Shown here one piece after another: positions 1 through 34,947 of a DNA stretch of 34,947 bases. The position numbers and the translations under genes were made by a program. The DNA is from Chloroflexota bacterium (GTDB lineage Bacteria > Chloroflexota > Anaerolineae > Anaerolineales > Villigracilaceae). The stretch is from positions 1 through 34,947 of the forward strand of contig JAPLGS010000109.1 in assembly GCA_026390015.1 (NCBI GenBank). The letters are read 5' to 3'. The notes below the pieces were generated by a model. That model was not told the origin of the DNA and did not search any database. It worked only from the letters and a program-made list of their open reading frames with translations. Position 1 is the stretch's first letter. The number at the start of each line of letters is the position of its first letter.

Positions 1-114
1 CGTACCTATGCCCATATTGTTGCACGACTGGCGTTAGACTTGTTTCGGGATGCCCTGATGCCCCTGCGCTCAAACACCTTGGGACATCTCCATATTGCAA
101 GAGCCAGACCATGA
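1..114 (+). CDS. 3' end of an unidentified gene cut by the left edge
   Basis: Frame 1 is open from the first base to a TGA at 112-114, giving a 37-residue tail that starts RTYAHIVARLALDLFRDA. It has no start codon with a ribosome-binding site inside the window, so if real it is the end of a gene lying to the left. I do not recognise the family and the stretch is too short to judge. It converges on the DinB-like gene that ends at 156. An open frame of this length can occur by chance, so confidence is low. Confidence 0.25.
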   Translation, partial: RTYAHIVARLALDLFRDALMPLRSNTLGHLHIARARP

Positions 115-155
115 TTCATTCGATAGGCTTGCTACAGTGTCTGAAATTCACTTGT

Positions 156-617
156 TTATGCGTTTTTCAAAGTTCGTAAATGTTCTTCAATGTGCGCCAG
201 GCTTCGTTCAACCCATAATTGCAAGGGCAGCTCGCCGCCCATGGTTTCGTGACGGCTCTCGCGTGACCATGCCTCGCGCGGCATGGCGCTCAAAATTTTA
301 CGCAGTTCTTCCATATTCTTGGAGAACTCATCCAAAATTTCTGCGAGCGATTCTTCCCTGTTGTAATGATTCGCCATCCACGAGTCTGCGTCAAAATTTT
401 TGAATTCGGGATTATCTTCATTCAGTGTTTGATGAATGCGCGCGCCGTAAATAATTTTATCCACATCGCGCGTGTGTGACGCGATCTGATGCAGTGTCCA
501 CTCACCTTCCACTTTTGTAAAAGGATCTTGTATCGCCTCGCACGCGGCGCGAAATTCACGCGCGGCTTCACCCAATCTCTCAACGATCTTAACGCGATAT
601 TCCATCAACTCTTTCAT
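156..617 (-). CDS. DinB-like four-helix-bundle protein
   Basis: A 153-residue all-helical protein with the DinB/YfiT-like layout. An early His follows a Trp in EGEWTLHQIASHTRDVDK, and a late pair of His residues lies in WVERSLAHIEEHLRTL. In this superfamily three His residues usually bind a divalent metal, and members act as thiol-dependent transferases or as uncharacterised stress proteins; the substrate here is unknown. Its ATG (615-617) overlaps the stop of the upstream SDR gene by 4 bases (ATGA), so the two are translationally coupled. It is the last gene of the minus-strand operon M23 - SDR - DinB. The family call is fairly secure and the function is not. Confidence 0.7.
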   Translation of the reverse strand: MKELMEYRVKIVERLGEAAREFRAACEAIQDPFTKVEGEWTLHQIASHTRDVDKIIYGARIHQTLNEDNPEFKNFDADSWMANHYNREESLAEILDEFSKNMEELRKILSAMPREAWSRESRHETMGGELPLQLWVERSLAHIEEHLRTLKNA

Positions 618-1216
618 TTTGCCTCCAGTACGCGTAATACTTGTTGCACCACATCTTCTGAATTTTCAATTGCATAGACTCGAATTCCATAAGAACATAA
701 TTCGCGGTCTGCTTGATTGGATAACGCAACCAGTCCCGCCTTGCTGGATAGATACGCCCCCGCGTTATTTTCCAGGCTTTTACCTGTTCCTGCTGCGAGA
801 TTCAGAATCTTGCCTTTGCCTTTCTCCCGCATCACGCGCCCAACGGATTGGATCATCAGAAACGCGCCCGTCAGATTTACATCCAGTGTGCGATGCCAGT
901 CCCACTCATCCATATCCAGCAGGGATTCGTGTGGTTCCACCGCTGCATGATTGATCAGGATATCAATTCCGCCGAAATCATCCTCGACACTTTTAACCAA
1001 GGATTGCACACCAACTTTTTTGGCAACATCTTCAATATAAGATTTTGCCTTTCCACCGCGCGCGTTTATCTTTGACACAACCTCATCCACGTTGACCGGG
1101 GAAATATCATTCGCGGCGATCAATGCGCCTTGCCCGGCGAGCGATTCCGCTAGAGCGCGCCCCGCGCCTTTGCCTGCGCCGCTGATCAAAATAACTTTAC
1201 CATGTAGATCATTCAT
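614..1216 (-). CDS. Short-chain dehydrogenase/reductase-like protein, short and atypical
   Basis: A Rossmann-fold SDR protein of 200 residues. The dinucleotide-binding glycine motif is SGAGKGAGR (residues 12-20), D62-V63 fits the adenine-ring position, the NNAG equivalent is NHAA (89-92), N114 is in DVNLTGAF, and the active-site pair is Y155/K159 in AYLSSKAGL. Two things are odd. The catalytic Ser expected 13 residues before Tyr is Ala142 (LNLAAGTG). After GIRVYAI the chain goes almost directly into a final helix, so the usual substrate-binding loop and C-terminal 40-50 residues are missing. It may be a non-catalytic or specialised SDR. It starts 16 nt after the M23 gene and overlaps the DinB-like gene by 4 nt. 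Confidence 0.75.
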   Translation of the reverse strand: MNDLHGKVILISGAGKGAGRALAESLAGQGALIAANDISPVNVDEVVSKINARGGKAKSYIEDVAKKVGVQSLVKSVEDDFGGIDILINHAAVEPHESLLDMDEWDWHRTLDVNLTGAFLMIQSVGRVMREKGKGKILNLAAGTGKSLENNAGAYLSSKAGLVALSNQADRELCSYGIRVYAIENSEDVVQQVLRVLEAK

Positions 1217-1232
1217 CTTTCACCTAAATAAA

Positions 1233-1928
1233 TCACTTGCAAATTGGGATCGTGTCTGTGTTTTCGTTGGCGTTTAATGGTAAACCAAAATACGGTGATG
1301 GGTCATAGGTGTTCTCAATTTTCAGTTCGTTCATGAATTTCCCGAAGCCGTCATCTTTTACGATTGAAACATGCAAATGTACGCCAACTGGATTATTAGG
1401 GTCACCGGAATAATCTCCCTGATAACCGAGCAACGTACCTGTTTCTACAAATACCTCTGAAGTTCCGGCGGGAAATTCAGACGAGATAAAGGAATTCCCT
1501 TGCGGGTCTGCCATGTGAGTGTAGTAGACCCAGATCTGACGGCCGGCCTGAAGCGGATCATCAGGTACGCGGATGATTATGGATGATTTCCAATCTGGCT
1601 GGCGGGTGAGGTAACCGGGATAGGTCGCGATCACCGCGGTGACGCCGATCTCCGTCCCTGCGAAAATGTCTATTCCCTGGTGACGGTGACCGGGGCGGAA
1701 TGAATCGTCCCATATAAAGCCGATCAATCCGTCAGTGGGGAAGATGAATGGGGCAGAGTCGCATTGAGTGGAGGCTTTCATCCTCAACTCCGGGTGAGAG
1801 GATGGGTCGCGTAACCAGTCGAAGACTTGCGCGGTGCGGGCGGAATTTTTCCCAAAGGTAAAATACAGAGCGGCTCCTGCGCCTAATATCACGGTCAGGA
1901 GCGTGAGGAGTACAATTTTTGTGGACAT
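1233..1928 (-). CDS. M23 (LytM/lysostaphin-type) metallopeptidase family protein, membrane-anchored
   Basis: A 231-residue protein with an N-terminal hydrophobic segment (about residues 5-25, signal or anchor) followed by an extracytoplasmic M23 domain. The zinc-site pattern is visible as HxxxD in RHQGIDIFAG and HLH in GVHLHVSI. M23 enzymes cut peptidoglycan cross-bridges, although many homologues in this size range bind only. I chose the ATG at 1928 (MSTKIVLL) over upstream ATGs at 1937 and 1970, because a TATAAT box on the same strand (1941-1936) lies exactly 7 nt before it and there is no Shine-Dalgarno sequence. That fits a leaderless mRNA. It is the first gene of the minus-strand operon with the SDR and DinB-like genes. 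Confidence 0.75.
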   Translation of the reverse strand: MSTKIVLLTLLTVILGAGAALYFTFGKNSARTAQVFDWLRDPSSHPELRMKASTQCDSAPFIFPTDGLIGFIWDDSFRPGHRHQGIDIFAGTEIGVTAVIATYPGYLTRQPDWKSSIIIRVPDDPLQAGRQIWVYYTHMADPQGNSFISSEFPAGTSEVFVETGTLLGYQGDYSGDPNNPVGVHLHVSIVKDDGFGKFMNELKIENTYDPSPYFGLPLNANENTDTIPICK

Positions 1929-1935
1929 CAGACGC

Positions 1936-1941
1936 ATTATA
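1936..1941 (-). promoter_or_regulatory. -10 box (TATAAT) of a probable leaderless promoter for the M23 gene
   Basis: On the minus strand TATAAT is followed by the 7-nt spacer GCGTCTG and then ATG at 1928. A transcript starting at the usual distance would begin at or next to the start codon. No convincing -35 box is seen; TTCCCA at 19 nt is the best and it is weak. Confidence 0.5.
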
Positions 1942-2039
1942 CACATATTGCGGGCGGGCATGGGAAACATGCCAAACTAGGTGAAAATACTTGCATATTT
2001 TTACCTTTGGGTGGATAATAGATTTTGGGGTTGAAAAAA

Positions 2040-2119
2040 TCTAATGGGCAAACTCACTGTGAAGTGAGGACGCAAAGTCATGGATCTGTTGTACGCAATA
2101 GATCGCCAGGCTGCTGAAG
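2040..2119 (+). promoter_or_regulatory. Cyclic di-GMP-I (GEMM-I) riboswitch aptamer
   Basis: The GEMM-I core is present in order. GGGCAAAC is at 2046-2053. A hairpin CTCACT/AGTGAG (2053-2058 with 2063-2068) is capped by the GNRA tetraloop GTGA (2059-2062). The invariant ACGCAAAG is at 2070-2077. A second stem GATCT/AGATC (2083-2087 with 2100-2104) follows, then the tetraloop-receptor strand CGCCAGGCTGC (2104-2114). The G of GGGC that contacts one guanine of the ligand is retained; cGAMP-responsive variants have A there, so c-di-GMP is the likelier ligand. The P1 closing helix is not obvious. The aptamer runs straight into an intrinsic terminator and precedes the subtilase gene at 2267. Confidence 0.88.
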
Positions 2120-2141
2120 TTTATTCTTCGGCAGTTTTTTT
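2111..2141 (+). terminator. Intrinsic terminator acting as riboswitch expression platform
   Basis: CTGCTGAAG (2111-2119) pairs with CTTCGGCAG (2126-2134) around a 6-nt loop, with one G-T wobble, and is followed by seven T (2135-2141). The 5' arm is shared with the 3' end of the aptamer. Ligand binding would therefore be expected to compete with the hairpin and turn expression on; the direction of control is inference. Confidence 0.85.
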
Positions 2142-2266
2142 ATTATATTGAGGAGGTGTTTGTCAAGGGTAATTAAATGTCAAACTGAACGGTAGTGCCA
2201 AGGAGATTGCATTGTTTGTGTTTCCAGATCGAATATTTCGTAAACCTTTAAAGAGGAGAGAACAAA

Positions 2267-5254
2267 ATGTATCGAAAAGTTTTTAATATGCTTTCAATTT
2301 TGATCGTAATAGCAGTGGCTTTCTCTGCAGTTGCCCCTGTTGCCGCTCAACCCAATTTTGATGGTTCAGATGGCTCATCAGAAGGTAAACAGGATAAAGT
2401 TGAAGAAAGCTCCAACGGAATTTATATCGTTCAAATGATCGATGATCCTGCCATTGCTTACGAAGGCGGGGTCGATGGTCTAAACGCAACTAAACCGGCA
2501 GAAGGCGAAAATATTGACCGCGAGAATCCGGATGTTGTTAATTATGTTGAGCATCTTGATGGTGAGCATAATAGAGCCGTAAGCCAAGCTGGCGGCGATA
2601 AGCTCTATGATTATAGTTACACCTATAATGGTTTTGCGGCTGACATGACACTGGAACAGGCTAATAAACTGATCAAAGTTGAGGGTGTTTTACGTGTCAC
2701 TCCGGATACACTTCTGAAATTAGATACTTCTTCAACTCCAACTTTCCTTGGGCTTGATGCAAAGAAGGGTCTTTGGAAACAACTCGGCGGCACAGAAGAA
2801 GCCGGCAAAGGTGTGGTGGTTGGTATCGTGGACACCGGCCTATGGCCCGAGAACCCCAGCTTTTCTGATACCTTTAATGAAGATACGAACACCTGGACCA
2901 CCGATGGAACGGGTGAAGTGAAATACAAGTTGCCGAAAGGGTGGGTTGCAGCTTGTAATTTCGGTGTCACCACCTGTAATAACAAGGTGATCGGCGGCCA
3001 GTACTTTAATTCAGGTTTCGGCGGCGATGCTGGCATCACAGCCCGTTTCCCCTTCGAATATCTCTCTGCGCGCGATGCAGATGGCCATGGTTCTCATACC
3101 TCAAGCACTGCGGCTGGTAACTTCGGCGTAGATGTTACTGTGGATGGTACAAACCTGGGCAAGATCAGCGGTATGGCTCCTCACGCTTCTATCTCAATGT
3201 ATAAAGTCTGTTGGGGTGGTGCGGCTGGCGGTTGTTTTAGTTCCGATAGTGTAGCCGCCATTGATCAGGCAGTTGCTGATGGCGTGGATGTGATCAACTT
3301 CTCGATTAGCGGCTCAACCACCAGTTTCACAGACCCGGTTGAGATTGCATTCTTTTTTGCTGCCAAAGCCGGCGTTTTTGTAGCGGCTTCGGCTGGTAAC
3401 TCTGGCCCTACTGTCAGCACCGTGGCACACAATAGCCCGTGGCTCACTACAGTTGCGGCTGGTTCACATGATCGTCTTTATGTAGCCACTGCCACACTTG
3501 GCAACGGCGTTACTTATACTGGCGTTGGTAATGGCGCGGCTGTCGCTTCTGCTCCGCTTATTGCTTCCACGGCAGCCGGCCTTGCCGTCGCAGATGCGAA
3601 TCAAGTAAGGTTATGCTTCTCTGGTACGCTTGATCCCGCCGTTGTTACAGGTAAGATCGTGGTATGTGATCGTGGCACCAACGCCCGCGTGGATAAGAGT
3701 CTTGCCGTGCAAATGGCTGGCGGCGTGGGCATGATCCTTACAAACACAGGCCCGAACTCGCTCAATGCTGATCTCCATTTTGTGCCAACCGTTCATCTTG
3801 CTGACACGGATCGCGCGGCTGTTCTCGCTTATGCGGCTACTGCCGGTGCTACTGCTTCATTAAGCGCGGGCGCACAAGTTGCCGGCGCAGTTGCTCCTGA
3901 TGTTGCATCCTTCTCTTCCCGCGGCCCTGCTTTGGCTGGTAGCGGTGACCTGCTCAAGCCTGATATCATGGCCCCTGGAGTGGATATCCTTGCCGCAGTT
4001 TCACCTGCCGCTGGTGGGCGTGATTGGGATTTCCTGAGCGGTACATCCATGTCCAGCCCGCATATGGCTGGTTTGGCCGCCCTGATCATTGATGCGCATC
4101 CTGATTGGACTCCGATGATGGTTAAGTCGGCGTTCATGACCACCGCTTCACAGACCCGCAATAACGGCACTCCCATCGCGGGCGGGCCATTCGATTATGG
4201 CGCTGGTCAGGTGGTTCCGAATAGCGCGGTTGATCCCGGTTTGGTATACAACTCTGGTTTTGATGATTGGCGTAACTTCCTCAAGGGACAGGGTCTCTGT
4301 AACTTCTGCTTTGGGACTTCTCCTGCGACCGCCATTGATGCCAGTAACCTCAACCTTGCCTCCATTGCTATTGGAGATCTGCCCGGCAAACAGACTGTAA
4401 CACGTACAGTCACAAATGTCGGCGAAAAAGAAAAATATACTTTCTCTTATACTGGTTTAGCTGGTTTCACAGTAGCTCCCAGCGTAACATCCTTCACCAT
4501 TGAAAAGGATAAGACAAAGAGTTTTGACATTACTTTCACCAACAGTGGAGCGGCTCTTAACACTTATACCAGCGGCTTTATCACCTGGACTGGCAGCAAG
4601 GGTCATGTGGTTCGCACCCCGGTTGTGCTCCGCCCCGTTTTGTTTGCAGCCCCTGCTGCGGTCTCAGGCAGCTATAACGTAACCTTTGGTTATACGGGTG
4701 CGTTTACTGCCACGGCTCGCGGTATGGTACCTGCGGATGTTACTCCTGGAATTGTGGCTCAGGACCCCGACCAGAACTTCGTTCAGTCAGATCCGACCGG
4801 CACAGTTGCCATTCCGGTAACTATTCCTGTTGGCACAACCTATGCCCGTTTCTCGCTGTTTAATGCCGATGTAACACCTGGTACCGACATGGATCTTTAT
4901 GTTTATCTGGGTACTTCATTGGTTGGTTCTAGTGGTGGCGGCACCTCGGCAGAGGAAGTCAACTTCAGATTCTCTGCTCCAAGAACAACCCCGCTTAACC
5001 TCGTTGTCTATGTTCACGGCTGGGGAATTGCTGGTGGTACTTCATCACCCTTCAAGCTGCACGCTTGGTCGCTTGGCGCAGCGCCGACTGGTAATATGAC
5101 GGTCACCGCTCCAGCTTCCGCGACAATTGGTGTCACAAGTCCGATCAATCTTGCATTCAGCGGCTTGGCGCCTGGCGTCAAATATCTTGGCAGTATTGTT
5201 TATGGTGGTGTGGCTGGCTTGCCCGTCCCAACCATCGTGCGTGTTGACCCGTAA
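2267..5254 (+). CDS. Secreted subtilisin-like serine peptidase (S8) with PA insert and Fn3-like domain
   Basis: A 995-residue secreted protease. Signal peptide at residues 1-28 (hydrophobic core, VAPVAAQ cut region). An I9-type propeptide spans about 45-150. The S8 catalytic domain has Asp189 (GIVDTG), His274 (DGHGSHTSS), oxyanion Asn378 (SAGNSGPT) and Ser594 (GTSMSSPHMAG). A protease-associated (PA) domain at about 430-555 is inserted between Asn and Ser. An Fn3-like subtilase domain follows at about 700-790 (VTRTVTNVGEKEKYTF), then a pre-peptidase-like beta domain and a final beta domain. This is the architecture of plant-type subtilases. The start has a strong AGAGGAG at the right spacing. 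Expression is likely controlled by the c-di-GMP riboswitch and terminator upstream (2040-2141). It probably digests extracellular protein; there is no C-terminal anchor or sorting signal. Confidence 0.92.
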   Translation: MYRKVFNMLSILIVIAVAFSAVAPVAAQPNFDGSDGSSEGKQDKVEESSNGIYIVQMIDDPAIAYEGGVDGLNATKPAEGENIDRENPDVVNYVEHLDGEHNRAVSQAGGDKLYDYSYTYNGFAADMTLEQANKLIKVEGVLRVTPDTLLKLDTSSTPTFLGLDAKKGLWKQLGGTEEAGKGVVVGIVDTGLWPENPSFSDTFNEDTNTWTTDGTGEVKYKLPKGWVAACNFGVTTCNNKVIGGQYFNSGFGGDAGITARFPFEYLSARDADGHGSHTSSTAAGNFGVDVTVDGTNLGKISGMAPHASISMYKVCWGGAAGGCFSSDSVAAIDQAVADGVDVINFSISGSTTSFTDPVEIAFFFAAKAGVFVAASAGNSGPTVSTVAHNSPWLTTVAAGSHDRLYVATATLGNGVTYTGVGNGAAVASAPLIASTAAGLAVADANQVRLCFSGTLDPAVVTGKIVVCDRGTNARVDKSLAVQMAGGVGMILTNTGPNSLNADLHFVPTVHLADTDRAAVLAYAATAGATASLSAGAQVAGAVAPDVASFSSRGPALAGSGDLLKPDIMAPGVDILAAVSPAAGGRDWDFLSGTSMSSPHMAGLAALIIDAHPDWTPMMVKSAFMTTASQTRNNGTPIAGGPFDYGAGQVVPNSAVDPGLVYNSGFDDWRNFLKGQGLCNFCFGTSPATAIDASNLNLASIAIGDLPGKQTVTRTVTNVGEKEKYTFSYTGLAGFTVAPSVTSFTIEKDKTKSFDITFTNSGAALNTYTSGFITWTGSKGHVVRTPVVLRPVLFAAPAAVSGSYNVTFGYTGAFTATARGMVPADVTPGIVAQDPDQNFVQSDPTGTVAIPVTIPVGTTYARFSLFNADVTPGTDMDLYVYLGTSLVGSSGGGTSAEEVNFRFSAPRTTPLNLVVYVHGWGIAGGTSSPFKLHAWSLGAAPTGNMTVTAPASATIGVTSPINLAFSGLAPGVKYLGSIVYGGVAGLPVPTIVRVDP

Positions 5255-5284
5255 TACAGTTCGTGTTTGTTCGATAAGTTAGAA

Positions 5285-5323
5285 AACAGGCTGGTGGACT
5301 TAGTTCACCAGCCTGTTCTTTTT
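5285..5323 (+). terminator. Intrinsic terminator after the subtilase gene
   Basis: AACAGGCTGGTG (5285-5296) pairs perfectly with CACCAGCCTGTT (5306-5317), followed by the T-rich tail CTTTTTATAT. It lies 30 nt after the subtilase stop and also separates it from the convergent lipoprotein gene. Confidence 0.9.
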
Positions 5324-5340
5324 ATATGTTCGAAAATTTT

Positions 5341-5811
5341 CTACGTGTCACCTGCTGCGCCATCAACAGGTGGAAGCGGATTTTTGCAATAAGTTAATGC
5401 TTTATCTTTCCCAGCGTGATATTCAAAATCACGGACATCATATTTCAATTTGACCAGATACCCCGGTGTTAAGACTTGCGCGTACATCATATCAGGTTGT
5501 GGACAGCCGAGACTCGCGTCAGACCAGGTAACTTCTTTTGCGTCCACCAGAACAATATCACTTGCAGAGATGGACAGTCGCTTGGCCAGATCTTCTTTTG
5601 CTTTTTCGATCAAACCTTCCAGACCAGATGCTGAAGGTGTTGGTAGTGTAGGATTCATTTGCGGTTTATCTCCTTGGGTTGGCTGTGCAGGGATAAGAGT
5701 TGAAAGCGGTATCTTGGCCGGGCTTGACGAGGGCAGGTCTGAAGAACCTGTTTGAGAAGGCGCACAGCCTGTAAGTACGAGCACCAGTAAAACGATCCAA
5801 AAAGTTTTCAT
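5341..5811 (-). CDS. Lipoprotein with a conserved C-terminal domain of unknown function
   Basis: A 156-residue protein. The signal sequence ends in the lipobox LTGC (Cys16), so it should be lipid-anchored outside the membrane. A low-complexity Ser/Pro/Thr linker (about 17-62) is followed by a compact C-terminal domain of about 90 residues with the conserved-looking stretch VTWSDASLGCPQPDMMYAQV and a second Cys near the end (LTYCKNP); the two Cys could form a disulfide. I do not recognise a named family with certainty. AGGAG lies at good spacing before the ATG at 5811. It is a single gene on the minus strand, back to back with the next lipoprotein gene. Confidence 0.75.
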   Translation of the reverse strand: MKTFWIVLLVLVLTGCAPSQTGSSDLPSSSPAKIPLSTLIPAQPTQGDKPQMNPTLPTPSASGLEGLIEKAKEDLAKRLSISASDIVLVDAKEVTWSDASLGCPQPDMMYAQVLTPGYLVKLKYDVRDFEYHAGKDKALTYCKNPLPPVDGAAGDT

Positions 5812-5870
5812 GCTTATTATCTCCTGTCTAATTTTAACCTACAGACGGTAATCGGACTTGAATGGTTCCG

Positions 5871-5898
5871 TTGCTTCCACGAAATCAGGCAGTATAAT
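5871..5898 (+). promoter_or_regulatory. Sigma-70-type promoter for the 5930 lipoprotein gene
   Basis: TTGCTT (5871-5876), a 16-nt spacer and TATAAT (5893-5898), about 30 nt ahead of the GTG start at 5930. It lies in the divergent gap between the two lipoprotein genes. Confidence 0.6.
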
Positions 5899-5929
5899 TC
5901 TGATATTCTTATGTTTTTGGAGTAACCCT

Positions 5930-6949
5930 GTGCGTGTTAAACATCTATTCTTTTTGATCTGTATCATCGCCATTCTGAGTGCCTGCGGCGGTAAAGCGAC
6001 CGAGGTTGTGGCGGGTCCCACGGTTGTGCCGACTCAGACACCAATACCTCCCGCCACAATGATCTCAACGCAATCCACGCCGTTAGCGCTGCTGGTCGTA
6101 CCTGCCGATATGGATAAAACCACTTCTGACTTGTACCAAAAGACCGTCTATGACCTCGCTCAGCAATCAGGCTTCCGCTTTCAGGTACGCAACACGCTTA
6201 CTCCCGTAGACCTGGCCGACCCGACCTTGAAAGTGGTAATTGTTCTTCCGCCAGACCCCGGTATCGCAACTCTCGCACCCACTGCGACGGGCGTTCAATT
6301 CCTTGCGGTGAATATTCCCAACCTCGCAGCTGGCGGCAATCTAAGTGTGCTCGCAGGCGATTCTCAAATGGATGTATCCGCTTTCATTGCTGGCTACATC
6401 GCCGCAATGATCTCGGATGAATATCATATTGGCATGATCATTCCGCAAGGTGATGTAACTGCTCAAAGCGCTTTTAATTCCTTCAACAATGGCAAGATCT
6501 ATTACTGCGGTTTGTGCCGTACTTTTTATGTCGCTCAATTTGGATATCCAACCTTTATTGAGATTCCCACAGATGAAGACCCCGCGCGTTTTGGTGGATA
6601 TGCCAACGTCTTGATCAACGACCGGAAAGTATATACGCTTTTTATTTATCCTTCATTGGCAAATGCCGATCTGCTTTCCTATGTGGGTACGCAGGGCATC
6701 ATGCAGATCGGAACCTCCATGCCAGACCCGCGCCCCGGCGGCTGGGTGGCGACGATTAGCCCAGACACGATCAAGGCGATCCAATCTGCGTGGCCAAATT
6801 TAATCGCAGGGGCGGGCGGAGTCAACGTTCAATCCCCGCTCGGGCTTGCGGATGTGGACCCGGAGCTGCTCACCCCCGGAAAACTCCGCCTCGCCCAGGA
6901 AACTTTGGACAGTCTGCTGGCGGGTCGAATTTCAACAGCCAACCCATAA
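5930..6949 (+). CDS. Lipoprotein, BMP-like periplasmic binding fold
   Basis: A 339-residue lipoprotein. I chose the GTG at 5930 (VRVKHLFFLICIIAILSAC, lipobox Cys19) over an ATG at 5858, because GGAG lies 7 nt before the GTG, a promoter lies at 5871-5898, and an N-terminus from 5858 would spoil the signal peptide. After a Thr/Pro linker the chain alternates beta and alpha elements like type-1 periplasmic binding proteins. Segments such as FIAGYIAAMISDEYHIGMI and GTQGIMQIGTSM recall the basic membrane protein (BMP/Med) group that binds nucleosides or similar ligands. No permease or ATPase gene is adjacent, so it may be an orphan receptor or work with a transporter elsewhere. The fold is moderately sure; the ligand is unknown. 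Confidence 0.7.
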   Translation: MRVKHLFFLICIIAILSACGGKATEVVAGPTVVPTQTPIPPATMISTQSTPLALLVVPADMDKTTSDLYQKTVYDLAQQSGFRFQVRNTLTPVDLADPTLKVVIVLPPDPGIATLAPTATGVQFLAVNIPNLAAGGNLSVLAGDSQMDVSAFIAGYIAAMISDEYHIGMIIPQGDVTAQSAFNSFNNGKIYYCGLCRTFYVAQFGYPTFIEIPTDEDPARFGGYANVLINDRKVYTLFIYPSLANADLLSYVGTQGIMQIGTSMPDPRPGGWVATISPDTIKAIQSAWPNLIAGAGGVNVQSPLGLADVDPELLTPGKLRLAQETLDSLLAGRISTANP

Positions 6950-7069
6950 AGAAAAACGATGAACTGCCTGCGGGCGCACGAGATTTGAAAAAATCAAAAA
7001 CCGACCCGCAGGGGAAGTAAAATCAGAGTAGAATCAAGATATAATTGTTAGCTACGAAAGGATACTCAT

Positions 7070-7477
7070 ATGAACCTGCGTTGTATTTATTGTCAGACCC
7101 CCTTCACCCTTGCCCGCACTGAAATGCTGGGGGCAATTATCGTAATGAATGAAAAGCACCAGAGTCATTATGATGCGCATTGCCCGCGTTGCCGCCGCGC
7201 AAACTCCATCTCTCGTCAACGAATGGAATTGGGATTCCCAAATTGGAAGGATGCTGCCAAGCAGCCTTCATCCATTCCTGAAGAAGAACAAGCGCCGCCC
7301 GTGCCTGCTTCTGCATTAAGCAAGACGGAGCCGCTTCCTAAAGCAACCAAAGCTGTTGCTGCGAAAAAGGCTGCCGCGAAGAAAGCTCCTGCTGCCAAGA
7401 AGGCGACCGCCAGCAAGCCCGCTGGAACAAAAGTTTTGAAGGTGAAGAAAGCTCCGGCAAAAAGCAAGAAAAAGTAA
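7070..7477 (+). CDS. Zinc-ribbon protein with Lys/Ala-rich histone H1-like tail
   Basis: A 135-residue protein in two parts. Residues 1-65 hold a zinc ribbon with C5-x2-C8 and C38-x2-C41 (RCIYC and HCPRC). From about residue 80 the chain becomes a disordered basic tail made of repeats such as AKKAAAKKAPAAKKA, ending VKKAPAKSKKK. This composition matches bacterial H1-like DNA-compacting tails (Hc1/AlgP type). The likely role is nucleic-acid binding, with the ribbon giving specificity, but no function is proven. AAAGG precedes the ATG at normal spacing, a TATAAT lies at 7040-7045, and a strong terminator follows (7501-7537), so it is probably monocistronic. Confidence 0.8.
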   Translation: MNLRCIYCQTPFTLARTEMLGAIIVMNEKHQSHYDAHCPRCRRANSISRQRMELGFPNWKDAAKQPSSIPEEEQAPPVPASALSKTEPLPKATKAVAAKKAAAKKAPAAKKATASKPAGTKVLKVKKAPAKSKKK

Positions 7478-7500
7478 GGGCTCATATTGAATCTGCTATA

Positions 7501-7537
7501 AAGCCGAAAAGAAGTTTTCTTCTTTACGGCTTTATCT
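7501..7537 (+). terminator. Intrinsic terminator after the zinc-ribbon gene
   Basis: AAGCCGAAAAGAAG (7501-7514) pairs with CTTCTTTACGGCTT (7519-7532) around a TTTT loop, with one mismatch, followed by TTATCTATTTAT. The A-rich 5' side means it could also work on the other strand. Confidence 0.8.
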
Positions 7538-7557
7538 ATTTATGGGACAAATCAAAA

Positions 7558-8166
7558 ATGAACATTCGTGCAGTGTTTTTTGATTTTGGCGGTGTGATCA
7601 TGCGCACCGAATTTCAGGCTCCGCGCCAGTATTTGGCTGAGCGCTTTCGCATGGAATATGATGACATTGATAAAGCCGTTTTTGGAAGTGAATCAGCGCG
7701 CCGCGCTTCGCAGGGTGAGATGAGCGAAGAAGCTCACTGGCTTGATGTGCTAAAGCGACTCAGGCATCCCGCGTCTGAACTGGAATCTTTTAAAGATGAA
7801 TTTTTTGGCGGCGACATTATTGACCGTGCGCTGGTTGAATATATCTGCTCGCTGCGCGGTATGAAGGTTCATACAGGATTGATCTCCAATGCGTGGAGCG
7901 GCCTGCGTGAATTCATGACCAGAGAAAAGATTATTGACATATTTGATACCGTTGTCATTTCGGCGGAAGTGGGACAAGTCAAACCGTCAGCAAAAATATA
8001 TGAAGTTGCGTTGGAGCAGGCCAAAGTTCGTGCGGGCGAAGTGGTCTTCGTCGATGATATGCCTGTAAATATAGAAGGCTGTGAAAAAGTGGGTATGCAG
8101 GGAATTCTGTTCAAGGATTCCCACGAAACGATAACTAAATTAAATCAGTTGCTAAAGATCAAATAG
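7558..8166 (+). CDS. HAD-superfamily hydrolase (subfamily IA, YihX-like)
   Basis: A 202-residue HAD phosphatase. Motif I is VFFDFGGVI with nucleophile Asp9, motif II is ISNAW, motif III is VKPSAKIYEVAL, and motif IV is VFVDDMPVNIEG. A helical cap lies between motifs I and II (about residues 18-90). The second Asp of the usual DxD is Gly11, as in the YihX and epoxide-hydrolase-N-terminal-like branch, so this is a branch feature and not damage. The substrate is probably a small phosphorylated metabolite and cannot be told from sequence. The Shine-Dalgarno is weak (GGGACAAATC). It stands alone between a terminator and the promoter of the next cluster. Confidence 0.85.
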   Translation: MNIRAVFFDFGGVIMRTEFQAPRQYLAERFRMEYDDIDKAVFGSESARRASQGEMSEEAHWLDVLKRLRHPASELESFKDEFFGGDIIDRALVEYICSLRGMKVHTGLISNAWSGLREFMTREKIIDIFDTVVISAEVGQVKPSAKIYEVALEQAKVRAGEVVFVDDMPVNIEGCEKVGMQGILFKDSHETITKLNQLLKIK

Positions 8167-8213
8167 AAATAGTTTCCATTTTCTTTTCCTTGCAAGAGAG
8201 TAAAGAAGTTTAA

Positions 8214-8242
8214 TTGACGCATTATCACCTTGCATGTATAAT
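8214..8242 (+). promoter_or_regulatory. Sigma-70-type promoter of the signalling cluster
   Basis: TTGACG (8214-8219), a 17-nt spacer, and TATAAT (8237-8242), 41 nt before the ATG at 8284. This is close to consensus and probably drives the PATAN, GTPase, hydrolase and V4R genes. Confidence 0.75.
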
Positions 8243-8283
8243 TTTCAGACCTATCCTTCAATGAGGGTAAGTAAAGGAAATAT

Positions 8284-9090
8284 ATGGCCCTGCGTGGAAA
8301 TTTACGCGATATTACAATGACCCAGCTTCTTAACCTTGTTCACCTTGCCAGCAAGACGGGTACTTTGGTTGTGGATGGGGTCTCGGAACAGGCTTATATT
8401 TCGTTTCGTGACGGCAAGCTTGCCTATGCTCGTGTTGGCAAAGATGATGGAAGTCTGGCATCGGTCTTGCATAAGGCGAATAAGATCAGCGCCAATCAAT
8501 ATCGAGCCATTGTGGATCGCGCAGGCCAAATGACCGATAAGGAACTTGGCTTGATCCTAATTAATGCGGGCTATGTCTCTCAGGAAGATATCCTTTTGAA
8601 TTTGCAGGGATATTTCACAGATGTGGTGCGCAGGTTGTTCTCATGGGTCGAAGGCATCTTCCGCTTTGAGAGCGAGATGCTGCCCCCGGAAGGACGCATC
8701 AATGTGCGCCTTGATCTTGAGAATATTATTATGGAAGGTTCGCGTCAACTGCGCGAGTTGGAGCAGCTGCAAGATGAGATCCCCAGCCTCGACATGGCTC
8801 TTGTATTTACGAATCGGCCGCGAACCAATGTCAACTTGAGCGTGGAAGAATGGAAAGTGGTCAAGTTCGTTGACCCGAAGAATACAATGCGCCAGATCGC
8901 AGGCGCCAATAAATTGAACGATCTTGAAATTCGCAAAATCGTTTATGGACTTTTGCAGGCCGGCTTGGTTGAAATGGCGCGCCCCGCCGGTGCGATCGTT
9001 CAGCCCAACCCGAAGCAATTCCCGACAAAGAATAAAGAAGAACAAAAATCGCTAATTAATAAATTGATCGGCCGTATTCGTTCAATGTAA
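8284..9090 (+). CDS. PATAN/DUF4388 domain regulatory protein
   Basis: A 268-residue cytosolic protein. The N-terminal 110 residues match the PATAN/DUF4388 pattern: GNLRDITMTQLLNLVHLASK, then TGTLVVDG, then YISFRDGKLAYARVG. A middle helical part (about 110-165) is followed by a C-terminal winged-helix-like segment (about 185-235). PATAN domains are adaptor modules in bacterial signalling and often occur beside MglA/Arf-like GTPases or receivers. Here the next gene, 32 nt downstream, is such a GTPase. That neighbour relation suggests the protein is its regulator or effector. AAAGGA precedes the ATG, with a good promoter at 8214-8242. Confidence 0.85.
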   Translation: MALRGNLRDITMTQLLNLVHLASKTGTLVVDGVSEQAYISFRDGKLAYARVGKDDGSLASVLHKANKISANQYRAIVDRAGQMTDKELGLILINAGYVSQEDILLNLQGYFTDVVRRLFSWVEGIFRFESEMLPPEGRINVRLDLENIIMEGSRQLRELEQLQDEIPSLDMALVFTNRPRTNVNLSVEEWKVVKFVDPKNTMRQIAGANKLNDLEIRKIVYGLLQAGLVEMARPAGAIVQPNPKQFPTKNKEEQKSLINKLIGRIRSM

Positions 9091-9122
9091 TTTATTTTAT
9101 TAGAAGTAGAAGGATAGGAATT

Positions 9123-9662
9123 ATGCAAACGGTCAAAATGGTAGTCACAGGTCCATTTAGCGCTGGTAAGACTCAGTTCATTCAGTCTGTCAGTGAAATC
9201 GATGTTGTTTCCACGGAGCGTAAGATCTCATCCGAAGAGGAACGCTCTGTTAAATCCTCGACGACGGTGGCAATGGATTTTGGCCGCATCACTGTGGACG
9301 AAGACCTGGTACTGTATCTGTTTGGAACACCCGGCCAGAAGCGTTTTGATTTCATGTGGGAAATCCTTTCAGAAGGCATGTTGGGTTTCATCGTAATGGT
9401 GGACAGTACACGTCCTGAAACTTTCCGCGAAGCGCGCTCGATCCTTGAGACTTTCCGCGCGTATGCTCCCACTCCTTTCGTCGTCGCCGCTAACAAGCAG
9501 GATGCAGAGGATGCCTGGGAGCTTGAAGATGTGCGCCACGCATTGCGCCTGGATAGCAAAACAAAGCTTTTGCCCTGTGTCGCAATTGATCGGAATACTG
9601 TAAAAACGGTTCTGCTTGAGTTGCTATACAGCATCCTAAAAGAAATGGATTCCGGGAAATAA
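9123..9662 (+). CDS. Small Ras/Arf-like GTPase (COG2229 type, MglA-related)
   Basis: A 179-residue single-domain GTPase. P-loop G10-PFSAGKT17; switch region with the conserved Thr in SSTTVAMDFG; G3 as LFGTPGQKRF (G68-TPGQ72) with the usual WDTAGQ replaced by FGTPGQ, as is typical of this prokaryotic Arf-like group; G4 NKQD (124-127); G5 CVAID. It should act as a GTP/GDP molecular switch in the cytoplasm. Relatives in this group pair with PATAN and roadblock proteins and control polarity or gliding (MglA) or unknown processes. AAGGATAGGA precedes the ATG. It is the second gene of the operon, between the PATAN gene and an alpha/beta hydrolase. No GAP (MglB/roadblock) gene is seen in the window. 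Confidence 0.9.
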   Translation: MQTVKMVVTGPFSAGKTQFIQSVSEIDVVSTERKISSEEERSVKSSTTVAMDFGRITVDEDLVLYLFGTPGQKRFDFMWEILSEGMLGFIVMVDSTRPETFREARSILETFRAYAPTPFVVAANKQDAEDAWELEDVRHALRLDSKTKLLPCVAIDRNTVKTVLLELLYSILKEMDSGK

Positions 9663-9683
9663 AGCGCGGGAAGACAATTTGCT

Positions 9684-10475
9684 GTGTCATCAATCACCAC
9701 TGATCAGGGAATAGTTCACTACGAAGTATACGGGCGTGGACGCCCGGTTATCCTTTTGCATGGATGGCTCGGTTCGTGGGGGTTATGGCAGGAGACCATG
9801 GCGTTTCTCGGTGCGTTTTATCGTACCTACGCCTTGGATTTTTGGGGATTTGGGGAATCAGGCAAGAAGCGTGAAACCTACGCCGTTTCAGATTTTGTAA
9901 GCCTGGTAGATCAATTCATGGAGCAGATGGGGATCGTCAACGCGCCGTTGGTGGGGCATAGCATGGGCGGCACGGTCAGCCTTTCAGTTGCAATTCAATA
10001 TCCGCAGCGCGTCAGCAAAGTGGTCGTGGTGGGGTCTCCAATGGTTGGGTCATCACTGGCACCATTACTTAAACTTGCCGGGAACCGTTCGATCGCATTC
10101 ATGCTGTTTAATATGATGCCGGTTTTTCGCACGGCGATGAAATTGTATTCCCCCTTTATCTGTAAGGATCCGCGTTTTCCACAGATGATGGATCGCGATC
10201 TTTCCCGTACCACTGTTGAATCTTTTCTACGTTCGATTGCTTCGCTGCGCCGCACCGACCTGACCCCGAGCCTGGCGCACATCAAAGTCCCGTCGATGGG
10301 CATGTATGGTGATCGGGATGTGATCGTCAATCCGATGCAATGGCAGCCCATGCAGCAGGGAATCCCGCACGCGGTCATCGAGCGGTTTCCATCGGCTGGT
10401 CACTTCATCATGCTGGAAGAGCCGATCACATTCACCCAAAAATTAAAATCATTTCTTGATCAGGAAACCCCATGA
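9684..10475 (+). CDS. Alpha/beta hydrolase with Ser nucleophile
   Basis: A 263-residue alpha/beta-hydrolase-fold enzyme. The oxyanion region is HGWLGSWG, the nucleophile elbow is GHSMGG with Ser93, the acid is Asp210 or Asp212 in YGDRD, and the base is His240 in AGHFIMLEEP. A short cap lies at about 120-185. It probably hydrolyses an ester or amide; the substrate is unknown. The start is a GTG at 9684 with a poor Shine-Dalgarno, 21 nt after the GTPase gene, so it relies on the operon. Its stop overlaps the next ATG (ATGA). It is clearly paralogous to the hydrolase at 21480, which has Asp at the same residue number. Confidence 0.88.
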   Translation: MSSITTDQGIVHYEVYGRGRPVILLHGWLGSWGLWQETMAFLGAFYRTYALDFWGFGESGKKRETYAVSDFVSLVDQFMEQMGIVNAPLVGHSMGGTVSLSVAIQYPQRVSKVVVVGSPMVGSSLAPLLKLAGNRSIAFMLFNMMPVFRTAMKLYSPFICKDPRFPQMMDRDLSRTTVESFLRSIASLRRTDLTPSLAHIKVPSMGMYGDRDVIVNPMQWQPMQQGIPHAVIERFPSAGHFIMLEEPITFTQKLKSFLDQETP

Positions 10476-11095
10476 GCGCAGAATCTTTCTTCTATCCACA
10501 AAAAATGGGGCGGATCATTTTTCTCAGTATGGAGGAGGTGATGGGTTCGCATGGAGTGGACGCAATTCTTCTTCTGGCTTCTTTGGAAAAATTTGTTCAA
10601 AATTATCCGCCTGATGCGAAAGTACGCGACTTCCCTTTTGAAACAGTCAGCCTTTTGCAAAGCACTCTGGAAAAGGCTTATGGCCCGCGCGGCGGGCGCG
10701 GACTCGCTTTGCGCGTGGGGCGCGCCTGTTTCAAGTATGGCCTCAAAGAATACGGGTCGATGCTTGGGTTGACTGAAATGGCATTCCGTTTGCTTTCAAT
10801 GCCAACGAAATTAAGCGCCGGCGCAAGATCTTTTGCCGGTCTTTTTAACAAATATACCGATCAAAAAGTGCAGGTGGAAGAAAAAGAGAATAAGATATTC
10901 TGGCACATTGAGCGTTGTCCGCTGTGCTGGGGGCGGACAGCCGATGAACCGATCTGTCATCTAGCGGTGGGATTGTTACAGGAATCTTTATATTGGCTGA
11001 GCGGGGGAAAAGTGTTCGATGTAAAAGAGACGACCTGCATCGCTCAGGGTGATGCGACTTGCACGATCGCGATAGATACAACCCCATTTTCATAG
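10472..11095 (+). CDS. V4R (4-vinyl reductase) domain protein
   Basis: A 207-residue protein. It begins with a helical region (GVDAILLLASLEKFVQNYPP) and ends in a V4R domain from about residue 65. The conserved cysteines of V4R are present in CPLCWGR, then EPICHLAVGLL, then TTCIAQGDATC. V4R domains bind small hydrophobic ligands or tetrapyrrole-like compounds and occur as sensors in XylR/DmpR-type regulators and in bacteriochlorophyll 4-vinyl reductase. Nothing here points to photosynthesis, so a ligand-sensing role in the cluster is likelier. It starts within the stop of the hydrolase gene (4-nt overlap), so the two are translationally coupled. Confidence 0.82.
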   Translation: MSAESFFYPQKMGRIIFLSMEEVMGSHGVDAILLLASLEKFVQNYPPDAKVRDFPFETVSLLQSTLEKAYGPRGGRGLALRVGRACFKYGLKEYGSMLGLTEMAFRLLSMPTKLSAGARSFAGLFNKYTDQKVQVEEKENKIFWHIERCPLCWGRTADEPICHLAVGLLQESLYWLSGGKVFDVKETTCIAQGDATCTIAIDTTPFS

Positions 11096-11150
11096 CCAGA
11101 GCAAACCCAATTCAGCGTGTTGGGTGGGTGTTTTATCACATACTTTGATT

Positions 11151-11163
11151 TATAATTCCATTC
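11151..11163 (+). promoter_or_regulatory. -10 box (TATAAT) of a probable leaderless promoter
   Basis: TATAAT (11151-11156) followed by exactly 7 nt (TCCATTC) and the ATG at 11164, with no Shine-Dalgarno. The same spacing is seen at 1936 and 29094 on the other strand. The -35 region is weak. Confidence 0.5.
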
Positions 11164-12441
11164 ATGCTTAAGATCATCCTACACGCGCAGAATCCAATCA
11201 TGCCTTTTTGCGAAACAGCACGTGACCTGCGGATTCAAAATTCGCCGCTCTGGCTGCATCAGCGCAATTTGCTCGCGCCATATGCCACCCGTGAAATGGA
11301 ATTGAAGCAAGGCGAGCGTATGCAGCCCGTACGGGAACCGACCATTGTATACCGCGACAATCTTTTTTTTGACGAATTCTATATCAACGCCTTCATGGAG
11401 GAAGCTGTCAAACACAACAAACCTGCGCGCGCGGCTTTCCGATCCACTGACACCGCCTTCCGTGAACATGCTTTGCCGCTTTCCACATCGTATACTCCCG
11501 CGGGCAGTTTATATCTGGCCGACTTATGGTATTACCCCAACGGCCCAACCGCAGGCGTTGAGCCGCTCGTCATAGACATGCAGGCGCGCGAGATCGGTTA
11601 TTATCACGTGCCGACCTACATGGGAGATCAAAGCGGCGACCTTGTTTTTCAAGTGCCATTGCGTGCCATGCTGGCCATTGATTCATGGGTGCATGTTTTT
11701 ATTGCGGATATGGTTTTCGGCCAATTTGCACGCGGGGCGCGTTTTGAAAAACGTTTGAAGGAAGATGTCGGTTTCAAAATAAGAATTCTCGGCAAAGCCA
11801 TTTATGAAGGACGGCAGGTTCTTGAATCTTCTGAATTGGTGAAAGTGGGCAAAGGCTGTGTCATCGACCCGAGCGCCATTATTCATGGGCCTGCGATCAT
11901 TGGCGACAACGTCACCATCAACGCGGGCTCGGTGATCGAAAATAGTATTATTGGCAACAATGTAAATATTTCGCAGGATGTTCAAGTAATGCTTTCGGTC
12001 GTGGGGGATGGCGCCTTCCTGCCCTTCCGTTCCGCGTTGTTCATGACAACGCTTATGGAAAATAGTATGTTGGCGCAAAACACCTGCCTGCAAATGTGCG
12101 TGATCGGCAGGAATACTTTCATCGGCGCTGGCTCCACATGGACAGATTACAACCTGATCCCCACCCCCATCCGCGCCCGAGATGGAAACGGCAAATTGAG
12201 TTTATCAAACCGACCAGTGCTGGGCGGCTGTGTGGGACATAACTGCCGCATTGGTTCCGGCATGATCGTTTATCCCGCGCGCACCATCGAATCAGATGTT
12301 GTGCTGGCGGCATCCAACACACGGCGTGTCATTGACCGCGATATTTCGTTTGCAGAAAGCGACCATCATCATCTTAAATTGGCTCACTTACACCAGACCC
12401 CCTATCACAAAGATTTGAAAGACAAGGTTGAGTCATGGTAA
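11164..12441 (+). CDS. Left-handed beta-helix (hexapeptide repeat) protein, GlmU/GlgC-like C-terminal half
   Basis: A 425-residue protein. From about residue 230 there are hexapeptide repeats that form a left-handed beta-helix: GKGCVIDPSAIIHGPAIIGD, then NVTINAGSVIENSIIGNNV, later VIGRNTFIGAG and GGCVGHNCRIGSGMIVYP. Such helices occur in acyltransferases and in the C-terminal part of sugar nucleotidyltransferases. The N-terminal 200 residues resemble a degenerate nucleotidyltransferase position in the gene, but I see no pyrophosphorylase signature, so activity is uncertain. The catalytic His of acetyltransferases is not obvious. It probably starts a new transcript (TATAAT 7 nt before the ATG). 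Its stop lies 4 nt before a small ORF. Confidence 0.75.
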   Translation: MLKIILHAQNPIMPFCETARDLRIQNSPLWLHQRNLLAPYATREMELKQGERMQPVREPTIVYRDNLFFDEFYINAFMEEAVKHNKPARAAFRSTDTAFREHALPLSTSYTPAGSLYLADLWYYPNGPTAGVEPLVIDMQAREIGYYHVPTYMGDQSGDLVFQVPLRAMLAIDSWVHVFIADMVFGQFARGARFEKRLKEDVGFKIRILGKAIYEGRQVLESSELVKVGKGCVIDPSAIIHGPAIIGDNVTINAGSVIENSIIGNNVNISQDVQVMLSVVGDGAFLPFRSALFMTTLMENSMLAQNTCLQMCVIGRNTFIGAGSTWTDYNLIPTPIRARDGNGKLSLSNRPVLGGCVGHNCRIGSGMIVYPARTIESDVVLAASNTRRVIDRDISFAESDHHHLKLAHLHQTPYHKDLKDKVESW

Positions 12442-12445
12442 AAAA

Positions 12446-12637
12446 ATGGATAACTTCGCCATCATCATTCACCCCCCTCAACCGCCGGAATATTTACAAG
12501 AGGGTAGTGAGGTCTGCGATGCGGCGCATCCCCGTGATGTTTTTGCAATGGTAGCGGCGGTGAGAGATGATATAGTAGTGATTGACTGCAGAATGCTGGA
12601 AGTGCCCGGCGCTGTAGGTTTTGAGTTAAAGATATGA
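12446..12637 (+). CDS. Small hypothetical protein (63 aa)
   Basis: An ORF of 63 residues starting with MDNFAIIIHPPQPPEYLQEG. It begins 4 nt after the stop of the beta-helix gene and ends in an ATGA overlap with another tiny ORF. It has acidic and hydrophobic strands (VFAMVAAVRDDIVVIDCRML) and no transmembrane segment. I do not recognise it. An upstream in-frame TTG at 12428 would overlap the previous gene by 14 nt and seems less likely. The tight packing in a plus-strand operon is the main evidence that it is real. Confidence 0.5.
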   Translation: MDNFAIIIHPPQPPEYLQEGSEVCDAAHPRDVFAMVAAVRDDIVVIDCRMLEVPGAVGFELKI

Positions 12638-12744
12638 CTACGATCATTGATAGTCATGGCTTTCGCTCTTTTGAATGTGAAGTAAAAAACGAACAGATCG
12701 AAGCCGTTAAACAAAATGCCCGCATAAACGCGCAGCACGGCTAG
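12634..12744 (+). CDS. Very small hypothetical protein (36 aa)
   Basis: An ATG at 12634 overlaps the stop of the 63-residue ORF (ATGA) and opens a 36-residue frame, MTTIIDSHGFRSFECEVKNE onward, ending in QHG at the TAG 12742-12744. The Shine-Dalgarno AGGAGG of the receiver-GGDEF gene directly follows. It is predicted to be soluble and charged. Coupling and fit into the gap support it; no homology is known to me. Confidence 0.4.
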   Translation: MTTIIDSHGFRSFECEVKNEQIEAVKQNARINAQHG

Positions 12745-12755
12745 AGGAGGCTTAT

Positions 12756-13652
12756 ATGGGACTTGCTCGTCTTTTGGTAGTGGAAGATGATATGGATATC
12801 GCCAATATGCTCAAGATATATTTCACGGGCATGCAATATGACGTGGATGTAGCGCATCGCGGTCGTGACGCTTTGGAAAAGGTCAAGCACGTTCTGCCGC
12901 ACTTGATCGTATTGGATATTATGCTGCCGGATATTGATGGTTACGAAGTCTGCCGTAATTTGCGGACGAGCACCCGCACCAGCCATATCCCCGTAATATT
13001 CCTGACTCAAAAAGATGAACGCAGCGATAGATTGCAGGGTCTTGAACTCGGCGCGGATGATTACATCACCAAACCCTTTGATATCGAAGAGTTGAAGCTG
13101 CGTGTGCAGGGTGCCATCCGACGTTCAGAGCGTGAGAGTCTCACTGACCCGCGTTCAGGCTTGCCCGCCGGGCGTTTGATCGAAGAGCAGCTACGCCGCA
13201 TCATCCGCCAGTCAGATTGGGCACTGCTCGATATCCGCCTGAATAATTTTGAACCGTTTAAAGATGTGTATGGTTTTGTAGCAGGCGACGACGTAGTGCG
13301 TTTTGCGTCTATGGTGCTCGGTGAAGTAGTGGATGAGCTTGGTACCACAAATGATTTTATCGGTCACGCTGGCGGCGATAACTTCATCATCATCACAACA
13401 AATGAGGCCGCTCCGAAAATTCGACGGAAATTAAAGGAGCGTTTTGCAGCCGAGATACAATCTCACTATAACTTTATAGATCGTCAGCAGGGATTTATTC
13501 AAGCGCCAACAACTGACGGCCGTTTTGAAAAAGTATCGTTTATGACCTTTTCAGCCGGATTGATTTCGCCGACATCACATTCCTTTGCAGATATTCGCGA
13601 GATCACAGAGCTTGCAGCTGAAGCGCGGCGTCAGGACGCGGCGGCCGTTTAA
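12756..13652 (+). CDS. Response regulator with receiver and degenerate GGDEF domain
   Basis: A 298-residue protein. The receiver (1-125) has the acidic pair E10-D11-D12, phospho-acceptor Asp54 (IVLDIMLP), Thr in IFLTQK and Lys in YITKPF. The second half is a GGDEF-fold domain whose signature reads GGDNF (206-210) in place of GGDEF, and no RxxD inhibitory site precedes it. The metal- and catalysis-related Glu is therefore missing, and it is probably not an active diguanylate cyclase; it may bind GTP or c-di-GMP or act as a protein-interaction domain. A strong AGGAGG lies before the ATG. It lies 17 nt upstream of the giant sensor kinase, its probable phosphodonor. Confidence 0.9.
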   Translation: MGLARLLVVEDDMDIANMLKIYFTGMQYDVDVAHRGRDALEKVKHVLPHLIVLDIMLPDIDGYEVCRNLRTSTRTSHIPVIFLTQKDERSDRLQGLELGADDYITKPFDIEELKLRVQGAIRRSERESLTDPRSGLPAGRLIEEQLRRIIRQSDWALLDIRLNNFEPFKDVYGFVAGDDVVRFASMVLGEVVDELGTTNDFIGHAGGDNFIIITTNEAAPKIRRKLKERFAAEIQSHYNFIDRQQGFIQAPTTDGRFEKVSFMTFSAGLISPTSHSFADIREITELAAEARRQDAAAV

Positions 13653-13669
13653 TAAGGTACTCTTTTCCC

Positions 13670-16600
13670 ATGTCTTCCGGGTTCGGCATTAGCCTGTTGA
13701 TTGCTGGGCTGGTATTTGTTTTACTAGCCTGGATCATGTTGCGTGTTTTTCCACGCTCACAAGCGGCCGCGCAGGTTGATTCTGGCACGTTGGCATTCCC
13801 CGAAACTACGCAATCAAATCAAGCAGTGATGATCCTCCAGCCGGGCGGGCGGGTGGAATATATCAGCGCGCGGGCCCGTTCATATTTTAATCTGCGCGAG
13901 AATGAACCTTATGATCTGGAGCGGCTTGCGCGGCGAGTTCGCCCAACCAGTGATTTTCTTGACCTGTGCGCTTCGCCTGGTTATAGCCGTGTTTCCATTG
14001 ACGGAAAGCTGGTGGAAATAGCGTCTTTTGAAGTACCGGGCGTATATCCGATGATGCTGGTTTCCTTTCGTGGGAAAGAATTGGTTTCAGCGTTGGAGCC
14101 GGGCAATGACGCTTCGGTGGAATTCCTGCGGGTGGTGACAGAGTTTAGCCGGGGCATTGCCGCCAGCCTTGACCTTGAAACCACCATACGGTCGGTATTA
14201 GATAACATCAGCCGTCTTATGCCATCGGATATGCTTGAGTTGAAACTGTGGAATACCGACCCCCAGGTTCTGACTCAATATCGTTATCAACAACCAGATC
14301 AAGGCCCCAGCCGTGTGATCATCGCTTCATTCTCGCAATTTGGAAGTCTGATGGATCGATTGATCGCGGGCCGCGAACCGATCCTGCTTACAAACGCGCG
14401 TTCCCAACCCGAGCTTGCAAATAATGGAGAACTGCTTCCCGTTCAATCGTATCTGGGAATTCCCCTCATCGCGGGTGGTGAAATGGTTGGAACGCTGGAG
14501 GCAGGTCAAATTGGCGGCGGGGCATTTGGTCAGCATGACCTTGAACTATTATCTTTGGTTTCTGCTCCGGTTGCTGTTGCGATACGCAATGCGAAACTAT
14601 ATGAAGAGGAGCAAAAACGTGGAGCAGAACTCGCCGGCCTGGCGAACCTGAATCAGGTACTTGGTTCTGTGCATGGTACTCAGGATATTTTTTCGCGGCT
14701 TGTTGAGAGCGTGTCTCCTTTGTTTTCTGTGGAGCTGATTGGCTTCCTGCTCTATGATGAAGAGAAATATACACTTGAAGCCAAGATCCCATTTCGTGGA
14801 ATGCCTGATCATATTGTGGAGATCTTTCGCGCCAATATTCCCCCGTACAGTCCAGCCGAACAGGTAATCTCAAGCCAGCAGCCCATCGTTACACTGAATG
14901 CTGCTGAGGATGTGAATTGGCAAACGCTTGGCCTATCTGATATTGCGACTGCGGCCAGTTTGCGAGATATCGCGCTAATTCCTTTGATATCTTCAGGGCG
15001 AATGCTTGGCTACCTGCAGGTGGGGCATCACACAAACGGCGCAGCCTCTTTCAGTATTGATGAAACTCGTTTAATGAATATCGTGGCGAATCAGGCCGCG
15101 GCGATCATTGAAAATGTTTTACTGGTACAGCAGGCGCGCACACGTGCCCAGCGGTCTGATGCCTTGCGGCGCATCGCCGGCCTTTCAGGCTCTTCGGCCG
15201 CGCTTGAAGATATCCTTAAATACTCAGTGCAGGAATTGGCGAATCTTTTTATGGCAGATGCAGGCGCGATCTTTTTGTTGGACGAGTCGCGGGGTGAACT
15301 GCGCCTGCGCCGCGAGTCTACATTTGGCATTTCGGAAGAGGTCAGCAGCGCATTCATCCAGATATTTGTAGACGACTCAAATTATATGTTTACAGTATCT
15401 GGCAGCCAGAGCCCGTTCTTATCTGGAAATCTCAGCGCTGATAGAAAGCTTCTGCCAGTTTATCTTCCACTAATTGAAACCCTTCAAGTCGAATCTGCGA
15501 TGATCGTTCCTTTGGTTGTGCGCGAGCATAGTATCGGCGAGTTGATGTTGGGTAGTTTTAGTGAAGATCATTTTAATTCTTTTGATCTTCAGATCGCATT
15601 TACCGCGGCCGGTTATTTGGCTACGGCTGTCGAATCTGCCAGCCTGCTGGCGCAGACCGATGACTCTCTGCGCCGCCGTGTGGAGCAGCTCTCTGCGATC
15701 ACGCGGGTTAGCAGGGAACTGGGCGCATCGCTCGACCTTCAGCATTTGCTCGAGGTCATTCATGACGAAGGCTTGCTCGCAATACAGGCAGATTGCTCAT
15801 CCATTGTTTTGTTCGAGCTGAATAGTGATTGGTCTAATCCAAAGATCGAATTATTTTTTGGTTGTGAAGACGGGCGCGAAGTATCTGCTCTCGAGAAAAT
15901 GGTTCTAAAAAAAGGCGAGCTGCATATCGTCAGTGATTTTATGGAAGAGAATATTGCTCCTCCGCATGATAGAGTGCGCTCTGCGGTGATTGCGCCGATC
16001 ACCCATCAGACGCAAATGATCGGGTTGCTGAACCTGCATTCCACCCAGCCGGGTTTCTTTACTGCAGATCTGGTTGATTTGATCCAAACGCTGACAGTGC
16101 AAGCCGGTATCGCCTTAAGCAATGCCCAGCGGTATCAAACTGAAAAGCAGCGCGGCGAAATACTGCGCCGTCGTTCTGAGACTCTTGTGCGTCTCGCAGA
16201 TGTGAGCTACGGCGTTAATAACGAACAACCGTTGGAACAGGCTTTGCAACTTATCGCCCAAGGTATCCACGATTCAACCCCTTTCCATGTGGTGTTGATC
16301 AGTATTAAAGAGGCAGAGTTGGGGCTCTTGCGCCGCATTACCGCGGTGGGTATTCCGCAAGAAACGCTCAATGAACTATTTGCCCGCAAGCAACCCCTTG
16401 CAAGTGTTCTGCAGATCATGAAACCGGAGTTTAAGATCAGCCGCTCCTACTTCATCCCCGCTGACCAATCTCCGGTGGTTCCTGCGGATGTGCATATGGT
16501 TACGCTGGATGTTTCTTCCACGTTCGCGGTAAAACTTCCCGATGCATGGGATCCGGACGATATTCTGCTTGTTCCCCTTGAAGATGCGAATGGGCAAATT

Positions 16601-19600
16601 GTCGGTCTTATCAGTTTGGATAACCCTGAAAATGGTTTGCGCCCGGATAAGGCAGCCATCGAATCAGTGGAGGTCTTTGCCGCTCAAGCCGCATTGTTGA
16701 TCGGTTCCACAATACGTCAGAATGAACTGCATGGGCGCATCGATTCTCTTTCTGCCGGTTTACAGCGCCAGCAAAAGCTGCTTGATATCACCCAAAATGA
16801 TCTTCCTGTACTTCTCCATAAAGATCTTGAGCAAACCATTTCACTGCATAATCTGGATCGACGTGCTCAACGTGTGCGGGCCGGCCTTGCCATTACAGAA
16901 TCTGTCAGCCGCCAGCTGGACGCTTCATCTGCATTATATGCGCTGGGCCGCGAGACACTGACTCAATTAGGAATGTCTATCGCGCTGGTGGCGGAGAATA
17001 CTGTGGATGGTCCGCGTCTTTTGCATATCCTTGGAAGTTTGCCGCGTTCTACAAATGTAGAGGCGTTATTTGGTCAACGTAATCCACTGCGCGCATGTTT
17101 GCAAAATGGCATCCCCATTCTGATCTCCAACCTTGAGGAGGATGAAGAATGGCGCGACGCTTCTCTGCTGATTACGCTGCGCGCCAAAGGTGCGATCTGC
17201 CTGCCGATATCCATTGACAATAAGCCGGTCGCGGCCATGCTTGCAGTCAGCCCGGAAGCGATGACAGCTTTTACCGATGAAGACCATAAAGTCTATTTAC
17301 AGATATCCCGCCAAACATCTCTGATCCTGCAAAATATTTCCCTTTTGAATCAGACTCGCCGCCGCCTTGAAGAGGTGAACCTGTTACTCGACTTTAGCCG
17401 CCAGCTTTCAGGAATGGAGCCGGACGAAGTCATTAGGTCATTGCTTCACAGTTCCCGTCGTGTGCTCCCGCATGCCCATGCCGGAGCGGTGCTGATCTGG
17501 AATCCAAGAACTGAAACACTCAACCCGCGCGTAGTTTCAGGATATGCCGATAATGAAAGCATGCTGAATATTAAATATCGCTGGGGCGAAGCTCTGCCCG
17601 GAATTGTCTTTGCCAGTAAGTTCGCCCGCCGCGTAGATGAGATCAACTTCGCGCGTGATTACACTTTGAGCGCGGAAAATCTTGCGCTATATCGCCAGTC
17701 TACTGGCGGCCGTTTGCCGGTTTCCTGTCTACTTATTCCCATCATCACCAATGATCAAGCCTTGGGCTTGCTTGTTCTGGATAATTTCAACACAACCTCC
17801 GCCTTCCGCCTTGAAGATGAAGTCCTCCTGCTTTCACTTTCACAGCAGATCGCGCTCTCACTTGACAACCTTCGGCTTGTGCAAGACACACAAGAACGAG
17901 CCGGGCAATTGCAAGCCTTGAATAATGCCGCCGCCTCGCTCACCTCCAGTTTGCGAAGCGACCAATTAATTAATTCATTGCTTGATCAATTAAACCCTGT
18001 TGTGCCGTATGACACAGCCACGCTCTGGTTACGTGAAAAAGATCGACTATCAGTTGCTTCTGCGCGCGGCTTTTCAGATTTTGAGCAGAGGCTTGGCCTG
18101 TCCGTCTCAGTTTCAGATAGCGCGCTTTTCAAAGAAATGGCAAGAACCGGCCAGCCTATTTTTGTCAAAGATGTTCGCGAAGATTCACGCTTTATGCCCG
18201 TGGAAGCTCCCCGTCTTTCATGGCTTGGAATTCCATTGATCTCCAAAGGCGAATTGATTGGCGCACTTGCAGTTGAAAAATGGCAGGCACATTTTTATAC
18301 GCGCGAACAAGTTCAAGTTGCGCTGACTTTCGCCAGCCAATCGGCTGTTTCATTGGATAACGCCCGCTTATATGAAGACAGCGTCAGCCGCGCCACTGAA
18401 TTGGATCAACGATCACAGCGCCTCACCACGATCAATCGCTTCACAACTGCTTTAACCGGGCTGCTGGATACAGATCAAATCTTGAGTTTGACCGCCGATG
18501 AATTGCTCAATGGGTTGGATGTGAAACGCGTTTCCATCGTAACCTTTGAACGGGGTCAGGCGTACTGGAAGATAACCGCCCCTCGAATGCGGCTCAAATT
18601 TCCGCGCTTATTACCAGATGCGCCCATCTTCTCCCGTTTGCGCGAATCACTTGGCATTTTTAATACTGAGAATGTTCAAAGCGAACCAGACCTTGCACCA
18701 CTCTTAGAAATGATTGGCGAGAATACCTCGGCCTTGCTGATTGTGCCGCTTGCCACCGGACAAAATCTTAATGGACTTGTCTTTGCCCAGACCATTGGCG
18801 AGGCGCGTTTCGGTTCGAACGAACTTGAAATAGCGCGCACTATTACTAATCAGGCGACCATCACGCTTGAAAATGCGCGCTTGTATCAATCTACTGTTCG
18901 AACAGCGGAGCGCTTCTCCACGCTTAACGAGACCAGTTCCCAGGTCAGCGCAAGCCTCGACCCGGATGAAATTTATGCCGCAGTTCACAAGGCGGCTGAG
19001 CGTCTCATGCCTATGGAATCTCTTGTGATCACGCTCCTCGATCAGGAGAAAAACGAGATCGAACCAGTTTATTTATTTGACCTTGGAGAACGCATTCAAG
19101 GAGCGCGCGTTCCGTTTGGAAAAGGGATCAGCAGTCAGGTCATTACGAGCGGCAAACCCATTTTGATCTCATCCCTTGAACAAGCCAATCAAATGGATAC
19201 GGTGCAGACCGGCCAGGGAGACGATACCCAGTCTATTGTGGCGGTGCCGATGATCCTTGGAGGCAAGGCGCTTGGCATGCTCTCTGTACAAAGTTATCAG
19301 TCTGATGTGTATTCCGAGGAAGATATGCAAATCCTTGGCACGCTTGCCAATCAGGCTATTGTCGCCATTCAAAATGGGCGTCTCTTTGCAGAAACCCAGA
19401 ACCTTGCCGCCAAATTGGAAATGCGCGTGATCGAGCGTACTTCGCAATTACAGCGCGAACAACACAACACAGAAACCCTGCTTCATATTCTTACGGAGGT
19501 TTCATCCAGCCTCGATCTCGACCGCGCGCTTAATCGTACATTGTCATTACTAAACGATGCCATTGGCGCAGAACAAGGTACTATTTTGCTCTTGAATGTG

Positions 19601-21088
19601 GAAGACGGCCTTTTGCACTATCGCGCCGGGTATGGATATCTTTCTGAACAATCCAGCATCAATAGCCGTGATATTGGTTTAAAAGTTGGAGAGGGTCTTG
19701 CTGGGTCAGTTGTGCAGCATCGTGAAGCATTACTGATTCCCAACCTGCAACTGGACACGCGATGGACGCAAAATGAAGCAACCGGTCAGGATCAGCGCAG
19801 CGCAATTGCAGTGCCCATGCTGGTTGCTGAAGATGTGATCGGTGTGCTGATGGTATTCCAGCGTGCTGAGGGCTTCTTTAGCCCTGAAATGCTTGTTCTT
19901 GTCAAAGCCATCGCGGCGCAGGTGGCGGTAGCGATCAATAACGCACACCTTTATGAATTGATCCGCGATCAAGCTGAACGCCTGGGCGTGATGCTGCGCA
20001 AAGAGCAGGAAGATGCCAGCCGTTCACAGGCCATCCTCGAAGCCGTGGCGGATGGAGTACTGGTTACCGGGGCTGATAATCGCATCACCTTTGTCAACTC
20101 ATCCACGCAACGCATCATCGCTGTGGATGAAACCCACCTGCTCGGCAACCCGTTGGATGCCTTTGGCGGCATGTTCGGAAAAGCTGCAAGTACATGGATG
20201 CAAACAATTCGACATTGGTCCATGCACCCGGCTTCATATCACCCGGGTGATACCTACGCCGAACAACTCGAATTGGAAAATGGACGTATTGCGCTCGTCC
20301 ATCTTGCGCCTGTCATCTTTCAAAATGATTTCCTCGGAACCGTATCCATCTTCCGTGATATTACGCATGAAGTTGAAGTTGACCGCTTGAAATCTGAATT
20401 CGTTGCCACGGTCAGCCATGAATTACGCACACCCATGACGGCCATTAAAGGCTATGTGGATATTCTCGCCATGGGCGCGGCTGGCGCATTGAATGAAAAC
20501 CAATTGCACTTCCTGGATGTTGTCCGTAATAACATAGATCGGCTCAACACCCTCGTGGGTGACTTGCTCGACATCTCCCGCATCGAAGCCGGACGCGTCT
20601 CACTTAACCTTCAATCGATTAACCTGTACGAGATCGCTGAAGAAGTGGTTGCAGATGTTCTCCGCCGCTCGCAAAGTGAACATAAGATAATGGCACTCTC
20701 GCTGGATGTGCCAGACAAGAAATTACCGACAGTCATTGGTGACAGCGAACGTGTCAGGCAGATCGTCGGCAACCTTGTGGACAATGCCTTTAATTACACA
20801 CCTGACAATGGAACCATCCGAGTCAATATCCACCAGGAAAATGGTGAACTTCAGGTGGATATTCAGGATAATGGAGTTGGAATTTCACCTGAAGATCAGG
20901 CGCGTATCTTTGAACGTTTCTTCCGCGGCGAACATTCTCTAGTTTTGGCAACGCCCGGAACAGGGCTTGGCCTTCCGATTGTCCGCCAATTGGTTGAAAT
21001 GCATAATGGCCGAATTTGGATGAGCAGTACAGGCGTAGCCGGTGAGGGCAGTACATTCTCTTTCACTCTGCCGATCAATAAAAAATAA
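13670..21088 (+). CDS. Giant multi-GAF/PAS sensor histidine kinase (2472 aa)
   Basis: A 2472-residue sensor kinase. One N-terminal transmembrane helix (about 6-26), then a PAS-like segment (about 50-140). About eleven consecutive GAF-like domains follow, starting near residues 152, 322, 489, 665, 832, 1074, 1233, 1413, 1585, 1749 and 1932. Each begins with the signalling-helix pattern (for example LNQVLGS or LNETSSQVSASLD) and ends with an IALxNARLYE-type helix. A coiled coil lies near 1028-1070 and another after 1890. A PAS domain (about 2118-2235) leads into HisKA with His2250 (VSHELRTPMTAIKGY) and a HATPase with N-box DNAFNYTPDNG, G1 DNGVGIS and G2 GTGLGLPIV. No periplasmic domain is present, so inputs are cytosolic. 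Receivers flank it at 12756 and 21099 with gaps of 17 and 10 nt. Confidence 0.95.
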   Translation: MSSGFGISLLIAGLVFVLLAWIMLRVFPRSQAAAQVDSGTLAFPETTQSNQAVMILQPGGRVEYISARARSYFNLRENEPYDLERLARRVRPTSDFLDLCASPGYSRVSIDGKLVEIASFEVPGVYPMMLVSFRGKELVSALEPGNDASVEFLRVVTEFSRGIAASLDLETTIRSVLDNISRLMPSDMLELKLWNTDPQVLTQYRYQQPDQGPSRVIIASFSQFGSLMDRLIAGREPILLTNARSQPELANNGELLPVQSYLGIPLIAGGEMVGTLEAGQIGGGAFGQHDLELLSLVSAPVAVAIRNAKLYEEEQKRGAELAGLANLNQVLGSVHGTQDIFSRLVESVSPLFSVELIGFLLYDEEKYTLEAKIPFRGMPDHIVEIFRANIPPYSPAEQVISSQQPIVTLNAAEDVNWQTLGLSDIATAASLRDIALIPLISSGRMLGYLQVGHHTNGAASFSIDETRLMNIVANQAAAIIENVLLVQQARTRAQRSDALRRIAGLSGSSAALEDILKYSVQELANLFMADAGAIFLLDESRGELRLRRESTFGISEEVSSAFIQIFVDDSNYMFTVSGSQSPFLSGNLSADRKLLPVYLPLIETLQVESAMIVPLVVREHSIGELMLGSFSEDHFNSFDLQIAFTAAGYLATAVESASLLAQTDDSLRRRVEQLSAITRVSRELGASLDLQHLLEVIHDEGLLAIQADCSSIVLFELNSDWSNPKIELFFGCEDGREVSALEKMVLKKGELHIVSDFMEENIAPPHDRVRSAVIAPITHQTQMIGLLNLHSTQPGFFTADLVDLIQTLTVQAGIALSNAQRYQTEKQRGEILRRRSETLVRLADVSYGVNNEQPLEQALQLIAQGIHDSTPFHVVLISIKEAELGLLRRITAVGIPQETLNELFARKQPLASVLQIMKPEFKISRSYFIPADQSPVVPADVHMVTLDVSSTFAVKLPDAWDPDDILLVPLEDANGQIVGLISLDNPENGLRPDKAAIESVEVFAAQAALLIGSTIRQNELHGRIDSLSAGLQRQQKLLDITQNDLPVLLHKDLEQTISLHNLDRRAQRVRAGLAITESVSRQLDASSALYALGRETLTQLGMSIALVAENTVDGPRLLHILGSLPRSTNVEALFGQRNPLRACLQNGIPILISNLEEDEEWRDASLLITLRAKGAICLPISIDNKPVAAMLAVSPEAMTAFTDEDHKVYLQISRQTSLILQNISLLNQTRRRLEEVNLLLDFSRQLSGMEPDEVIRSLLHSSRRVLPHAHAGAVLIWNPRTETLNPRVVSGYADNESMLNIKYRWGEALPGIVFASKFARRVDEINFARDYTLSAENLALYRQSTGGRLPVSCLLIPIITNDQALGLLVLDNFNTTSAFRLEDEVLLLSLSQQIALSLDNLRLVQDTQERAGQLQALNNAAASLTSSLRSDQLINSLLDQLNPVVPYDTATLWLREKDRLSVASARGFSDFEQRLGLSVSVSDSALFKEMARTGQPIFVKDVREDSRFMPVEAPRLSWLGIPLISKGELIGALAVEKWQAHFYTREQVQVALTFASQSAVSLDNARLYEDSVSRATELDQRSQRLTTINRFTTALTGLLDTDQILSLTADELLNGLDVKRVSIVTFERGQAYWKITAPRMRLKFPRLLPDAPIFSRLRESLGIFNTENVQSEPDLAPLLEMIGENTSALLIVPLATGQNLNGLVFAQTIGEARFGSNELEIARTITNQATITLENARLYQSTVRTAERFSTLNETSSQVSASLDPDEIYAAVHKAAERLMPMESLVITLLDQEKNEIEPVYLFDLGERIQGARVPFGKGISSQVITSGKPILISSLEQANQMDTVQTGQGDDTQSIVAVPMILGGKALGMLSVQSYQSDVYSEEDMQILGTLANQAIVAIQNGRLFAETQNLAAKLEMRVIERTSQLQREQHNTETLLHILTEVSSSLDLDRALNRTLSLLNDAIGAEQGTILLLNVEDGLLHYRAGYGYLSEQSSINSRDIGLKVGEGLAGSVVQHREALLIPNLQLDTRWTQNEATGQDQRSAIAVPMLVAEDVIGVLMVFQRAEGFFSPEMLVLVKAIAAQVAVAINNAHLYELIRDQAERLGVMLRKEQEDASRSQAILEAVADGVLVTGADNRITFVNSSTQRIIAVDETHLLGNPLDAFGGMFGKAASTWMQTIRHWSMHPASYHPGDTYAEQLELENGRIALVHLAPVIFQNDFLGTVSIFRDITHEVEVDRLKSEFVATVSHELRTPMTAIKGYVDILAMGAAGALNENQLHFLDVVRNNIDRLNTLVGDLLDISRIEAGRVSLNLQSINLYEIAEEVVADVLRRSQSEHKIMALSLDVPDKKLPTVIGDSERVRQIVGNLVDNAFNYTPDNGTIRVNIHQENGELQVDIQDNGVGISPEDQARIFERFFRGEHSLVLATPGTGLGLPIVRQLVEMHNGRIWMSSTGVAGEGSTFSFTLPINKK

Positions 21089-21098
21089 TGGAGTTTAA

Positions 21099-21473
21099 AT
21101 GGCAAGAATATTAATCGCAGAAGATGAACCAGATATTCGAGAACTTATAGCTTTTACCTTGCGATTCGCAGGGCACGAAGTTACCGCTACTCCTAATGGT
21201 GAGGAAGCAGTGAGACAGGCATCACTCGTCAACCCTGATATCATCCTCATGGATGTGCGTATGCCGCGCATGACGGGTTATGAAGCCTGTCGCCTGATGA
21301 AAGCGGATCCGGCCCTCAAAGATATTCCAGTTGTATTCCTCTCAGCCAAAGGCCAGGATTCTGAAATTCAAACTGGCTTGGATGCGGGCGCCGAAGAATA
21401 CCTGCTCAAACCCTTTGCCCCCGATCAACTTACTCAACGTATCAAAGCCATCCTCGCAAAATTTGGAAAATAG
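21099..21473 (+). CDS. Stand-alone response-regulator receiver
   Basis: A 124-residue single receiver domain. The acidic pocket is E8-D9, the phospho-acceptor is Asp52 (IILMDVRMPRMTGYE), with Ser82 (VFLSAKG) and Lys104 (YLLKPF). It has no output domain, so it acts by binding partners or relays phosphate. It starts 10 nt after the giant kinase (TGGAG ahead of the ATG) and is followed after 6 nt by the second alpha/beta hydrolase, so co-transcription is very likely. The sister receiver with a GGDNF domain lies on the other side of the kinase. Confidence 0.92.
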   Translation: MARILIAEDEPDIRELIAFTLRFAGHEVTATPNGEEAVRQASLVNPDIILMDVRMPRMTGYEACRLMKADPALKDIPVVFLSAKGQDSEIQTGLDAGAEEYLLKPFAPDQLTQRIKAILAKFGK

Positions 21474-21479
21474 CGAACC

Positions 21480-22268
21480 ATGAGCGCGATCATTCTAGAC
21501 GGTTCGATAGTGCATTATGAAGCCTTGGGACGCGGCCGTCCCATTGTCTTTCTGCACGGCTGGGTCGGTTCGTGGCGCTACTGGATCAACGCCATGCAGA
21601 TCGCATCCACATCGTTCCGCGCCTACGCCATAGACCTCTTCGGCTTTGGCGATACCACGCGCGACCCAATGCGCTATTCCATTGACCACCAGGCAAATAT
21701 GCTAAATCACTTCCTCGAAGAAATGGGAATTGGCAAAGTGGCACTGGTTGGGCACGACCTTGGCGCGCTAGTTGGTTTTTCATTTATCAAACAATGGCCT
21801 AAAAGCGTTGACCGAATTATGGCGATCAACTGTCCGCTTGAGTATGGCGCGATCCATACTCGCCTGCAAACTGCTTCGATGGCGGAGCTTGTGGAGTGGC
21901 TGGCCGCGCGCACTCCCGAATCTGCATCAGCCCTTTCAGACGCATCAAAAACGGACCCGAAAGCTGTTTCTGCTTCGATGGCAGGTCTCGAATCAAATAC
22001 TTATTTAGCCGATATCCGCAACCTTGGCGTGCCCGGTTTGCTGGTCTATGGCTCCAACGACCCCGCCATCGACATGCCCTCGCAAGAAAAGATCAACGCT
22101 CTTCCAAACCACATGCACAACATCAATCTTGAAAACACAGGCCATTTCCCCATGATAGATAATCCCAATCAATTCAACCGATTGATGACAGATTTTCTCG
22201 CGCTCGACTCAGGCGCAAGTCCGCGTGAACTGCAAATGAAAGAGGAATGGAAACGCAGGGTCCGCTAA
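21480..22268 (+). CDS. Alpha/beta hydrolase with Asp nucleophile (dehalogenase/epoxide-hydrolase type elbow)
   Basis: A 262-residue alpha/beta hydrolase. The oxyanion region is HGWVGSWR, and the nucleophile elbow is GHDLGA with Asp93 where its paralogue at 9684 has Ser93. The acid is probably the Asp in YGSNDPAID, and His222 is in TGHFPMIDNP. An Asp nucleophile is found in haloalkane and fluoroacetate dehalogenases and in epoxide hydrolases, which work through an alkyl-enzyme ester, so this copy may have a different chemistry. The N-terminal 90 residues of the two paralogues align without gaps by eye. It is the last gene of the cluster, and its stop is 47 nt ahead of the promoter of the thiamine operon. 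A long charged tail (PRELQMKEEWKRRVR) is extra. Confidence 0.88.
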   Translation: MSAIILDGSIVHYEALGRGRPIVFLHGWVGSWRYWINAMQIASTSFRAYAIDLFGFGDTTRDPMRYSIDHQANMLNHFLEEMGIGKVALVGHDLGALVGFSFIKQWPKSVDRIMAINCPLEYGAIHTRLQTASMAELVEWLAARTPESASALSDASKTDPKAVSASMAGLESNTYLADIRNLGVPGLLVYGSNDPAIDMPSQEKINALPNHMHNINLENTGHFPMIDNPNQFNRLMTDFLALDSGASPRELQMKEEWKRRVR

Positions 22269-22315
22269 TAAAAATCATCAAATTATGGGGGCTTTTTGTT
22301 TAGCCAATTTTTGCC

Positions 22316-22344
22316 TTGACATCCCCAACCCTGAGACATATACT
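22316..22344 (+). promoter_or_regulatory. Consensus sigma-70 promoter of the thiamine operon
   Basis: A perfect -35 TTGACA (22316-22321), a 17-nt spacer and -10 TATACT (22339-22344). Transcription would start near 22351, just before the TPP riboswitch. Confidence 0.9.
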
Positions 22345-22357
22345 CGCAACACAATTG

Positions 22358-22444
22358 AACGGGGAGCCTGTAAAGAAAGGCTGAGAGGAGCGTACTTTGC
22401 TCGACCCGCATTACCTGATCTGGTTAATACCAGCGGAGGGACTC
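22358..22444 (+). promoter_or_regulatory. TPP riboswitch (THI element)
   Basis: The conserved thi-box segments are all present: GGGGAGCC (22361-22368), GGCTGAGAGG (22379-22388), GACCC (22403-22407), ACCTGATCTGG (22413-22423), TTAATACCAGCG (22424-22435) and GAGGGA (22436-22441). GCC/GGC of P3 and CTGG/CCAG of P4 pair as expected. It lies between a strong promoter and a terminator hairpin, ahead of thiamine pyrophosphokinase. Binding of TPP should favour the terminator and switch the operon off. Confidence 0.96.
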
Positions 22445-22459
22445 TTGATTTAATCACAG

Positions 22460-22489
22460 CCATCCTCCACCCGAGGATGGTTTTCGTTT
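22460..22489 (+). terminator. Intrinsic terminator, expression platform of the TPP riboswitch
   Basis: CCATCCTC (22460-22467) pairs perfectly with GAGGATGG (22473-22480) across a 5-nt loop, followed by TTTTCGTTT. The Shine-Dalgarno AAGGAG of the pyrophosphokinase follows immediately. Confidence 0.88.
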
Positions 22490-22504
22490 AAGGAGAATTT
22501 TTTC

Positions 22505-23161
22505 ATGCCGCGTGTTGTTATCTTTGCAAATGGTCTTTTACCCAATTTGGAAACCGTCCGCAATATTTTACGCCCCGATGATTTCTTAATAGGCGCAGAT
22601 GGGGGCGCACGCCTCATCATGGCGCTTGGCTTATTACCCAACTTCGTGATCGGCGACCTTGATTCGTTAACAGAAGATGATCTCTACGACCTTGGCAGCG
22701 CAGATGTCAGAGTCGATCAATATCCAGCAAACAAAGATGAGACAGATCTTGAACTCGCCATTCAATATGCGCTTCAGTTGAGTCCAAGTTCCATTATTAT
22801 CGTTGCCGCATTGGGCGGGCGCATGGACCAAACCCTGGGCAACATCTCCCTGCTGACTGATCTGCTCATGTCGAATATTGACATCCGACTTGATGATGGG
22901 GTCGAGGAAATTTTCTTTTGCCGCGATCAGGCTCAGGTTCACGGAAAAAGCACCGACATCGTCTCGCTCATTCCGTGGAATGGAGATGTCAGCGGCATCG
23001 TCACAACCGGCTTGAAGTGGCCCTTGCGCAGCGAGACTCTTTTCTCATACAAAACACGCGGCCTCAGCAACGAGATGATCAATGAAACTGCAACCGTTCA
23101 GATCAAATCGGGTCTGCTTCTTATTGTTCATCGCCGCGCTGATAAATTACTGGAGTCTTAA
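22505..23161 (+). CDS. thiN: Thiamine pyrophosphokinase
   Basis: A 218-residue enzyme that moves pyrophosphate from ATP to thiamine to make TPP. Family motifs are visible in order: ANGLLPNLE, GADGGARL, VIGDLDSL, the NKDETDLELA catalytic acidic segment, GGRMDQTLGNI, and the C-terminal beta domain ending with TRGLSNEM. Length matches the THI80/ThiN family. AAGGAG lies before the ATG. It is the first gene after the TPP riboswitch and overlaps the next ATG by 1 nt (TAATG). With the importer that follows it makes a simple salvage route for external thiamine. Confidence 0.95.
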   Translation: MPRVVIFANGLLPNLETVRNILRPDDFLIGADGGARLIMALGLLPNFVIGDLDSLTEDDLYDLGSADVRVDQYPANKDETDLELAIQYALQLSPSSIIIVAALGGRMDQTLGNISLLTDLLMSNIDIRLDDGVEEIFFCRDQAQVHGKSTDIVSLIPWNGDVSGIVTTGLKWPLRSETLFSYKTRGLSNEMINETATVQIKSGLLLIVHRRADKLLES

Positions 23162-24222
23162 TGAAAAAAATATTTAATCCCCCGCTTTCTGTTTTCTGCA
23201 TTTTGTTTTTCTTCAGCCTTCTGGTTTCTGGTTGCGCCTCAACACCGACCGCGCCTCAGACCATCACCATCCTTACCCACGACTCTTTTGCCATCGGTGA
23301 AGAAGTTATCAAATCTTTTGAAGCAGACAACAACGCTAAAGTTTTGTTCCTCCAAAGCGGTGACGCGGGCGCAGTGCTCAATCAAGCCATCCTCACGAAA
23401 AATGCCCCGCTCGCCGATATCCTCTTCGGCGTGGATAACACGTTCCTTTCCCGCGCATTGGATGCTGATATTTTTGAAGCCTACCCTTCGCCTGTGTTGA
23501 GTGTTATCGCTGACGAATTCAAACTCGATCCGTCCAACCGCGCACTGCCTGTCGATTATGGCGATGTTTGCATCAACTACGATAAAAAATATTTCGCTGA
23601 TAAAGGTTTGGAAATACCTCAATCGCTTGAGGATTTGAAAAAACCTGACTATAAAGGTTTGCTTGTTGTTGAGAACCCCGCAACATCATCCGCAGGGCTC
23701 GCCTTCCTGCTGGTTACCCGCGCGCATTTTGGGGATCGTTATCTTAATTATTGGAAGAGTCTAAAAGAGAATGGCGTGGTGGTGGTGGATGGCTGGGAAA
23801 CCGCCTATTACACCAACTTTAGCGGCTCCTCGGGGCGCGGCCCGCAGCCAATGGTTGTTTCGTATGGCTCATCCCCTGTTGCGGAGGTTGTTTTTTCAGA
23901 TACTCCGCCTATAAACGGTCCGACTGCATCCATTGTTGAGGTGGGCACCTGCTTCCGCCAGATCGAATTTGTTGGCATCCTGAAAGGAACTCAGAACCGC
24001 GCTCTTGCAGAAAAATTTGTTGACTTTATGTTAAGCAAACAGTTTCAAGAGGATATGCCGTTGCAGATGTTTGTTTACCCGCTGAATCAAAATGCAGTAA
24101 TGCCCGAAGCCTTTATTAAATATGCGCAATTTCCCGATGAACCGGCCGTGATCTCTCCTGACGAGATTTCCGCCAATCGCGACGCATGGATCGAAGCGTG
24201 GACTTCGGTGATGATGAAGTAG
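23161..24222 (+). CDS. thiB: Thiamine ABC transporter substrate-binding lipoprotein
   Basis: A 353-residue extracytoplasmic solute-binding lipoprotein (lipobox VSGC, Cys25). It matches the ThiB/TbpA group: ILTHDSFAIGEEVIKSFE near the start, then APLADILFGVDNTFLSRAL, and in the second half YWKSLKENGVVVVDGWETAY and PMVVSYGSSPVAEVVF. The ThiB-like signature HDSF with ADxLFGVDN and the upstream TPP riboswitch make thiamine the likely ligand; iron-binding relatives look similar but lack this context. The start overlaps the pyrophosphokinase stop. Confidence 0.9.
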   Translation: MKKIFNPPLSVFCILFFFSLLVSGCASTPTAPQTITILTHDSFAIGEEVIKSFEADNNAKVLFLQSGDAGAVLNQAILTKNAPLADILFGVDNTFLSRALDADIFEAYPSPVLSVIADEFKLDPSNRALPVDYGDVCINYDKKYFADKGLEIPQSLEDLKKPDYKGLLVVENPATSSAGLAFLLVTRAHFGDRYLNYWKSLKENGVVVVDGWETAYYTNFSGSSGRGPQPMVVSYGSSPVAEVVFSDTPPINGPTASIVEVGTCFRQIEFVGILKGTQNRALAEKFVDFMLSKQFQEDMPLQMFVYPLNQNAVMPEAFIKYAQFPDEPAVISPDEISANRDAWIEAWTSVMMK

Positions 24223-24230
24223 ACAGGTAT

Positions 24231-25928
24231 ATGCAAAATAATATAAATTTGAACCACGAAAGCACTCAGACGCTGAGAAAAAAAAATCTCCGTGCCTTTG
24301 TGTCTCCGTGGTTTTATCGTGTTTTACTCTGGCTCGCCCCCATTCTATTTCTGCTTACGTATTTCTTTCTTCCCCTTTCTAAAATTCTCATCCTCGCTTT
24401 CAATATCTCCGCTCTCACTAAAACAAATTTCCAATTAATTTTAACCACATTAAGTTTCACCTTTTATCAAGCCGCTCTCTCTACGGTATTAACCTTCATC
24501 CTTGGCATTCCCTCTGCAATCCTATTTTCCCGTTTCAACTTTCGCGGCAAATCATTGCTGCGCGCATTGACCGCTGTGCCCTTCATGCTGCCCACCGTTG
24601 TCGTCGCCTCAAGTTTCAACGCGCTATTCGGCGATCACGGATTATTTTCTTCATCCATAATCCCTCATCCTTCATCCTTTTCCCTCATCCTTTCCGCTCA
24701 CGTTTTCTACAACACCACCATCGTCATTCGTATCGTAGGCAACGCCCTTTCACGCCTTGATCCAAAACTGGAGCAATCCGCGCGCTCCCTCGGCGCGGAC
24801 ACATTCCACGTTTGGAAAAATATAACCCTGCCATTGCTTCGTCCATCTTTACTCGCCGCGGCGCTGCTGGTCTTCATGTTTGACTTCACTAGTTTCGGCG
24901 TCATTCTTTTATTGGGCGGATCAAACTTCGCGACGCTCGAAGTGGAAATTTATCTGCGCGTGCTTAAACTTCCAAATCTGCCGCTCGCCGCGCTGCTTTC
25001 CATTGTTCAACTTATTTTCACGCTTATCTTTTCGATCCTCTACACGCGCACTATCAGCCAGGTCACCACCCAAACTGCTCCGCGCTTTTCAACCTCGCAT
25101 GCGCCAAAAAACATCAACGAAAAAATCTTTGTTTTTACTGTTTTCTGTTTACTGTTAACTTTTTTCCTTCTGCCTTTACTCTCCCTCCCGATCCGCTCCC
25201 TGACCCGCCTTGAAGCAGATCGTGGTCAACGCGGAGAAGTTCAATATGGATTCACAACTGATTACTATAAAGAACTTTTCGTCAATCGGCGCGGATCATT
25301 ATTTTATGTCCCGCCGATCCAAGCCGCCGCCAACTCACTGGGCTATGCTTCGCTCACAGTGATCCTTTCACTCGCGCTCGGATATCCCGCCGCGTACGCG
25401 CTCGCCAAACCAACCCGCCTTGAAAAATTTCTCGACCCGCTCATCATGTTGCCGCTTGGCGCATCGGCTGTTATGCTCGGGTTGGGATTCATTATTTCCT
25501 TCGGGCGTTCGCTCGCTTCGCCGTGGTTCGTTCCCATCGCGCATACACTTGTCGCACTGCCGTTTGTGATTCGCACCCTACAGCCCGCGCTGGCATCCAT
25601 CCCCGAGCGGCTGCGTCAAGCCGCGTCCACTTTGGGCGCGTCGCCTTTTCGCGTTTGGCAGACCGTTGATTTTCCAATTCTTTCACGCGCCACGCTCAGC
25701 GCCGCCACTTTTGCATTCACGGTTTCTCTCGGCGAATTTGGCGCGACCCTTCTGCTGACCCGCCCCGAATACCCAACCATCCCGATCGCCATTCAACGTT
25801 TTCTTTCCCAGCCTGGCGGGCTCAACTTCGGTCAGGCGATGGCGATGGCGACTCTGCTTATGCTGCTCACCACGTTTGCGATTCTGATCATCGAAAAACT
25901 GCGCCTGCCCAATTCGGGAGAATTCTAA
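24231..25928 (+). CDS. thiP: Thiamine ABC transporter permease (two fused domains)
   Basis: An inner-membrane permease of 565 residues with two copies of the binding-protein-dependent transport domain. Each has an EAA-type loop: ARSLGADTFHVWKNITLPLL in the first half and ASTLGASPFRVWQTVDFPIL in the second. About 12 membrane helices are expected, as in ThiP. I chose the ATG at 24231 over one at 24186, because the latter lies inside the thiB gene and adds a hydrophilic segment. The coding sequence holds three stretches that look like dispersed genomic repeats: 24253-24313 (just after the start), 24658-24690 and 25126-25160. They encode NHESTQTLRKKNL, HPSSFSLI and VFTVFCLLLTFF. The frame stays open through all three. 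The next gene starts 1 nt after the stop. Confidence 0.9.
   Translation: MQNNINLNHESTQTLRKKNLRAFVSPWFYRVLLWLAPILFLLTYFFLPLSKILILAFNISALTKTNFQLILTTLSFTFYQAALSTVLTFILGIPSAILFSRFNFRGKSLLRALTAVPFMLPTVVVASSFNALFGDHGLFSSSIIPHPSSFSLILSAHVFYNTTIVIRIVGNALSRLDPKLEQSARSLGADTFHVWKNITLPLLRPSLLAAALLVFMFDFTSFGVILLLGGSNFATLEVEIYLRVLKLPNLPLAALLSIVQLIFTLIFSILYTRTISQVTTQTAPRFSTSHAPKNINEKIFVFTVFCLLLTFFLLPLLSLPIRSLTRLEADRGQRGEVQYGFTTDYYKELFVNRRGSLFYVPPIQAAANSLGYASLTVILSLALGYPAAYALAKPTRLEKFLDPLIMLPLGASAVMLGLGFIISFGRSLASPWFVPIAHTLVALPFVIRTLQPALASIPERLRQAASTLGASPFRVWQTVDFPILSRATLSAATFAFTVSLGEFGATLLLTRPEYPTIPIAIQRFLSQPGGLNFGQAMAMATLLMLLTTFAILIIEKLRLPNSGEF
24253..24313. repeat. Imperfect palindromic repeat inside the thiP coding sequence
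   Basis: AACCACGAAAGCACTCAGAC continuing to GAGA at about 24278 is an inverted copy (19 of 27 positions) of TCTCCGTGCCTTTGTGTCTC continuing to GGTT at 24313, with an A-run in the middle. The pattern (CCACGAAGGCACAAAGACAC...GTGTCTTTGTGCCTTCGTGG) is a known style of dispersed palindrome in Chloroflexota and cyanobacteria. Here it is translated as residues of the ThiP N-terminus before the first helix. Confidence 0.7.
24658..24690. repeat. (TTCATCC)n-type dispersed repeat inside thiP
   Basis: CATCC/TTCATCC/CTCATCC units clustered in the coding strand. TTCATCCTTTTCCCT (24671-24685) is the exact reverse complement of AGGGAAAAGGATGAA at 33712-33726 in a gap 9 kb away. Translated as PHPSSFSLI in a loop of the permease. 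Confidence 0.6.
25126..25160. repeat. TTTACTG-type dispersed repeat inside thiP
   Basis: The run TTTTTACTGTTTTCTGTTTA followed by CTGTTAACT shares the exact 12-mer TTTCTGTTTACT (25142-25153) with the intergenic repeat at 33849-33860. Translated as VFTVFCLLLTFF, which forms part of a membrane helix at the junction of the two permease halves. Confidence 0.5.
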
Positions 25929-25929
25929 A

Positions 25930-26979
25930 ATGCTCGAAATTCAAAACATCTTCAAGACCTACGATAACAAACCACTTCTGCGCGGCATTTCATTTTCCGT
26001 TTCACAGGGCGAAACCATCTGCCTGCTTGGCGCGTCGGGCAGCGGAAAATCAACCCTCTTGCGGATGATCGCTGGATTGGAGTTTCCTGAAAGTGGACAG
26101 TTTCTGTTTAATCAAATTGATCTCGCCCAGACGCCGCCGCATATCCGCGACTTTGGCTTGGTCTTTCAAGACTATGGGCTTTTTCCGCACCTCAACATTT
26201 TTGACAACGTGGCGTTCGGATTGAAAATGCGAAACACCTCCGCCGAAAAAATAAATATACGCGTCACTGAAATGCTGGAGTTGGTTAATTTACAAGGTTT
26301 AGAAAAACGCAAAGTGACCGACCTCTCAGGCGGCGAACAGCAGCGAGTTGCCCTCGCCCGCGCACTTGCGCCCCAGCCGCGCCTCCTGATGTTCGATGAA
26401 CCGCTCGGCGCATTGGATAAATCTTTGAAGGATGATTTGCTAAATCAAATAAGATTTATTTTGCATAAGACAAAAATCCCCGCGATCTATGTCACCCACG
26501 ACCAGGATGAAGCCTTCGCCATCGCAGACCGCATCCTGCTGCTGCACGACGGCGAAATTATCCGCGACGGCGCGCCTGATGAAGTATGGAAGAATCCCAA
26601 CTCTGCATGGGCGGCGCGCATGTTGGGGATGGGGAATGTCATCGAAGGTGTGGTGAAGAGAAGGATGAACGCTTCGCGTGAAGGCGGAAGGATGAATGTA
26701 GCCACACAGGTTGGCGTGTTTGAAGTAAGTTGCAAACATAAGCATAAAAATAACGAGAAAGTATCGTTGTTGTTGAAGCAGTCGGGTGAAGTCGGTGACG
26801 AGATAAAACTCAAAGTGGCAGATGTGCTATTTAAGCGGGATCAGTTTGAAGTTAAAACAAGAGGCGTTGCCCTGAGTGGCGAAGCTGTATCGAAGGGCGG
26901 GCTCGTCATCCACTTGAAAGATGCGCCGCGGGTCGGTCAAATGATCCGCGTGAAAGTACAGGTGGAATGTCTCACATGA
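25930..26979 (+). CDS. thiQ: Thiamine ABC transporter ATP-binding protein
   Basis: A 349-residue ABC ATPase. Walker A is GASGSGKST (residues 35-43), Q-loop FQDYGLF, signature LSGGEQQRVALARAL, Walker B LLMFDEP, D-loop GALD, H-loop YVTHDQDE. It extends beyond the roughly 230 residues of enterobacterial ThiQ with a C-terminal TOBE-like regulatory domain (about 240-349), as in PotA/FbpC proteins. Part of this extension (VKRRMNASREGGRMN) is encoded by GGATGA-rich sequence resembling the dispersed repeat. It energises import by the ThiB-ThiP pair. The start is 1 nt after thiP stops, and its stop overlaps the DUF402 start (ATGA at 26976-26979). Confidence 0.9.
   Translation: MLEIQNIFKTYDNKPLLRGISFSVSQGETICLLGASGSGKSTLLRMIAGLEFPESGQFLFNQIDLAQTPPHIRDFGLVFQDYGLFPHLNIFDNVAFGLKMRNTSAEKINIRVTEMLELVNLQGLEKRKVTDLSGGEQQRVALARALAPQPRLLMFDEPLGALDKSLKDDLLNQIRFILHKTKIPAIYVTHDQDEAFAIADRILLLHDGEIIRDGAPDEVWKNPNSAWAARMLGMGNVIEGVVKRRMNASREGGRMNVATQVGVFEVSCKHKHKNNEKVSLLLKQSGEVGDEIKLKVADVLFKRDQFEVKTRGVALSGEAVSKGGLVIHLKDAPRVGQMIRVKVQVECLT
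26655..26697. repeat. GGATGA-rich segment inside thiQ
   Basis: AGAAGGATGAA (26660-26670) and GGAAGGATGAATG (26686-26698) flank a GC-rich spacer with the inverted CGCTTCGCG. This matches the unit of the repeat at 33712-33750 and its inverse in thiP. It encodes part of the linker to the TOBE-like domain. Confidence 0.45.
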
Positions 26980-27425
26980 AGATCTTGAAGAAAAATGCCG
27001 CAGACGAAGTGACGTGGCAATATGAAGGTGTGGTTTTGAGCCGCAAAGAAAATGAGATCAGGCTGGAAGCGTTATTCAATCGTGATGACATGCCGTTCAT
27101 GGATATTGTGTTGAAGCGCAACGACCGCTTTGTGGAAACATTTTATTCAGACCGCTGGTATAACATCTTTGAAATTTTCGATCGCGATGATGGAAAATTC
27201 AAAGGTTGGTATTGCAACATCGGCAAACCCGCCATTATTGAAGATGACTTTGTTTCGTATGTTGATCTCGCGCTGGATCTGTGGGTTTCCGCCAATGGAA
27301 AGCAAACTATTTTGGATGAAGATGAATTGGAAGAATTAAATTTGGATGATGAATTGAAACAAAAAATTTATGCCGGCTTGAAAGAATTGCAGGATGTGTT
27401 TAAATCAAAAAATCCCCCGAGTTGA
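26976..27425 (+). CDS. DUF402 family protein
   Basis: A 149-residue DUF402 protein with the conserved core: RFVETFYSDRWYNIFEIFD, then DGKFKGWYCNIGKPA and DDFVSYVDLALDLWV. Characterised relatives are nucleoside di- or triphosphatases and FomD-type nucleotidyl-ester hydrolases that use metal bound by Asp/Glu residues, many of which are visible. I chose the ATG at 26976, since AGGTGG lies 10 nt ahead and it gives an ATGA overlap with thiQ; an ATG at 26967 is too close to the Shine-Dalgarno. A link to thiamine (thiamine phosphates or nucleotide hydrolysis) is only suggested by position. The last codons form part of the terminator. Confidence 0.85.
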   Translation: MKILKKNAADEVTWQYEGVVLSRKENEIRLEALFNRDDMPFMDIVLKRNDRFVETFYSDRWYNIFEIFDRDDGKFKGWYCNIGKPAIIEDDFVSYVDLALDLWVSANGKQTILDEDELEELNLDDELKQKIYAGLKELQDVFKSKNPPS

Positions 27426-27439
27426 TCGGGGGATTTTTT
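27406..27439. terminator. Bidirectional intrinsic terminator overlapping the DUF402 stop codon
   Basis: AAAAAATCCCCCGA (27407-27420) pairs with TCGGGGGATTTTTT (27426-27439) around GTTGA, which holds the stop codon TGA. Both strands have a T-run after the stem, so it ends the thiamine operon and the minus-strand operon that converges on it. Confidence 0.93.
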
Positions 27440-27446
27440 GTTGTTG

Positions 27447-27623
27447 TTACATCCGCATGAAATATTGCGCTGAACCAAGCAGTGAGTCTCCATTGGTCCA
27501 TAGCCACCAGCCGCCAATTCCAACAACACAACAGCAGCAGAGCAGGACGACGACAACGACGCCAATGATGAGAGCAGTGTTGTTCTTCTTCGGTGCTTCA
27601 GGGGAAACAGGCATTTCGTTCAT
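27447..27623 (-). CDS. Small single-pass membrane protein with a four-cysteine run (58 aa)
   Basis: A 58-residue ORF starting with MNEMPVSPEAPKKNNT. One membrane helix follows, ALIIGVVVVVLLCCCCVVGI, with four consecutive cysteines. It then has GGWWLWTNGDSLLGSAQYF and ends FMRM. AGGAG lies 8 nt before the ATG at 27623, and it is the last gene of the DUF2085 - DUF4126 operon. The N-terminus is probably cytosolic and basic. Similar Cys-run helices occur in small Chloroflexota proteins, to my recollection; the function is unknown. The Cys run could be lipidated, bind metal or mediate dimerisation. Confidence 0.75.
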   Translation of the reverse strand: MNEMPVSPEAPKKNNTALIIGVVVVVLLCCCCVVGIGGWWLWTNGDSLLGSAQYFMRM

Positions 27624-27662
27624 GATTTCTTCTCCTTGAAAATGTGGATTTTCCTGATTATA

Positions 27663-28229
27663 TCAGGCTGTTCGTTGCGCGCGGCGCGAAAGCCACCACG
27701 CGAGTAGAATAAAAAAGATGATGAGCAATACGCCCATCACGATCGGTAGGACGAGCGCGAGAATTGACACTCCTGTCGCGGCGACATCTTCCGCGATGCT
27801 GACGGGGATGTTGCCTGCACCGCCAGTCGTGGCTGTGACTATGGGACGAACTGCCACCGATTTAACAGCGTGTACACTTCCAGCCACGAGCAGTCCGCAG
27901 GCCAGCGCTAGCACGGGGTTAATATCGGTGACGACTTTTGCGCTGGCCGCGAAGGCGAGTGCTCCTGCCGCAGGGCGGACAAAAGTTTGGATTGCGTCGT
28001 TGATGTGATTGACTGCTGGAACTTTATCCGCGAGCATTTCGATGATGACAAGTACGCCAAGCAGAATCAGTATCCACGGGTTGGCGATCAGATCCCAGGG
28101 TTGATAGAGAGTTAATGTATTCGGAAAATAATGTCCAATTACACCTACAACCAATAATGGGATGTACGCATTTAATCCCGCGCTGGCAGAGAGACCGAAT
28201 GCAGAAAATACGCCGAGTAACATTTCCAT
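27663..28229 (-). CDS. DUF4126 family integral membrane protein
   Basis: A 188-residue protein with about five membrane segments and the DUF4126 hallmark GLSASAGLNAYIPLLVVGVI near the N-terminus, followed by WDLIANPWILILLG, DKVPAVNHINDAIQTFVRP and a Gly/Ala-rich ATTGGAGNIPVSIAEDV. Function unknown. I chose the ATG at 28229 (MEMLLGVF) because AAGGAG lies just upstream, over an ATG at 28277 that would run back into the preceding gene. It lies 17 nt after the DUF2085 gene on the same strand. Confidence 0.85.
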   Translation of the reverse strand: MEMLLGVFSAFGLSASAGLNAYIPLLVVGVIGHYFPNTLTLYQPWDLIANPWILILLGVLVIIEMLADKVPAVNHINDAIQTFVRPAAGALAFAASAKVVTDINPVLALACGLLVAGSVHAVKSVAVRPIVTATTGGAGNIPVSIAEDVAATGVSILALVLPIVMGVLLIIFFILLAWWLSRRAQRTA

Positions 28230-28246
28230 TTTTTCTCCTTTACGAT

Positions 28247-29086
28247 TTATCCCGAGAACCCGGGGAAACCGCTCCATGTGCCTGTTAACTGCAGGCGCAA
28301 CAAATCAATGCTGAGGATCATGAGCAGTGCCAGAGTCAGGCCGGATGCGAAAGGCAGGAGCAATTGGCGTATTGAAGTGAATGAATTATCCTGCCGCATG
28401 ATCATGATCCACAAAATGGCAAATACGATCACGAGCAGGGATAAGGTGCCGAGTGAGCTGATGTAGGCAATGGGATATAAGATGATCGGGCTGTCAGCAA
28501 GGACAAGTAAATTTAATACAATGATCGAGCCGATCAGAATGCCAAATGATTTCCATTCCAGCGCGGGACGATTATCCTGTTCACGCCACAGCGTTTGGTT
28601 GACTATTGGATATAACACTGCGGCCAATGCGATCCCCATTCCGCTGCCTGTGAAGAGACGTAAAATATTGTTTGGGATATAAAGATTTGGGATTTGATCC
28701 AATCTGCCGGGCGCGGTTTGTTTGAGTAGATATAAATAGGAGTTGCTTCCGTCAACGCCGAATGCGAGGAAGAATAGAACCAGTACAGCAATTATTCCGC
28801 GCGAGGGAAGTTTACTGCGCTTGCCGCTGACAAAAACTTGAAAGATTAGCGCCAGTCCTGCCGCGTAGAATTCGCCTGTACAGCGCGCGCACAATGGAAG
28901 TTGACGGTCGCCGATGTGAAAGGAACGCGCGTCGATGCGATGACAAACCGCATAACCGATCGCGTCCAATTTTCCGAGCGCACCCTCGGGTGAAATATAC
29001 ATCCATGCCGCGAAAGCAAGAACTGCCGCAAGCGGTACGAACCATTTAAGAATTGTTTGAAAGCGTGACGTTTGATTTGTGTTCAT
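28247..29086 (-). CDS. DUF2085 family membrane protein
   Basis: A 279-residue protein with about seven membrane helices. The DUF2085 signature is clear: AVCHRIDARSFHIGDRQLPL followed by CARCTGEFYAAG, giving Cys/His pairs that look like a metal or redox site at the membrane face. The function is unknown. It is the first gene of a three-gene minus-strand operon with the DUF4126 and Cys-run proteins. There is no Shine-Dalgarno; TATAAT lies exactly 7 nt before the ATG, so the mRNA is probably leaderless. Confidence 0.85.
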   Translation of the reverse strand: MNTNQTSRFQTILKWFVPLAAVLAFAAWMYISPEGALGKLDAIGYAVCHRIDARSFHIGDRQLPLCARCTGEFYAAGLALIFQVFVSGKRSKLPSRGIIAVLVLFFLAFGVDGSNSYLYLLKQTAPGRLDQIPNLYIPNNILRLFTGSGMGIALAAVLYPIVNQTLWREQDNRPALEWKSFGILIGSIIVLNLLVLADSPIILYPIAYISSLGTLSLLVIVFAILWIMIMRQDNSFTSIRQLLLPFASGLTLALLMILSIDLLRLQLTGTWSGFPGFSG

Positions 29087-29122
29087 TGTTCACATTATAT
29101 GGGGTATAGGATTGGATTGCAA
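29087..29122 (-). promoter_or_regulatory. Promoter of the DUF2085 operon, probably leaderless
   Basis: On the minus strand: TTGCAA (29122-29117), a 17-nt spacer, TATAAT (29099-29094), the 7-nt GTGAACA, then ATG (29086). This is the best of the three candidates for a leaderless start because it also has a -35 box. Confidence 0.65.
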
Positions 29123-29130
29123 GAAGACGA

Positions 29131-29159
29131 TTGTTTTAGAAACTACTTCGCGGTATCAT
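29131..29159 (+). promoter_or_regulatory. Promoter of the phosphofructokinase gene
   Basis: TTGTTT (29131-29136), a 17-nt spacer, TATCAT (29154-29159). It is divergent from the DUF2085 promoter with only 8 nt between the two -35 boxes, so the two may compete or share a regulator. Confidence 0.55.
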
Positions 29160-29214
29160 GGAAGCAACTACGGCGTGAAAATTAAACCCGTTCCACGATC
29201 AAAGGAGTGACACC

Positions 29215-30297
29215 ATGAAAAGACTTGGAATCCTGACAGGCGGCGGCGATGCGCCCGGACTGAATGCAGTGATCCGCGCGGCGGTTAAAACTGCCATTAG
29301 CGTATACGATTGTGAAGTCTTTGGAATCAAAAATGGATATGATGGCTTTCTCGAATCAGACGGTATCGTACCGTTAGGCGTGGAGGAAGTCCGCGGAATA
29401 TTGCCCCGCGGAGGAACAATTCTTGGAGCGGCCAATCGTGGCAATCCATATGCGCGGAAAATCATCCGTGATGGGGTGGAGATAACGATCGATGTCTCAA
29501 GTGAGATCGTAAAAGGAATTGAAAAATTAAAGTTGGATGCCTTGCTGGTTCTCGGCGGGGATGGCACGCTGCGAATTGCTCATGAACTTTGGCAAAAAGG
29601 TGCGCCTGTTATCGGCGTCCCCAAAACAATTGACAATGACATCGGCGGCACAGAAGTCACCTTCGGATTTGATACCGCGCTCAATATTGCCACCGAAGCA
29701 TTCGATCGTTTACATACTACTGCTGAGTCTCATCATCGCGCGATGGTGCTTGAACTGATGGGACGGGACGCGGGCTTCATTGCTTTGCAAGCAGGCATCT
29801 CTGGCGGGGCGGATGTGATTTTGATTCCGGAAATTCCATTCAAGTTTGAAAGTGTAATGGCTAAGATCCGTGAACGCTCTGAGAAGGGACGCAAGTTCAG
29901 TATTCTCGCCGTATCAGAAGGTGCAAAATCACTGGACGGTGGACAGGTGTTTTCCCGCAGCGGTGATGAAATTTATGTGCCGCGCTTGGGCGGGATCGGT
30001 CAAGTGGTTGGCGAGTACATTGAGAAGCAGGGCTTCGAATCACGCGTGACCGTTTTGGGGCATTTGCAAAGAGGAGGAACTCCCACTTCCTTTGATCGCT
30101 CGCTTGCCACACGGTACGGCGCGGCCGCTGTGCGCCTTGCGGCGCGTGGCGGATTTGATCGCATGGTCGCCTTGCAAGGTGGAAAGATCACCGATATCCC
30201 CCTTGAAGAAGCGACTGCGATTCCAAAACGTGTGAAGCTGGATGATGATGCGGTCATTACCGCGCGGAATGTTGGGATTTCTTTTGGCGATGAGTGA
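29215..30297 (+). CDS. pfkA: 6-phosphofructokinase (group III, mixed-substrate type)
   Basis: A 360-residue glycolytic enzyme that phosphorylates fructose 6-phosphate. N-terminal ILTGGGDAPGLNAVIRA, phosphate-donor loop GGDGT (Gly117), PKTIDNDI with Lys137 and catalytic Asp140, MGRDAGFIAL, and LGHLQRGGTPTSFDR. By the usual rule, Gly at the first site marks ATP use, while Lys at the second is typical of PPi enzymes or of group III. The combination Gly plus Lys marks the mixed-substrate group III, as found in actinobacteria and other deep lineages, so donor use (ATP or PPi) cannot be settled by reading. AAAGGAG lies before the ATG. Monocistronic between a promoter and a terminator. Confidence 0.93.
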   Translation: MKRLGILTGGGDAPGLNAVIRAAVKTAISVYDCEVFGIKNGYDGFLESDGIVPLGVEEVRGILPRGGTILGAANRGNPYARKIIRDGVEITIDVSSEIVKGIEKLKLDALLVLGGDGTLRIAHELWQKGAPVIGVPKTIDNDIGGTEVTFGFDTALNIATEAFDRLHTTAESHHRAMVLELMGRDAGFIALQAGISGGADVILIPEIPFKFESVMAKIRERSEKGRKFSILAVSEGAKSLDGGQVFSRSGDEIYVPRLGGIGQVVGEYIEKQGFESRVTVLGHLQRGGTPTSFDRSLATRYGAAAVRLAARGGFDRMVALQGGKITDIPLEEATAIPKRVKLDDDAVITARNVGISFGDE

Positions 30298-30318
30298 TAA
30301 AACTACTTTGTAGATAAA

Positions 30319-30357
30319 AAGAAGGTTGAGGTTTTTGATCCTCAACCTTCAAATTTT
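30319..30357. terminator. Bidirectional terminator between pfkA and the M29 peptidase gene
   Basis: GAAGGTTGAGG (30321-30331) pairs perfectly with CCTCAACCTTC (30340-30350) over an 8-nt loop, with an A-run before (AAAAA) and AAATTTTT after, so it can serve both converging genes. Confidence 0.92.
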
Positions 30358-30373
30358 TAAACCTGAAAAATTT

Positions 30374-31492
30374 TTAGATCACAAATTTCCCGTTCTTATA
30401 TAACAATTCACCGTCCACAAGAATTTCGGATTCTTTGCGCAGGTCGCAGATCATATCCCAGTGGATGGCACTCTTGTTTTTAGAACCAGTTTCCGGGTAG
30501 CCCGCTCCGAGTGCCATGTGGAAGGATCCGCCGATCTTTTCGTCAAATAAAATTTGGCCGGTAAATGTATCAATGTCGAAGTTCGTACCAATGGCAAACT
30601 CGCCCAGGTAACGTGACCCGGCATCTGACTCAAGCATCTTGAGCAGATATTCTTGATTCTTCTCCGCCTTTGCCTGTTCCACGCGCCCATTGCTAAAAGT
30701 CAATTCCGCGCCTTCAACAGCGACGCTTCCATAAATGGCGGGATAAGTAAACTTCACCCAACCGTTCACGGAATCTTCAACAGGGCCGGTGTAAATTTCA
30801 CCGTCGGGCATGTTGTATGTGCCGAAGGAATTCATGAACGTGCGGCCTTTGATTGATAAAGTGAGATCAACATTTGGTCCGCGCAAGACGACCTGATTTT
30901 TACCTTTCATGAAGTCTACAGCTTTTTGTTGATCCTGTTCCACTTGTTTCCAAAATTTGATCGGATTTTCTTCGTGCGCATGTACAGAGTTGAAAACAAA
31001 ATCTTCGTATTGCTGCAGGCTCATACCGGCTTCCTGAGCATACGCTTCGGTGGGATAGAGCGTGGTGACCCATTTGAAAATTCCCTCTGCGCCGCGCTGC
31101 ATTTGGGCGGCAGTGATCACGCCGGTGGCTTTGCCTCGCCGCTGTGATCTTGAAGAATCCATTTTAGATTGCGATCGGGTATTGGTGGATGAATGAATAC
31201 GGATGCGGGATTCAAAATTATCATAAGCCAGTTTCTGGAAAGGCGGCACGAAATCCAACTGGGCATCATTGCCTTTCATAATGAGCAGGTCTTCGTGCCC
31301 CGGAAAAAAAATATCGGGTAATTGTAGCAAAGGCACGGGATGGCCGCCTTTCTCCAATATTTTGATATATAGTTCGCGCACAAGCGGTTCCGCCGCGGTA
31401 GTCGCTTCGATCAAAACGCGGTCACCGGGAACCACTCGAGCGGAATGTTGCACCAAGACGTCGGCAAATTTTGAAATACGCGGATCAGTCAC
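30374..31492 (-). CDS. M29 family metallo-aminopeptidase
   Basis: A 372-residue peptidase of the M29 (AmpS / aminopeptidase T) family. The C-terminal metal-binding part is intact: LGEFAIGTN with the Glu ligand, SFHMALGAGYPETG with His and Tyr, and SAIHWDMICDLR with His and Asp. Members are dinuclear-metal cytosolic aminopeptidases that remove N-terminal residues from peptides. The start is GTG at 31492 (MTDPRISKFAD) with AGGAG in front and a TATAAT at 31530-31525 on the same strand. Single gene, converging on pfkA. Confidence 0.92.
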   Translation of the reverse strand: MTDPRISKFADVLVQHSARVVPGDRVLIEATTAAEPLVRELYIKILEKGGHPVPLLQLPDIFFPGHEDLLIMKGNDAQLDFVPPFQKLAYDNFESRIRIHSSTNTRSQSKMDSSRSQRRGKATGVITAAQMQRGAEGIFKWVTTLYPTEAYAQEAGMSLQQYEDFVFNSVHAHEENPIKFWKQVEQDQQKAVDFMKGKNQVVLRGPNVDLTLSIKGRTFMNSFGTYNMPDGEIYTGPVEDSVNGWVKFTYPAIYGSVAVEGAELTFSNGRVEQAKAEKNQEYLLKMLESDAGSRYLGEFAIGTNFDIDTFTGQILFDEKIGGSFHMALGAGYPETGSKNKSAIHWDMICDLRKESEILVDGELLYKNGKFVI

Positions 31493-31655
31493 TGAAAATC
31501 TCCTGTAAGAAGTAGAGTTGAAAAATTATATCATCATCCATCTTTTGGCTTTTGTTCTTGGATAATTGTAACTTCAGTCCTATCATTTTTCAGGGAAAGT
31601 GGATATGATAAGTGCTATTAGTTTTTTGGTGCAAGCAAAATAGTAAGGAGCAGGC

Positions 31656-32924
31656 ATGGAATCTTTATCACAAAAACCGACGACAGCCTGGGCTGAAGTG
31701 GATGAACAGGGACGCCTCATTATTCCGCCTGAAGTTGCCCGCCAATATGGGCTGAATCCTGGCTCAAAGGTGCGCCTCGACGAAGGCCATAACTTTGTCC
31801 GCATGCACCGCCCCGTGACACATCTCACAAAAGTCTATATCGAACCCACGGTTGATTGCAACCTCGAATGCATTACCTGTTTCCGCAACGCATGGGATCA
31901 GCCCATCGGCCGTATGACCGATGAGACTTTTGAAAATATTCTCAACGGCTTGAAAAAAATGGATCCCATTCCGAGCGTGTACTTTGGCGGCATCGGCGAG
32001 CCGCTCTTCCATGTAAAAACGATCGAATGGATTCGGCGCGTCAAGGAACTTGGGGTAAAAGTTGAACTTATCACGAATGGAACGATCCTCACCGAGAAAA
32101 AATCCCGCGAACTCATCGACGCCGGACTCGATATCCTTTGGGTCTCGATTGACGGCGCAACTCCGCAATCGTATGACGATGTGCGCCTCGGCGCGGAACT
32201 TCCGACAGTTATCAAAAATCTTGAACGCTTTATGAAAATGCGCAAAGGCGGACATTATCCCACACCTGAGATCGGTATCGCTTTCGTGGCGATGAAGCGC
32301 AACATTGCCGACCTTCCGCAGGTGATCAAGATCGGCAAGTCTTTGCGCGCAAAATATTTTTCGGTCAGCAACCTTCAGCCCGCAACTGCCGATATGCAAT
32401 CCGAGCGCCTTTACAACCGCACCGTGCGCGACATCGCGTATTTGCAGGGACCGCATTTACCGAGTCTGAGTCTGCCCAAAATGGATTTTGATGAAAATAC
32501 CCGCGAGGCGCTCTTTGAAGTTTTCAACAGCGGATTAAATATCAGTTATGCCGGCAACAACTGGGGCGGGGCAAATGACGTTTGTAACTTCGTCGAGAAC
32601 GGGACCATGTCCATTGCGTGGACGGGGGATGTCAGTCCATGCTGGCCGCTGATGCACACACACATGAGTTACCTGCATAACAAGCCGCGCTTATCAAAAA
32701 AACATATCATTGGGAATGTAAACCGGCGCACCCTTTCTGACCTGTGGCTTGATCCCGATTATCTGGCATATCGTGAACGCCTGCACAATTTCTCGTTCGC
32801 GCCCTGTACCTTCTGCGGCGGATGCGAGCTGTCTGAAACAAACGAAGAGGATTGTCTTGGTAATGATGTCGCTCCGGTCTGTGGGGGGTGTCTCTGGGCG
32901 CAGGGTGTGATCCAATGCCCGTGA
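31656..32924 (+). CDS. AbrB-like domain fused to radical SAM/SPASM protein, probable tungsten-oxidoreductase maturase
   Basis: A 422-residue protein. Residues about 8-50 (VDEQGRLIIPPEVARQYGL, KVRLDEG) are an AbrB/SpoVT-like swapped-hairpin domain. The radical SAM core follows with Cys68-x3-Cys72-x2-Cys75 (CNLECITC), GGIGEPLFH and VSIDGATP. A C-terminal SPASM-type region has many Cys (SPCW, APCTFCGGC, EEDC, PVCGGC, IQCP) for auxiliary Fe-S clusters. A family of radical SAM proteins with this layout is annotated as tungsten-cofactor oxidoreductase maturase; the nearby MoaD-like gene and aldehyde:ferredoxin oxidoreductase gene agree with that. Its exact reaction is unknown. AAGGAG lies before the ATG. 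Confidence 0.85.
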   Translation: MESLSQKPTTAWAEVDEQGRLIIPPEVARQYGLNPGSKVRLDEGHNFVRMHRPVTHLTKVYIEPTVDCNLECITCFRNAWDQPIGRMTDETFENILNGLKKMDPIPSVYFGGIGEPLFHVKTIEWIRRVKELGVKVELITNGTILTEKKSRELIDAGLDILWVSIDGATPQSYDDVRLGAELPTVIKNLERFMKMRKGGHYPTPEIGIAFVAMKRNIADLPQVIKIGKSLRAKYFSVSNLQPATADMQSERLYNRTVRDIAYLQGPHLPSLSLPKMDFDENTREALFEVFNSGLNISYAGNNWGGANDVCNFVENGTMSIAWTGDVSPCWPLMHTHMSYLHNKPRLSKKHIIGNVNRRTLSDLWLDPDYLAYRERLHNFSFAPCTFCGGCELSETNEEDCLGNDVAPVCGGCLWAQGVIQCP

Positions 32925-32941
32925 AGTAAACCTTGCATTTT

Positions 32942-32975
32942 AAAAGCTCGGATTTAACGATCCGGGCTTTTTATT
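32942..32975 (+). terminator. Intrinsic terminator after the radical SAM gene
   Basis: AAAGCTCGGAT (32943-32953) pairs with ATCCGGGCTTT (32960-32970), with one wobble, followed by TTATTTTAATTT. Confidence 0.85.
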
Positions 32976-32994
32976 TTAATTTCCCATTTATAAA

Positions 32995-33056
32995 GTAGGG
33001 GCGACCCTTCAAGGTTTACAAGGCTACATTACTCTCGCAGGGCGGGTCGCCCCTAC
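32995..33056. repeat. Dispersed palindromic repeat with 13-bp perfect arms
   Basis: GTAGGGGCGACCC (32995-33007) and GGGTCGCCCCTAC (33044-33056) are perfect inverted copies around a 36-nt loop. This GTAGGGGCGACCC palindrome is a style of dispersed element common in Chloroflexota and some cyanobacteria. It fills most of the gap between the radical SAM and MoaD-like genes and encodes nothing. Confidence 0.8.
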
Positions 33057-33157
33057 ACTTTGCATAAAGTGATTTGATGAGATGTTATCCAAAGAATACC
33101 CTTAGCGGTAAAATATAGAAGCCAAAGAATTTCCTTAGAGGATTGGAGGTGTAGAAA

Positions 33158-33451
33158 ATGGATGAGACGATCATGAAAGTAAACTTTTATGCCACACTGC
33201 GCCCGATCGTGGGACAAAAAACTGTGGAGTTAAAACTCCCGCCAGACACGACCGCCATTCAACTGGTGTTGATGTTTGTGAAGGATTATCCGTCCATGCG
33301 CAAGGAATTGCTGGATGAGAACGATCAATTCTATCCGCACATGAAATTCTTTATCAATGGTCGTGAGGCGGTCTACCTGCCTGATAAATTCGATACGATC
33401 ATTCAGCCGGATGACAAGGTGGACATCTTCCCGCCTGTGGGCGGCGGCTAG
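33158..33451 (+). CDS. MoaD/ThiS-family sulfur-carrier protein
   Basis: A 97-residue beta-grasp protein, MKVNFYATLRPIVG near the start, ending in VDIFPPVGGG. The C-terminal Gly-Gly is the thiocarboxylate site of MoaD/ThiS proteins; here there are three Gly. It probably provides sulfur for the pterin dithiolene of the W/Mo cofactor. GGAGGTG precedes the ATG at 33158; a second in-frame ATG at 33173 is possible. It lies 3 nt ahead of a small gene likely to be its partner, and near the aldehyde:ferredoxin oxidoreductase gene. Confidence 0.88.
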   Translation: MDETIMKVNFYATLRPIVGQKTVELKLPPDTTAIQLVLMFVKDYPSMRKELLDENDQFYPHMKFFINGREAVYLPDKFDTIIQPDDKVDIFPPVGGG

Positions 33452-33454
33452 TCC

Positions 33455-33712
33455 ATGCGGATCATCGTTCACGAAATGCGCGGCATTCCTTATTATTTAC
33501 TTAAGGAATATTTACAGGAATTGGGCGGTACATTAATAGGCGAGAATTTGACCCGGGGAGATGGCTGGAGCGTGAAGATCGAGAAGATGGAGCCGTTCCG
33601 CCTCTTTTCGCTTTCGGTGGGACAATCCCGTTTGACGATGGAGTTGGAAGATTCAGTCGCCGATGATTTTCTGGAGCGGTTTAAGAAAAAGACATTGAGG
33701 GCAGGAGGGTAA
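33455..33712 (+). CDS. Small protein resembling the C-terminal domain of MoaD-related proteins
   Basis: An 85-residue alpha/beta protein (MRIIVHEMRGIPYYLLKEYL at the start, VKIEKMEPFRLFSLSVGQS in the middle). It starts 3 nt after the MoaD-like gene, so the two are co-translated. It resembles what I recall as the second domain of a Thermus MoaD-related protein (DUF1952), where both parts are one chain; that comparison is from memory and needs checking. If right, this locus has the split form. The role is presumably in W/Mo-cofactor assembly. Its stop codon lies inside the start of a repeat. Confidence 0.6.
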   Translation: MRIIVHEMRGIPYYLLKEYLQELGGTLIGENLTRGDGWSVKIEKMEPFRLFSLSVGQSRLTMELEDSVADDFLERFKKKTLRAGG

Positions 33713-33750
33713 GGGAAAAGGATGAATGAGAAAGGATGAAGGATGAATTT
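33712..33750. repeat. GGATGA-type dispersed repeat
   Basis: AGGGAAAAGGATGAA (33712-33726), then GAGAAAGGATGAAGGATGAA (33728-33747). The first 15 nt are the reverse complement of thiP 24671-24685. It touches the stop codon of the small MoaD partner gene. Confidence 0.65.
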
Positions 33751-33819
33751 GTCAGCGGGGAAAATGTTTGAGAAAACAGAATCAGCTTACAACTTAAGAG
33801 AGAAGCGGGAATTAAATCA

Positions 33820-33851
33820 AAAGCGACGCGCCCAATTGGACACGTCGCTTT
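33820..33851. terminator. Bidirectional terminator between the MoaD pair and the AOR gene
   Basis: AAAGCGACG (33820-33828) pairs with CGTCGCTTT (33843-33851) around an inner CCAATTGG that can also fold. T-rich tails lie on both sides (TTTCTGTTTACT on plus, TTTTGATTTAAT on minus). Confidence 0.85.
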
Positions 33852-33903
33852 CTGTTTACTAATTACTGATCACTGTTCACTGATTACTAATCACTGTCTA
33901 CTG
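33849..33903. repeat. TTACTGATCACTG-type degenerate tandem repeat
   Basis: Runs of 8-10 nt units such as TTTACTAATTACTGATCACT, TTCACTGATTACTAATCACT and GTCTACTGA. It is palindrome-like (ATTACTGATCACTG with CACTGATTACTAAT). It shares TTTCTGTTTACT with thiP 25142-25153. Such (ACTGATTACTGATCACTG) repeats are scattered in some Chloroflexota and cyanobacterial genomes, as I recall. Confidence 0.6.
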
Positions 33904-33906
33904 ACT

Positions 33907-34947
<1,041 letters not shown>

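Follow-up and report, generated by a model that had tools for sequence, protein, structure and literature searches.

Long runs of sensing domains that feed a histidine kinase are known from cyanobacterial multi-GAF hybrid kinases, GAFs among their modules; a protein of this kind from Leptolyngbya JSC-1 has as many as 13 sensing domains and is described as twelve tandem repeated HAMP-GAF, as far as the accessible text of the source goes (PMC9953108). Because such arrays are already in print there, the kind of protein discussed here is not new. Shorter arrays of two tandem sensing domains occur in PDE2A/5A/6, in CyaB2 (1ykd) and in the GAF-PHY part of phytochromes, with cyclase, phosphodiesterase or bilin outputs. 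PleD-type regulators combine a receiver with a GGDEF domain. In actinobacterial conservons (CvnA kinase, CvnB, CvnC and CvnD GTPase) and in MglA systems, genes for kinases or regulators are linked to an MglA-like GTPase, and according to the accessible part of one account conservons couple MglA-type GTPases to kinases, and such GTPases sometimes lie near PATAN genes (PMC4316618).

Here we describe a eleven-GAF histidine kinase and its neighbours in a 34,947-nt window (the whole stretch of DNA analysed, forward strand of contig JAPLGS010000109.1, assembly GCA_026390015.1) from a Chloroflexota bacterium of the Villigracilaceae. The Leptolyngbya protein, as the accessible text describes it, is a hybrid kinase of HAMP and GAF repeats, whereas the window kinase has helical linkers, neither a HAMP nor a receiver domain in the Pfam scan, and an array kept across many genomes. 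Its G6–G7 region and G5 resemble the phosphodiesterases, CyaB2 and phytochromes in fold, but it carries eleven GAFs where these carry two sensing domains. The adjoining regulator shares receiver and GGDEF with the PleD type and differs in its GxDNF signature and single receiver. Kinase and regulator genes lie near an MglA-like GTPase, as in conservons, but the Roadblock gene of the conservons (CvnB), as far as the accessible text defines it, has no counterpart in the window, and the kinase architecture is wholly different. In the open literature (titles and abstract starts of the papers listed, with subscription papers and preprints outside the scope) we found no description of this kinase family, and the only paper pairing Anaerolineae with the GAF domain was a review of nitrate-sensing kinases. 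As far as the literature searched shows, the conserved family with a variable-length array, a non-canonical GGDEF partner and a small GTPase neighbour is new.

Anatomy of the kinase

The kinase frame is uninterrupted over 2472 codons and encodes, from the N terminus to the C terminus, a membrane helix, a weak PAS, eleven GAFs, a PAS, HisKA and HATPase_c (residue numbers in brackets):

13670–21088, + strand: eleven-GAF histidine kinase, 2472 aa (frame, Pfam, HMM)
13670–13759, + strand: single transmembrane helix, about residues 1–30 (hydropathy; hydrophobic N terminus in relatives too)
13793–14089, + strand: weak N-terminal PAS-like domain, about residues 42–140 (PAS_8 in relatives)
14174–14584, + strand: GAF 1 (169–305; HMM built here)
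14678–15112, + strand: GAF 2 (337–481; HMM built here)
15203–15634, + strand: GAF 3 (512–655; HMM built here)
15737–16117, + strand: GAF 4 (690–816), least conserved GAF (HMM, column conservation)
16232–16702, + strand: GAF 5 (855–1011), long-loop GAF, near-universal in the family (PF01590, HMM, model)
16703–16924, + strand: conserved G5–G6 linker, 74 residues (alignment)
16925–17332, + strand: GAF 6 (1086–1221), most conserved GAF (HMM, conservation, model)
17420–17866, + strand: GAF 7 (1251–1399; HMM, model)
17957–18358, + strand: GAF 8 (1430–1563; HMM built here)
18470–18871, + strand: GAF 9 (1601–1734; HMM built here)
18962–19372, + strand: GAF 10 (1765–1901; HMM), a label missing in two relatives of family f2
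19517–19939, + strand: GAF 11 (1950–2090; HMM built here)
20021–20371, + strand: PAS (2118–2234; Pfam)
20390–20593, + strand: HisKA (2241–2308), phosphoacceptor His2250 (Pfam, alignment)
20738–21076, + strand: HATPase_c (2357–2469; Pfam, alignment)

The Pfam scan matched GAF (PF01590) in 11 stretches, GAF_2 in 10, HisKA, HATPase_c and a PAS ahead of the kinase part. All 11 places in the frame exceeded the Pfam cut-off in a genome-wide PF01590 scan, and the GAF HMM built in this analysis recovered the same eleven modules, bearing out the first-pass annotation, which had read about eleven tandem GAFs in a 2472-residue kinase. The GAF fold was checked on models for G5 and the G6–G7 region, and the other eight modules were assigned by profile only. 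Hydropathy gave one strong membrane segment at about residues 1–30, with weaker peaks within G7, G10 and G11; the earlier view of one membrane helix, no periplasmic part and cytosolic sensing thus appears right. That annotation had the GAFs and the helix correct and overlooked both the weak N-terminal PAS and the PAS before HisKA. Its regular domain starts every 150–190 residues do not hold throughout, the measured distances being 164–231 aa, with linkers of 74 aa between G5 and G6 and 48 aa between G10 and G11. The N-terminal PAS matched PAS_8 in 15 of 22 relatives (E ≤ 0.1, best 1.5e-4); the same search at E ≤ 0.1 returned no match for the window's own N-terminal region. His2250, the N-box Asn and the G-box glycines are present in all 61 rows of the kinase alignment, and the catalytic motifs are intact.

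A fixed array in the window's family

Relatives were grouped into the window's own family (f1) and other families of the same order (f2, f3). Of the 26 loci returned by a scan of genome contigs, 25 belong to records that carry a Chloroflexota label (nine of those Anaerolineales); the closest relative, L010, encodes a kinase 97% identical to that of the window. Eleven GAFs were found in each of the 22 full-length rows, window included, which span 2466–2475 aa apart from one of 2508 aa with a longer N-terminal reading; the eleven-GAF frame is therefore not a product of chance or misassembly. Left out of this alignment were an archaeal locus with the kinase part only (L026), two partial loci on two contigs of one MAG (L012 and L021), a divergent locus (L025) and L023, whose orthologous frame (10516–16758) is broken in its assembly into 2080 aa plus flanking pieces. 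L023 was also left out of the tree, L047–L056 took no part in the counts, L016 and L073 are the same contig, and further repeat genomes are possible.

An N-terminal profile matched at least 34 of 400 genomes sampled across the phylum, 25 of them in f1, and no f1 genome stood among the non-matches listed. Open frames of 2469–2507 aa were present in 21 of the 25 f1 matches, the other four having 634–1977. Five weak matches (G332, G353, G418, G461 and G476; E 6e-7 to 2e-10, frames of 371–1028 aa) probably lie outside the kinase family. All counts from genome searches are lower bounds, with at most nine candidates scored per genome in the phylum sample (among the rows listed), seven in the class search with the regulator and 39 in the order search. 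The eleven-GAF array is old and strictly conserved in f1.

Array length across the Anaerolineae

The kinase N terminus matched at least 31 of 298 genomes of the class at E ≤ 1e-5. Ten GAFs were counted in two f2 relatives. Other orders yielded 9 to 14, and nineteen further kinases found downstream of the regulator, one f3 relative with nine among them, had 3 to 12, with four-GAF forms in L087 and L090 for example; outside f1 these counts use an HMM trained on this genome, which may miss divergent copies or split one, as it did with a GAF of L069. The kinase family is class-wide, with arrays counted at 3 to 14 GAFs. The objection that the first-pass annotation had set against its own reading, that such architectures are common in the class, thus largely holds.

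Module order is largely kept, by label, across the 22 kinases compared. The G5 label recurred in 22 of 22 kinases of the first set and 18 of 19 of the second (the exception being the first kinase of L078), and in 21 of 22 of the first set (not in L067) the module ahead of the PAS is G11-like. On a tree of kinase plus regulator (46 rows, the duplicate pair L016/L073 included), the twelve GAF numbers require 22 changes, and all 12 f1 rows have eleven GAFs. The best explanation is that families gained and lost GAFs, which altered array length from one family to the next, and that f1 stayed constant at eleven.

Origin of the eleven modules

The first-pass annotation had judged the regular array consistent with serial internal duplication. 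That every module is a GAF and that the spacing is similar would fit this, and in other orders an additional G2-like module adjoins G2, so single-step tandem duplication may occur. In profile comparisons, however, sister modules shared 16–31% identity where at least 48 columns align, and G5 matched its sisters poorly. In a tree with six orthologues of each, all eleven modules grouped by position (support 89–100, lowest for G10), and the identical eleven recur in every full-length row. Forcing the array into one clade against 63 other GAFs of the genome cost 88.6 log-likelihood units (AU p = 0.0017, under LG+G4 and in a tree with several long branches); these 63 were the GAFs longer than 110 aa from 20 stretches and not every GAF of the genome. 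The best outside GAF outscored the best sister for 11 of 11 modules, a result that shows only that sisters are not closer, because outside GAFs are far more numerous. Low sister identity, grouping by position and the AU rejection together leave recent serial duplication unsupported; profile comparison, trees and scores against other genomic GAFs led us to set it aside, and the array's having arisen in this lineage by recent serial duplication of one GAF is very improbable. The sequence comparisons fit better with GAFs having been drawn from a pool shared within the genome, perhaps with single duplications in addition.

Elsewhere in the genome, which has 85 GAF_2 matches, other multi-GAF proteins include one with seven GAFs (L028) and two with five (L027 and L039). 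On contig C66, at about 139000–164500 (L031, L032), GAF-bearing genes stand in a row in one orientation, apparently a local expansion.

Structure and conservation of single modules

An AlphaFold2 model of residues 838–1424 (G5–G7; mean pLDDT 75.9, pTM 0.37) shows three mixed alpha/beta modules, whose relative placement is not given by the model because the pTM is low. The best matches in a PDB comparison were GAF-bearing proteins, and those given a second look covered only model residues 215–582, that is, G6 and G7; G5 was therefore folded separately. The resulting model (mean pLDDT 82.5, pTM 0.79) matched GAF structures, 3eea with the highest Z of 15.0 (3.6 A over 146 residues). DosS and DosT, heme GAFs that ligate heme through a His in the pocket, were among the matches, a likeness of fold alone that says nothing on function. 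A long low-confidence coil at about model residues 89–119 accounts for the odd core spacing of G5. Structure prediction rules out a reading of G5 as coiled-coil or PAS, and both G5 and G6 model as GAF folds.

Mean column conservation ranges over the GAFs from 0.64 (G4) to 0.89 (G6), with 0.87 for G8 and 0.85 for G11, as compared with 0.93 for HisKA and 0.88 for HATPase. It had been misleading to call the fifth and sixth modules diverged: G6 tops GAF conservation, G5 is near-universal, and neither is decaying.

G4 has just 14 residues identical in all 22 rows, and four of them are C709, C732, H766 and H790. Cys and His thus account for 4 of the 14 identical residues in G4, and the other ten GAFs together have 5 among 424 (Fisher p = 8e-5); the enrichment was spotted post hoc and is a lead only. 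C709, H766 and H790 are also kept in L057, L058 and L094, the relatives checked from other families of the order. C732 is replaced there by Asp, Asp and Glu, and by Asp in the f1 relative L074; beyond the order, conservation is mostly lacking at the four positions. As a lead from the alignment, the Cys/His/His set is a candidate metal, heme or redox site.

Bilin attachment in a GAF domain uses an invariant Cys followed by His, and cNMP-binding GAFs carry the motif NKXnFX3DE. The Pfam scan found no PHY domain in the kinase, and none of its GAFs has a conserved Cys then His, the only Cys invariant in 22 of 22 rows being C709 and C732 (G4) and C1177 (G6). The usual bilin chromophore of GAF domains is therefore unlikely here, and the search for bilin-binding residues proposed earlier yielded nothing of the phytochrome or cyanobacteriochrome type.

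Gaps between GAFs peak at 30–31 residues (187 of the 370 gaps shorter than 80 residues, many of them orthologous). The further lengths of 34, 37–38, 48 and 55–56 might reflect helical turns, but orthologous linkers are not independent. To the eye the linkers seemed strikingly short of indels, but they were not significantly poorer in them than GAFs (1 run in 408 residues versus 17 in 1541; Fisher p = 0.15).

A conserved cassette around the kinase

The kinase lies between two response regulators, with further recurrent genes on either side:

8284–9090, + strand: DUF4388 protein adjoining the GTPase (relatives' loci)
9123–9662, + strand: MglA-like small GTPase of the Ras superfamily, lying upstream of the cassette (phmmer, relatives' loci)
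12756–13652, + strand: response regulator, receiver plus non-canonical GGDEF, GGDNF for GG[D/E]EF (Pfam Response_reg, GGDEF)
21099–21473, + strand: receiver-only response regulator, single domain (Pfam; kept downstream in relatives)
21480–22268, + strand: alpha/beta hydrolase, a common next gene (Pfam; relatives' loci)

The usual order of the cassette is GxDNF regulator, kinase, receiver-only regulator. All 44 regulator rows carry GxDNF and none the GG[D/E]EF signature of diguanylate cyclases, which makes such activity of the regulator doubtful. The GxDNF regulator stands upstream of the kinase in 43 of 45 loci, the two others (L012 and L068) having less than 1 kb there. The receiver-only regulator lies downstream in 44 of 45, L021 ending inside the gene and L068 having it after a second kinase. 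The association also held among 20 loci fetched by the regulator (L092, whose contig ends, not counted): all 19 with room downstream have a GAF kinase, starting 0.8–2.4 kb from the regulator's start, and the receiver-only regulator is present in 16 of these 19, in three cases behind additional GAF kinases. Across the class, the regulator was found in at least 123 of 298 genomes (E ≤ 1e-50); weaker ones may be paralogues. No DNA-binding domain is seen in either cassette regulator, which makes protein contact the probable route of output.

Between the upstream genes and the regulator, positions 12442–12755 hold fragments of a reductase-like gene, presumably akin to acyl-ACP reductases. No other match to this remnant was found in the genome; similar fragments occur in L010, and L001, L016 and L061 have an open reductase-like frame in the interval from the LbH gene to the regulator. 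On the other side, 22505–27425 encodes a thiamine diphosphokinase and, after it, a thiamine-type ABC transporter and a DUF402 protein; of the 24 loci L001–L024, some of which end early, 17 have the diphosphokinase gene downstream of the cassette.

A small GTPase upstream

The GTPase gene lies about 3 kb upstream of the regulator, beside that for the DUF4388 protein, a domain that we take to be PATAN. We use 'MglA-like' loosely because phmmer matches in the PDB span MglA (3t12, 7e-6; 6hjh, 1.7e-4) and Arf/Rab chains (8oul, 3.6e-7; 6huf, 4.7e-6). Among the matches listed, the GTPase is 40–44% identical to 15 plasmid-borne relatives; most of these come from Streptomyces and Deinococcus, and ATP/GTP-binding protein is their usual annotation. 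No Roadblock/MglB gene was found in the window (contig C42), and the two Robl_LC7 matches in the genome are on C21 and C31. The run at 8284–12441 reads DUF4388, MglA-like GTPase, alpha/beta hydrolase, V4R protein and hexapeptide-repeat protein, and is kept in most of the loci L001–L024 with upstream sequence.

The GTPase is present in all 19 of the loci L001–L024 with enough upstream sequence, and three more distant loci (L059, L069 and L071) still have it upstream. Among 61 genomes of the order, at least 48 have the GTPase, at least 33 the regulator and 13 neither. The GTPase occurs in 33 of 33 regulator-bearing genomes versus 15 of 28 without the regulator (Fisher p = 6e-6, relatedness ignored); in 21 of the 33 the two genes share contig and strand and are no more than 6 kb apart, and in 12 they sit on separate contigs. 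A G5-like module is still present in two of the 15 GTPase-only genomes (G661 and G700). The f2 locus L057 has the cassette and no GTPase within the 7 kb fetched upstream, and the same holds for L025, L060–L067 and L070 in the fetched stretch of about 5–10 kb upstream; in other orders most loci likewise lack the GTPase over the stretch fetched.

Proposed mechanism and alternatives

Histidine kinases of this general family work as dimers that read signals through GAF domains, relay them along helices and transfer phosphate to neighbouring regulators. Applying this knowledge to the anatomy, catalytic motifs, array and cassette observed here, we infer the sensing, relay and phosphotransfer as follows. 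The kinase, presumably dimeric, would be anchored by its N-terminal membrane helix; its GAFs and PAS domains may read cytosolic small molecules or redox state; their combined state would pass via the helical linkers to HisKA/HATPase; and the kinase would then phosphorylate the receivers of the GxDNF regulator and of the receiver-only regulator. The GTPase/DUF4388 unit would be the likeliest partner for a protein contact in this order. A simple parallel relay is not assured, because the accessible part of one review gives the prokaryotic inter-GAF coiled coils known at its time as antiparallel (PMC1592074). We give about an even chance to this reading, in which the membrane-anchored kinase is an integrator of cytosolic signals with phosphotransfer and protein contacts as its means of action.

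The array could instead be mostly a dimerising stalk or spacer, in which only one to three modules (for example G4, G5 or G11) would be ligand-binding and the others would serve to set reach or geometry. For such a stalk speaks that lineages differ in counted array length over the range of 3 to 14 GAFs and mostly keep G5, the G11-like module, PAS and kinase, as does the uneven conservation of the modules between the extremes of G4 and G6; yet G6, G8 and G11 rival HATPase in conservation, which a mere spacer would not need, and module order and number are constant in full-length f1 rows, so that we regard it as unlikely. It is possible, if on balance doubtful, that the kinase is a general stress or metabolic integrator independent of the GTPase, their linkage being neighbourhood inheritance only: L025, L057, L060–L067 and L070 have the cassette with no GTPase in the fetched stretch, and 15 of the 61 genomes of the order have the GTPase and no regulator, but every regulator-bearing genome there holds the GTPase, most of them linked, and distant loci retain it upstream. 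A more sweeping proposal joins these elements into one class-wide system, in which an accordion-like array of 3 to 14 GAFs between conserved end modules would read signals serially and control the MglA-like GTPase via the non-catalytic GGDEF regulator, with the G4 Cys/His/His set as one input; taken as a whole, this seems quite improbable. We keep to the membrane-anchored integrator acting by phosphotransfer and protein contacts.

Significance

The host class is known here mostly from MAGs. The kinase bears on how ligand signals are carried through ten or more serial domains, and one family with the same end modules and partners and 3 to 14 GAFs amounts to a natural experiment in array length. 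The recurrence of the non-canonical GGDEF regulator and, in this order, of the small GTPase points to an undescribed signalling system.
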